Positions 1 to 64,000 of a stretch of DNA of 64,000 nucleotides are shown here, in pieces. The notes beneath the pieces are model-generated. The model had not been told where the DNA came from and ran no database searches. It saw only the letters and a list, made by a program, of their open reading frames with translations. This DNA is from Lathyrus oleraceus. Its lineage: Eukaryota; Streptophyta; Magnoliopsida; Fabales; Fabaceae. Location of the stretch: NCBI RefSeq assembly GCF_024323335.1, contig NC_066581.1, forward strand, positions 443,139,816 to 443,203,815, given 5' to 3'. Each line of letters starts with the position of its first letter. Within the stretch, counting starts at the first letter, position 1. A program made the position numbers and the translations under genes.

Positions 1-61
1 AATCGTATTAATATAGAAAATACAGAAAATAAACAGCTATCAGATGCATGGTTTCATAAGT

Positions 62-74
62 GGCTCTAATACCA
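62..74 (-). other. primer binding site, tRNA-iMet type
   Basis: The reverse strand reads TGGTATTAGAGCC, one base downstream of the LTR end. It differs by one base from the common plant copia primer site TGGTATCAGAGC. Confidence 0.85.
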
Positions 75-248
75 CTGAAGGAGAATTGCGATCCAAAACA
101 CATAGGAAATTAAATATTTTCTCCTTTAGTGATCCTTACGAATGGGCATGATCAGTGATAGAATCATTACCTCTTGTGGCGATTGAAATCTTTGATGCAG
201 ATCTAAGGAGTGATCATAAACGTTGAATGGTGACAACGCCTTTACTCA

Positions 249-304
249 GTCCACACGAATAGATTCCTTCAGTCAAAGTGCTAACTGCTACAAATGAAGG
301 CTTT

Positions 305-360
<56 letters not shown>

Positions 361-483
361 AATGAAATTTCAACTAAACAATAGCTTCTGCCACGAATAA
401 AGGCTTTCAGTGCTAGTCCACACGAACAAATTCCTTCAGTCTCAGTGCTAGCTGCTACGAATGAAGGCTTTTAGTGCTAGACC
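249..483. repeat. degenerate direct repeat inside the copia LTR
   Basis: A block containing CCACACGAA, CTTCAGTC, GTGCTAGCTGCTACGAATGAAG and CTTT(C/T)AGTGCTAG-like pieces occurs at about 249-307 and 413-483, with a partial copy at about 386-412. The microsatellite lies between copies. Confidence 0.7.
306..361. repeat. compound (GT)n(GA)n microsatellite
   Basis: About 15 GT dinucleotides followed directly by about 12 GA dinucleotides, inside the copia LTR. It interrupts one copy of the LTR's internal direct repeat. Confidence 0.95.
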
Positions 484-1272
484 ACATAATAAACAGTGAG
501 CGGTATCTAGCCACACATCACTGCTACCCAAGACACGAAAAAATGTCATGTGATCTAAAAAATCCTATTGTGATAATACTTATGTGTATAATTACCCTTT
601 TGCCCCTATGTCTATATTGAACACAAGGCATAGACTGTGTCATCCTTGTCTAGTTCAATGTTGGGCACGTAGACATTTATCCTGTTATGCAGGATGGGAA
701 AATTCCATCTAGGTCACTCATGTCCCTCATCATGCTTTGTGGAGGACCCATCAACTGTCTTTATGGTCATCCAGTTACGGACAATGTTTGATCAGTAATA
801 AGGCAGTCGACTCTACATCTAGGGTCCATAGTGGTTTCAGATCGAAGGGTGGTATACACCACTATCACCATGAGAATAACTTATGACACTTTGCATAACA
901 TTCTATATAGTATTCTCATAGCGGGTCAATCTAGTATAAATATTACTCTTAATATTCATACCTATGTTTAAGACTTGATAACTCCTTATCCATGATCCAT
1001 GAGATGTGATCATCAATCTATATACATAATAGTCTTAATGCTTTAATGTGATCCCACTTTACAACAGAGCTCGACTACGGATACTTTAAGAATAATGTTA
1101 TTATGTTTAATGGGACCTCATGATTAAGTCACACTTGATACATTAAATGGACTAACTATTATAGGGACTTTATTAAACAAACATAATAAAGAAAAAGCCT
1201 TTTATTATTAAAAAATAATTCGATACAAGTACCAAAAGTATTGGTCTCTAGGGCTTACACCAACAAATTTTT

Positions 1273-2058
1273 GGTGTGATTAGCCTTGTTTCAATCATAG
1301 GCTGATGTCATCATGCTTGCAGAAGCTGATGTGTTATAGTCCCCAAGGAGGCCCTTATTCAAATTCTTGTTCCTTATCCATTGGCACTAGTTGTGGCATT
1401 GCACATGTGCCTTCATGTGGCGACATGATGTTGCTCATTATATCCAGGCTGTTTGGTGTGAACGCGATATCCTTTGAATCAATCAGTTCCTAAACTTTGT
1501 ATTTGAAGCTCTTACAACTCTTGATCGAGTGTTCGGGTTCCCTAGAATTGAAGTCACACCTAACATTCATGTTGTAGTTTAAGGGAAGAGGCGTTGGAGG
1601 AGGCCTAAGTTTCCTTAACTTCACCAATGAGCTATTTAGCAAAAGTGGGAGAATTTGACCGTATGACATAGGAAATGGGTCAAACTGTTTCTTCAGTCTC
1701 TTTGATTTTTCTGGCCTTTTTGAGCATAAGAGTTTTGCCTCTAATTTGAGTACCAATTATGAATTCGCATTTGGTTCCTTGGGAGATAGCTTAGAATGAA
1801 CGATGGTTGTTGATTGGGAAGCCTTGGAAGTTTGGGTTGGGAATGGTATCCCTGAGGTAGCTCATGACATGAGGTGGAGTCAGACAAATGTACAGGAGAG
1901 ACTAATTCCCTCATGGTAGTTGGTGTGGGATGGACTTCCTTTTTCAACAGTGTTTGCAAGATGTCCATAACGAGGCTCATCTGAGTTTTCAGGTGGCTGA
2001 TCTCTTCCTTCAATGCAGCTTGGTCATGCTAGAGTTCTTCCATAGTAGCTTGAGACAT
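1273..2058 (-). pseudogene. gag: Ogre gag remnant with the capsid part deleted
   Basis: Reading leftwards from an ATG at 2058, the start MSQATMEEL is followed by a stop and then a short coiled-coil-like stretch (LKEEISHLKTQMSLVMDILQ). After about 90 codons the sequence jumps near 1760, with a frame change, to the gag C-terminal part: FDPFPMSYGQILPLLL, a PPP stretch, and the degenerate single-knuckle motif CDFNSREPEHSIKSC. This motif is widely conserved just before protease in Ogre elements. The capsid region between these parts is missing. Coding similarity runs on past a stop at 1490 (LIDSKDIAFTPN) to the copia insertion at 1266. In the family this protein forms the particle; this copy cannot. 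The match to copies 2 and 3 in this window is clear. Confidence 0.8.
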
Positions 2059-2375
2059 GCTTCTAGTTCTGAGCGTGCGTTGGGAAATCAAGTAATTGTT
2101 CAGAAGGTGGTATGAGGTTTTGTTTGTGAGATACAAATGATACATGGATGCGTTTTTTGTTTTTGATTTTATTTTTACTCCTTATTAATGCAAAGCTCTT
2201 AGTTATCGTGTTATTAATTATGAGGAACACTTAACATTTTATCATTGCAATCAAGAAAATAGAAGCACCCCCAAAGTGGATCATACAGACATCTCATTCA
2301 TTCATTGTTGGGAAACAAAACAAGTACAAAGGAATTGCAAATACAAGTTTCTTGAATTGGAAACAAACATGCAAA

Positions 2376-2860
2376 TTAAACATCGACCCTAAAAGTGACC
2401 CCTTGAGAATTGCGGAGAGCTTCAATATTGGTGATGAGCTCCGCCATAGTCTTCTTATAGAATTTCATGAAGTTGAAAACTTCAAGAGGGATATTTTCTG
2501 GGCACATGATCAAATATTCCTCCTTTAATTTCTCGGGAAAGTCATGGAGAGCTAAATTGGTCAACACATCCATGTTTGCATCTTTGTTTTTCCATTCATT
2601 ATAGAGAGTTTGGAGATTTTGAATTATGAAATCCATTTGAGCCATTGCAGCTTCATATTGAGCCAAGGTTGTGAGTGCTCCAAAGTCAAATTTCTCGATT
2701 TAAGAGGTCCAAGATGTTCCCATAGGTTGATCGGAACTTGTTATCCTTGATGGACATAATCCTAGAACTTAAGATCTTAAGGCTGTCAGTTTGTGGTTCC
2801 TTGTATCCGAAGGAGAATGTACTCTTTCTCGGTGGAGGATTCTTGATTGCTTTGTAAAAT
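2376..2860 (-). pseudogene. Ogre ORF1 remnant, N- and C-terminal parts fused
   Basis: Ogre elements carry an extra open reading frame of unknown function between the 5' LTR and gag. Here the first ~60 codons (SSTxK, then IKDNKFRSTYGNILDLLN) run with frame shifts into FGALTTLAQY and then directly into the C-terminal domain (MAQMDFIIQNLQTLYNEWKN, ending ITNIEALRNSQGVTF). In copy 2 the same N- and C-terminal sequences are separated by about 1.5 kb, so the centre has been deleted. The joint lies within an Ala-Gln-Tyr that occurs near both ends in the family. The usual ATG is not preserved. Confidence 0.75.
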
Positions 2861-2879
2861 GTCTTATATTACTGTGATA

Positions 2880-3690
2880 AACACAAGATACTAAGAGCTT
2901 TGTTTTTGGTGATTATGATTATGATGTATGGATTCATGTATGCATAGATGAGTGGTTGAGTAGATTATTGGTTTTAACGGATAATGATACTCAAGTACGG
3001 GTTCATAATCTGAGATCTCTGAGATGAGGAATGAGGTATAATACTGATTGCTTTCAAACCAAGGTTCTCATTGTGCAAGATCTAGGAATTTTGATAGACA
3101 TTGGGTTATAGACAAGGTCCTCAGAGTCATGGACTTCCTTGACTGTCTGCCGCTTATGTCAATTTACTTTACAAGCGTCAGCTCCATCAAGGAAATATAT
3201 TATGAGAGAGATCTTTGTTCCGACCCTCGTGAGAAAAGCTTCTCGGAGACCTGCACTACACAACCATCGGTCCTAAATGGCCAAAGGTTAAATGTTCTAC
3301 AAAAGGTCCTTAGAGCCACAGACTCTAATGAAGCTAAGGATGCTTACGCCAAAAGCTTGATGGTCATCAATTTCCTCAAGAGAATCTACTCTAAGCAAAG
3401 TTCTCATATCGACCCTTACGAGAAAAGCTTCTCGATGGCCCATATTACTCAACCTCTCCTATCTAAAGCTTACTCTCAGACTCGGGTAGAGAGTATTTCC
3501 CACAGGGTTATCCTTCAATCATTATCATCCATTTTTAGTATCTCATCATTACAAAGCCAAGTTGCAGACAAGATAATATTAATAGGAATAAAGCAGGAAA
3601 AAATAAAGACAGAACAAATAAATAGATAAACCCTCAAACACGTAAAAAGACAATCCTAAACTAGGCTTGCCTTGCTTAGGGAAACCGAAT
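2880..3690 (-). other. Ogre copy 1 5' leader with duplicated block
   Basis: Non-coding leader between primer site and ORF1. It aligns with the leader of copy 2 (about 23590-24240). A block containing GACCCT(C/T)(A/G)CGAGAAAAGCTTCTC-like sequence and a following ACTCAACC/ACACAACC occurs twice, near 3150-3270 and 3365-3460. A plus-strand reading frame across 3048-3629 appears to be chance. Confidence 0.7.
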
Positions 3691-3707
3691 CCCCAGTAGA
3701 GTCGCTA
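3691..3707 (-). other. primer binding site, tRNA-Arg type (Ogre)
   Basis: The reverse strand reads TAGCGACTCTACTGGGG, close to the TGGCGACTCTGCTGGGG site of copy 3. Two bases separate it from the LTR end at 3710. It fixes the orientation of copy 1 as minus. Confidence 0.85.
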
Positions 3708-4877
3708 GATGTTGCTACCGCAAAAAAGCCGACTGACTGAATAATGCTTGTTAAAAGGAAAGAAAAGCAAACAAAAGAGTCGCCACCGAATCCTATTTAT
3801 TGCTATATAAAGGGGAAAGGAAAAAAATCAATAAAACCCTCTAGAAAAAAAGAAAGGGATAAGGATTGGTCTCACAACCAAATATGGGTTCAGAAGTCAA
3901 TTTACACAAGGGGAAGGTATTAACACCCCTCACATTCATGGTACTCCATGGGAACCATTTAAGTTGTCTGCGTGTTTGGGTATTTTATCACTAAAATTGC
4001 TTTATTACTATCTGAGAAAAGGGGAAAGAACGAAATTGTGGGTTTTTTTATTATTGTGCTCGCCAAGGATTGTGGCCTTTATGCCTACGTATCATTCATC
4101 GGAGGATGAAGAATTAGAGCTCCATAGTTCGAAGTAGAAAATATTTATGTGTTGGTTGGTTTTACCTTGAAAAAGGGTTTCGGGTGTGGTGCCCTAAGGC
4201 GCAAAAAATGAGTTTGATGAGTCGGTGTTATTTTTATGGTTTATGAAAAGAGATGTTTTTTATTAGATTGCATTAAAGACTATGGGCGAAGGCGACTATT
4301 TCATACAAACAAGCCAAGCATCTTGTGTCTAAAATAATTAGAGTAAGGGTAGGACAACTTCATCCTTACTCATTCCCCACCACTTAACACTTGTGGCGCA
4401 CAATACTAATCGTATTTTTATTGTATTTTTGGATTTGATTGGGAAAATTCGATTTGACGCTGGACCAAGGGTTTATTGCTTTTTATTTTGAAATGGTGAC
4501 GTACATGAGTATTTATAGAGAAATAAATGCGATAAATAAAGGGTTTCATTGTAAGGTAGCCCAAGAAAAATTCTTGTATGTGCAATGTGACTTATGCTAA
4601 CAAGTGGATAATGGGCTTAAAAGCATGTCTCCCTCAGGTAGTGCCATGAATGTCATTCTTATAATAAGATTGCAAGTTATGGATGAAAATCAAAAGTTAG
4701 AGCAAAAAATAAAGAATCAGAGCAAGGCCCACATGCAAGGGTCCTAATGAAATCCTCTAAGTCCAACAGTTGGTCACAGATGAATGCATCTTTTTGGTCT
4801 TTTGATTTTATCATGTTTTTGTTCTTTTTGGTCATATGATAACAATAAGTAAGTGACAATGATAAATATGCATGAGA

Positions 4878-4903
4878 ATATATATATATATATATATATA
4901 TAT
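4878..4903. repeat. (TA)n microsatellite
   Basis: About 13 TA dinucleotides within the Ogre LTR. Confidence 0.95.
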
Positions 4904-5736
4904 TGATGATAAGTATGGTGATGGGTGCTTGATAAGTAAATGACAATACAATAAATTGACAAGAAAATAAATCACAAGATGATGGATTAGGTCAACAATA
5001 TCAAAGGTTAATAATGAATAGTTAGTGGTTAGAAATCAATTTCACCAGGTAACTACCTAGGGATTATTTATCCACAAGTCAACAGACTCTAAATATGACG
5101 CATCAAGGGATAACTTATCAATGATGCAAAGTATTTAAGATGATACATGATCATCTAACAATAGATTTGAATCAAAGAAAGTTATACAATCCCAGGTCTA
5201 TCTATAAATGATTTGACAAGTGGAAGATTATATCACCCAAATAATTTCAAGTCCAAAAGTTAATTAATGGACAAGTTAGACAGTCAAACACAAGTAATAA
5301 TGGTTAGTGGTTAATGGACACAATACAACCAAATAGGATCAATAAGTGAGGTCTTATTTGTGCATCAAATGGTTTAAACATGTTCAAATAGGGGAAATCT
5401 ATCAACACCTCAAAGTGTCATGAATGATCCATTGATCATTAATTAACATGTTTGAAATGTTGGAGATTAGGTGAACCCTAAAAATCCATTACCATGATCA
5501 ATAAATGTCATCAACCAACACCAAAAACAAGGGTATAATTGTCCAATAACAATAATAAAAAATAAAATGATCAGTGGATAAATATAAAACACAATATTTT
5601 AATTAAGTGTATTTACAAACATGTTGGATTAAACAGAAATAAATGATAAAAATTAAAATGGAAAAGAAAAGAAAAATAAATGAAATAAAATGAAAAATAA
5701 AAAAATAAAATGGGAAAGAAAGAAAAAAGAACAAAG

Positions 5737-5808
5737 GGGGAACTGGGGGTTGAACCCCTGACTTTGGGGTCATGGGTCAACCCCCTTATCACTGAGCCAA
5801 GCGCTCTT
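5737..5808 (-). other. tRNA-like segment with Pol III A and B boxes
   Basis: On the reverse strand an A-box-like TGGCTCAGTGATAAGG is followed 32 bases later by GGTTCAACCCC, which fits the B-box consensus GGTTCRANYCC. Between them GGGGTT and GACCCC form a six-pair stem around a seven-base loop, like an anticodon arm. A proper acceptor stem and a T at the base before the supposed anticodon are lacking, so this is not a normal tRNA gene. It could be a decayed tRNA, a SINE head, or an LTR-borne internal promoter. Confidence 0.5.
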
Positions 5809-6656
5809 AGTTGTTAACTAGCACGCCCCATAAAATAAATAATAAAACTTAATCAAAAATAACTGATGGGCCAACCTCAGCCACAAGATCAAGTCACTTA
5901 TGATTTAGTAAGCGCGTTGAATGGTTCAGATCACGAGGCACACGAAACACGTGTTGACCAGGGGACACACACGCATATCAGGAGATACATCACACACATA
6001 AACCAATGAAATGATGCCAACATAGATTTTTGAATTTGAACACTAAAAGCACCCACGAAGCAATGAATCAGAACTTCATCTTCAACCTTGGATTTTAGAA
6101 ATCCAACCTGTGCAACTCGAGTATTTTTGGTGGAATCAAACATGGATTCCACTCAAACTCAGGTCATAGTTGCCTTCTCCATACTCATGAGCCATTGATT
6201 GGCTCTTAGTATGGAGTATTTTTCTTGAACACGAACGAATGGACAACCCTAAATCAAAAATAAAATCGAGGATACTCAACAATTGAAGCTCAAATCACGG
6301 GGCTTAGCATCAGTGAATCAGAAGGAGTGGAATGGTAACTTGTTTGGATGGAAATGAGAATGTTAACTACCTAGTCAGAATCGGTTTCAGTTGGTGGTTT
6401 CGATGAGTATGAGAAGCTCAGGTGAGGTTGTTTCATATCATTCCAAGGTTTCAAGTAGCGTCTGAGTTATTGGGTGAAGGTGTTTGAGTGTTTAAATGGT
6501 GTTGAAAATGCTTCAAAGTTCAAACATGATAACTCTGTTTTTTAAGACAAGGGAGTGTGATTTCTGTAGAGGTTTTCTCTCTTCTAAGCTTAGAAAAAGA
6601 GTGGAACATGATCTCCTATATATAGGGAATGTGATGGAGTGGTGTGCTTGAAGTTC

Positions 6657-6680
6657 TTTTTTTTTGGGGGGGGGGGAGGG
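6657..6680. repeat. T-run followed by G-run
   Basis: Nine or more T followed by eleven G and then AGGGGAG, within the Ogre LTR. Confidence 0.9.
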
Positions 6681-8246
6681 GAGTCAGAAAATGGTTGAAC
6701 CCGAAAAATGACAAATGAGTCAGCTTATTGGCCAATTATCATCAGTGTTTTCTCTACAATTTGTCTCCCTTCAATTTGTTTTGTAGCTTGCATGCTTTTG
6801 GTGAAGCAATGGTGGTTCCAATGATGTTGATTCTTCTTTGCTTTTATCCATTTTGGGCAATTTTTCACTTTTTGACTTTGGCTCGGTTTGCTCCCGAGTG
6901 ACATAGTTCCTCTCATTTTGCTTGCATTTGTATCACATAATGTTATGGTATGTGTTCGGGATCAGAATGAAGTGAAACAAACAAGATTAGAGGCTTGAGA
7001 CATGATTATGCATGATATGGCTGAAGTGATCTAGCTATGTGCACCATGATGAAACCCTATCTTTGCACTTGGGCCAATTAAAATTGGCTAGTGCATTTTG
7101 AATGAAACTCATGGCCAATTGAACTTTTCCATATCCTTAAAAAGTTGTAAAATATACCAGATCAAAAGGAGTTGTGATGTGGAAATGGCATTGGTGTAAA
7201 GTGGACGTCATGGACATGTTTCCAGGCTTGACTAGACAACTTGACCAGCTTGGTCAATCCACAATTTGACGTCCTTACTCATTAAATTAGGTATTGGACC
7301 TTGAAAAAAAGTTGTAGAGGAGTTCAATTAGGATTTTTGGCTCAAAGAAGATCCTAAAAGGTTGAAAGATGAAAACTTTATGGGGTTTAGACCAAATGGT
7401 AGGCCAAACTTGCCAACACATGACCAACCATCATGCCCTAAAAATGAAAATTTGATTTTTCTTGAATTCCAAGGCACCATGATGAATGTTTAAAGCTCAA
7501 ATGAATATGTATTGATATAAAATAAGCCTCGTTGCTTTGTGGGATGATTATGGGTCATGTTCATGGATGAAACAAATGGTTCACAAGTTCAAAGTTCAAA
7601 ACTAAACCTTCACTTGCACCATGGATGAAATGGATGTAGATTTGATAAATGAGGATTGAAATTCGCTTGAATTGGATGTGAATGATCCAAAGGATGATGA
7701 GGGGGTCAAGAAAGGCATGACATATAAGCAATGGGGCACAAATTAGGGTTGATTGGATAACAAGGTTCCTCAAAGGCCAAAGCCAAAAAAATTAGGGTTT
7801 GGGGTACAAGTGGTGTCTTGGAGTAATTCATATGGTTGATGCATGATTAGGGTTCCTCAAAGGTAAGGTGAAGGCAAAAAGTGGATGATGACTTATGCAA
7901 GCCACAGAAGAACAAGGAACTATGGTTGAGGTCCATGAATGACCAGATGAATAAGCAAAGCTTTCAACCAAGATTCGCCACCCAATTAGGGTTTTGGTGA
8001 TGAATGGGATGAGATGTGTAGTCCCACAAGGTAAAAGAATGCTTGAGGATAGCAATTAGGGTTTAGGGTGGCTTGGGAACACCCTAACATGATCAAGAGG
8101 CCTTGGTGATTCTCGGAGATGAACACCATGCCTTGAGTTTGTGCTTTCTTGTTATGAGTGCAAATGCAAATGAAATGAGGGATATATGGTCATGCATTAG
8201 GGTTATGAAGGTGATATGAAGGTATGGAGAATTTGAGTGTATGACA

Positions 8247-8260
8247 GTCGCCCCTATTTA
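8247..8260 (-). other. polypurine tract of the element right of the shared LTR
   Basis: The reverse strand reads AAATAGGGGCGAC immediately before the LTR start TGTCATAC. It primes plus-strand DNA synthesis in this family and marks the sequence to its right as the 3' UTR of a minus-strand element. Confidence 0.8.
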
Positions 8261-11200
8261 ATCTTCTCGGACCTCAATGTATGGATATCAACGACTTCCA
8301 CACCTTCAAGGTAGGAGAGAATTAAATAAAAAAAAAGTATCGAAAAATGTTCCCTACTAGGATGGAGGTGATATGAGGTGATATGCATTTGTGAGGACAT
8401 AATTTTGGGATGGCAAATGACTTTGATATGAAGTCATTTGCTAGGGTTTGTATATGGTATTTTATGGGGAGAACATGGGTTAGATGTATGACGGTTATGC
8501 ATGATGTATATGATATGCTATGCATGGTATGATGTGCAACATAAGTATCTTTTCAAATGACAAACAAAGAAAGAAGTTCAATGACAAAAGTTCAAGAAGA
8601 AAAATAGGGGAAAAGACTCCACTAGGGATAATTTCTTATGTAAAAGGTGGTGAAAATCCCTAGCAACAGTTGGGAAGATCTGAAATTTGGTGAACACCAT
8701 CCTTAACAACGACTGGGAAGGTTAAGCAAAAGTGGTGATAGCCCTTAGCAACGGCTGGGGAGAAAAAAGTTCAATGACGATTCCTAGCAAGGGTTGGAAT
8801 ACCTGACTTCAGTGACGATTCCTAGAAACTGATGAAATACCAAACTTCTCCTGGGGAAATTTAGGTTCAATGATGATTCCTAGCCTAAGTTAGAATACCT
8901 GACTTTTAAAGGTGATTATCCTTAGCAATTACTTGGGGAAAACTTAAGTTCAGTGACGATTCCTAGCAAGAGTTGGAATACCTGACATTTGGATAAAAAT
9001 CCCAAGCGACTGCAGGGGAAGACAAGGTTTAGTGAATATTCCTAACAACGGATGGAATACCTAACTCTTATTGGGGAAAGTTAAGGTTCAGTGACAATTC
9101 CTAGTGACGGCTAGAATACTTGACTTCTAAAAGTGAAATTTAGGTTCAATGACGATTCTTAGCGACGACTGTAATACCTGACTTATAAAGGTGAAATTTA
9201 GGTTCAATGACGATTCCTAGAGATGACTGGAATACCTGACTCCTAAAGGTGTTGATCCCTAGAAATTGCTGGGAAAATTTAGGTTCAGTGACGATTCCTA
9301 GTGACGTGTGGAATACCTGACTCCTAAAGCTGAAATTTAGGTTCAGTGACGATTCCTAACGACAAATGGAATACTTGACTCCTAAAGGTGAAATTTAGAT
9401 TCAGTGACGATTCTTAATAAAGACTTGAATACTTGACTCCGAAAGGCGTTGATCCCTAGCAACTGCTGGGAAAATTAAGGTTCAATGACTATTCCTAGCA
9501 ACGGATGGAATATCTGACCCCTAAAAGTGAAATTTAGGTTTACTGACGATTCACATCGACGGTTGGGATGCCTGACTCCTAAAGGTGTTGGTCCATAGAA
9601 ACGACTGAGAAGGTTTGGAATTAAAATATGTCAACCCCTAGCAACAGCTGAAGAGAAATTTTTAGTTTAATGACGATAACTAGCGACGGCTAAAATACCT
9701 AAAATCTAAAGATGATGGTCCCTAACAACGACTGGGAAGGTTTGGAATTAAAATATGTCAACCCCTAGCAACTACTGGGAAGGTTTAGAATTGATGACAT
9801 GCAAAAGGCAAAGGGGTAGCTACAAAAGGATAATGTAAAGATGACTTGATGATTCAGATACCAAAGGTAGATGGAACTTTGCAGTAGGTACGAATACCTC
9901 ATTATATCCCTCAGGAACAATGGCGGGGAAGAATCTTTCAAAATATGGCTTACCACTCGGACTCGGGAACAAGCTTATGAAAATGTGTGACAAATTAGGT
10001 CAAAGTTCATTAACGAAAGACAATTATTCAGACAGGGAGCTCTACTGCAGTGTCAGAATGATTGGGAAAGAGAAGGTCGATACCCAATCAATCATTTTCT
10101 TCTATAAGAGACATGACCCAATTCTGGTAATTATTGTGTTTTAATATGGAAGACGAATGTTTGAACATGGATCTTTACAATAATATCCTAACATTCGGTT
10201 GGGGAGAAAGAAGTTTAGTGAGGATTCCTAGCAACGGTTGGAATACCTGACTTTTACTAGGGAGATTTAGGTTCAATGATGATTCCTAGCAACAACTGAA
10301 ATACGTGACGTTTAAAGGTGATAATCCCTAGCAACTGGTTAGGGAAAACTTAAGTTCGGTGACGATTCCTAGCATTGGCTGGAATAACTGACATTTCGAT
10401 AAAAATCCCTAGCGATTGTAGGGAAGACAAGGTTCAGTGACGATTCCTAACAACGGTTGTAATACCTTACTCTTACTGGGGGAAATTATGGTTCAATGAC
10501 TATTCCTAGCGACGACTGGAATACTTGACTTCTAAAAGTGAAATTTAGGTTCAGTGACGATTCTTAGTGACGACTGTAATACCTGACTTCTAAAGATTAA
10601 ATTTAGGTTCAGTGGCGATTCCTAGCGGCGACTAGAATACCTGACTCCTAAAGGTGTTGATCCCTAAAAACTGTGGGAAAATTTAGGTTCAAGGACGATT
10701 CCTAGTGACGCGTGGAATACCTGACTCCTAAAGCTGAAATTTAGGTTTAGTGACGATTCCTAACGACGGATGGAATACTTGACTCCTAAAGGTTAAATTT
10801 AAATTCAGTGATGATTCATAGCAATGACTCGAATACTTGACTCCTAATGGTGTTGATCCCTAGCAACTGTTGAGAAAATTTAGGTTCAGTGACGATTCAC
10901 ATCGACGGTTGGAATGCCTGACTCCTAAAGGTGTTGGTCCATGTCAACCCCTAGCAACAGCTGAAGAGAAAGTTTTAGTGTAGTGAGATTCCTAGCAACG
11001 ACTAAAATACCTAAACTCTAAAGATGATGGTCCCAAACAAAGACTAGGAAGGTTTGGAATTAAAATATGTCAACCCCTAGCAACTACTGGGAAGGTTTAG
11101 AATTATGACATGGAAAAGGCAAAGGGGTAGCTACAAAAGGATGATGTAAAGATGACTTGATGATTTTCATACCAAAGGTAGAGAGAACTTTGCAGTAGGT

Positions 11201-13100
11201 ACGACTACCTCATTATATCCCTCAGGCACAATGGAGGGGAAGAAGCTTTCAAAATATGGCTTACCACTCAGGACTCAGGAAGAAGCTTATGAAAATATGT
11301 GACAAATTAGGTCAAAGTTCATTAACGAAAGACAATTATTCAGACAGGGAGCTCTACTGCAGTGTCCGAATAATTGGGAAAGAGAAGGTCGATACCCAAT
11401 CAATCATTTTCTCCTATAAGAGACATGACCCAATTCTGGTAATTATTGTGTTTTAATATGGAAGACGAATGTTTGAACATGGAGTTCTACAATAATATCC
11501 TAACATTCAGTAGGGGAGCAAAAAGTTTAGTGACGATTCCTAGTATGAATGGAATACCTGACTTTTACTGGGGAGATTTAGGTTCAGTGATGATTCCTAA
11601 CAACGACTGGAATACCTGACGTTTAAAGGTGATAATCCCTAGCAACTACTTGGGGAAAATTTAATTTCAGTGGCGATTCCTTGCAATGGCTGGAATACCT
11701 GACATTTCGATGAAAATCCCTAGCGACTGCCAGGGAAGACAAGGTTCAGTGACGATTCCTAACAATGGTTGTAATACCTTACTATTACTGGGGAAAATTA
11801 AGGTTCAATGACAATTCCTAGCGACGACTGGAATACTTGACTTATAAAAGTGAAATTTAGGTTCAATGACGATTCTTAGCGACGATTAGAATACCTGACT
11901 TCTAAAGGTGAAATTTAGGTTCAGTGATGATTCCTAGCGATGACTCGAATACCTGATTCTTAAAGGTGTTGATCCCTAGAACATGCTGGGAAAATTTAGG
12001 TTCAGTGACGATTCCTTGCAACGGCTAGAATACCTGGCTCCTAAAGGTGAAATTTAGGTTCAGTGATGATTCCTAGCAGCGGTTGAAATACCTGACTTCC
12101 ATAGGTGAAATTTAGGCTCAGCGATGATTCCTAGTGACGGCTCGAATACTTGACTTCTAAAGGTATTGATCCCTTGAAACTGCTAGAAAATTTATGTTCA
12201 ATGACGATTGCTAGCGACGGCTGGAATACCTAAATCCTAAAGGTAAAATTTAGGTTCAGTGATGATTCCCAATGATGGGTGGAATACCTTACTCCTAAAG
12301 GTGTTGGTCCCAAGCAATGACTGAGAAGGTTTGGAATTAAAAGATGTCAACCCCTAGTAGCTGTTGGAGAGAAAGTTTTAGTTTAGTGACGATTCCTTGC
12401 GACAGCTAGAATACCTAAAATCTAAATATGATGGTCCCTAGCAACGACATAGAAGGTTGCTAAAATTTAGAAGATGTGAACCCCTACTAACGGTTGAGAA
12501 GATTTAGAATTGATGACATGCAATAGGCAAAGAGGTACCTGCAAAAGGATGATGTAAAAATGACTTGATGATTCCCATACCAAAGGTAGAGGGAACTTTG
12601 TAGTAGGTACAAAAACCTCATTATATCCCTCAGGCACAACAACGGGGAAGAAGCTTTCCAAGTATGGCTTACCACTCGGGAAGAAGCCTATGAAAATGTG
12701 TGGCAAATTAGGTCAAAATTCATTAACAAAAGACAACTATTCAGACAGGGAGCTCTACTGTACTGTCCAGATAATCGGGAAAGAGAAGGTCGATACCCAA
12801 TTAATCATTTTCTTCTATAAGACATAAGACCTAATTCTTGTAATTATTGTGTTTTAATATGGAAGACGAATGTTTGAACATGGAGCTCTACAACATTATC
12901 CTAACAATTGAAAAAGAGAAAGTCTAAACCTAATCAGATTCTTCCATTTTTATTGGGAAAAGCTTATAAAACATGGGGGGGACTTGACGTTAGATCAAGT
13001 GTCTGAAGATTGATTATGAAAAGAATTTGGATGTGGCGGGGGTAAAGCACTTGATGTTGGATCAAACACTTGCGTCAATGAATATGATTTGATTTTAATT
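8261..13100 (-). other. Ogre 3' UTR, mostly tandem repeat
   Basis: A non-coding stretch between the polypurine tract and LTR A. After about 360 bases of ordinary sequence it is occupied by tandem repeats (about 8620-12900), then by AT-rich sequence with a TTGATGTTGGATCAAACACT block near 13050. No integrase or RNase H is left on its right, so the pol 3' half of this element is missing or was replaced by LTR A. Variable, repeat-rich 3' UTRs are known for Ogre elements. That this UTR belongs to copy 2 follows from orientation and position and is an inference. Confidence 0.7.
8620..12900. repeat. ~58-bp tandem array with 1.3-1.4 kb higher-order repeats
   Basis: The basic unit carries GGTTCAGTGACGATTCCTAG, then (C/T)GACGACTGGAATACCTGA and CTCCTAAAGGTGAAATTTA, about 58 bp in all. 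A related longer unit contains TTGATCCCTAGCAACTGCTGG. Dozens of diverged copies follow each other. An unrelated ~390-bp block (starting GACATGCAAAAGGCAAAGGGG) recurs at about 9795, 11106 and 12513. This gives a higher-order period of about 1310 and 1408 bp, with three copies. Confidence 0.9.
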
Positions 13101-13149
13101 GTATTAACGGAAAAATTGATTTTGAAAATGATTGGAAAATGTGGGAAGG

Positions 13150-16100
13150 TTAGAGAAATTATTTACGTGTGTAATATGACGGGATAGCGCCAATAGCTAA
13201 CTAATCGACTAAGCATAATGCAATTAACCAAAAGAAACAATCAAACAAATCACTTAGTAATTAAAAGAGCAAGAAATCAATTAATTAAAATAAACTAATT
13301 AGTTAATCGATTAAATAATCAATTATTAATAAATCTAAAAGAAATAATAAAATTAATTAAAAATAAAAGAAAGCATGAGAGGTCTTGCATATTAACATGG
13401 GGGTGTGGATATGAGTCTTATGGGCCAAAAAGTCCACATCAAACTTTTAACATAATTAAAAGAAAAAAAAATTAATAATAATAAAAGAAATAAAATTAAA
13501 CACAAATTAAACCCTACAAAACAAGTGGGGGAGGAAGTCTTGAGAGAGAGTAAAGAAACTTTAAAATTTAAAATGCTTCACTCATAGCTGGACACATGGC
13601 ATTGGGATAAATGAAAATAAATAACACAAAGGAACCAAGGACTTAAAACATTCTCTCTATCTCAGTTTCCAGAACGTAAAACAAAGCTTTCATCTCAAAA
13701 CTTCTCTCAAAACTCTCCCTCTCTCGTGTTTTGATGATGCTCACACCAGGGGCCGTCGTCGGCCAGTCTAGCGGCAGAGGCACCCCCCTCCTTCTCACTC
13801 ACCCCTAAACTCTTCTCTCATTCTCTCTCAAACATCTCTCATGGAGGTCAGATTCGAGCTTCTGAGCATTTTTCCTTTAAAATCATGTCCTTGTTTTTCA
13901 TTTTGGTGATGGTTGTGGTAGACCAGTCCGGTGAGGTCCATCGGAGAAGATGACCGGAGTTAGGGATCCGGTGATGCGTTGTCACCTTCAAAACCATCAG
14001 ATCCTTTCAAAATGTTTTAATCCAGATCCTTCTTCCTAATTACCACGCGTGTGCACGCGTTGACTGCAGAACATGATTGAAGCGTGCGCTTGGCCATCAA
14101 ATATGCCACCTCAATTAATGAGGAATATTTGATGGCCCTTTTTTTTTTGTATTTTCTGATTTTTCATTTAATTTCCTTATTTTGTTTAATTCATAATAAA
14201 TCCATTTTTAATCCAAAAAATATGAGACTTTCACCAAAAATCTTTAAATATTTTTCTGTTCCATATACTGAATTAAAATTATTTTTTGGATTAATTTTGG
14301 TATTTTTCATGAATTAAATATTTTTGTGTATATTTTTAATTATTTAAAAATACTTCTAACTTTTTAAAAATCATTAAAGTTTTTGTCGAAGGTCCTTTGA
14401 CGTTGTTTGACCTAGGATAAATCCCTTGGCCATTTATTTGGTGTTTTGAAGGGAGTTGAACTTTTGTCCAAATTAAAGTGCATTTAAATTTATTTTTGAA
14501 TTGATTTTTAATTGATTAAATGCTTAAAAATTATGTTGAACCATTTTTATGGTCTTGTAATGTTTGACTTTCTGTTTGGGCCTTGGTCATAGTTGATTTG
14601 ACTTTTGTTTGATCAAAACCATTGGATTTAGGGGATTGATGAAATGTACATTTCATCTCCCAAAATGAATGGATGGTTTTGATTAGATGAAAATGCTCTC
14701 ATGATCAATTTGTGTTCCTATTTCCCCCTCTCTCTTCATATTTATCCCTATTCTTCCATATTCCTTCATTTGACCAATGAAATTTGTAATGTCTAAATGC
14801 TAATTGATTCATTAATGACCTTGTGTCAGATGAATCAATACAAGTATGATTGAGATAAGTCCCTCCCAAATCTCTAACATGCATTAACACCTAGATTTTT
14901 ATTGTCAAACCTCAAATAGTTGTGACTTCTACATAAGTCCAATTACGATTGCTTAACATAAAGCTAAATTTGACCCTTAAGGCATAACATTCTAGTAAGT
15001 GAGATTACAAGTCTCCCATTATTCATGGCATTGTGTGAAGACTTGAACTTTTTTCCTTTCATGAGAGTTAGTGGCATACTTGTTGAATTATCCAAGTTGG
15101 AGCCTTTCTCATGGAAGATTTATTGGTTTAAGGATTCATACTTGTGAATGAATGGTTGAGTGTTCTCCAGAATGACTTAATCAATTAAAACTCAACACTA
15201 ACATTTGACTAACCATTTACTATCTCTTATTCATTATGCTTTTACTTTCAAGTCATTTACTTTATGCAATTTAAATTTCAGTCATTTATCATTCATTGAC
15301 ATTTACATTTCATATAACTTGTTTATGTTTAAGTCCTTTTTCACTTTGCTCATTTGAGCCATATCTTGTGATTGTATATATTGTTTGTGTATTTTGATTT
15401 TGTTTGTGGCCTTAGGGCCTTAAAACACCTAATAACAATAAAAACCCTAAAAAACATTTGGTGGACTATTGGAACTTGATTTGACCTTTGGACTTAGAAT
15501 TAGGTAACATTCCCTATACTAAAGGACTTGGCCAATACCAACATTCGGAGACCGAACTATCTTTGACAGTGAATTTCATCTGATGCAAGACCTTGGATCT
15601 CTTTGGTTCATATGCTACTTTGTCTTTGTGCTTAATTGGTGTTTTCTTATTGTCTATGTTTGATGTTTTGTTCTGATTTGATCAAGGAATATTTCATCTG
15701 CTACATTGGAAGATACCGAAGACTACTCTAGCTATGGAATGCTTGCTTGGATGTGGCTATCTTTATTTGATGCCTTGATCTTTATTATGTTTGGATATTA
15801 CTTATTGCATGTTTCTTATTGCTTGATCAAAGTCCAAAGGAAAATGAGTTTCTATATGACATTCTTGTCTGTTGGATTGCCTCCCATTGGTCAGATCTTT
15901 TTAAATCTTAACTTTTAAATGTGTGCTTAGGATAATCCCTTCATCTCCTCCCACTTTTTAAATTTCAAAATCTCTCCCCCTTTTCAAAAACTTTATTTTC
16001 TTATAATTTCAAACTTATACATGTTATAATAATTAGAAACTTTGGCCTTATGCCAATGAATTTTTAAATCTTTTCTTAATCAAATTTGTAAATAAACTTA

Positions 16101-16626
16101 ACTACATTGACTTAAATTTCAAAAGACAAAAAAAGAACTAACAACCCCATTCAAAATTTTGGCCTTTTGCGCCCTTTTACTTAAACTTTTAGTTAAAACC
16201 AATTCATAAACTCATTTGAAATTTTTACCACGAACTACGAGGTTTTGATCCTTCCTTTCTATGTTGGTATGTAGGAACAAGACCGAAGGTCTTATCCAAC
16301 ATAAAAATATAATTAATGAATTCTTTTCTCATCCCCATACTCTATATTTTATCAAACATCATTTATACTCAAAAACATATGCACACAAAAAGGGCTCCCT
16401 ATGAGTACCTAGGACACTTTGGGTGCTAACACCTTCCCTCTGTGTAACCAACCCCCTTACCTGTAATCTCTGACATTTTATTAGTTTTGATTTGAAAACT
16501 TCTTATCCTTGGGTTTTGTTCGTACTTTTCCCTTTTCCTTTGGAAAGAGCAAAAGCACGGCGGCGACTCTGGTTTTATTAACGTCAGGTTTATCCATAGC
16601 TTGATGGTCATGAATTTACCGCTACA
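13150..16626 (+). repeat. LTR A, plus-oriented Ogre LTR, left border not resolved
   Basis: The right end is exact: GAATTTACCGCTACA at 16626, preceded by GGCGGCGACTCTGG as in Ogre LTR 3' ends. From about 13845 to 16626 it is the reverse complement of LTR B (24355 to about 27020), with many shared stretches. Left of about 13845 the similarity to LTR B is lost and an AT-rich sequence replaces it, so the 5' half belongs to a different LTR variant or to another sequence. The right end abuts RT of copy 2 rather than a primer site, so this is a solo LTR or the 3' LTR of a plus-strand element. The left border is somewhere near 13000-13200. Confidence 0.7.
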
Positions 16627-17560
16627 CATGCATTTGTTAGGATTAATCCTCAATTTTATCTTTCTTAGCCTCTCAAATAGCTTCTCTAGATTGACAAGGT
16701 ATTCTTCTTCGGGTTGAGATTTGGCTATCATATTGTCAATGTAGACCTCGATGTCTCCATGAATCATGTCATGAAAGAGTGTGATCGTGGCTTGTTGGTA
16801 TGTTGCACCATCGTTCTTTAATCCAAAAGGCATGAACTTGTAGCACAAGGTGCCCCATGGAGTAATGAAAATGGTTTTTTCCATATCCACTTGAGCCATT
16901 CGAATCTGGTTATAACCGGAGAAACCATCCATAAAGGAGAAAATAGAGAACTGAGCGGTGTTGCCCACTAGCAGATCAATGTGAGGTAGTGGGAAGTCGT
17001 CTTTGGGACTAACTCTATTTAGATATCTATAATCCACATACATACTTACTTTTCTGCACTTCTTGGGCACAGGCACAATGTTGGAAATCCATTTGAGATA
17101 ATTGGAGACCGCTTGGAAACTGACATAGAGTTATTTTTGTACCTCCTCCTTGATCTTCATAGCCACGTCAGGACAGGTCCTTCATATCTTTTGCTTCACG
17201 GGAGGGAATTCTTCTCTACGAGGCAGATATTGGACCACGATGTCAATGTCGAGGTCGGACATGTCTTAGTAAGACCATGCAAACACATCCTTGTACTCCT
17301 TCAAGAGCTTGATCAACTTTGTCTTCACCTCGTCTTGTAGAGCTGAGCCAACATCGACCTCTTTTGATTCCTCGTTTGTTCCAAGGTTAACCACCTCAAC
17401 TGATTCTTCATGCGGTTGGATGACTTATTCCTCTTCCTTGAGCAGTAATGTCAATTCCTCGGGGAGGTCTGCATCTTCATCACAACCCTCGTCGGCTTGA
17501 TTAATCGGGTTATCAAAGTCATATGAGACTATAACAGAATTATCGTTGGTAGTTGTTAAG
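16627..17560 (-). pseudogene. pol: Ogre reverse transcriptase, truncated
   Basis: Reads from the pol intron side at about 17560 into a linker (PPVKQKI, DVFAWSY-like) and then RT from about 17085: VDYRYLNRVSPKDDFPLPHI, FSFMDGFSGYNQIRMAQVDM, MPFGLKNDGATYQQ. The catalytic YVDDM is YIDNM here (about 16742-16730), so the second catalytic Asp is Asn. Stops and a frame change occur before the RT core. The domain ends at INPNKCMC where LTR A begins. The open frame continues to 16426 only because it runs into antisense LTR, so the last ~60 codons of that frame are not RT. RT would copy the element's RNA; this one is inactive by both truncation and catalytic change. Confidence 0.9.
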
Positions 17561-17819
17561 GGTGATCAACACGATTTAGGGTTCATGCTTTTATTCATAA
17601 GAAAGAAAAATGATTTGAAAAGAATTTTTAAGGAAAAAGAAAATTGCAATTTTTGGAGAGTGAAACAATAAATGAAAGACAAGGATCACAAGATTGAATG
17701 TGAAACGTGGATTTTTGATTAATGATTAAAAAAGGGAAATTCATTGAGGCCCTACAAATGATTCCCTCATGCCTTGGACTTGACATGGGTTCTTTTGATT
17801 AAAAGGTAAGACAACATGG
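17560..17819 (-). other. probable Ogre pol intron (copy 2)
   Basis: A T-rich non-coding gap of about 260 bp between the protease-linker frame (ending VPEVAMIK) and the RT linker. It is in the same place as the clear intron of copy 3. A GTAATT donor follows AAGAT at about 17819. The acceptor side reads GCATGAACCC where copy 3 has CATGCAG, so the 3' splice site looks damaged. Confidence 0.6.
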
Positions 17820-18156
17820 AAAATTACATCTTAATCATGGCCACTTCAGGCACTTCCTTCATGGTCCACTTGGTGACACCCCTTTCTTTAGTCTTCATGA
17901 AAATCAATCTGGAATTTTCTTCCTCATCTTCTTCCAAAGCATAGACATGACCGTCAACAAGGTGACCGGAACTTAAAAAATATTCTGACAATGGGAGCAC
18001 TTTTCCCTCCTTCACTATTCGCGGCATCTTCTTCAAATTCTGGGAATTGTATCCCAATCCCAAGCGATCCTTATTGTTGGGCACCTCAAGCATTCTTCCC
18101 CATCCTTGGTGGTGTCTATTCTTTATGATAGTCAAGGCGTATTGGAGCGAGGTCAT
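17820..18156 (-). pseudogene. pol: Ogre pol linker between protease and RT
   Basis: About 110 codons with the conserved Trp/Gly-rich start (HHQGWGRMLEVP), KDRLGLGYNSQ, an acidic EEDEEEN stretch and a final VPEVAMIKM, after which the intron begins. The same order of motifs occurs in copy 3 at 47690-47988. Its function is unknown; it is part of the gag-pol polyprotein of this lineage. A frame break separates it from the protease. Confidence 0.75.
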
Positions 18157-18224
18157 CAGAAATTCTATATTATTTTATTCTTCCCTTATTGGCAAACCAT
18201 CTCAATGTTGATAACTTCAAACGA

Positions 18225-18725
18225 CTAAAACGAGATTTCCTTCATTTCTCCTTCTTGTTCAACATAGTGGAAGGATGTGAGATGACTCACCGTAATATCC
18301 TCCTCACCTTCTATAACAACCAGTTTATCATCGACCAAAAATTTCAACCTTTGGTGGAGTGTTGAAGTAACAACATCGACTGAGTGAATCGAAGGCCTTC
18401 CAAGTAGACATCTGTAAGCTGGATGGATGTCCATGACAAAGAAAGTGACAAAGAAAATATGGGGACCAATCTTCACAGGAAGATTTACTTCACCCATCAC
18501 GGTCCTCCTTGACCTATCAAATGCTCTTACCACAAGCTCACTTGGTTTTATTACGAGTGCTTCAATGGTTAACTTATCAAGGGATCCCTTTAGCATCACA
18601 TTGAGGGAAGATCCAGTGTCTACCAAAAATCTTGATAGAATTGTGTCTACGTACTCAATAGAAATATGGAGAGCCTTGTTATGATTTCTTCCCTTGGTGG
18701 GAAGCTCCTCGTCACTAACACCCAA
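18225..18725 (-). pseudogene. pol: Ogre aspartic protease
   Basis: A 166-codon open stretch with the retropepsin active-site motif FLVDTGSSLNV intact, then VVRAFDRSRRTVMGEV, IFFVTFFVMDIHPAYRCLLG and RPSIHSVDVVTSTLHQ (the hydrophobic-Gly-Arg-Pro block before the end of the fold). The protease matures the polyprotein. It sits between the gag-protease linker and the RT linker in the order normal for the family. The frame itself is the longest undamaged domain of copy 2, but flanking stops isolate it. Confidence 0.85.
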
Positions 18726-19390
18726 GCTTAATCTAGTAGCGATGTTGTTAACTACTCATCCGAACTGGCACACTGAAATATCTTGTGGTACATGAGATGT
18801 CTTCAAGAATTTCACCAAGGAATCCCTATGTACTTTTGAGCACATCAACAAAGACAACATCGAGATTTTTGATGGTGTTTGGTTGAGTTACTCAACCACT
18901 TGATAATCACTCTTCTTGATAATGTGTAAGAACTCTTCTACTTCATTGGAAGGTGCAAGATCTTGCCTTTGCTGAGTATCGCCAATTTGGTTGCCCTTGT
19001 CCAAGGTGGAAGTATTACTAGGACCAATCGGAGGAGGTGCGGGTGCAAAGATCCTTCCACTTCTTATGACTCCGCGAGTGTCAGCGATGCTGATATTGTA
19101 TCTTTAGACTTTAATGGTTCTTCTTGAATTTTCTTACCATGAATGTAGACTGAGGCGTCATACACCCATGGGGCTGCCTTAGTGTCATTGTACGAGAATG
19201 GTTTTGGAACCATTATTATCATTGGAGCAACAGGATTTGTTGAAAGAGTTAATTGAGACAAGTTATACATAATTTGTATAGGAGGGACTTCATCGTATGG
19301 TAACTCGAGAGTAAACACGTATTTAAGTGTAGAGGGTCGATCAATTAAAAGAATTCCTTGATTCATCAGAGTCTGAATTGAGGCCTTCAA
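18726..19390 (-). pseudogene. Ogre gag-protease linker
   Basis: The 108-codon part at 19064-19390 reads IQTLMNQGILLIDRPST, then VPKPFSYNDTKAAPWVYDAS, which is conserved between the gag knuckle and protease in Ogre. Further left, low-quality frames carry FLRIIKK/SDYQVV-like and HVPQDISV-like pieces matching copy 3 at 46870-47060. Several stops and frame changes are present. Confidence 0.7.
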
Positions 19391-19558
19391 TACCTCACAC
19401 TATTGTGGGTCCTTTAAAAATTGTTCACAAGTATCGGTGCAAACTGAGAATGCATCACTTTTCATGAGTATGTGCTTGATTTCAACGAGCGGAGTCTTTA
19501 ATTCACTGACAGAGGTTATCACTTTCCTTCCATCATCCAATTATACCATATTCACATT

Positions 19559-21110
19559 TTATTTATTATGCGGAGGCATAGGGTTGTTGTTTATATTATG
19601 GACGTTAGGCGTGAACGTAATTGCCATTAAATCAATAAGATCTTGGACTTTATACTTCAAAGCTTTATTATTCTCGATAGAATGTCCGGGAGCACCGGAA
19701 TGGAATTCACTATGGGCATTTGCATCATAACCGAGAGGAAGAACCGCTGGTGGGGGTCTTATCTCCCTTAGTTTTACAATTGATCCTCTTAGAAAGTATG
19801 GTAAAATATGGTTGTAAGGCATAAGAACTGGGTTAAACCTTCTTTCAGGTCTTTTTGCTCTTTGTTGTTGCTGATACCGGGGTTGTTGATGTTGTTGTTG
19901 TTGTTGTGGATAACATTGTTGTTGTGGTTGTTGGTAGTGTTGTTGTTGTTGTTGTTGTTGAGGTTGAACAGGAATAGTAAATGGTTTTTGTGGAATTGGT
20001 TGAACGGGGGCCACGGTGGCCACTTGTTGATATGGAACTTAATAGGTTGCATCCCTTGATCGGACGACTACAGTTGCAATAGTCTCGCCTTCTCTTTTCT
20101 TGCCATAGGGAACAAAAGGTTTCTTTGCTACACCAGATGTACTTGCAGAGATTTGAATTTTACCCATCTTGATCATGTTCTCGATCCTCTCACCAGCCAA
20201 TATCAAATCAGAAAAGCCGGAGGAGGTACTTCTTACCATTCTGTCAAGGTACAAACCTTGTTAATTGCTCGTGAATATGTCTATCAACTTTGGTTCCAAC
20301 TATGGTAGTTGTACCCGGGCCACATGCTCCCTCCATCTCTGAGCGTACTCTTTAAATTTTTCCTTAGACTTTTGTGTTAAATTCTGCAACTGCGTGCGGT
20401 TAGGTGCCATATCAGTGTTATATTAATAGTGCCTGAGGAATATGAGTTCCCTTCAATTTCATGTACCAATCTAGGGACGCCTCACTAAGTGAATCTTGGA
20501 AAAAGTGCATCAAAAGTCAGTCCTCACTAAAATATGCATCCATTTTCCGACAGTAAGCTCTGATGTGGGCTCTAGGGTCACTAGCTCCCTTATACTTCTC
20601 AAAGTCTGGGACTTTGAATTTAGCAGGGATAACCACTCTAGGCACCAAGCCTATTTCCGCTACATCAATACTCTACATTGCTTTAAGTTTCTCCTCAATG
20701 ACCCTTACCTTCTTTTCTACCTCATTAGTCATCAGACCAAAAGCATCATACTGAGAGGTAGCCCGAGGGATGAAGAAATCATCATGTTGATCATCTATCT
20801 CGATGACAGTAGGATGAAGATTGATGTGTGGGACACTATCAGGTGCGCCTACGTGGATTGGAGGGTCAACTTGAGGAGGAGGAATCGGAGTCTCGACTAC
20901 TAGTGGAATGAGAGGATTGGTAGCATTAGCATGTTGATTCATATCTTCTTAAATTTTCTCCATAATCTCTTGGCTCATTGCGACCACTTGGATCTTCTCC
21001 ATAAGTTTCCCCAACTAGGACCTCACTTGGGATACTTCCTCTTAAAGCGCGGCTTGGGTTTGCTGAAGTTGCTCAATGACAACTTGTTGGTGTCTTCGCG
21101 TATTGTATCG
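19559..21110 (-). pseudogene. gag: Ogre gag (copy 2)
   Basis: Frames read right to left. First comes an N-terminal coiled-coil-like part (IEQLQQTQAAL, with three stops). Next is a Pro-rich spacer with FGLMTNEVEKKVRVIEEKLKAM (20673-20942). The capsid region near 20260-20670 is broken by frame shifts. Then ERIENMIKMGKIQ follows, and a Gln-rich stretch encoded by a CAA array (about 19870-19970). The C-terminal part carries RRFNPVLMPYNHILPYFLRG and the knuckle-like HSGAPGHSIENNKALKYKVQ. The Cys normally following IEN is Asn here. The start codon is uncertain. Gag forms the particle and binds RNA; this copy is disrupted. Confidence 0.85.
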
Positions 21111-21407
21111 GAAAGTCAGCTTTGGAGAGTGGTTCTGATCAAAAAAGGGTGGATATATGAGTTTTTATGTTTTGAAAGATACAAATGATGCATGGATTTT
21201 TTTTGTTTTTATGTTGATGTAAAGCTCATTTAGTTAATCGTGTTTATTCATTGCAAGAAATACTTAACGATTTACGTTCATAATCAAAGATAAAGGAAAA
21301 CACAATAGAGAGAATCACAAAGCTTTATTTATCCTTTGAAGGGAAGTCAAGACAAGTTACAATACATGGAAGTTGCAAAGTACAAGTAGTGGAAACAAAT
21401 AAATTAA

Positions 21408-23388
21408 CTAGATGTTAACCCTAAAAATGACCCCTTGAGACCTACGAAGAGCCTCAATGTTGGTAATGAGTTCGGCCATAATCTTCTTGCATAATTTGAC
21501 GAAGTAATATACCTCCTCAAGGGTATTATCTGGGAATATAATCAGACCAGCCTCCTTCAACTTGTCGAGAAAGTCTTGAAGAGCATAATTAGTCAATACT
21601 GCCATGTTGACGTATTTGTCCCTCCACTCATTGTAAATGGTTTGGAGATTTTGGATGACTTCATCCCTTTAAGCAATGGAAGCTTCGGCTCTATGTAAAC
21701 CCTCCTCCTAATGTCTATAGTTGTTTTGCAACTCCACATGGGCTGGGTCATATATCCCCCTCTTAAGGTTCTTGATTTGCTCGCTAGCTCATCCAAGGTT
21801 GAACTGCTTGCACAAGAAGCTTCGATGAATCTTTTCTCTCTCTAGTTGTTCCTTAACTAAGAGGTATTTACACTCCTTGAGAGTAGTCTTAAGCTCGAGG
21901 ATTTGGGCTTCATAATCCTCCCTTGATTATTTCTTTATTGCGTTAGATCTCTTGACAGTCTTCTCAAGGTCCTTGATTGTTCAAAACGCTTGATCCAATA
22001 TGTCGTTGCGGAAGTCTAGCTCAGAATTAGCTCCTTGTAGAGCTCCACCAACCCTAACTCTTTGGCCTTTGGCTATTCGGATCCTCTTCTTCTTGTTATC
22101 CTTGAACGTTTCATAAACTTGTTTACCCTTATCTTCCAAGACGTGTTTACATTCATTGGCACGATTGAGTTGGACTTGTAAGTAAGTGTTCTCCAACTCA
22201 AGCTCTTTGATTTGGTCGGTAAGCTTTTCCATGTCCTGTTGTAGGATATGCTCGGGCTCGGGCATCAAAGGGAATGAAGAAGGGTCAAACAAAAATGGTA
22301 TCTTAAAAACCTTAACCCTCTCTTTTACCCACACAAAGTAGGGTTCTTTGGCTAGGATGTTCTTCTTACCCCATTCTTAGTCAATACGGACTATGTTTGT
22401 CTAAGATTTTTGCACTCTCTTCATGTTTGGATCGAGCGGATCTACGGTATTGATAATGAAAGGAATGAAGTCTCTTTCCTTGGGAGGACTCAACATGGCG
22501 TACCCCAATTGACTTTTGAGTAAAGCGGGGTTGTAGTTGATACAACCTTGCATTCCTATTAAGGGTATGTTTGGGAACCCTTCACATCTCACAATGACTT
22601 CTTTTGTATCCCATTCTCTCTTGTACCACAGGATTGAACCGGCGGAGAGAGATGCGAACCTTTGAGGCCATGTCAAATTGTTTTGAGCAAAAGGTCCACA
22701 TTGAGCCATGCAGACCCTCATCCACAGGTGGAACAGAGTAGCACAACAAAGGAAAGTACCTAATTTCTTATCATGCCTTGTATGAAAGGTATGATAGAAG
22801 TTGGCAAGTAGAAAATGCACCGGATTCTTTGTTAAAAACTTCAACCGCCAAGTGATTCATGAACTTGTCCATATTTGGGAATAGAATAGTTCCATGAATC
22901 AGAAGTGCTAAGGTTGCACTACAGAGGTCGGGTCTCTCTTCCTTTAACATCTCCTAAGCATGGGCTTCGAGGAACTTTTGAGTCAAACCCTTGAAGAAAC
23001 CTTTAATGCCCCAATTGGCCACTAGCTTGTTAGCGTTGATACCCAAGACAATCGAGAGCTCGGTCAAATAGAAACCTTCTTCTAATTTGGGAAAAGGGTT
23101 GTATTCTTTGATTGATTAGTTAAGGAGTCTCTCAAGGTCTTCCAAGGTTGGAGAGATTTGGAAGTCTGGGAAAGTGAAGCATCTCAAGGGGACGTCATAG
23201 TATTGGGCCATTTTAGTGATAACACCATAATCAACTTTCTCGGTCAGAAGATCTATGATGTTCCTGAAATTGGCTCTAAACTTGTTGTCCTTGAGGGCTA
23301 TTACCTTTGAGATGAGGACCTTCAATGAGCTGATGTCGGGACTCTTGAATCGGAAGGTATAAGTGTTTTTCCTTGTTGAAGAATCCAT
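21408..23388 (-). pseudogene. Ogre ORF1 (copy 2)
   Basis: The likely start is the ATG at 23388 (MDSSTRKNTYTFRFK), followed by IIDLLTEKVDYG and CFTFPDFQISPTLEDLERLL. The middle part (22401-22844) has TFHTRHDKKLG, FPNIPLIGMQGCINYNPALL and FIINTVDPLD; these match copy 3 ORF1. Next is a coiled-coil (EHILQQDMEKLTDQIKELEL) and the C-terminal ITNIEALRRSQGVIF. Several stops and frame changes divide it. Its full length, about 640 codons, is the reference for the deletion in copy 1. The role of ORF1 in Ogre is not established. Confidence 0.8.
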
Positions 23389-23599
23389 GATTGTGTCGGT
23401 AAAAGTTCTTGTAATTCTGCGGTTGAAAAAATGAAAATCTTGAGAGTATTGCTTTATTAATTTGATGATGAATGAATATATGTATGAATGATTGGTTTTA
23501 TTTATTTCCACGGAACTTAGGCATGGGTTCAAAGTTTCGGAGCATCGTGACGAAGCATGAGGTTTAATAATGATTTCTTTGAAAATCAAGGTTCTCGCT

Positions 23600-24240
23600 T
23601 TATATGATCTAGAGCTTTTAAGAAATTAGATGTAAGACACTGCCCCTAGAGTCATGGACTTCATTGACTGTCAGCCGCTTATGTCAATTTACTTGCTTGG
23701 AGACTGTTTCATCAAGGTTATCTACTCTAAAAGTGAGATCTTCGTATCGACCCTTACGAGGAAGGCACTTCGGTGGCCTATACTACGCGACCATCAGTCT
23801 AGGCTGGACATGGTTAAATGTTCTAAAAGGGGGTATTATGATAACATGCTCTAGTAAAGGAAAGGATGCTTATGCCGAAAGCACGACGACCATCAATCCC
23901 CTTAAAAGAATCTACCACTAAATGAGGTTCTCGTACGACCCTAACGAGGAAGGCACCTTCTGTGCCAATACTACTCAACCTCTCCTATCTCAAGCAAGCT
24001 CTCAGACTTGGGTGGAGAGTCTTTCACACCTGGTTTTCTTTATAATCATTATTGCTTCCAAAATCTTCGTCACAAGACCATAGTTACCGTCCAACAGACG
24101 AACATAGAAATAAACACAGGTTAGAAATAAAAATAATATATACAGGAGAAATAAATGACAGATAAATATCCACGTACGCAAAAGGAAAACAACCCAAACT
24201 AGGATATACTCGCTTAGGGAGAACCATAGATTCTAGGTTA
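23600..24240 (-). other. Ogre copy 2 5' leader with duplicated block
   Basis: Non-coding. It aligns with the copy 1 leader (GTCATGGACTTC(A/C)TTGACTGTC and GCTTATGTCAATTTACTT are shared). A block with CGACC(C)T(T)ACGAGGAAGGCAC occurs twice (about 23750 and 23935), each followed by a CTAC(G/T)C(A/G)-type AC-rich segment. Confidence 0.7.
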
Positions 24241-24260
24241 GATCCTAGCAGAGTCTCCAG
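24241..24260 (-). other. primer binding site of Ogre copy 2
   Basis: The reverse strand reads CTGGAGACTCTGCTAGGATC, a mutated form of TGGCGACTCTGCTGGGGA. It lies next to the LTR end at 24262. Confidence 0.7.
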
Positions 24261-24261
24261 T

Positions 24262-24354
24262 TGTCGCCACTAGTATTAAAGGTGAAAACGAGAACCATGA
24301 CCTTTCGAATAAAAAGATCAGGAGAGTCACCACTGAATTTTATTTGAGTGCCTC
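24262..24354 (-). repeat. 5' LTR stub of Ogre copy 2
   Basis: The last ~93 bp of the LTR on the reverse strand, including TTCAGTGGTGACTCTCC and the end AGTGGCGACA. The remainder is cut off by LTR B. Confidence 0.7.
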
Positions 24355-27300
24355 TATAGCGGTAAATTCATGACCATTAAGCTATGGATAAACTTAACGT
24401 CAATAAAATCAGAGTCTCCACCGCACTTTTATTGTTTCCAAAGGAAAAAGGAAAAGTACGAACAAAACCCAAAGATAAGAAGTTTTCAAATCAAAACTAA
24501 TAAAATGCCAGAGATTATAGGTAAGGGGGTTGATTACACAGAGGGAAGGTGTTAGTAGCCAAAGTGTCCTAGGTACTCCTAGGGAGCCCTTTTTTTATGT
24601 GTGTATGTGTGTTTTGGCATAAAATATGTTTTCAATAAAGGAGTGTGGGGATGAGAAAAGCATTCATTAATTATATTTTTTTTGTTTGACAAGACCTCCA
24701 GATTTATGCCTATGTACCAAAATAAAAATGAGGGATCAAAACCTCGTAGTTCGTGGTATCAATTTCAAAATGAATGGATTGCTTTTAATCAAAATTTAAG
24801 TTTAAAAGAGGCACAAAGGGACCAAAAGTTTGAATGAGTGTTAGTTCTTTTTATTATTTTGAAATTTTAAGTCAATATGATTAGATTTATTTACAAGTTT
24901 GATTTAAGAAAAGAGTTTTAAAATGTAATGGCATAAGGCCAAAGTTTCTAATTTAATATAAAGTCTAAGTTTGAAATCATAAGCAAAGAAAGATTTTGAA
25001 AAGGGGGAGAGATTTTGAAATTTAAGAAGTGGGAGGAGATGAAGAGACTAATCCTAAGCATAAAATTGAAAGTTAACAGTTTAAAAGATATGACCAATGG
25101 GATGCAATCCAAGGCATCAAATAAATATGGACACATCCAAGCAAGCAACTTCACATCTAACATTCTTCTTTATCTTCTCATGTATCAGATGACATACTCC
25201 TTGATTAGCTCAGAATAAGGCATTAGACATAGGTTCAAAGTAACAGTTGTATCAAGACCATGTAGCAGATGAGTTCATGTGGATCCCAATACTTGTATTA
25301 GATGAAAGCTCAAATCATAATAACTTGGTCTCAGAAATGTTGGCATTGGCCAAGTCCTTTTGAATAGGAAATGTTGCCTAATTCTAAGTCCAAAGCTCAG
25401 ATCAAATGCAACAATCCACATAAACATTTTTTAGGGTTTTTGTTGTTTATTAAGTATTTTAAGGTCTTAAGACAATAAACACAAACAAAATACACAAACA
25501 AATATATACAATCACAATATATGGCTAAAGTGAGAAAAGTGAAAATGACATAAACATAAACAAGTTAAATGATATGTAAATGACAAATGAAATGGTAAAT
25601 GGCTTAAATTTAAATTGCATAAAGTAAATGACTTGAAGAATAAAAGCAAGGATAATAGTAAAATGTTAGTTGATTAGATGTTAGCGAGGTTTTGCTTTTC
25701 AATTGATTAAGTCATTCTTTGGAGAACCCTTAACCCTCTATTCACAAGCATGGATCCTTGAACCAATACATCTTCCAAAGGAAGGAAAAAAGGCCAATTT
25801 TCAACACAATACCATGAAAGGGTCAAAATTTATCTTTATGTTAAGCAATCATAATTGGACTTATGTAGAAGTCACGACCATCTGAGGCTGGGCAATGGAC
25901 ATTTTGGTGTTAATGCATGTTAAAGTTATGGTATAATGAACCATAATCCTAAAACATACCACACACAAAAAGAAAAAGATCAAAGGATGGACCTATCTCA
26001 TCCATACTTGTATTGGTTCATCTAACACAAGGTTATTGATGAACCAATTAGCCTTAGGATATTGAGACTTCATTTGTCAATGGAAAGGATGGGAGAGAAT
26101 GGGATTGAAGATGAAGAGGGAGCGGAGATGAGAGAAACACAAATTAGTCCCGGGAGGAATTTTATCAAATTAAAATCATTCATTCATCTTAGGAGATGAG
26201 ATGTACATTTCATGAATCCCCTAAATCCAATGATTTTAATCCAACAAAAGCAAAATCAACCTTGACCAAGGCCCAAACAAGTAGTCAAACTTCACAAGTC
26301 AATAAAAATGGCTCAACATAATTTCTACACAATTAATCAATTAAAAATCAAATTAAAAATGCATTTAAATGATATTTAGTTTGGTCAAAACCTGAAACCT
26401 CTTTAAAACACCAAATAAATGCCCAAGAGATTTATCCTAGGCCAAACAAGGTTAAAAGACCTTAGACAAAGAATTTCATAATTTTTGAAAAGTCAAAAGT
26501 ATTTTTAAGCAATTAAAAATATGCACAAAAACAATTAATTCATGAAAAATATCAAAATTAATCCAAAAAATAATTTTAATTCAAAAAATGAAAGAGGAAA
26601 ATATTTGAATTTGTTTGGTGAAAGTGCCATATTTTTTGGATTAAAAATAAAATTGATATGAATTAATTAAAATGAAGCCATTAAATTAAAATTCATAAAA
26701 TGAAAGGAAATTGCAAAAAAACTAGGGCCATCAGATCTCCCTCATTAATTTAGGTGGCAGATATGATGGCTAATCACGTATCATCCACCATACTCCACAG
26801 TCAACGCGCATACAGGCTTGGTAATCAAATTGGATGCGTGAGATTAAAACATTTCAAACGGATCATGTGGCTGAGATGTGTGACAACACATCACCGGAGC
26901 TAGTGCTCTGGTTTTTTCTCCAATGGACCTCATCGGAATGGTCCACCATCAACCATCACCAAAATGAAAAACAAAGACATGGATTTAAAGAAAAAATGCT
27001 CAGGAGCTCAAACCTGACCTCAATTTTCTCCAATTCCACGTATATAAAAAGATACAGGGATTTGAATTTTGAGGATCATGAACTGAGTTGCTTCGATTTG
27101 ACCTCAAAGCAACTTAATATTCTTGCCTACATTGATAGGACTTCAGACAACCAAAAATCACAAAGAATGGTGAAGAATTGAGGGAGAATCGAAGAGAAGA
27201 AATTTATGAAAATTCACCTTCAATGGAGCTTCAAACTTGCTTGATCTTGATTTAAATTGTGCCTGGCCTTACTTTAGATGCTCCTTGGAAGTGATTAGGA

Positions 27301-28992
27301 TCAAAAAGAGGTCCAGACTCTTGGAGTTTCAATCTCAAAACAGATGGAGATTTGAAACTCGATTTTCAAAGAAAACCTTCAAGATTATCCTTCAATGGTG
27401 AGGGTTTGGGATTGCAGGTTCAAAGCTTGAGCATGAGGTCCTTAGTTCTGAGCAATGAGGGTCTTATTTATTACCAAGGAGATTCATTTCCACACACTTC
27501 CAAATTTGGCAAAAAATGATAAAGTCCCTTTGCATACTTGCATGAGCGTGTGATAGGCCCATTAAGTGATGTAATCAGGTCCAAAAATGAGTGAGAATCA
27601 TGCTGAAATCATGTTGCAAGGCCATGCAATTGTGTATGAAAAGTTGAAGTGGAAGTGGAAATCATCCAAATGGTTCTTCATATTGCACTCATGCGCAAGT
27701 CCTTCATTCTTTGGCCAAATGATATGATCTTGGACTTTTTGGAAAGGTGGGATCAATGGAAACAACTTTCATGTTGAATAGTTTTTCATTTGAAGCTTGG
27801 ATCATGATGATGTTTGAGGTGTAAGTTTGGGAAATCAAACATATTTGAAAATTTTCTAAGTCCCAAGTCAAATGTTTACTTCTTCCATCTTAAATAACTT
27901 TTTCTATGGACTTCAAATGAGAAAATATCCTTCATAAAAGTTGTAGCTCTCTCAAAACTCTTAAATTTGGTCACAAATTTGACCTTATTTGGATTCGGCA
28001 TGAAGGAGTTATGCATTTTATAAGTTGAGGAAATCACTTGTTCAATGGTATTGGCCCAAAATGACCTATAATGTTTCCTCTTGGCACATGCATTTGCGTG
28101 TTAAATTTAAACTTACTCCAAACATAAAAGTTGAATTAGACATATTTAATTTGACCATGGAAGTTTAATGGCTTTCATATCATAAAAAATTAGCAAGTTA
28201 TGGTCTTGGGAAGTTGACCTCCAAACTAGGGTTCAAACAAAATGACCTATAATCTTTAACCATAAAAAATGACTTTCCAAGAAAAACTAGCTCTAGAATT
28301 AAACATAAAAGTTGTTTGGAATGTAATTTTGAGTAAAGTTTCTCTTGGAATCATTTTCATATGACAAAAAGTTTAGGAGATAGGGTATAGGGAACCCCAG
28401 TTTGGACTAGTTGACTTTCTCTGGTCAACCCCCATGAACCATCTTGCTAGCTTGATATTCTCTTGACTTTTGGGACTCATGGAGGATCATATATGCATAA
28501 TATGATGTAATGTGAAGTATCCATTGAAATATTTGATCAATTTTTGAAGAAACTTGTTGAAGAAGTCACACAAGATACCCAAATGAATTAGGGTTTTCAA
28601 GGCAAACAAACTTCAAACTCTTGATGGTTTCTTGATCAAAATGATATGCGAAGATCATGGGGATCCGTATATGATGCCTAGAGACAATGTGAAGCGTCTC
28701 TTGATTATTTTCCTTGCATTGAGGGTCCTAAACACTAGATATGAGCTTGATAGAGCATAGGAGAGCATGCACACTACCTACAAAAGAAACCAACTATACA
28801 TTGACATATTTTTGGTATTTAGGTTAGTAAACAAAGAAAAACAAAGTATGATACAATCAAGTGTGATTGGTGATCTCTCCCAATGAAAACCCAATGAATG
28901 AGGGGTAAGGAGGATGCCAAGGTGTGATCCCAATGTCAATGCATATGATGGGATATCATGAGGGATCTTAAGGTCAAAATTGGGGACTTACA
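24355..28992 (-). repeat. LTR B, 3' LTR of element B (4638 bp)
   Basis: On the reverse strand it starts TGTAAGTCCCCAATTTTGACC at 28992 and ends GAATTTACCGCTATA at 24355 (terminal CA changed to TA). The conserved GGAGACTCTG lies near the 3' end. A polypurine tract follows on the right. LTR C repeats 24680-27470 in direct orientation and LTR A repeats 24355-27020 in inverted orientation. Confidence 0.85.
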
Positions 28993-29006
28993 GCTGCCCC
29001 TATTTA
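28993..29006 (-). other. polypurine tract of element B
   Basis: The reverse strand reads TAAATAGGGGCAGC directly before the LTR start. It is the same motif as at 8247-8260. Confidence 0.85.
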
Positions 29007-29469
29007 AGGACGTTCAAGCTGAGGAGATGAAGGTTAAAATATTTGTGTCGCCTTAGTAGAATGGACTTAAATAACAACATAGAAACAAATTTTGGTCCCT
29101 AAGAGACCTCATGATGCATATGATATGAATGTTAAAAATAATCTTTGTGGGGAAAATGTTGCCACAAAGGAAAAGAATTCGGAGAGACTGAAAGTCTGCA
29201 GGAGCATAATGCACCCCGTAAGGAATACTCACTGGGAGACATAGACTTTCGGGATAATATTTTATGCGTAGGCCAGGCTACGACTTAAAACTATTGTAGA
29301 CACAAGATAATTCCATGAAAATAAATCAATGAAAGGAATCGGCCAGGGACAAAGAAGAAAAATCTTCAGGGGAAACAGGTAAATTAGAACCAAGCTGAAA
29401 TACTTGAACCAAACAGGAAATGGCGATTTTAGTGAGGAAATATGCACTCAAACTCGACTGAGGGAATAA

Positions 29470-30260
29470 TGAACTTCAACATAGGAGTACCATAATTACA
29501 TTACCTACCACCGGTTACTAGGTAGGAAGATAATGTAATCTTTCAGAGAGGCATCCGTTACCTAGTTAGGGTAAACATATCAAGGATGACTCACTGAGGA
29601 AAAAAGAGGTGTATTCATTAGCGGTTACTGGGTAAGAATAACCTGCTGTGGAAAATAGGTCAAATAGGATTTACGACTACCGGTTACTGGGCAAAAGACC
29701 AAAGAGAGAGAGAGAGAGTATTCGTCACTAGTTAAAGTGAACATATCAAGGATAAACTCAAAAGGAAGAATATTCGTCATCGGCTAAGATGAACATATCA
29801 AGGATATACCGCCGGGGGGAGAAATAGGAATTATATCTATCAGTTACTTGATAGAATACCAAAAAGAGAATATCCGTCACCAGTTAGGATGAACATATAA
29901 AGGATAGACTCAGCAGGGGAAAGCAGGATTTACAACTACCGGTTACTGGGCAGAAGACTGCAAAGAGGAGGAAACCCGTCATCGATTAGGATGAACATAT
30001 CAAGGATTAACCCTCTGGGGAACGAAATAGGGATTACGACTACCTTTTTACTGGGTAGAAAACCAAAAAGGGGAGAATACCCGTCATCGATTAGGATGAA
30101 CATATCAAGGATAGACTACCTAGGGAAACACAAAACGAATCCCCTGGGGAAAATAAGAGGAAGTAGATTACTGTTACCAGGTATTGGGTAAGAGTAAGGT
30201 ACTCGCAAATGGAGAAGAATATTACCAGTTACTCGGTAATAGACTCTCAGGGGACCAAAG
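29470..30260. repeat. ~105-bp tandem array in the 3' UTR of element B
   Basis: Repeated modules are GACTACCGGTTACTGGG, then AGAATA(T/C)CCGTCATCG, then TTAGGATGAACATATCAAGG and GGGGAAA-type ends. The GAACATATCAAGGAT core occurs at about 29572, 29740, 29786, 29889, 29991 and 30098. Units are diverged and vary in length. The sequence is unrelated to the 58-bp array at 8620-12900. Confidence 0.85.
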
Positions 30261-31660
30261 CATCTATGTAGGTAAGATCTAGAAAGAAACGGTCAAACAG
30301 AGACTCGACCCAGTGAGAATATAACTCAGGAGGAGTGGTTCTATCCAGATAATCAACTGGGGAGAAAGCTGAAATGATAATCATCCACGAGGAAATAACT
30401 CAGTGGGGAATGAGATAGGTTAAATTCTTTCTACTTAAGGGGCTGACACTCTACAATTGAGGGAGGACAGACGCACCAAATCTGCACGAGGGAAATGATA
30501 TCACCATAGCAGAGGATCAGAAAATAGGGAACCAAATGAAATAATAATGCAATAATGAAATATTTGATGTATGAATGTATATGTACATGTATATGATTGG
30601 TTATTATGATGACAAAATAATCATAAAGGATACAAATGTCACTGATCTGAATCATCACTACAACACTCGGCTAATCTCGACAGGATGGAGGCATCAACTG
30701 GAGAAAAAGTTAGGGATGAACATAAATCATCCACCTCAAAATAGCTCGACCCTGACTGGGGAAAGAGAAAAGATTTGCTGAGGATCTGCATCATCAATTC
30801 TGTGGGGAATTTTAGGTCAACACCATACCAAAATGGGAGACAACCTTGCAAAGGACCAAAAATAATTTTCAAGATCAGTGCTAGCGGGGATCAGGGGTGG
30901 ACTTTGCTGGTGACTGGAGGGGAATAAACACTATGTTGAATCTATGCAAACCATTCAGATTACGCGCCTACAACCCAACTGGGGGAGGCAATCACAAAAC
31001 TCGGTTGGAGAAACTGAATTATTGTTGGGAAGGAAAAGATGACCAAACCAACTGCTCGGGGAGGACCAACAACGCTTCACACTTCTAAGACTTACCTGTT
31101 CTCAGAGTGCTGTTGATATTCCTTACTGGAATCAATTGCTCTTTAAAAGTAATTGCTTTTATTATTGTAAGAAAAATGATTTTGATTTTGATTTATTTTA
31201 AAATTATCATCATAAAAATTTAATTTAATTTACCTGAAAGATAAATAAGTGTAGAAAGAATTGGATAAAAAGCTTAACTTTATTTAATAGAATGGTAGCC
31301 TGTAAATGACAAGACTCCATAGAATATTTACAAAAGTTAAAAAATGGTAATTTACATGGAAAATGGCTACTTTGAATATAATGATCACTAATCCTTCTAC
31401 CAACTTCAATATCCACCGTGCTCTCGGCTTCGGTTAAAAATGATGAATCTGGGTCGACTGACTTGCTCAAAACTAGAGATCAAACGAATGTAGTTAGTTG
31501 CCGAAATCCCTATTTTTGCATAAATTTCCCCAAGGCGGGGTACTCAATTTATCGGGATAAATTTTTGTTTCATGTCTCTAACTTTTTCCTGGATCGCCCT
31601 TTCGGGTTTTCAATCCACCGAGACGCTCATTTCTGCCTAAGCCGCCCTTTTGGGTTTTCA
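30261..31660 (-). other. remaining 3' UTR of element B
   Basis: A non-coding stretch with scattered pieces such as CTCAGTGGGGA, ACTGGGGAAAG and AACTGGGGGAGG that echo the neighbouring array, then AT-rich sequence (31130-31330). Just before the integrase stop it holds a Pro/Lys/Gly-type coding tail with two CGCCC(T)TTTNGGGTTTTCAA blocks (31590-31670). No gene was recognised. Confidence 0.6.
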
Positions 31661-31662
31661 AC

Positions 31663-32882
31663 TTAGCTAGTGGCTCTTTTATTTTTAGGCGAAGTATTCT
31701 TGACTGCATCAGCATTCATAGGAGGTGTGAACTCTTCATCATCCATAGTTTTAAGAATCAAAGCACCGCCTGAAAAGGCTCTCTTAACAACATATGTGCC
31801 TTCATAATTAAGAATCCATTTACCTCTAGAATCTGGTTTGAAAGATAAAATCTTCTTGAGCACAAGGTCACCTTCTCTGAACACGCGAGGCCTGACCTTC
31901 TTATCAAAAGCTTTCTTCATTCTCTGCTAGTATAACTGGCCATGAAACATGGCATTCAACCTTTTCTCTTCAATCATATTCAGCTGGTCATACTTGGTCT
32001 GACACCATTCAGCTTCAGTCAACTTGGCTTCCATCAAAACACGCCGTGTGGGATCTCAACCTCTACTGGAAGCACAACTTCCATACCATATACAAGGGAG
32101 AAAGGGGTTTCCCCTGTTGAAGTGCAGATGGATGTACGGTACCCATGTAAAGCAAATGGGAGCATCTCAGGCCAACCTTTGTAGGTCACAACAATCTTCT
32201 GAATGACCTTCTTGATGTTTTTATTTGTAGCTTCAACAACCCCATTCATGTTAGGTCTGTAGGGAGGAGAATTATGATGTTCAATCTTGAAGTCTTTGCA
32301 AAGAGCATCCACCATATTATTATTCAAGTTCGATCCATTGTCAGTGATGATCTTACTCGGCACACCATAACGGCATATAATATGATATTTGATAAACCCC
32401 ACAACAACTTGCTTAGTTACATTTGCATACGATGCTGCTTCAACTCACTTTGTGAAGTAGTCAATATCCACCAAAATAAAATGATGTTCGTTCGAAGCTT
32501 TAGGATCAATCATACCAATCATATCAATCATATCAATTCCCCACCTGGAGAAGGGCCATGGAGAGGAAATGACATTCCACATTGTCGAAGGAACATGAAT
32601 CTTATTTGCATAAATTTGACACTTGTGGCATTTCTTCACAAACTTGCAACAGTCAGATTCCTCTGTCAGCCAATAGTAACCTGCCCTCAACATCTTCTTA
32701 GCCATAGCACGTCCATTGGAATGAGTACCAAATGAACCTTCATGGACTTCCATCATCAACAAGTATGCTTTGTGTCTATCCACGCATCTGAGCAAAACTA
32801 TATCAAAGTTTCTCTTGTAAAGAACATCACCATTCAGGTAGAAATTTCCAGCTAATCTTCTTAAAGTCTTCTTATCTTTCAA
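31663..32882 (-). pseudogene. pol: Ogre integrase (element B)
   Basis: Right to left: an HHCC zinc-binding N-terminus (HEGSFGTHSNGRAM ... CCKFVKKCHKCQIY, 32610-32760), then the catalytic core with WGIDMID, ITDNGSNLNN and NGVVEATNKNIKKVI, supplying the D, D and E residues. Then follow GYRTSICTSTGETPFSLVYG, the linker LTEAEWCQTKYDQLN, and a C-terminal domain with FREGDLVLKK, RGKWILNYEGTYVVKRAFSG. Integrase joins the DNA copy to the host genome. Short stops occur near 31930 and between core pieces near 32420. The first-Asp region has a local expansion (DMIDMIGMID). Confidence 0.9.
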
Positions 32883-33059
32883 AGATTCCCCAGGCGAGTA
32901 AATCTGACTTTGGAGAAAACATTTGATATCAAAATATCACGGCTTTTCATCTTTGACTTCTTCAACAACAAACATATGAGTTGGCCTATCAAGACACATC
33001 ACAGTCAAATTAGGAACTTCATTCCAGAACTTCACCATAATCATTGAAGCCAACGTTGC

Positions 33060-33845
33060 AAGAGCATTTTCCATCCGGTTTTCATCTCGAGGGATATGAT
33101 TAAACTCGACCTTTGTAAATAAAGTTGAAATCCTCCTTACATAAGCTCTTTATGGTATCAAACCAGGTTGATTCATCTCCCATTCACCTTTGATCTGATT
33201 CACAATCAAAGATGAATCTCTATAGACATCAAGATATTTAATTATGAGATCAATGGCCTCTTCAAGCCCCACAATGCAAGCTTCATACTCAGCCATATTA
33301 TTTGTACACTTGAAAGTCAACCTAGGTGTAAACGGAAAATGAGTTCCTTGAGGGGTAATAATCACTGCCTCAATGACATTACCAAATTGATTAACAACTC
33401 AATCAAATACCATGCCCCAACAGGAACCAGGTTTTGGCCCTTCTTCAAGCAATGGTTCATCACAATCTTTCACTTTCAAGTATAAGATCTCTTCATTAGG
33501 AAAATCATATTGTACTGACTGGTAATCTTCAATTGGTTGGTGAGCCAAATGTTCAGCCAAGACACTACGTTTGATAGATTTTTGAGATTGATATTCAATA
33601 TCATACTCAAATAACAACATCTGCCAACAGGAAATCCTCCCAGTTAAAGAAGGCTTCTGAAATATATACTTGATTAGATCCATTTTGGATATCAACCAAG
33701 TAGTATGATTCAACATATACTGACGCAGACGCTTAGTAGCCCAAGCCAATGCGCAACAAGTCTTTTCAAGCACAGAATACCGGGTCTCACAGTCAGTGAA
33801 TTTCTTACCAAGGTAGTAAATTGCATATCCTTTCTTTCTAGGGTT
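33060..33845 (-). pseudogene. pol: Ogre RNase H region with two RNase H domains (element B)
   Basis: The RT-linked RNase H reads GYAIYYLGKKFTDCETRYSV, LEKTCCALAWATKRLRQYML and MLLFEYDIEYQSQK (33570-33840). After a spacer ending PGSCWGMVFD a second, later RNase H follows: MIITPQGTHFPFTPRL, NNMAEYEACIVGLEEAIDL and VYRDSSLIVNQIKGEW, with the catalytic E and D visible. A second RNase H after the first is typical of the Tat lineage. Stops separate the parts. The 5' end is truncated at about 33845, where the sequence becomes LTR C, so the first ~20 codons of the open frame up to 33899 are LTR. Confidence 0.85.
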
Positions 33846-36774
33846 TGACAAGTCCTTCAGACTTCTGCCTACGTACCAACATAAAAATGAGGGATCCAAA
33901 CCTCGTAGTTCGTGGTATTAATATCAAAATGAGTGGATTGCTTTTAACAAAATATTAAGTTTAAAATAGGCACAAAGGGCCCAAAAGTTTGAATGAGTGT
34001 TATTTCTTTTTGTCTTTTGAAATTTTAAGTCAATATGATTAGATTCATTTACAAGTTTGATTTAAGAAAAGAGATTAAAAATGCAATGGCATAAGCCCAG
34101 AGTTTCTAATTGGCAATAGAGTCTAAGTTTATAAATCAAAAGCAAAGAAAGTTTTTTAAAACCGGGGAGAGATTTTAAAATTTAAGAAGTGAGAGGAGAT
34201 GAAGAGACTAGTCCTAAGCATAAAATTAAAAGTTAAGAGTTGAAAAGATCTGACCAATGTGATGCAATCCAACAGACAAGAATGTCATATAGAAAACCCA
34301 TTGTCCCTTTGGACTTTGAATCTAGCAATATCAAAAAGCAAATAGAAATATGGAGAGCAAGGCGTCAAATAAAGATAGCCACATCTAAGCAATCAACTTC
34401 AGAACCAAAAGTGTTCTTTGTCTTCCCATGTATCATATGACATACTCCTTGATTGGCTCAGAATAAGGCATTAGACACAGGTTCAAAGTAACAGTTTTAT
34501 CAAGACCATGTAGTAGATGAACTCAAGTGGATTCCAATACTTGCATCAGTTGAAAGATCTAATCACAATAACTTGGTCTCAGAAATGTTGGCATTGGCCA
34601 AGTCCTTTTGCATAGGGAATGTTGCCTAATTCTAAGTCCAAAGCTCAGATCAAATCAACAGTCGACACAAACATTTTTTTAGAGTTTTTGTTGTTTATTA
34701 AGTATTTTAAGGTCCTAAGGCCACAAACACAAACAAGTTACACAAACAAATATATAAAATCACAATATACGGCTCAAGTGAGCAAAGTGAAAATGACATA
34801 AACATAAACAAGTTAAATGATATGTAAATGGAAAATGAAATGGTAAATGACTTGAATTTAAATTTCATAAAGTAAATGACTTGAAAATAAAAGCAAGATT
34901 AATAAAAAGTAAGTCAAATGTTAGTTGATTAGATGTTAGTGATGTTTTTATTTTCAAATGATTAGGTCATTCTTTGAAGAACACTCAACCCTCTATTCAC
35001 AAGCATGGATCCTTGAACCAAGACATCTTCCAAAGGAAGGAAAAAAGGCCAAGTTTCCACACAATACCATGAAATGGGGGAGACTTACAATCTCACTTAC
35101 TATAAAGCTATGCCTTTAGGGTCAAAATTTAGCGCTATGTTAAGCAATCGTAATTGGACTTATGTAGAAGTCACAAATATCTGAGGTCGGGCAATAGAAA
35201 CTTTGCTGTTAGTGCATGTTAGAGATATGGTATAATGAACCATACTCCTAAAACATACCACACACAAAAAAGAAAAATATCAAGGGATGGACCTATCTCA
35301 TCCAGACTTGTATTGGTTCATCTAACACAAAGTTATTGATGAACCAATTAGCCTTAGGATATTAAGACTTCATTGGTCAATGGAAGGGATGAGAAAGAAT
35401 TGGATTAAAGATGAATAAGGAGGGGAGATCAGATAAACACAAATTGGTTATGGGAGGAATTTTATCAAATTAAAATCATTCATTCATTTTGGGAGATGAA
35501 ATGTACAATTCATCAATCCCCTAAATCCAATGATTTTAATCCAACAAAAGTCAAATCAACCTTGACCAAGGCCCAAACACATAGTCAAACTTCACAAGTC
35601 AATAAAAATGGCTCAACATAATTTCTACATAATTAATCAATTAAAAATCAAATTAAAATGCATTTAAATTGAATTATGTTTGGTCAAAAACCTAAAACCT
35701 CTTCAAAACACCAAATAAATGGCCAAGAGATTTATCCTAGGTCAAATAAGGTCAAAGGACCTTAGACAAAAAATTTCATAATTTTTGAAAAGTCAGAAGT
35801 ATTTTTAAATAATTAAAAATATGCACAAAAACAATTAAATACAGAAAAATAACAAAATTGATCCAAACAATAATTTTACTTCAGAAAATGAAAGAGGAAA
35901 ATATTTGAAAATATTTAGTGAAAGTCCCATATTTTTTGGATTAAAAATGAAATTAATATGAATTAATCAAAATAAATGGATTAAATGAAAAATCAGAAAA
36001 TAAAATATAAAAAAAAAAAACAAGGCCATCAGATCTCCCTCATTAATAGAGGTGGCAGATCTGATGGCCAAGCGCGCGTTCCAAAAACACCTTAGTCAAC
36101 TGCACCACACGCTTGGTAATCAGATTGTACGCGTGAGATTAAAAGATTTCAAACGGATCAGATGACCTAGATTTATCCAGCGCACCACCAGAACCCTAGC
36201 TCCGGTCATCTTCTCCGGTGAGGACCACCAGACTGGTCCAACCAAAACCTTATGAAAAATGAAAAGTGAATACACTAATTTGAAGGAAAAATGCTTAGGA
36301 GCATGAATCTGGCCTCGATTTTCTCCAATTCCAAGTATATAAAAAGATATAGGGATTTGAATTTTAAGGATCATGAACTGAGTTTCTTCGATTTGACCTC
36401 GAAGCAACTCAATCTTCTTGCCTAAATTGATAGGATTTCATACAACCAAAAATCACAAAGAATGGTGAAGAATTAAGGGAGAATCGAAGAGAAGAAAATT
36501 CTGAAAATTCACCTTCAATTGAGCTTCAGATTGGCACGATCTTGATTCTAATTGTGCTTGACCTTGGTTCAGATGCTTGTTGGAAATGATTAGGATCAAA
36601 AAGAGATCTGGACTCTTGGAGTTTCAATCTCAAAATATATGGAGAATTGAAACTCTATTTTAAAAGAAAACCTTCAAGATTATCCTTCAATGGTGAGGGT
36701 TTGAGATTGCAGATTCAAAGCTAGGGCATGAGGTCTTTAATTCTAAGCAATGAGGGTCTTATTTATAGGCCATG
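33843..36774 (-). repeat. LTR C, truncated 5' LTR of element B
   Basis: A direct repeat of LTR B from about 24680 to 27470 (for example AACCTCGTAGTTCGTGGTAT, AGTTATTGATGAACCAATTA and GGTGAGGGTTTG are in both). The left, primer-site end is missing and is replaced by RNase H. The right side is interrupted at 36774 by Ogre copy 3, so its remaining ~1.5 kb should lie beyond the right edge of the window. Confidence 0.85.
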
Positions 36775-37828
36775 TGTTATACCCCAATTTTGTCCAGATT
36801 CGTTTTTTGCCACAATACGTGCATTTCCAAACCATCCTAAAGCTTGAGTTTCACGGATCCATTTTCATCTGAGGAGGAGTATTAAGTTTTAAGCAGGATC
36901 GTGGGTAAGTCCTATTATGCTAAATACCATATCAATAAGTCCATGGGCATAGATATACATATGTTTTATTATAAGTGGAAATCATTTATGTGTTTGGTAA
37001 TGCGTGGCTCTAATAAGGGTCACATTTGGTTCAAAAACAGTTCTTGCTTTAGATCCGTACCTTTTCAAATTAGGTAGTGTAGACATCGGTGAACAATTTA
37101 ATTTAAAACTCACACTTTTTGCACCATTTGTTCATTGTGTGGTTGTAAGAAGAGGGAGCGAGTTTTTTTTCTCTACCATGGTTTTCATACACAAACTCGT
37201 GTGGTTGAAGATATTGATTCAAGTTTACATTAACCACACCATAAGTTCTAGATTCACAAACATGATTGTTTTAAATATCAATAATGCAAGTATATTACAC
37301 AGGCTGTTACAAAATCCTAGGATTTAAAATTACAGCATAATCTAAAAACAAATGGGAGAAGCTTTGAGCATTCACCCCCAGGCTGTTTTAAAGTGATACC
37401 CCTTTTAAAGGTCGCCTGCATTCATTTCACAAGCCATACCAAAGTGCCTCAGACCCGCGAGTGGAAGCCAAAGAGAAAGTAACGGCAACAGCTCCCTAGG
37501 GATCTCGAAATAACACTATGGGATCCACGTATCAGAGCATTGTGTCTAAAGTTCGAAGAGTGTAGTGGAGTGGACAGGAATTCAATTTCCTTTAAGTGAC
37601 CTCCATCTCCGTAGCTTCATTAAGTCACGAGCCAATAGATGACCTTACCTGATAATAAAATGCAAGTACAACGGTTACCATGAGGTTCAAAATCATAAAA
37701 GAAGAATCAATCTTAAGTTACAGGTTGGACCAAGGAATGTCACAGGGTAACTTAAAACAGAAGGATAGACAAGAAGGTTCCCAAACTTGTAGAACAACCA
37801 AATAGCAACAGACACAAGCAGAGTGATC

Positions 37829-38235
37829 ATGAACGATCAACCGGAATGTGAAGCTCGCCAAAATGATAAACCTGTTCGAGTTTATGCTGAGGGAATTTAC
37901 GATCTTCTTACTTTGGTCATGCCCGTTCTCTTGAGCAAGCCAATCAATTGTCTCCAAATTCCTATCTCCTTGTTAGGTGGTGCAATGATGAAACCGCTCC
38001 TAAGTACAAGGGTACAATTGTTATTGCTGAGACCAAACGCTATGAGTATCTTTGCCTTTGCGAGTGAGTTGATGAAGTTATCGCAGATGTGCCATGGGTA
38101 ATCAATCAAAGGGTTCATCGACAAGCATCAAAATTGACTAGGTGGCTCATGGTTACCCTTATCCTGATACAAATGGAGCTGAAAAAGAGGTTTATGAACT
38201 TGTTAAAGCTACTGAAAAATTTAAAGAAAACATAG
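37829..38235 (+). pseudogene. choline-phosphate cytidylyltransferase fragment
   Basis: About 130 codons align with the catalytic domain of CTP:phosphocholine cytidylyltransferase, the rate-controlling enzyme of CDP-choline phosphatidylcholine synthesis. Visible pieces in order: DKPVRVYAEGIYDL, then after a frame shift FGHARSLEQA (the HxGH nucleotide-binding motif, with the first His changed to Thr), YLLV, CNDETAPKYKG, AETKRYEYL, VDEVIADVPWVINQ, FIDKHQ, VAHGYPYP, and AEKEVYELVKATEKFKEN. At least three frame shifts and two stops make it a pseudogene. It reads as one continuous coding stretch, so it may derive from a spliced transcript. It lies inside the Ogre copy 3 LTR. It is the only host gene sequence I recognise in the window. 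Confidence 0.8.
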
Positions 38236-40164
38236 AAAATTGAAGGAAATTCTAAAGACATACTTGTCTGAAATTGAAGGAAATGTAACTTGACATGATT
38301 AGGAATTGACTTCCTTTATGAACTTCCAAGGCACAAATAACTGCAAAGTATGACAAAAGGGAAAAATGAAGGTTTGCATCAGTAGAAATCCGTGGGACCA
38401 CATAACTTCCGAAAATCTCACCAAGCTACAAAGAAGAATCGATTCATCCCTTACAGATTGGCAGGATCCACATATTGGTCCCCATAATATCTTGGGCAAA
38501 ATTCTCCTCTAACGGTTTGATGTTATCCATTCGATGCCAGCTCATTTTTTTGTACCTGGAGTTGGGACCACTCACCTGGATATAAATATAGAAACGTTCA
38601 TTCTTTTAGGGGGATCCTACCGTAACTCTGCTAAAAAGTCCCTAAGAACCTTTTGCACTAAAGCTCAAGAATCTCCAGGTTTAAGCTAGAGTTTCACACT
38701 GAAACTCTAACCTAAACGAGCTCATACCGAGAAACATAGTAAAAAGAAAAGAGAAGGAAGAAGCTTATCTGGAAACGTGAGGGATAAAGCATCACCGGCG
38801 GCTTACTTCCAAACGAGACCAACATAAATCGCGCTGAAAGACCCTCCTCGTAGCTTCGAACATGTTTGGTTTGTTTCTTTTCAAGCTTCCTATTTATCCG
38901 TCTTGATCTCATTATGTTAGCCAAATAGCTTTTCTTCTTCTGTTTGATTTTTGTTTGTTGGGTGTGGGTGTGTTTCGATCTGTCGGTTTAAGGGGTTTTT
39001 TGAGCAAAACAAGGCTGGATCCTTGATCCCGGGCCAAAAATAGGGGGGGTTCGCCGGAGAAGAAGGCGGCGCCGCTGCCGTTGGCCGACGACCATCGTCT
39101 TCTCTGGTAGGGCGCAAATGGAGAAAGGTATACAAAGTTGCAGAGCAACTTTATATGTGTGTTAGAAGAGAGAGGAACGAATGAAGAAATGAAATGTTGG
39201 TCTTGCATGATGACCTTTAGGTTTAGATTCCTAACTGTGTGGTGGTGACAAGTGTCTCCACCATTGGGACACTTGTCACCGCTCAGACAGTACACCCTAT
39301 CGGATCCGGTGCGATGGCCCACACCCTTACCGTGTCTGTGCACCCTTGCCCCCCATTCACCTGTGTTGACCAGTTTAGGTCATCTAATCTAACGGTCTTG
39401 GATGGGTCCTCGTAGTCAACCCGTTGATTGAATATTTTTGACTTCGTGGGCCTGCGCTTTTGGGGCCTCTTGACTTGGGCCGGATGGGTTGCTTTTGTCA
39501 CACCCCCCATTCTGTTTTAAGAGTGCTTTGTTTTCTTTTGGGCTCATAAGTCCCATTGGTTTTATATACTATTTCTTTTTTGTTTTGTATATATAATTTA
39601 CTTGTCATTTTGTTTAATTAATTATTAATTGATATTTCATTGATATTTTATTTTTAACAATAAGAATAAGTTTGTTTCATCATCATGATTTAATTAGGAT
39701 TATTCAAATGATTTCTTTTCAAATTTCGTTTAGATTGATATCGTGCATTTGCTTGATTGGATCTATTATACAAGTTTTTGTAAACCATGTATCGAGTTTT
39801 TGACCATACTCAATCATTGTTTACCATGAGTTACATTTCCATTAAATAAATTTCAAAAATAAATCACATAATTCTCGATTTAATATTGAGCCCGTTTTTA
39901 AATACTTTTGTAAGTCGATCGCTATCAAAGCATTGCCATCAACCTCACATAGCCTACTCTTGGGCTTTCTTACAATGAGACCTATTTGATTTTTTATTAA
40001 TCGAATAGATGATTGATCCACTAATTAAAAATCTAATTTATCTATAAACACCAATTCAAACCTTGGTCCAACACCAAACCTTTTTTCCAAAACATATTAG
40101 TTCTAATAAATTCACATTCAACATATTTAATTAATATATTCTTTAAAAACTATTTAATAATTTT

Positions 40165-41040
40165 TCTTTGAATGAAAAGGAGAATAGTAAGTGTCCGCTT
40201 CTCTATCTCTCGATTATTCGAATAATTGGCGTTCGCCATATTGCTCGAATTTTCGTCATTTAATTAAAACCCTAAAACTCCATAAAATTAAAATCACTTC
40301 TCCAAATAAAATATAAATTCTAAAAACTTTACTTTAATAATCGATCTTTGAATCAAAAGGAGAATAGTAAGCGTCTGCTTCACTATCTGTCGATTATTCA
40401 AATAATTGGCGTTTGCCACATTGCTTGAATCCTCGTCATTCAACTAAAACCCTAAAAAACTTACAAATATAAATCATCTTCCTGAATTAATGTAATACTC
40501 CAAAATATATTTTCTTTTATAAACTTTGGATGAAAAATAATACAGTAAGCGTTCACTTCACTTTTTCCCAAGTACTCGAACGATTGGCGCATGCCATATT
40601 GGTCGAATTCTTGTCATCTGATTAAAACCTTAATCGTACAAATTCAAAAACTATTTTACTATATAAAATATAACTTCTATAAAAAAACTTTATTTTTATA
40701 AATTACATTTCAGATGATAAAAGAATGGGAGGCGTTCGCCTCACCATCTCTCGAATAATTGAATGATTGGCGCTCGCCTTATTGCTCGATTTTTCCGTCT
40801 GCTGATTAAAACACACTAAGTAAACTTGGATAAAGGAATGAGTGGCGCACGCCTTATTATTCCTTGAATAAGAAAGTGGGAGGCGCATGCCTCACTATCG
40901 TGCATATTCGATTTCTGCAAACAAACTTTCAATAATAAGTTAAAACGAAAAAAGGAGTAGAAGGCGTTCGCCTTAATATTCCTCGAAAGAATTGAACGAT
41001 TGGTGTGCACGACATTGCTCAATATTTTGTCGTTCTTCTC
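40165..41040. repeat. degenerate ~110-180 bp tandem repeat with GC hairpins
   Basis: About six diverged units inside the LTR. Units carry AAAGGAGAATAGTAAG(C/T)GT, a (T)CGA-rich stretch, and pairs of short inverted repeats such as GGCGTTCGCC, AGGCGTTCGCCT, GGCGCATGCC and GGCGCACGCC, followed by ATTGCTCGA(A)TTTTC and ATTAAAACC. Confidence 0.8.
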
Positions 41041-41680
41041 AAAATACCAAACATATTAAACCTAATTTCTCGCCCCCGTATGACCAACAACTTAAAACTC
41101 TCTTAAAAAAGAACACTATTTAATCCTTTCTAACACGCAAAACAAACTAGTGCTTAAGCCTCCGCCGAGAGTAGACAAGCAAACGTTTAGCCTTTAGATT
41201 GCGATCTAGACAGTCATTCATTAAAAGACACCAACCAACCATAGTTGCCCAAACTACGAATGCTTTGATTTCCTTATTTCACCAAAAGGATACGTATGCA
41301 CGAGATTGCGAGATCTTGGTGAGCACACTAATAAAAAAATGTCCCTTTTCTCCGTTCTGAGGTTTCCATCAATCTCTATTATTGACCTTTATCACTTGAA
41401 GAAAACAAACAACATAAGTTAACATTCAAATCGCAAATTGAACTAAAAGGTTCCCGTTGAGTACAACAGACGTGAGGATTTCTAATACCTTCCCCTTGCG
41501 TAATCGACTCCCGAACCCGAATATGGTTCCGAAGACCATTATTCTGTTTTACAAAGGTTTTCTCGATATTTTCCTATTCCTTCATTGGGATAAATAAAGT
41601 TCGGTGGCGACTCTGTTCGAATTAATTTTCTTTTCCGCGACCATCGCGAGGGATCGCATTATTTTTTGGGGTGCGACAGA

Positions 41681-41698
41681 TGGCGACTCTGCTGGGGA
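41681..41698 (+). other. primer binding site, tRNA-Arg type
   Basis: TGGCGACTCTGCTGGGGA, two bases after the LTR end. Ogre elements are reported to use tRNA-Arg as primer. Confidence 0.9.
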
Positions 41699-42463
41699 AA
41701 TAGATCCAAGCTAAAGAGAGTCAAGCCTAACTTAGTTCAATTTGTGATGAATGTTAAATTACTCTTTTTCTCCATTATTTGCTTCTGTATCTCTTGATGT
41801 ATTATTTATGCTATGTAACTTGTTCTGCTATTATATTGGGTAATCTATGGTATTTGGCATATGTTGTGAGATAAGCTCCGTACCCGAGCTTTGAGAAGAA
41901 CCTAGAACCCGGAGTTGTGTAGTATTGAACCGAGGGGTATACACCTCATTATGACAATACAAAGACTCCACTTAGAGTAGATCTATTCGGAATTTCCATC
42001 ATAATATGGCTAGCCCATTATTGTGAGGAAACTTTGAACATGGTCCATGACTCTAGGAGCCTCATCTTAAACCAAAGTCCATCTTCATGATTGGCGATTG
42101 TGTAGTATTAAACCGAAGGGTCTACACCCTGTTCGAACAATACGAAGATCCCACTTAGAGTAGACTGATTCATAACTTCCATTTTAATGTGGCTAGCCCA
42201 TTATTGCGATGGAAGACTGAACTCGATCCATGACTCTAAGTTCTTATCTTAAAAACGGGAAACCCTAGGAGCAATCCTTTATGTGTGGGGTAAAGGACAT
42301 AGAACCGTCGTATAAGTTGAACCTTGTGATATATGTGAAACCTGGATCCATATCATTGTATAAACCTCATATTGCATTCATTATGAGCATAACAAAATCA
42401 TTTACACACTTTCTATTTTCAGGGAATTTCAAAATTTTCAGTTAATTAAGCATTCAAGAACAG
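41699..42463 (+). other. Ogre copy 3 5' leader with a ~190-bp tandem duplication
   Basis: Two copies, about 41905-42090 and 42098-42250. Each contains GTGTAGTATT(A/G)AACCGA(A/G)GGG, then CACTTAGAGTAGA, ATGGCTAGCCCATTATTG-like sequence and CATGACTCTA. The copy 1 and copy 2 leaders hold the same module (CTTAGAGTAGATT and TTGTGTAGT on their coding strand), also in two copies. Confidence 0.8.
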
Positions 42464-44276
42464 ATGGAGCCAGGAAAGAGAAAAACATTCCAAATCAAAG
42501 CCAAAGTACCGTGTGTGAAGGGTTTCATTGCATTCAGAGATGGGTTGACTAATATCCATCGAGACGCATTCACACTCAAGTATGGGAAGATTTTACACTT
42601 GTTTTCCATACGAGTATAAAAGGACGCTATTACCGCACTAGCCTAGATTTATGATCCACCACTCAGAAGCTTCCTCTTTAGAGATTTCCAGTTGGCCCCA
42701 ACTTTGGAAGAATTCGGAAGAATATTGGACTCTCCCAAGCAGAAGAAGGGACCTCATAGGGGATTGGGTCAAATCCCAAAACTCAAAGAGCTGGCAGAAG
42801 TATTAGAGATTCCAGTTGAAGATCTAACCCCTAACATCAAAACTTGGGGGAAGGTACAAGGAATTCCTCAAGAATACTTGGAGAAGACTGCTTAAAACTT
42901 TGCTAAAGCCCAAAAGTGGGAAGCCTATGATACTATTATGGCTTTATTCATTTTTGGATTGGTTTTATTTCCTAATATGGAGAAGTTGGTGGTCGTAGCA
43001 GCTATTAGTGTGTTTTGGGCCGTCAAGGTTAAGAACGAAGGTCTAGTGCCCGCACTCCTGGCAAATGTTTATAACACCTTACACTTACGCTTAGAGAAGA
43101 AGGGAGGATTGCTGTTATATTGCATACCACTCCTTTACCAATGGTTTGTCTCTCATGTATTCAAAGATGTTGATACGATTGAGGGGATGGATGGATACGA
43201 GTGGCCTCAAACGCTGGTAGGACTCACTGAAAATGCCATTATTTGGTATCCTCATGGTTTGAATATGGGAGATACAATTACTAGTTATGGAGAATTTCCA
43301 AATGTACCATTAATAGGGTCAAAAGGGTGCATTAACTACAATCCAGTTTTAGCAGTGAGGCAGTTGTGTTATCCTATCACATACAAGTCAGATGACCAGT
43401 TGTTAGAAGGTTTTGTCTTCCATGATATGGAGGATCTCGTTATGATGAGAAGGGTTATCCAAGCCTGGGAAAAAGTTCGCTTCAGAGGACAAGACAATTG
43501 TAGGGGATAGAGAACCCTATTATCAATGGGTCACAAAGAGAAGTCAAGAGATCAATCTACCATTCATCCTCGATCCTCCTACTCAACCTCCACCACCAGA
43601 GCCTACCCATGTCTCCATTGAGGAAGCGAAAGTATTGAAAGCTACTATAGCAAGAATCAGGCGAGAAAATGAAGAGCTACAAATCAGCTTCCAACAAGTT
43701 TCAAATGAAAGAAATGAGATGAAGTGGGAACTAGAGAGGAAAAAGGCTCAGCTAGAAGCAACTGAGGAAAAGGTCGATAAGGAAGAACACAAGAGAAAGA
43801 AGGTAAAAGTAGGCATGGAACAAGCTGACCTCTACTTAGAAACAATCAAAGCGCAGCTAAAACAAGTCAAGAAAGAATGCCCAAAGAATAAGCGATGGTG
43901 GCTACGAGCAACAGAAGAAAAGAGAGAAGTTAGAGAGACATTAGAGGCTAAGATACATGATCTCACTATCTCTCCTCACAACGCTGAGACCTAAGTTGAG
44001 CACGAGTGCCGACTTTAGGAAAGAGCCCTTGAAGCATCTCGAGTCACACCTACGACGTGGGCCGAGAAATGTCAAGAAGCAAAGGATGCTAGAGAATATG
44101 CTCAATATTGGAAAGATAGATTCGAAGAATTCCATCAAGACCGTGTGATATGGCTAAGAGAAAGAGAGCAAGTCATTGAGGATTACGATACATTCAGAAA
44201 AACTATTGATTTCTTGCAAAAGGACAAAGATGGGTACCGTACAAAGCTCAACAGTTTAGTAGAATTCTACAACTAG
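42464..44276 (+). pseudogene. Ogre ORF1 (copy 3)
   Basis: Starts MEPGKRKTFQIKAKVP at 42464 and ends at TAG 44274-44276, about 600 codons. Early stops occur at about 42617 and 42643. FRDFQLAPTLEEFGRIL follows, then a stop at 42893. A 190-codon open stretch (42938-43510) carries NVYNTLHLRLEKKGGLLLYC, WPQTLVGLTENAIIWYPHG, FPNVPLIGSKGCINYNPVLA and RRVIQAWEKVRFRG. After a frame change comes a long coiled-coil (43635-43994, RIRRENEELQISFQQVSNER and on) and a Tyr/Trp-rich end. This unknown protein is specific to the Ogre group and may be related to plant-mobile-domain-type sequences; I cannot assign a function. Confidence 0.8.
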
Positions 44277-44778
44277 ACGACCCAAGAGATGCCTTGGAGA
44301 TTGAGAGGGGAAGTGGAAGGATTGGACTAATACGGCACGCACCCCGCTGTAATCAACTTTGTTATGATGTGCGAGGGAATGGTGAAGAGGTTCAAGTTCG
44401 AATTAGAAGAACTCATAACCCGAAAGACGACTGTGTGATTTTTCCGTTTTTCTTATATTCAGTTTATGCTTTCGCAAGAGTTTAGTATTTGAGTTGTATT
44501 AGTTTTGGGAGGTTATGCCTTTGTATTTCGTACTTTGACCAACTGAATGAATGAGGATGATATTCACTTTTGTTTCCTGACCTTATGTTTCTTCGAATGC
44601 TTAATAAAACTACAATCGTTATGAAAACTCCCTGGAAATAAAGAAAAGACATCATTTTTCATTTGCATGCATCTACCCCATCACATATTTCATTTCAAAA
44701 AACTTACCCAACCTTTTTACCCTCTATCCAGTAAAGCTGACTAATCAACACCGGTACGAGACGCAAAGCAACTACAAG
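44277..44778 (+). other. ORF1-gag spacer
   Basis: About 500 bp without recognisable coding sequence, mostly AT-rich, leading to the gag ATG at 44779. Confidence 0.6.
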
Positions 44779-46290
44779 ATGACGTTGGAGCAAGTTGAGG
44801 CTAATCAAGCAACCATGAGGATGGACATCACTGCGATCCAAGAAAAGATGGATCAACTGCTAGAGACAATGCTAACAATTTCCCAAAGAGAAAGGGTTGT
44901 GGATGTAGAAATTGGAACAAGGAAGAACGACAGCACGACAGGATTGGTCCATCAAGACAAAAGCTTCACTCATGCTAAGAAGAACTTGGTTCATATACCT
45001 GTAGAAAACAATTGAGAGGGAGATCGTGTAGAGCCTTCTGATGCGTCTGCTCATTATGGGTCGGAAATGGGAGGAGATGATTCATATTATGATTTTTATG
45101 AACCCTATCCACCCAAGCCTAAAGTTCTCCCAGATCCCGCTGTAGAAAGGCTTTACGCCTTGGAAAAGAAGATCAAAGCTATAGAGGGGAATAACATATT
45201 TGGTTCCGCTGCCATGAACATGAGATTGGTGTCAAAATTGATCACCCGACTAAATTTAAAACTCTTGATTTTGAGAAATACAAAGGCCAGACTTGCCCAA
45301 GAAGTCATCTGGTAATGTACTTCAGAAAAATGGCTGCCCATACTGAGAATGAAAAGTTGCTTATTCACTGTTTCCAAGACAATTTAAGTGGAGCATCCCT
45401 AAGATGGTACATGAGCTTAGAGCAAAGGCGAATCCAAAGTTGGGAAGACTTGGCTGATGCATTTCTCCGTCAATACAAATACAACTTGGATATGGCACCC
45501 GACTGAATGCAACTACAAGGGATGGCCATGAATGTAAAATAGTCATTTAAAGAATACGCCCAACGATGGAGAGAGTTGGCTGCTCAGGTGGAGCCATTAA
45601 TGTCGGAAAAAGAAATGACTGGAATATTTGTGGATACGCTGAAAGACCCTTTCTTTGATAGATTGGTAAGCAGTGCGGTGTCAAACTTTGTGCATCTAGT
45701 AACAATTGGAGATCGCATAGAAAAAGGCTTAAGGGATGGAAATATCCAAGGAGTTGTGGCAGCCCCCAGTGCACCGAAAAAGTATTCTGGAGGCTTCCAT
45801 AAGAAAAGAGAAGGTGATACAAACGCTATATCTAGAGGTTACAAGGGGAAGCAAGAGGCTTCATATGGCCAAGTCGCTGCAGTAGTGCCCATACCCTACC
45901 AGCAACCAATACAATAACAACAAGTCTACCAACAACAACATCCACAACAACGTCAACAACAAAATACCGTTCCACCAAGATAATTCAAACCAAGGCCCCC
46001 GCAAGGCAACTTGACCCTTTACCAGTGCCTTATAGCCAAATATTCCCATACTTGCAAAAGGAGGGACTTTTGACTTTGAGAGAACTAAAGTTGACTATTT
46101 TTCCATATCCACCAGGATATGATGCTAACGCCTATTATGAGGTTCATATGGGAGCGCCCGACCATACCCTGGAAAATTGTTTTGCATTCCAGAATTGGGT
46201 ACAAGACCTAATTGAAGCTAAGGTCGTTACCTTCACTCCAAGACGCCCGAACGTGAACACCAATCCCATGCCAACACATGGAGGTGCTTC
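44779..46290 (+). pseudogene. gag: Ogre gag (copy 3)
   Basis: Begins MTLEQVEANQATMRMDITAI with a short coiled-coil. After a stop at 45013 it continues YDFYEPYPPKPK and AVERLYALEKKIKAIEGNNI. After a frame change it reaches the capsid: YFRKMAAHTENEKLLIHCFQ, LSGASLRWYMSLEQ, WEDLADAFLRQYKYNLDMAP and WRELAAQVEPLMSEKEMTGI, with GDRIEKGLRDG. A CAA-rich Gln stretch (45905-45965) leads to the C-terminal MPYSQIFPYLQKEGLLTLRE and the knuckle-like GYDANAYYEVHMGAPDHTLE followed by NC. At least four stops or frame shifts are present. It is the most complete gag in the window. Confidence 0.85.
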
Positions 46291-47146
46291 CGTCAGTGCC
46301 ATTGAGGAGAGTGATAAAGGTGAATTGATCCGTAAAGTTGAAGAAATTCAAACTCCTATCGCCATGATAGGTACAAAACTGCTGAAGAGTGGTCTAATCC
46401 CGGTGGAGCTAACTGATGAAGAAAATGATAAAGAGTTGAAGAATTTTATCCAACTAATGTTTGGATCAAGGCGAGTTACAGATCGAGCATCGTGTCAAAG
46501 GCAGGAAGGAGGAAGAAATAGCGGTGGTTGACATTCCGTATGACGCAGTTAATGTGGAAATCCCTATAAACCCGTTGATGATAGAATTTCTAGCGCCCTT
46601 CACGTATGAGGACGAGAAGGAAGTACCATGGATATATCATCCTAGAGCTTTTAAGAAGGGGTAGGAAGACCGACCTTTGGTAACCAATGAACCAAATGTC
46701 ACGTCAATTGTGGGACCAGCTGGAATGACACGGAGTGGCCGAGTGTTTGCACCAGGGGCCATTGATACTTTTGCCAAGACTAAAGGGAAAGAAATTGCTA
46801 CTCCTATCCAAATCCATGTCCCTAGTCTAGAAATGCATGAAATACATCTATCTCCTAAGGTTGCAGTCACCCGTGAAGAGGCAGAGGAGTTTCTGAGGAT
46901 AATAAAGAAAAGTGATTACAAAGTAGTGGACCAATTGAATCAAACCCCTTCGAAGATCTCCATGTTGTCCTTATTGCTCATCTTAGAAGCACATAGAGAC
47001 TCATTGATGAAGGTACTAAGCGCTGCGCATATCACAAAGGCCATAACGGTGGAGCAATATGATGACGTGATAGCTTGTGTGACCACCGGAAATTTCTTAG
47101 GGTTTAATGATGATGATTTTCCGGTTGAAGGAAAGAATAATAACTA
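46291..47146 (+). pseudogene. Ogre gag-protease linker (copy 3)
   Basis: Three overlapping frames carry AIEESDKGELIRKVEEIQTP, VDIPYDAVNVEIPINPLMI with FTYEDEKEVPWIYHP, and then MTRSGRVFAPGAID, EEAEEFLRIIKKSDYKVVDQ and VTTGNFLGFNDDDFP. The order matches copy 2. Frame shifts lie near 46480 and 46660. Confidence 0.75.
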
Positions 47147-47632
47147 AGCTCTACACATCTCCTTAAGATGCATAAACATTATACTGTCAAGAGTGTTAGT
47201 AGACACAGGTTCCTCGCTGAATGTCATGCCAAAAACTACTTTGGTAAAACTACTGTTGGAAGGAATGAATATGAAACCCAACACTCTATAGTAAAAGCGT
47301 TTGATGGCTCAAGACAAGTAGTGATAGGGGAGGTTGACCTACCAATTAAGATAGGCCCAACTATCTTCACTATTACATTCCAGGTCATGGACATACACCC
47401 CAAATATAGCTATTTACTTGGGAGACCGTGGATTCATTCTGCAGGCGCAGTCACTTCCACTTTACATCAGAAATTAAAATTCATCACAAATGACAAGATG
47501 ATTAGGATTGGAGGAGAAGAAGATATCCTGGTTAGCCACTTAACTTATTTCCGATATATTGAAGTGGATGGCGAGATCACCGAGACACCATTCCAATCCT
47601 TGGAGGTGGTAAATGTAATGGATGTTCAGTAG
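47147..47632 (+). pseudogene. pol: Ogre aspartic protease (copy 3)
   Basis: The active-site segment SRVLVDTGSSLNVMPK lies at about 47188-47235 in one frame. The rest is in another frame: KAFDGSRQVVIGEVDLPIKI, FTITFQVMDIHPKYSYLLGR, SAGAVTSTLHQKLKF and EEDILVSHLTYFRYI, ending at 47632. One frame shift between these parts (about 47235-47280) disables it. DTG is intact. Confidence 0.85.
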
Positions 47633-47988
47633 ACGTCTGAGACACCAAAATCAGGACCATCTATTGCCTCGTGGCAAGGAGCTAAGGATGTAATAGAGTG
47701 TGGGAATGCTCCAGACTGGGGCAAGGTGGTGGAAGTATGTAAGAAACGGGACAAATTTTGTTTGGGGTATGAACCATCGTTGGATGAAGTCGGTGATCAA
47801 CATAACAAGGAGCAGATTCCTTCTATAGAAGAGACATTCACCAGTGCTGGCCAAAACTTTCGCAATCAAGTGGCGATGATCAATGAGGAGGCTTATGAAG
47901 AGGGGGTGTCTAACTGGATACGACAGGCCACGCCCGACGAAGAACTGAAGAACTGGAAGGATGTGGAAATTCCCCAATTTTTTCAAAA
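47633..47988 (+). pseudogene. pol: Ogre pol linker, exon side (copy 3)
   Basis: Starts with a stop-containing segment (GPSIASWQGAKDVIE), then a clean frame 47726-47988: KRDKFCLGYEPSLDEVG, IPSIEETFTSAGQNF and ATPDEELKNWKDVEIPQFFQ. The frame ends exactly at the intron donor. It is equivalent to 17820-18156 of copy 2. Confidence 0.8.
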
Positions 47989-48207
47989 GTAAGTTTATTA
48001 TTTTAATCAAAACCCTGTGCTCTGCCCAAGGCACAGTGGCATGTTGTAGGGCCTCCTTTATCTGAAAGAAGTTTTGATTATCATTAATAAAATGGCGATT
48101 TGCATTCAAATTTTTGTTCCTTTCCTTTCATTTTTTATTACAATAAAAATGGTATTAATTCTTATGCATGCATTTTCTAAATAAACTGCACAAATCATAA
48201 CATGCAG
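47989..48207 (+). other. Ogre pol intron (219 bp)
   Basis: The donor is AAAA|GTAAGT at 47989 and the acceptor is CATAACATGCAG at 48207, with a T-rich interior. Joining the flanks keeps one open frame from the linker (PQFFQ) into DTIETIDND and on to RT, whereas the unspliced frame stops at once (TAA at 47990). A spliced intron between protease and RT is known for Ogre elements; splicing here is predicted from sequence. Confidence 0.85.
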
Positions 48208-48865
48208 AGACACCATCGAGACCATTGATAACGACACTACTAGGGTCTGGCATGATTTTTATTGTCCAAATTACCAAGCTGAAGACGAAGTGGGGGAAGA
48301 CTGTGAACTCCCTGAAGAGTTGGCCAAATTACTCAAACAAGAAGAGAAGGTCATTCAACCACACCAAGAGGACATCGAAGTTATCAACCTTGGGACGGAG
48401 GAACACAAGAAAGAAGTAAGGGTAGGTACCACACTTCAAGATGCAGTAAAGAAAAGACTAATAGAGCTCCTCCACGAGTACGCTGATGTGTTTGCTTGGT
48501 CATACCGAGATATGCCCGGGTTAGACACTGACATTGTTACCCACAAGCTCCCCTTCAAAGAAGAATGCTTTGCCGTCAAACAAAAGTTAAGAAGAACTCG
48601 GTAGGATATGACTCTTAAGATTAGAGAAGAGGTGAGAAAGCAGTTTGACGCCGGTTTCCTAGAAGTCGCTAAGTACCCACAATGGATGGCCAACATTGTA
48701 CCGGTACCAAAGAAAGATGGAAAAGTCCGCATGTGCGTCCACTATCGAGACCTAAACAGAGATAGTCCCAAAGATGATTTCCCATTACCTCACATTGATG
48801 TATTGATGGATAATATAGCTCAGCTCTCCGTATTTTCCTTCATGGATGGCTTCTCTGGGTATAAC
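48208..48865 (+). pseudogene. pol: Ogre RT, first part (copy 3)
   Basis: After the intron: DFYCPNYQAEDEVGEDCELP, EVINLGTEEHKKEVRVG, ELLHEYADVFAWSYRDMPG and AVKQKLRRTR. A TAG stop at 48602-48604 stands where the family has Pro. RT continues QFDAGFLEVAKYPQWMANIV, PVPKKDGKVRMCV, DFPLPHIDVLMDN and FSFMDGFSGYN. It is cut at 48865 by the copia insertion. The other half resumes at 63820. Confidence 0.9.
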
Positions 48866-49877
48866 TGGAGGTTGAGAAAAACAAAAAGGGGGGTTTGAAT
48901 TGTTTTTCGAAATAAAAACTTTTTCAGAAATCAAACACACACAGAATAAAAAGGAGATGACACAGAATTTTATACTGGTTCGCTTGAAATTCAAATCTAC
49001 TCCAGTCCACCCGGCCAAGGTGATTTCACCTTCAAAAAGGACTTAATCCACTAATCTTGAAAGATTACACCACCAATCGTCTAAGAGAATAATCCCTCAG
49101 CCCTCTCAAGTATTCAGACTACACAGAGTCACTTGAGGAAGTATTTTAAGTAAGAGTATAAATTATAATGTAATGTGCTTCTAACAAACAAGCAAGAATT
49201 ACATAATTATAAGAACAATAGCTTTTCACGTAAGAGAAGCAGCTCGTCAAATATAGGAAAGAATGATTTAAGATTTTTCATATTCTTGTGTGTCTCAGAT
49301 GTATTTTCTTGTGAAGTATTTCGTCCTTTATATAGTCGTTGTGAAGGACCGTTGGAGTGATGACAGGATCTTGGTCATTGAAGAATGTTTAATGTCATTA
49401 CTCTCCTTGTTTCTTTCTAAAACAGTTTTGCACGCCTCATTATTTCCTTCTCGAATTAATTTCTTTCCAAATTAAGATTTCTTTTCGATTATGCGTTCTG
49501 AACTTATGAGTCTGCATCAGAGTCTTGATAAATCAGAGTTTGTCTTCATAGGTTGATTATGTCTGACCACATCAGAATTTCTCAATGCTCTAGACTTCTT
49601 AAAATTCAGAGTCTGGATTCAGTATTCTTTTATCAGAGTTTCTGACTTCTTTATGTTGCGCTGGTATCTGCGTTGATCAGAATCAGAGCCTTCTGGACAC
49701 ATCCTTTGTGATTAGCATCTTATAATCAAATATTTTTGTATCTAATGTAAGTTTCTATCTAATGTTTGATCAGAGTCCTGCACACTAAAAAAATCTCGTT
49801 AGAGTACCATTTTTGTTTCATTCTTTGTTATCATCAAAATCTTAGAGATATATTGTAGAACCAACTTTGTTCTTACA
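48866..49877 (-). repeat. SIRE-like 3' LTR (1012 bp)
   Basis: On the reverse strand it starts TGTAAGAACAAAGTTGG and ends GTTTTTCTCAACCTCCA. It is nearly identical to 62804-63814 along its whole length. Confidence 0.9.
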
Positions 49878-49893
49878 ATCTCCCCTTTTTGAT
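49878..49893 (-). other. polypurine tract of the SIRE-like element
   Basis: The reverse strand reads CAAAAAGGGGAGAT directly before the LTR start TGTAAG. Confidence 0.85.
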
Positions 49894-50283
49894 GATGACA
49901 AAACAATACAGGGTAAAGGTGGAACATTAAAGAAAATCTTAGATCAGATAGGAAAGTGGGCTCCCCCTGAGTTAGATCCTTGTATAACCTAGATGTTCAT
50001 ACCGGACCTTCCTTGGTTTAGTGCTTTAGCTACTTTCCTGCATATCTTTAGTCATTGATTTAGTAATAATTTATTAATGATGTTTGCAATGCTTGAGAGG
50101 ATTTAGTTATGTTTCCATCAGAGCTGTTTTAGTTCTCCCCTTTTTTGTCAGAATAAAAAAGACATCAAAAAAAGGTTGATATTGATAAAAGGCATTTACA
50201 GATAAGCAACACATATGTCAGAAAGCAGAAAGCAAAGAGAAAGCAACAAAACAGAGAAAGCAACAAGCAAATAGCCTTGGTGC
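49894..50283 (-). other. SIRE-like 3' UTR
   Basis: About 390 bp between the end of the envelope-like ORF and the polypurine tract. It contains purine-rich pieces (CAGGGGGAGCCC, AAAAAGGGGAGAAC on the reverse strand). No gene was recognised. Confidence 0.6.
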
Positions 50284-52482
50284 CTAGGGGTTTGGAGGCG
50301 GAAACATCCTTTGGAGCAGCTGGGACAATATGTTCTGAATGTTGACATTGACTGAGTCATGTTGATCCAGCCTGGCCCGAACTACATGTTATTCTTTCTG
50401 TAGTTCCTCTAGAGTCTTCAAGACCAGAGGGACGAACCCATATTTAAAGTGCTCCCCCTGAGTTAGTGCATCAGCATTGGCTTTGGCAGTAACTTCTTCA
50501 GCAATACGAGTTGCTTCTTCAGCGTCGGCTTTAGCTTTTGCCTCAGCCTCAGTAGTAGCCGCAATAGCAGCAACAACATCAACACCATCCTTTGCTTCAG
50601 CTTCTCTGATTCTTTGACGTTCTTCTTGGCGTGTTTTCTCTTCATCTTCCTTTTTTGCCTGTTCCTCAGCTTCTCTGGCTAAGCGCTCTTGATGTCTAAT
50701 ACCAATGTCTCGGATAAATTCGTTGTGGACTTATTCAAAGAGGCCTTTCAGCTTGAAGGCTTCAGAGTTCATCCAACTTATCACTATGTTCCAGTGGATC
50801 CTTACCGCAGAGGGATCATCAATGATACCAGAATTGATGGTCAAAGACTTGACCTTCTTGACTGAAGACTCTGCAAAAACCTGGATTACTTCTTCAAGGG
50901 TAGGTAGGGTAGTCGCTGGTCTAGTGGCATAGGCAGGGGAGGGTAAGTTTGGGGCACTTAGATTAAGTGTGGGAGTTGTGGGGTTAACGGAAGTGATGGG
51001 TGATGGAATGTTAGGGCGTGAGTGTGAGCATAATTCAGGTTGTGGGGTTGGTTCAGATGGTGGTTGGGTTGGTTGTGGTTCAGAGTGGGCTGGTTATTGT
51101 GTAGGTGGTGGTGTTTGTCCAAATATGGTGCGATTTGGATGTACAGGAGGTGAGGAAGGAAAGTCTGGTGTAGGTTCAGAGTGTGATGGTTGTTGAGAGG
51201 CCAGAGCACGGGGTTGCAGCTGAGCCAAAGTGGGGGATTGGGGGTCAGTTGGTTCAGTGTTAGAGGAAAGTTCGTAGTAAGGTGGGGATTGAGGAGATGG
51301 TGATGATGATGGTTAAGTGGTTTCATTCAGCATTTCTGCTTCCGAAACGGGTAATGTGGTGGTAGCGAGGTTGAATATGAGAGAGGGTGGGTTAGAGGAT
51401 CTGGTGGTTGAGGGAGGAGTTTCAGAAGAGGTGTATATAGGATTTGTTTGGGGAAGAGAAGAAGAAATTGGTTTAATTTTGACAGAGCGAGGGACAGGTA
51501 CAGACTTACCTGGAGAGCCAACCAGAGGAACTATGGGTCTTGATCCAGAGGATTCTTCCAACTTAGCTTTCTTCGCCTTCTTGGACTTCTCAGAGGGCTC
51601 CCGCATCCTCTTCATGAAGTTAGGTGGATGCTCAGGAAGCTAGTCCACTGTGAAGTCAGAGATATCCACCCCTTGATTGGCAAGGTCCTGTAGATAGTAG
51701 GCTACTACCTCTAGAGGGTCAATCGTGGAGAACCGGTAGAGTCTGTTGGGAATCTCCCTCTGATCTCTGAATGCTTCCCAAGAGGTATCAAGTGTGGGTT
51801 TGGCTCTGACTTGATCAATGATTCCCATGCTCTTCAAATTCCGAGCATTCAGCGGTCTTCCAGTGTTAATGGTGACATCTTCCATGAGTCTGAGCTGAAT
51901 CAGGTGATCCACTAAGCCGCTCTCAATAAATAGATATGATATGAGTCTCCCTAGAGGGATGTAGTTCCTTGTCTTCATGTTGTTTCTGGTGTCTTTGACT
52001 GAGTCTCTGAAGTACTTGAAGAGGAATGCACGTAGACACAGTTTCAGACCCTTGTGAATGCAGTACAAGATACACTTCTGATATATGTTGATGTAGTCAA
52101 AAGGGTTTGAAGCAAGGTGATGATGAATGGTGCCTAAGATGATTTTCAACCAGACTCGGAGGTTCTGATGTAGCTCCTTGTTCTTGGAATGCTTGCCTTC
52201 AGCACTCTGTTGGAAGATGGTAGGGTTGATTTCCTGGGACAAGTATTTTGCCCTAGGGTTTATGTTGTAGATGCGTCTTCCTCCAGTCTTCTCCATGTTC
52301 AAAAGGGAGGCAATTGATTTCTCAATGATGACTATCTTGACTCCCAGAACGTAGGATACAATGTAGTGATCATATGAGTCTGCGAAACGCCAAAACTCCT
52401 TCACCAGATTTGTGTACACAGGACCATAGAGGCGTTGAAAGAAGGTTTCCCACCCTTGCATTTTCAATTCTTCAGTAAGGTC
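50284..52482 (-). pseudogene. SIRE-like envelope-like ORF, C-terminal part
   Basis: A single frame runs right to left through most of the region with only a few stops. First is a 275-codon globular part (QGWETFFQRLYGPVYTNLVK, IVSYVLGVKIVIIEKSIASL, IPLGRLISYLFIESGLVDHL, RPLNARNLKSMG, ending DISDFTVD). A TAG follows, then LPEHPPNFMKRM with a Lys-rich patch and long Pro/Ser/Thr-rich segments (51615-50960). Next comes MNSEAFKLKGLFE, an Ala/Glu/Lys-rich coiled-coil (50465-50690), and EHFKYGFVPLVLKTLEEL near the end. It is the gene found after pol in SIRE-type elements and often called envelope-like; its function is unproven. The N-terminal part is at 59611-59809, split off by the nested element. 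Confidence 0.8.
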
Positions 52483-53804
52483 TGAATTTCTGGTATAGTC
52501 AGAGTTCAGATGTTCTACACGAAGTCATGACATCTGATCCAACATTGTTACTTATACAACAAGACAATTAGAAAAATTAAAGCCCAGTACTCATATGCAC
52601 ACAGTCCCAGATGTCACGACATCTGCTACTCTACCACCATGGACAGAAGAACATCCAGTTATGTCCATCTAGAACAAAGACACAGTAGAGATCAAACATG
52701 GAACTTATGTTTATTAATCCTGCCCAGTTATCAGCATGATGTCTCAACATTGATTTGAACATCACCTGTTCCAACATTACAGAAGGATGAATTGTAACAG
52801 ACCAACCAGTCTATCAGTAATAGCAGTCAATAATGAATGTCATAACATTCTGTTTTGCAATCAGAGTGCAGGATATGTGTCAAGTCTGTTATTCTCTTCA
52901 TAAACAGACTAGAAACAGACTGAGTTATAACAGACAAAATAAAGTGTGCAGAAGGTAAAAACACCAGTAATTGTTAACCCAGTTCGGTACAACATTACCT
53001 ACTCTGGCGGCATACCAAGCCAGGAAGAAGATCCACTATTAGCAGTATTAATTCAGAGTTAAACTCCCCCGTTTACAACTCCTCACTTAATCCCTACCCA
53101 ATGCAATCTATACCTAGGCACTCCTAGATAGAAACCTCCAGTTCCATTCCTATCACTACAATTACCATGTGATGCTTAGACAACTTGAACATGCTTCACA
53201 ACTTCATTCAAGAACATAACCACTCTTGCCTACAGGCTTTGAGTTACAAATAATCTCATGCTTTCAAGCACTGAGAAACACCTGGTAACCTTCCCACAGG
53301 TTGGGAGGTTTACCTCTCACACGCACCCCTAATTTTTACATTGTTTGAGGCTTACAAAACCTAGGTTACAATCTGCTATTTATAACCTAACCACCCAACT
53401 GGATTTGGGCCTTCAGAAATCACAGCAAATCTTTCCTTTGCTGTTACAGAGCTGGCAGAATTCTTCTGCTACAATCAAGGTCTTCAATATTTTATTTCCT
53501 AAAAGATCTCCATATTTGGGAACTGTATATTCACCCAATATATTCACCAAATCTTTTGATTGAATCTTCAAGATCTTCACATAGGAGTTAGGATATTCAC
53601 CAGATCTCCTAACTGATCACAAACCAAACCAGAATTAACTGATTCAAATTTATACACATGTGAGATGTCACAGTCCCGATGTCGTGACATCTTACATGAC
53701 ATGTTGGTCCAGATGTTGAACTTCTTCAACCCAACATATTAAAGCAACATAGGTGATTACATTATTTGTTTTACAAAATTAATGCCAATCTTATGGTACT
53801 AACA
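52483..53804 (-). repeat. LARD-like 3' LTR (1322 bp)
   Basis: On the reverse strand it starts TGTTAGTACCATAAGATTGG and ends CCAGAAATTCA. It pairs with 58288-59610 with only scattered differences. Confidence 0.85.
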
Positions 53805-53821
53805 ATCTCCCCCTTTGGCAA
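53805..53821 (-). other. polypurine tract of the LARD-like element
   Basis: The reverse strand reads TTGCCAAAGGGGGAGAT next to the LTR start TGTTAG. Confidence 0.9.
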
Positions 53822-56800
53822 ATTTTAGCTAAAACAAATAACCCTATATGGGTTTGCACTTCCTCTTTGTCATTGACAGCCCCAATGCCACCACCACTGT
53901 TGGTGTACATGAGAAAGAAGTTGTACAATACACAATTGCATCACAACCCTTCCCCTCAACAGGAGGGTTTCCTGAAGAATATGTAATGCTGAGTACATAG
54001 ATAATGTAACTCAGATCACAAGACACAACTGTCTTCTTAACTCAGATCACAAGACACAACTGATATACCCAGTTAGTGACTTTTGTGTCTGAACCCATCT
54101 TCTCCTTGATACCAGATATTGCTTGCTTCTGGTTCATCCTCAGGACAATGTTTCTCTCCCCCTTTTTAGCTAAACATTTATAAATGACACCCTCACAAAA
54201 CCAGATCCAGGAACAGTATGCCCAGATCCTGACAAACCCAATTGTTTAGTGGGAATGAAATGTCGCTCTTGTGAGAAGAGGTGTGTTGAAACATCCTTTA
54301 AATAGGCCAGACCATGCTTAGGAATTAGCGGAAGGAGTAAATGCTTGGTCAAGATCCATAAATATTTGCTGAGAATCAGTTAGAGAATCACCACCTATAT
54401 CCCAGACAATCTTTGAATACCTTTTACAGCTCTTGACTGTTTCCAGAAACAGCAGTTCCAAGATTATTCCATAAATGCTGTCAGACACGTTACAAGCTAT
54501 GTCTTAACATTTAATACTACTTTTGTCTGTGTTCTTCATATATCCTCCCTATCACCATTTTCTAATGCCACTTCTCACCTCCAATGGTAGCTTGACATCT
54601 GGCACCACACATCCACATTTCCTTATATAACTTCCAGCAGGTACATAGGATATCTTATGTTAAGACATCACATATGACATCTTGTGAACACTCTGTCCTT
54701 TATTTTCACAAGACAAACTATCAGCAGTTTAAACCATATAACTGTAGTTTAATCAGCAGCAGAAGCAAAACAATTACTAGCTATGGCTACTAGTAATACA
54801 CACATGCACAAGGGTACTTCTCCTCCCCCTAAATTTGTGCAATAATCAACAGAATTACTAGTTATGGATGCAACTAGTAAGACACACAAATGCACAATGC
54901 ACCAGGGTACTTCTTCTCCCCCTAAACCTGTGCATGCAACAACCCTAACAGCTACTAAACTTCAGCACCTGTACCAGCCAGAATGTCATGCTGACATCTG
55001 CTATAACATCAGCACTTGTGCACCACATCCATATTTCCTTATGACTGAAGTTTCAGAAGGAAATAACAATATTGTCCAAGGCAATGTCATGACATCCGGT
55101 TAGACATTCTTCTGCTCACTCAGCCTTGACACATGCCCCATCATCTCACTAACTAACAAGGTGCCATACCTTGTTATCTGAGAACCCATAGACCACAAGC
55201 TTGATGATTACTTGCAGTGCAAAGACAGAACTCCCCCTGTCATGAACAACCAACTCTCCTCTTGAAACTTGGAGATGAACATATCCAACACCCCAAAGTT
55301 GGACCTTCACTTACTTCCTGATTCAAAGAGAACCCAGACAGTTTGATGAATGGAAAACATAAGACGCATCTTCATGTCTTCAAGAGCACACTCCCTGATC
55401 AACCTTCTTGGCTGAACACATCCACACCCTGTGACAATCTCTCTTCTAACCAGAACACAAAACAACATACCACCATCTGATATTCTTCAGATATCACTGA
55501 ATCACAAGCTTGATCCAGACACAAATTGGGACATATACACTCTCATCCCATTACAAGAGATAGTCTTCCATATAAGCTCCAGCGGGTACAATCACTATCA
55601 GAAGCCTTGTCATTGTATGTGGCATTCTGAAACAATCCTGCTTGCACATGTTCTTTAACTCCAACCACAAGCTCCAAGAGCTGACTAGAAAACACCTCCT
55701 TTTGTCTTCAACTTACTACCTTTCTGCTCAAAAGTAACTTGTCTCAGACTATCCTCAAGAATAATCAGTTGCCATATGTAGATTATCTTGATTCTTTGAA
55801 CTCACCTCTGAGATAGACCAAATGCCACTAGTTGATTACCTCTTTCATGAATCCTCATATGAAAAAGTCAAATGCTATTATTATTTTTTTTGACCTCTCC
55901 ACGTTTATCAGACGTCTCCCAAAGATATTCTGACCTTTCAAGTGAGACTTGAAGTTCAAGCTACATGTTGAACACAACTTAGATTTTCTAAGACATGAAC
56001 ATGTAACATCCTTTCTATCCAGCAACTCCAAAGAGTTGCAACGAGAACGACCTTTTTGAAGTATCCAATCTACAACCCTGTAGACCCTTCTATCTCAAGT
56101 TGATGTGCCACTTCACCAACTAAGATTCTGATGTTGAACCAAATGTCATAACCTTGTGTTTTGACATCTAGCTGTTGAATTCATCTCCTTCTTCTGCCAC
56201 TTGAAAGAACTTCCTCCCTTCACAGAACAAGATTTCAATGTTCTCATAGACTTGATTGTGGAACCAAGTTTGAGTAAACATCCTCCATCCTGCAGGTTTG
56301 CAGTTAAGTCATCCAAGCTCACACCTTGATGAATCCCTTCTTCTTCTCCAAAGACATCAGACACTCTGATGCATGAGTCTTCAGAAGGACTAGTTAGAAA
56401 CTATCCCTTCAGCTATACCGAGGATTCCACTTCCTAAAGCAAAGTTGTTTCCATGATGTCAAGACTGCTGCCACTTGTTCTTGACTCCATAGTGTGCATT
56501 AGCTAATGCACTTTCTTACCTAGATCAGAAGTAAACTGATCCACGTAACCACCATCAGGACTATGATGTTTTCTTCTTCTTGTACACACCAAGGCTGAAC
56601 ATGTTTCTTGCTAGGAAACCTTTTCAGAGATCATATGCTTTTGCTACCACCAAAGTGATAGATCATAAACCAATGTACTATCCTTCCTATGATTCTGCAC
56701 AGGATCTTGAAGATGAGATGTTCCAACATCTTTTAAAAACATCATTTATCTTGAGCTTCAAGGATAATCAATTAAATACTTGTACTTGGCACAAGTAGAC

Positions 56801-58269
56801 ATTGATCTTAAATCCTTTCCCTGTATTCCTTTCAGATACTTCCACCAAAAGACTACTTTGAAAATACTCTTCTAGTGTCAACATCTTCTGCTTGCAAGCA
56901 TCTCAACAGTTTTGAAAATCTTCCCAGATTAAATTCACCCTTAGGAATGAGAGAGATGAATTCTTCCTTGCAAATGTGTCACACAACCACCAGAACCCAT
57001 GTGACACAGGTCAACAGCCAACCAGACCCTAGGCTGACCGAACTTTAGGAGGTTAACCAAAACTCCCCCTCAAATTAACAATCATGGAAACTTCACACCA
57101 ATATCCATGCATTGTACAGACATGTCTCAACATGACATACACCATCCCTACCAGTGGCAACTAACTCTATGAGTTATACCTATACATACTCGAATCACAC
57201 CAGTCAATAGTAGATATGCATTGCCAGAGCATACTACCTCAACCAACCTCTGAATCTTCATATTCTCACTCCTTGAAAGAACTGCCACTTCTAAGCGTGG
57301 TGTTTGAATAACAAGATTCATGGTCCCAATCCTCTTAAATGAAATAGCAATCAGGTTACCCCATTATTGACTTCTAACATCCAGGGGACTTGTCTTCCCA
57401 CACAACATAGTACTTCAGGGAACAACTATCCAACCCTGATCAATCTACAGGAATAAGACAACCAGCAGGAAATTTCACAATGTCACATCTCAACCAACTC
57501 CACTTCTAGAGATCAGACTTCTAAAAGTGACCGTCTTGAGCACACACACAGTTGACCCTACCCTTGTCAACTTAGCAAACACAGATGTCTCCTCTTCCAG
57601 GTCATGAGTAGATTCCAACCAAAAGTATCCCTTTGTTTGACACCTAAACACATCTGCTCTTCAACCAGTAGTTGCATACTTGTTGAACAACATGTTCTAA
57701 CATTACATAGAACATTAGTTCCACGTTCTTGGAACAAACCCTCCTTGACACTCTTCAAGGTCTTCATATACACTACCCAAGAGAGTAAAAGAATCAGTGA
57801 TCAGGTGATTCTTACCATCCTGAAGTGAGAACTTCATGATGAGTGGACTTGAGGAGACTCAAGTATCTTTGACATCTTCAGTAGACTATGATGAAATCTT
57901 GAATACAACAGCCTTTCATCCATATGAGGGGAACCTTCATCAGAGTTTGAGTTTAGACAGGTATTATGCAGCGGAAATCATAATACAACTCAACCTATGA
58001 CCACGCACTTCACCATATCAGCCTCCAAGAACATACCAAGTTTGAATATGTTTCAATACTAGCACAACTGTTCCACACAAGGGCCAATTGCCAACCTCCA
58101 GAGACAGGCACACACAGTTCCTGTCATGAATAGTCCATCCACCTACTTCAAGGGACCATTCAGGGAAATCACAGAACCTTCCACAGGTTCCAACATCAGT
58201 ACTGGCATAACTCCTTGCAAGATACCAGAGAGTATCACCCATGGATCTCATCCAGAAACAGAACAGGAT
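53822..58269 (-). other. non-coding interior of the LARD-like element
   Basis: About 4.4 kb with only short chance frames (none above 80 codons). The plus strand is C-rich and pyrimidine-rich, with recurrent CTCCCCCT blocks (for example near 54825, 54918, 55233 and 57063). These are AGGGGGAG on the element's strand and resemble its polypurine tract. Repeated words such as GACATC and TGTCATGACATC occur here and in the LTRs. I recognised no protein domain. Confidence 0.7.
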
Positions 58270-58285
58270 GCCTGCTCTGATACCA
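58270..58285 (-). other. primer binding site of the LARD-like element
   Basis: The reverse strand reads TGGTATCAGAGCAGGC, a perfect core of the tRNA-Met site, two bases from the LTR end. Confidence 0.9.
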
Positions 58286-58287
58286 AT

Positions 58288-59610
58288 TACAATTCTGGTA
58301 TAGTCATAGTTCAGATGTTCTACACGAAGTCATGACATCTGATCCAACATTGTTACTTATACAGCAAGACAGTTAGAAAAATTAAAGCCCAGTACTCATA
58401 TGCACACAATCCCAGATGTCACGACATCTGCTACTCTACCACCATGGACAGAAGAACATCCAATTATCTCCATCTAGAACAAAGACACAGTAGAGATCAA
58501 ACATGGAACTTATGTTTATTAATGCTGCCCAGTTATCAGCATGATGTCTCAACATTGATTTGAACATCACCTGTTCCAACATTACAGAAGGATGAACTGT
58601 AACAGACCAACCAGTCTATCAGTAATAGCAGTCAATAATGAATGTCATAACATTCTGTTTTGCAATAAGACTGCAGGATATGTGTCAAGTCTGTTATTCT
58701 CTTCATAAACAGACTAGAAACAGACTGAGTTATAACAGACAAAATAAAGTGTGCAGAAGGTAAAAACACCAGTAATTGTTAACCCAGTTCGGTACAACAT
58801 TACCTACTTTGGCGGCATACCAAGCCAGGAAGAAGATCCACTATTAGCAGTATTAATTCAGAGTTAAACTCCCCCGTTTTCAACTCCTCACTTAATCCCT
58901 ATCCAATGCAATCTATACCTAGGCACTCCTAGATAGAAATCTCCAGTTTCCATTCCTATCACTACAATTACCATGTAATGCTTAGACAACTTGAACATGC
59001 TTCACAGCTTCGTTCAAGAACATAACCACTCTTGCCTACAGGCTTTGAGTTACAAATAATCTCATGCTTTCAAGCACTGAGAAACAACTGGTAACCTTCC
59101 CACAGGTTGGGAGGTTTACCTCTCACACACACCCCTAATTTTTACATTGTTTGAGGCTTACAAAACCTAGGTTACAATATGCTATTTATAACCTAACCAC
59201 CCAACTGGATTTGGGCCTTCAGAAATCGCAGCAAATCTTTCCTTTGCTGTTACAGAGCTGGCAGAATTCTTATGCTACAATCAAGGTCTTCAATCTTTTA
59301 TTTCCTAAAAGATCTCCATATTTGGGAACTGTATATTAACCAAATATATTCACCAAATCTTCTGATTGAATCTTCAAGATCTTCACATAGGAGTTAGGAT
59401 ATTCACCAGATCTCCTAATTGATCACAAACCAAACCAGAATTAACTGATTCAGTTTTATACACATGTGAGATGTCACAGTCCCAATGTCGTGACATCTTA
59501 CATGACATGTTGGTCCAGATGTTGAACTTCTTCAACCCAACATATTAAAACAATAGAGGTGATTACATTATTTGTTTTACAAAATTAATGCCAATCTTAA
59601 GGTACTAAAA
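58288..59610 (-). repeat. LARD-like 5' LTR (1323 bp)
   Basis: Direct repeat of 52483-53804. On the reverse strand it starts TTTTAGTACCTTAAGATTGG; the usual TG start is mutated. Confidence 0.85.
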
Positions 59611-59809
59611 AGGCTACGCCATTTCGCTTCATGTTTTCGAAATCAACCAAAGATTCACATAGAACTTCAAGCTTCTCAAAGGGAGTTGCTAGATATATGT
59701 GGGGCTCACGATCGAGGATGTGGGGTTCCCTGTAGACTGGGGTTGAGACAATGCCGGTGGTTACTGTAGTTTGTTGACTTGAAATAGGTGTTTGCTCCGT
59801 TGAGTTCAT
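59611..59809 (-). pseudogene. SIRE-like envelope-like ORF, N-terminal part
   Basis: The likely start is the ATG at 59809 (MNSTEQTPISSQQ), then a Ser/Thr-rich segment and FEKLEVLCESLVDFENMKRN followed by GVA, where the nested LTR begins at 59610. The other part resumes at 52482. An open frame extends upstream to 60016 but that part has the look of untranslated sequence. Confidence 0.8.
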
Positions 59810-60318
59810 TTGTTGGGAGAAGTTATAAACGGATTGTTGCTGAGAATCCAGGAAGAACAGTTGAAGATGATGTTGAAGGATTGAAGAGCTTGGTGAAAAC
59901 TGCAGAAATCTTTGAAGGAGATGAAGAACTGAGAGAGAGGGTTTTGTGAGGTCATGAGTGTAAAGTGTGCAAGTGTAGTTTGTAAATGAATATATACACA
60001 TTTGGGGTGCATGCAAAACGACAATAGAAGGTGAGAATGATTACAACCCATGATGGAGGTCTAATCCCCAAATCAGCACACTGCTCGAGGAGATATCAAG
60101 AGTCTGTCTCTTGATTTCTACTAGACAGCTGTCTAGAAGTTCCAAGGTCAGACACAAGACGTACCACATATTGCTTTATCTGATCTTCAAGAATACCAAA
60201 GGGTTGGATCCTGAGGATTTCTGACTCAGATGACTTCTAACTAGTAGTAGCATCAGAGTCAGATACAGATTCCAGCTGTTTACTTCATAGTCTTATTTTG
60301 CTATTTCAGAGGCATATT

Positions 60319-60543
60319 TTATTCTGGACAATTTTGAATGTTTAGATTTTTCAAGATAAAAGAGAATCTATCTTCAGCAAGGGGTTTGGTAAAAATATCA
60401 TCCCATTGATGGTATGTATCAATTAATTTTAAGATTATTACCCCGTTTTGAACATAGTCTCTAATGAAATGATGTTTTATTTCTATGTGCTTAGCTCTGG
60501 AATGCAAAATAGGATTCTTACTTAAACAGATGGCGGCAGACAT
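60319..60543 (-). pseudogene. pol: copia RNase H, C-terminal end of pol
   Basis: Reads SAAICLSKNPILHSRAKHIE, IKHHFIRDYVQNGV, HQWDDIFTKPLAEDRFSFIL and ends at 60319. This is the well-conserved last ~75 residues of copia pol. It follows the pre-integrase domain directly, so integrase core, RT and most of RNase H have been deleted at about 60545. Confidence 0.85.
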
Positions 60544-60544
60544 C

Positions 60545-60800
60545 AGAAATAGGATTCTTTCTCATGCTAATGTCGCCCAAATGTCTATGCCATACCCATT
60601 GCTCTTCATGAACAGACATAAAAAATTTTACATTTGTTCTTTTAAGTCTGAAAGATTTATTTTGTAAATATTGTTTTTCCTCCTGCCACTGAATGGGACT
60701 ATTCCATTGTTCTGATTAATTGCTTTACATGTTTTTTAATTGAAGATTACATCATAGTCGTTATCACTTAATTGCTTATTGATAACAAGTTATGCATTAA
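60545..60800 (-). pseudogene. pol: copia GAG-pre-integrase domain
   Basis: In one frame with stops: NKQLSDNDYDVIFN, KTCKAINQNNGIVPFSG, RRKNNIYKINLSDLKEQ and a WATLA/HRHLGD-like zinc-site end. It is the domain that precedes the integrase core in copia pol. It breaks off at the deletion joint. Confidence 0.7.
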
Positions 60801-61287
60801 TCCTTCTACATAGAGAACATCAGATATATAGGGAAGAGTTCCATTACCAATAGTTTCAGAGCCTTTGATCCTTCCTTTCTGATTTCCTCCGAAAGCTACC
60901 AAGCCAACATCTTTAAGTTCCAGGCTTTGGGACATATGCTTTCTTCCCGTCATGTGTCGCGAGCATCTAGAGTCCAGGTACCATGATTGGTGTCTTAACT
61001 CTGCTACATAAGATATCTGTAACATAAACAATCTTATCCTTTGGTACCCAGAATCTTTTGGGTCCTTTATGATTAGTTTTCCCAGAGTTTCTTAGAACTT
61101 TGGGTTTTCTAGCATTATCAAAATGTCGTGCTTGTGTATGTGTGTAGTGATAAGAAAAAGGAGATTTAGGTATGTCATTTGTGGAAGATTTATCTTCAAT
61201 GGGGACATACCCTATTCCTCTTTTATTATTCTGACTTACTCCATAAATCATGGATGCCATTCTTCTCCTTTCTATCCCATTTTTCAT
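60768..61287 (-). pseudogene. pol: copia protease and upstream spacer
   Basis: A Lys-rich spacer (GIERRRMASMIYGVSQNN, NSGKTNHKGPKRFWVPKDKI) precedes the protease, which reads WYLDSRCSRHMTG, VAFGGNQKGRIKG, PYISDVLYVEGLMHNLLSIS. The catalytic DSG is DSR, which would be expected to abolish activity. Two overlapping frames show a frame shift near 61000. Confidence 0.85.
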
Positions 61288-61482
61288 AAAATTTTGAAAA
61301 GATTTTTCATATTCATATATAATTGTGTTAGAAGTTTGTGGGGCTTGAGATAGTTCTTCTTCATGTTTTAAACATTATTTATTTGTGAAGTCTCTTTCTT
61401 TTATCAAAGTTTGATTTTCATCATTTAGTTCTGAAGCAGTTATCTCAAGCTTATCACATTCTTTGATTGTTCTTTCAAGAAC

Positions 61483-62721
61483 TCATTTTAAAGCCTTAAA
61501 TTTTTGTTTAAGTTTCTGATATGAGGTTAGAGTTTCATAAAGGCATGATTCAAGGTCAGAGCGAGAAAGTCCAGGAAATACCTCTTCAGAGTCAGATTCT
61601 CCATCTGATGTATTTCTGGAAGTGATAGCCATGAGTGCAACATTTGCCTGTTCTTCAGAGTCTGATTCAAATGAATCAGATCCACTGTCATCCCAGGTGG
61701 CCAACAGTCCCTTTTTAGTTCTGAATGAACTTTTCATGAAATTCTCTCTTCTAGAGCTTTCTTTCTTCAACTTGGGACATTAATTTATGTAATGACATGT
61801 TTCCTTTCATTCATAGCATGTAATATCTTTGTTTTACTTACCTCTGGAAGTTGATTCTTAGCGATCCCCCTTGGGTCTTGGTCTTCTGAAGTTATTATTC
61901 CTTTTTCTCCAGAGTTGTTATACTCTTCTGGTTAAAAGGGATAATTCTTCTTCATCGTCAGAGTCTTCCTTCTCAGAGTCGTCATTGTCTTCCTCTTCAG
62001 CCTGGAAGGCTTTGTTTCTATCTGGTTTGCATCTTTCGAATCTGGACTTTAGTGCTACGAACTTGATCTTCTTTTGAGGTTCATCTTCCTCCAGTTCTAT
62101 CTCGTGGCTTCTGAGTGAACTAACGAGTTCCTCAAGACTGATATTGTTCAGATCTTTTGATAACTTTAAAGTTGTGACCATGGGTCTCCATTTCTTTGGC
62201 AAGCTTCTAACAATCTTTTTGACATGATCCGCAATTGTGTAGACTTTATCCAACACTCTGAGTCCTGCAATTAAAGTTTGAAATCTAGAAAACATTACCT
62301 CTACAGCTTCATCGTCCATCATTTTAAAGGCTTCATATTTATGAATTAGAGCTAGAGCCTTTGTTTCTTTGACTTGAGAAATTCCTTCGTGAGTCATCCT
62401 CAGGAAGTCAAGTATTTCTTTAGTTGTTTCCCTGTTGGTGATCTTTTCATATTCATTGTAGGAAATGACATTGAGTAGTATCCTTATGGCTTTGTGATGG
62501 TTTTTGAATTCATTCTTCTGATCATCTGACATTCTGCTTCTAGAAATAGCAACGCCAGCGTCTGTCATAGGTGGTGTGTAGCTAATTGTGACAATATCCC
62601 ATAGATCAGCATCGTAGCCCAGAAAGAAACTTTCAATTATGTCTTTCCAATAATCAAATTTTTCTCCATCGATGATTGGAGGTTTAGCATTGTAACTATC
62701 TCTTTCATTGGTGTTGGCCAT
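61483..62721 (-). pseudogene. gag: copia gag with zinc knuckle
   Basis: The likely start MANTNERDSYN lies at 62721. The capsid follows: PIIDGEKFDYWKDIIESFFL, MTHEGISQVKETKALALIHK, YEAFKMMDDEAVEVMFSRFQ, LPKKWRPMVTTLKLSKDLNN and LEELVSSLRSHEIELEEDEP, then an acidic tail. About 270 codons are open. After a frame break near 61915 the CCHC knuckle (about 61785-61835) reads CYE, stop, KETCHYIN with CPKLKKESS after it, so the second Cys codon has become a stop. An acidic linker (61483-61770) with SDSEEQANVALMAI follows. Gag packages the RNA. Confidence 0.9.
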
Positions 62722-62781
62722 AGTTTTTCTCACGTTGGATCTCTCTACACTGTTAAGTGTTTGATTAGAAAATCAATAATA

Positions 62782-62800
62782 GAGCCGTAGCTCTAATACA
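62782..62800 (-). other. primer binding site of the SIRE-like element
   Basis: The reverse strand reads TGTATTAGAGCTACGGCTC, a tRNA-Met-type site with one G missing (TTGGTATTAGAGC expected). It lies three bases from the LTR end. Confidence 0.85.
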
Positions 62801-62803
62801 AAT

Positions 62804-63814
62804 TGAGAGTTGAGAAAAACAAGAAGGGGGGATTGAATTGTTTTTCGAAATAAAAACTTTTTCAGAAATCAGACACACACAAAATAAAAAGGAGATGACA
62901 CAGAATTTTGTACTGGTTCGCTTGAAATTCAAAGTTGCTCCAGTCCACCCGACCAAGGTGATTTCTCCTTCAAAAAGGACTTAATCCACTAATCTTGAAA
63001 GATTACACAACCAATCGTCTAAGAGAATAATCCCTCAGCCCTCTCAAGTATTCAGACTACACAGAGTCACTTGAGGAAGTATTTTAAGCAAGAGTATAAA
63101 TTGTAATGTAATGTGCTTCTAACAAACAAGCAAGAATTACAAAATTATAAGAACAATAGCTTTTCACGTAAGAGAAGCAGCTCGTCAAATACAAGAAAGA
63201 ATGATTTAAGAGTTTTCATATTCTTGTGTGTCTCAGATGTATTTTCTTGTGAAGTATTTCGTCCTTTATATAGTCGTTGTGAAGGACCGTTGGAGTGATG
63301 ACAGGATCTTGGTCATTGAAGAATGTTTAATGTCATTACTCTCCTTGTTTCTTTCTAAAACAGTTTTGCACGCCTCATTATTTCCTTCTCGAATTAATTT
63401 CTTTCCAAATTAAGACTTCTTTTCGGTTATGCGTTCTGAACTTATGAGTCTGCATCAGAGTCTTGATAAATCAGAGTTTGTCTTCATAGGTTGATTATGT
63501 CTGACCACATCAGAATTTCTCAATGCTCTAGACTTCTTCAGATTCAGAGTCTGGATTCAGTATTCTTTTATCAGAGTTTCTGACTTCTTTATATTGCGCT
63601 GGTATCTGCGTTGATCAGAATCAGAGCCTTGTGGACATATTCTTTCTGAGTAGCATCTGATAATCGAATATTCTGTATCTGATGTAATTTTCTATCTGAT
63701 GTTTGATCAGAGTCCTGCACACTAAAAAAATCTCGTTAGAGTACCATTTTTGTTTCGTCCTTTATTATCATCAAAATCTTAGAGATATATTGTAGAACCA
63801 AATTTGTTCTTAGA
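62804..63814 (-). repeat. SIRE-like 5' LTR (1011 bp)
   Basis: Near-identical copy of 48866-49877. On the reverse strand it starts TCTAAGAACAAATTTGG (the TG start mutated to TC) and ends CTCAACTCTCA. Confidence 0.9.
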
Positions 63815-63819
63815 ATAAC

Positions 63820-64000
63820 CAAATTAAAATGGATCCCTAGGACATGGAGAACACTATGTTCATCACCCCTTGGGGAACCTTCTGTTACAAGGTGATGCCA
63901 TTCGGTCTAAAGAACGCTGGGGCAACATACCAACGTGTTATGTGACTCTCTTTCATGACATGATTCATAAAGAGATTAAAGTGTATGTTGACGATATGAT
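63820..64000 (+). pseudogene. pol: Ogre RT, second part (copy 3)
   Basis: Continues the interrupted RT directly: QIKMDP, a stop, [34 protein letters not shown], a frame break, then FHDMIHKEIKVYVDDM at the window edge. The catalytic YVDD is intact, unlike copy 2. Confidence 0.9.

Follow-up and report, generated by a model that had tools for sequence, protein, structure and literature searches.

Host-gene capture by LTR retrotransposons has already been described (PMC13317346, PMC3726574, PMC2774510). According to the accessible text of these papers, the Bs1 element of maize holds pieces of three host genes within one LTR element (PMC13317346), and gene fragments are carried by LTR retrotransposons of rice and sorghum as they are by those of maize. 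The maize survey counted 425 elements and at least 189 captures; under the conditions that they set, its authors saw no single element combining pieces from two or more standard nuclear genes (PMC2774510). For BARE-1/BARE-2 of barley and the Veju TRIMs of wheat, the gain of foreign sequence is attributed to abnormal template switching (PMC13317346). The LTRs of Ogre elements are very long, at 1.9-6.5 kb (PMC6431247). Between them, the surveys and reviews, in their accessible parts, cover host-gene capture, retrotransposon template switching into LTRs and Helitron mosaics (PMC13317346, PMC5664825, PMC3726574, PMC2774510, PMC6431247, PMC11963269, PMC7264820, PMC4290129).

The locus reported here is a piece of spliced host mRNA lying inside the LTR of an Ogre-type element of pea. 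It was found in a 64-kb stretch of DNA, C3:443139816-443203815 of a 3.80 Gb genome, which is referred to as the window and supplies all positions given without a contig. The first-pass annotation had regarded the transduction of host-gene pieces by such elements as undescribed. That is too broad, since gene capture by LTR elements is known; what was not found described in the accessible text is the place of capture inside the LTR together with a modular pattern across many elements. Host-mRNA cassettes inside Ogre LTRs were not found in the literature covered, from which most subscription papers are excepted.

The insert, at 37808 to ~38260, is a decayed piece of plant mRNA for choline-phosphate cytidylyltransferase (CCT); it covers the beginning of the message, with 5′ leader, ATG and parts of five exons. 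A fragment of this enzyme had been proposed at 37829..38235, and the best match of that stretch is a cytidylyltransferase on each count. In translation, pieces of it score against Pfam PF01467 at E 1.9e-6, better than the curated cut-off, and against the solved structure of CCT-A at E 1.1e-14, and in tblastn with plant-type CCT proteins all 120 listed, out of 4685 matches, match the region at E ≤ 1e-3. Chance similarity to CCT is ruled out by these three results. The same 120 proteins gave no second match elsewhere in the 64-kb window at E 1e-3. The protein matches stop at 38228-38234, and the DNA alignment reaches ~38260. Identity to the pea host gene is ~85% over 450 sites. Homology to host CCT also includes the ~21 nt upstream of the ATG (37808-37828), which points to an mRNA-like template.

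The CCT matches are split over three frames with stops and the frame of the catalytic domain is not intact, so the stretch is a pseudogene fragment; an intact CCT enzyme is ruled out by the frameshifts and stops. It had been described as reading through without intron-like gaps, which holds for the introns, as these are absent, but not for the open frame. A 102-aa frame at 37793-38101 had no PDB match because most of it lies out of the CCT frame, and a Pfam scan of the U3 frame at 37001-37327 returned nothing. The window copy differs from the host at 16, 20 and 28 sites for the three codon positions (143 sites each), with 43 non-synonymous and 21 synonymous differences. These values give no sign of coding constraint, and a coding role of the window copy is unlikely. 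Exact runs common to this copy and the host mRNA measure 21-25 nt.

A DNA search of the genome with the CCT fragment gave seven matches: the window itself, C3:443253214 (92%), C5:350921037 (92% over the first 214 bases), C7:197812077 (86% over the first 167) and three blocks on contig C1. The C1 blocks are consecutive, covering fragment positions 1-123, 122-237 and 236-326 at C1:379408967, 379409529 and 379410474, and are read as exons of the host CCT gene. Exons 4 and 5 were located by tblastn, giving a gene with introns at four places. When aligned to this gene, the LTR copy crosses all four exon junctions without intron sequence. The suggestion of capture from spliced RNA is supported by this loss.

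Table 1. Features of the window around the CCT insert and the element that carries it.
Feature	Position	Strand	Remarks
Target-site duplication CCATG, left	36770..36774	.	Right copy after 3′ LTR, L008 7532-7536; empty site at window 27465-27480
5′ LTR, 4904 bp, Ogre-type element	36775..41678	+	Partner 3′ LTR C3:443252102-443257030 (~4928 bp)
Left part of U3	36775..37787	+	~71-79% to sister loci without insert, whole or part; small patches higher
Intron-less host CCT mRNA fragment: ~21 nt 5′ leader, then ATG at 37829 and exons 1-5 in part	37808..38260 (right end approximate)	+	
Exon 1 equivalent of host CCT gene (contig C1)	37808..37951	+	87.6%
Exon 2 equivalent of host CCT gene	37950..38065	+	81.9%
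Exon 3 equivalent of host CCT gene	38064..38154	+	89.0%; exons 4 and 5 next, to ~38260
Right part of U3	38261..38580	+	Native-looking near TATA box
TATA-like box TATAAATA	38581..38588	+	Matching resumes here in 2 of 6 sister loci; putative promoter role
Inverted repeat GAGTTTC..GAAACTC	38679..38717	.	Just 3′ of TATA-like box
Primer binding site TGGCGACTCTGCTGGGGA	41681..41698	+	Same site in C4 element
ORF upstream of gag, DUF7745	42896..43507	+	E 2.1e-69
gag fragment, Retrotrans_gag	45195..45503	+	E 1.3e-6
Second LTR element, nested in the Ogre-type element	48866..63815	.	Own LTRs 48871-49879 and 62809-63816, 96% alike

The location of the fragment inside a 5′ LTR, as first proposed, is upheld (Table 1). 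The 3′ LTR of the same insertion, named in that annotation as the place to look for a second copy, does carry it: 75.6 kb downstream it bears the same CCT insert without gaps (92%). The two LTRs are 92.1% identical over 4834 aligned sites (K2P 0.083), and the K2P of the insert is 0.089 against 0.083 for the remainder. The match between the LTRs spans 36775-41678, which excludes a fragment inserted on its own beyond the LTR. Both ends of the element are flanked by CCATG, and the site is uninterrupted in a sister copy. Indel lengths relative to host CCT are identical in both LTRs; the damage to the fragment thus predates the insertion. At a substitution rate of 1.3e-8 per site per year, a K2P of 0.083 would make the element about 3 million years old. 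The insert lies ~320-770 nt upstream of the TATA-like box, a position that places it in U3.

Both LTR lengths fall within the Ogre range. DUF7745 is taken to be the ORF1 of Ogre. Just past the window (L017), the end of RVT_1 (E 3.3e-4, below the cut-off) and RT_RNaseH are followed by RVT_3 and then by Integrase_H2C2 and rve. A second RNase H marks the Tat clade, and the primer binding site usual for Ogre elements is one for tRNA-Arg. By its LTR length, its pre-gag ORF and the pol order of RT, RNase H, second RNase H and integrase, the element may be classed as Ogre-type (Ty3/gypsy, Tat clade).

Repeats are frequent in the surrounding DNA. Related LTR-like copies lie at 13841-16632, 24684-27471 and 33843-36766, the first inverted relative to the other two, and the Ogre-type element is inserted at the edge of the third. 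A complex tandem array at 8728-12944 has a larger unit of ~1.3-1.4 kb and internal repeats. The nested second element contains a further element, with an LTR-like pair at 52488-53805 and 58293-59611 (97% alike, 5.8 kb apart). Near 38285, a stretch of 52 nt in the 5′ LTR is missing from the 3′ LTR (L008); TAACT is present at both of its borders in the 5′ LTR and once in the 3′ LTR, as would be left by a deletion between two short repeats.

The fragment is present in other copies too. An LTR on C5 with an internal deletion, matching window 36820-38042 and 40447-41678 and missing its first bases, carries part of the CCT insert, as a check of other genome copies had been meant to reveal; its K2P to the two C3 LTRs is 0.071 and 0.072. 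A public contig that was assembled separately contains a 90-aa ORF identical to the window frame at 83 of 90 residues and with the same frameshift, which indicates that the LTR-borne form of CCT has been assembled elsewhere as well. The proposal that the element has been amplifying the fragment is correct in that it was copied, but the extent is small: two insertions in this genome and the one ORF of the public contig.

Nine matches resulted when the left U3 (37420-37820) served as query: three belong to the carriers and six, at 74-79%, to sister loci. Within the sequence compared, the CCT stretch had no match in any of the six. Matching of the sisters ends at 37787-37788 in five and at 37737 in the sixth, and resumes at 38581 in two. 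Between 37787 and the TATA box the window element has 794 nt, whereas these two sisters have ~365 nt of other sequence that they share, so U3 sequence was exchanged and not simply added. The left breakpoint of the window insert is placed to within ~37787-37810; its borders have decayed, and microhomology is therefore not readable there.

A less altered case is the C7 match, which belongs to a solo LTR of ~6.9 kb (L010, reverse strand, 931 to ~7819; C7 ~197808082-197814970) with ATGGG on both sides. Its CCT portion covers the 5′ leader plus exon 1 at 98% (220 nt) and the start of exon 2 at 91% (46 nt), with exact runs of up to 78 nt in common with the host mRNA. Joined to this CCT piece is a phosphoglycerate dehydrogenase (PGDH) frame of 341 aa (Pfam E 1.2e-24 and 2.4e-15). 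The first 848 of the 1023 PGDH bases match four consecutive blocks at C6:471305193-471306653 (97-99%), read as exons of the PGDH parent gene, whose three introns are missing from the C7 piece. In a Pfam scan of five C7 frames only PGDH passed the curated cut-off, the other modules being left without a name. In a separate locus (L050 416-2801, with a match at C5:359879280-359879542) there are frames of 275 and 488 aa, the latter containing one C7 module at 98%; the locus may be the host gene from which that module came.

The K2P to host CCT is 0.023 for the C7 copy and ~0.16 for the window copy, and their left borders differ. On these grounds the same host gene was probably captured twice, the C7 event being independent of that in the window. 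Loci on C1 and C4, with a left side 98.5-98.7% identical to that of C7, contain no CCT or PGDH and have 277 nt there instead. Since one genome contains close relatives with and without the CCT-PGDH block, the capture step becomes legible at nearly single-base resolution.

Further young relatives came to light when the 2013-base left cassette of C7 was used as query. In this search 40 of 288 candidates were scored and 50 matches listed, from which ten short ones were dropped; among the remaining 40 matches listed there are 14 same-strand pairs 10.6-21.5 kb apart and 12 unpaired. Ten of the 14 pairs were compared partner to partner and are 98-100% alike. The LTR start is in view in seven of the ten, and in all seven the polypurine stretch AAATAGGGGCAAC precedes one partner, as for a 3′ LTR, which indicates that the host pieces are in both LTRs. 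The C4 pair has the same primer site as the window element, LTRs of 2111 nt that are 99.95% alike and the duplication GTGAC. The comparison with C7 covered 29 loci; the LTR start is common to 19 of them, and the middle differs. Across many contigs (L032-L060), modules are common to elements with different neighbours, in what looks like one Ogre-type subfamily with varied host pieces in the U3 zone.

From ten frames chosen by eye, nine match cellular families at E 0.01, one (WD40/THOC3) lying below the curated cut-offs. A set free of that choice was formed from every frame of at least 90 aa in 13 stretches (44,855 bp), giving 50 sense and 20 antisense frames, counts uncorrected for native LTR frames. 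Some of the stretches share modules, and the 50 sense frames are not independent. At E 1e-4 the sense frames matched 17 Pfam families, none of retrotransposons: Sec63, SNRNP200, WD40/THOC3, DUF842, L13e, two of PGDH, MCM, four of LRR, VHS, FKBP, NB-ARC and DUF668. At least 30 of the 50 had no match at this threshold (memberships sum to 20), and none of the 20 antisense frames matched a Pfam family. The LTR start is in view in nine of the 13 stretches; for L036, L047, L048 and L057 (FKBP, VHS, Sec63 and LRR), matches to a partner or to part of an LTR would place the piece inside the LTR. Parent exons were located for CCT and PGDH only. At their borders, pieces known from different elements overlap by 11-19 nt, as would be expected of switches at short shared words.

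The likely origin of these cassettes is template switching between element RNA and spliced host mRNAs during the copying of U3, with LTR duplication spreading the pieces. The reverse transcriptase would leave the element RNA, copy part of a co-packaged spliced C1 CCT mRNA and return (copy-choice), and the CCT piece would replace some of the native U3. The single U3 of a retroelement RNA becomes the U3 of both LTRs, so the piece would be doubled and carried in both LTRs in the next generation. Two or more insertions of the element with the CCT piece would have followed, on C3 and C5; the one on C3 would have entered a related, older LTR, within its U3, and then decayed. In the related subfamily the same process would have been repeated recently, turning the U3 zone into a shifting mosaic of host mRNA pieces. 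Both the switch and the packaging of host mRNA are deduced from sequence comparison. Copy-choice is favoured by the sense orientation, the intron loss, the starts in the 5′ leader, the exchange of native U3 and the fusion of two mRNAs.

Some of these features would also be produced by a LINE-made processed pseudogene that landed in an Ogre LTR and later became passive cargo. Such a copy is intron-less and starts in the 5′ leader, a single insertion into a 3′ LTR would reach both LTRs in the next round, and any poly(A) tail might have been lost to decay, given the age of the copy. However, 36501-39500 has nowhere as many as seven consecutive A residues, the missing part is the 3′ half of the mRNA and not the 5′ end, and native U3 was exchanged rather than interrupted. 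The C7 LTR fuses two host mRNAs to each other and to LTR sequence where relatives have 277 other nt, its left junction looks clean, with neither poly(A) nor target duplication, and the young LTRs hold sense pieces of many genes. This origin is therefore unlikely. Capture at the DNA level, by a Pack-MULE, a Helitron or repair with gene DNA as filler, has a precedent in the multi-gene mosaics of maize Helitrons (accessible text of PMC6431247). It is contradicted for CCT by the absence of four introns and for PGDH by the absence of three, at exon borders, and is highly improbable. In a region as repetitive as this an assembly or alignment artefact could be suspected, yet the two LTRs are diverged and flanked by the same target duplication, another contig holds a third copy, and the frameshift recurs in the 90-aa ORF of the separately assembled public contig. 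An artefact has a negligible probability.

A separate matter is whether the host sequence in U3 is kept for a function, as promoter or enhancer or as a source of small RNAs acting on the host gene. Points in favour are the position of the insert, 5′ of the TATA-like box, the presence of such cassettes in young elements, and the exact runs of host mRNA in both the window and C7 copies. On the other side, the window copy has no sign of coding constraint, and the pieces vary between elements, so that no one sequence is needed. Retention for function is accordingly rather doubtful. A wider reading of the favoured template switching, possible but tentative, is that the U3 of the pea Ogre lineage is a hypervariable cassette, continually rebuilt from spliced host mRNAs that enter the particle and from cassettes of other elements. 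If true, this would be an RNA-level exon-shuffling system housed in LTRs. A host-derived U3 may then help the element: small RNAs directed against the earlier U3 would not recognise it, and silencing it would be hard for the plant without also affecting genes of its own.

The promoter region of these elements seems to collect and copy host mRNAs, and the findings suggest that part of the Ogre sequence of legume genomes may be a host-gene mosaic. A capture site in U3 is doubled in each new copy, persists in solo LTRs, adjoins the promoter and is easily overlooked in annotation. It also offers a testable link between element RNA, host-mRNA packaging and the targeting of housekeeping genes by small RNAs.

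In their accessible text, surveys catalogue gene capture by LTR retrotransposons element by element; capture inside the LTR is not singled out for maize, rice or sorghum, and such cases may be among theirs unremarked. The C7 LTR differs from what those parts of the maize survey report in having two genes with located parents, CCT and PGDH. As in BARE-2, template switching would bring sequence into the LTR region (PMC13317346, in its accessible text). In the BARE and Veju cases described there, the donor is another retrotransposon or unknown sequence, unlike the identified host mRNAs of pea. The resemblance to Bs1 is that host-gene pieces, here of spliced CCT, are carried by a bounded LTR element. 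The host pieces of Bs1 lie between the LTRs, whereas those of pea lie inside the U3 of the LTR, so that a full element has two copies and a solo LTR one. Helitrons and Pack-MULEs likewise combine pieces of several genes in one element in a modular way. Their capture is at the DNA level, with introns usually kept, whereas the pea pieces are of spliced RNA and have LTR borders. In retroviral oncogene transduction, spliced host mRNA is captured by recombination during reverse transcription, and the captured genes sit in the internal region. The pea elements share with it the use of spliced host mRNA, but carry their pieces in U3.
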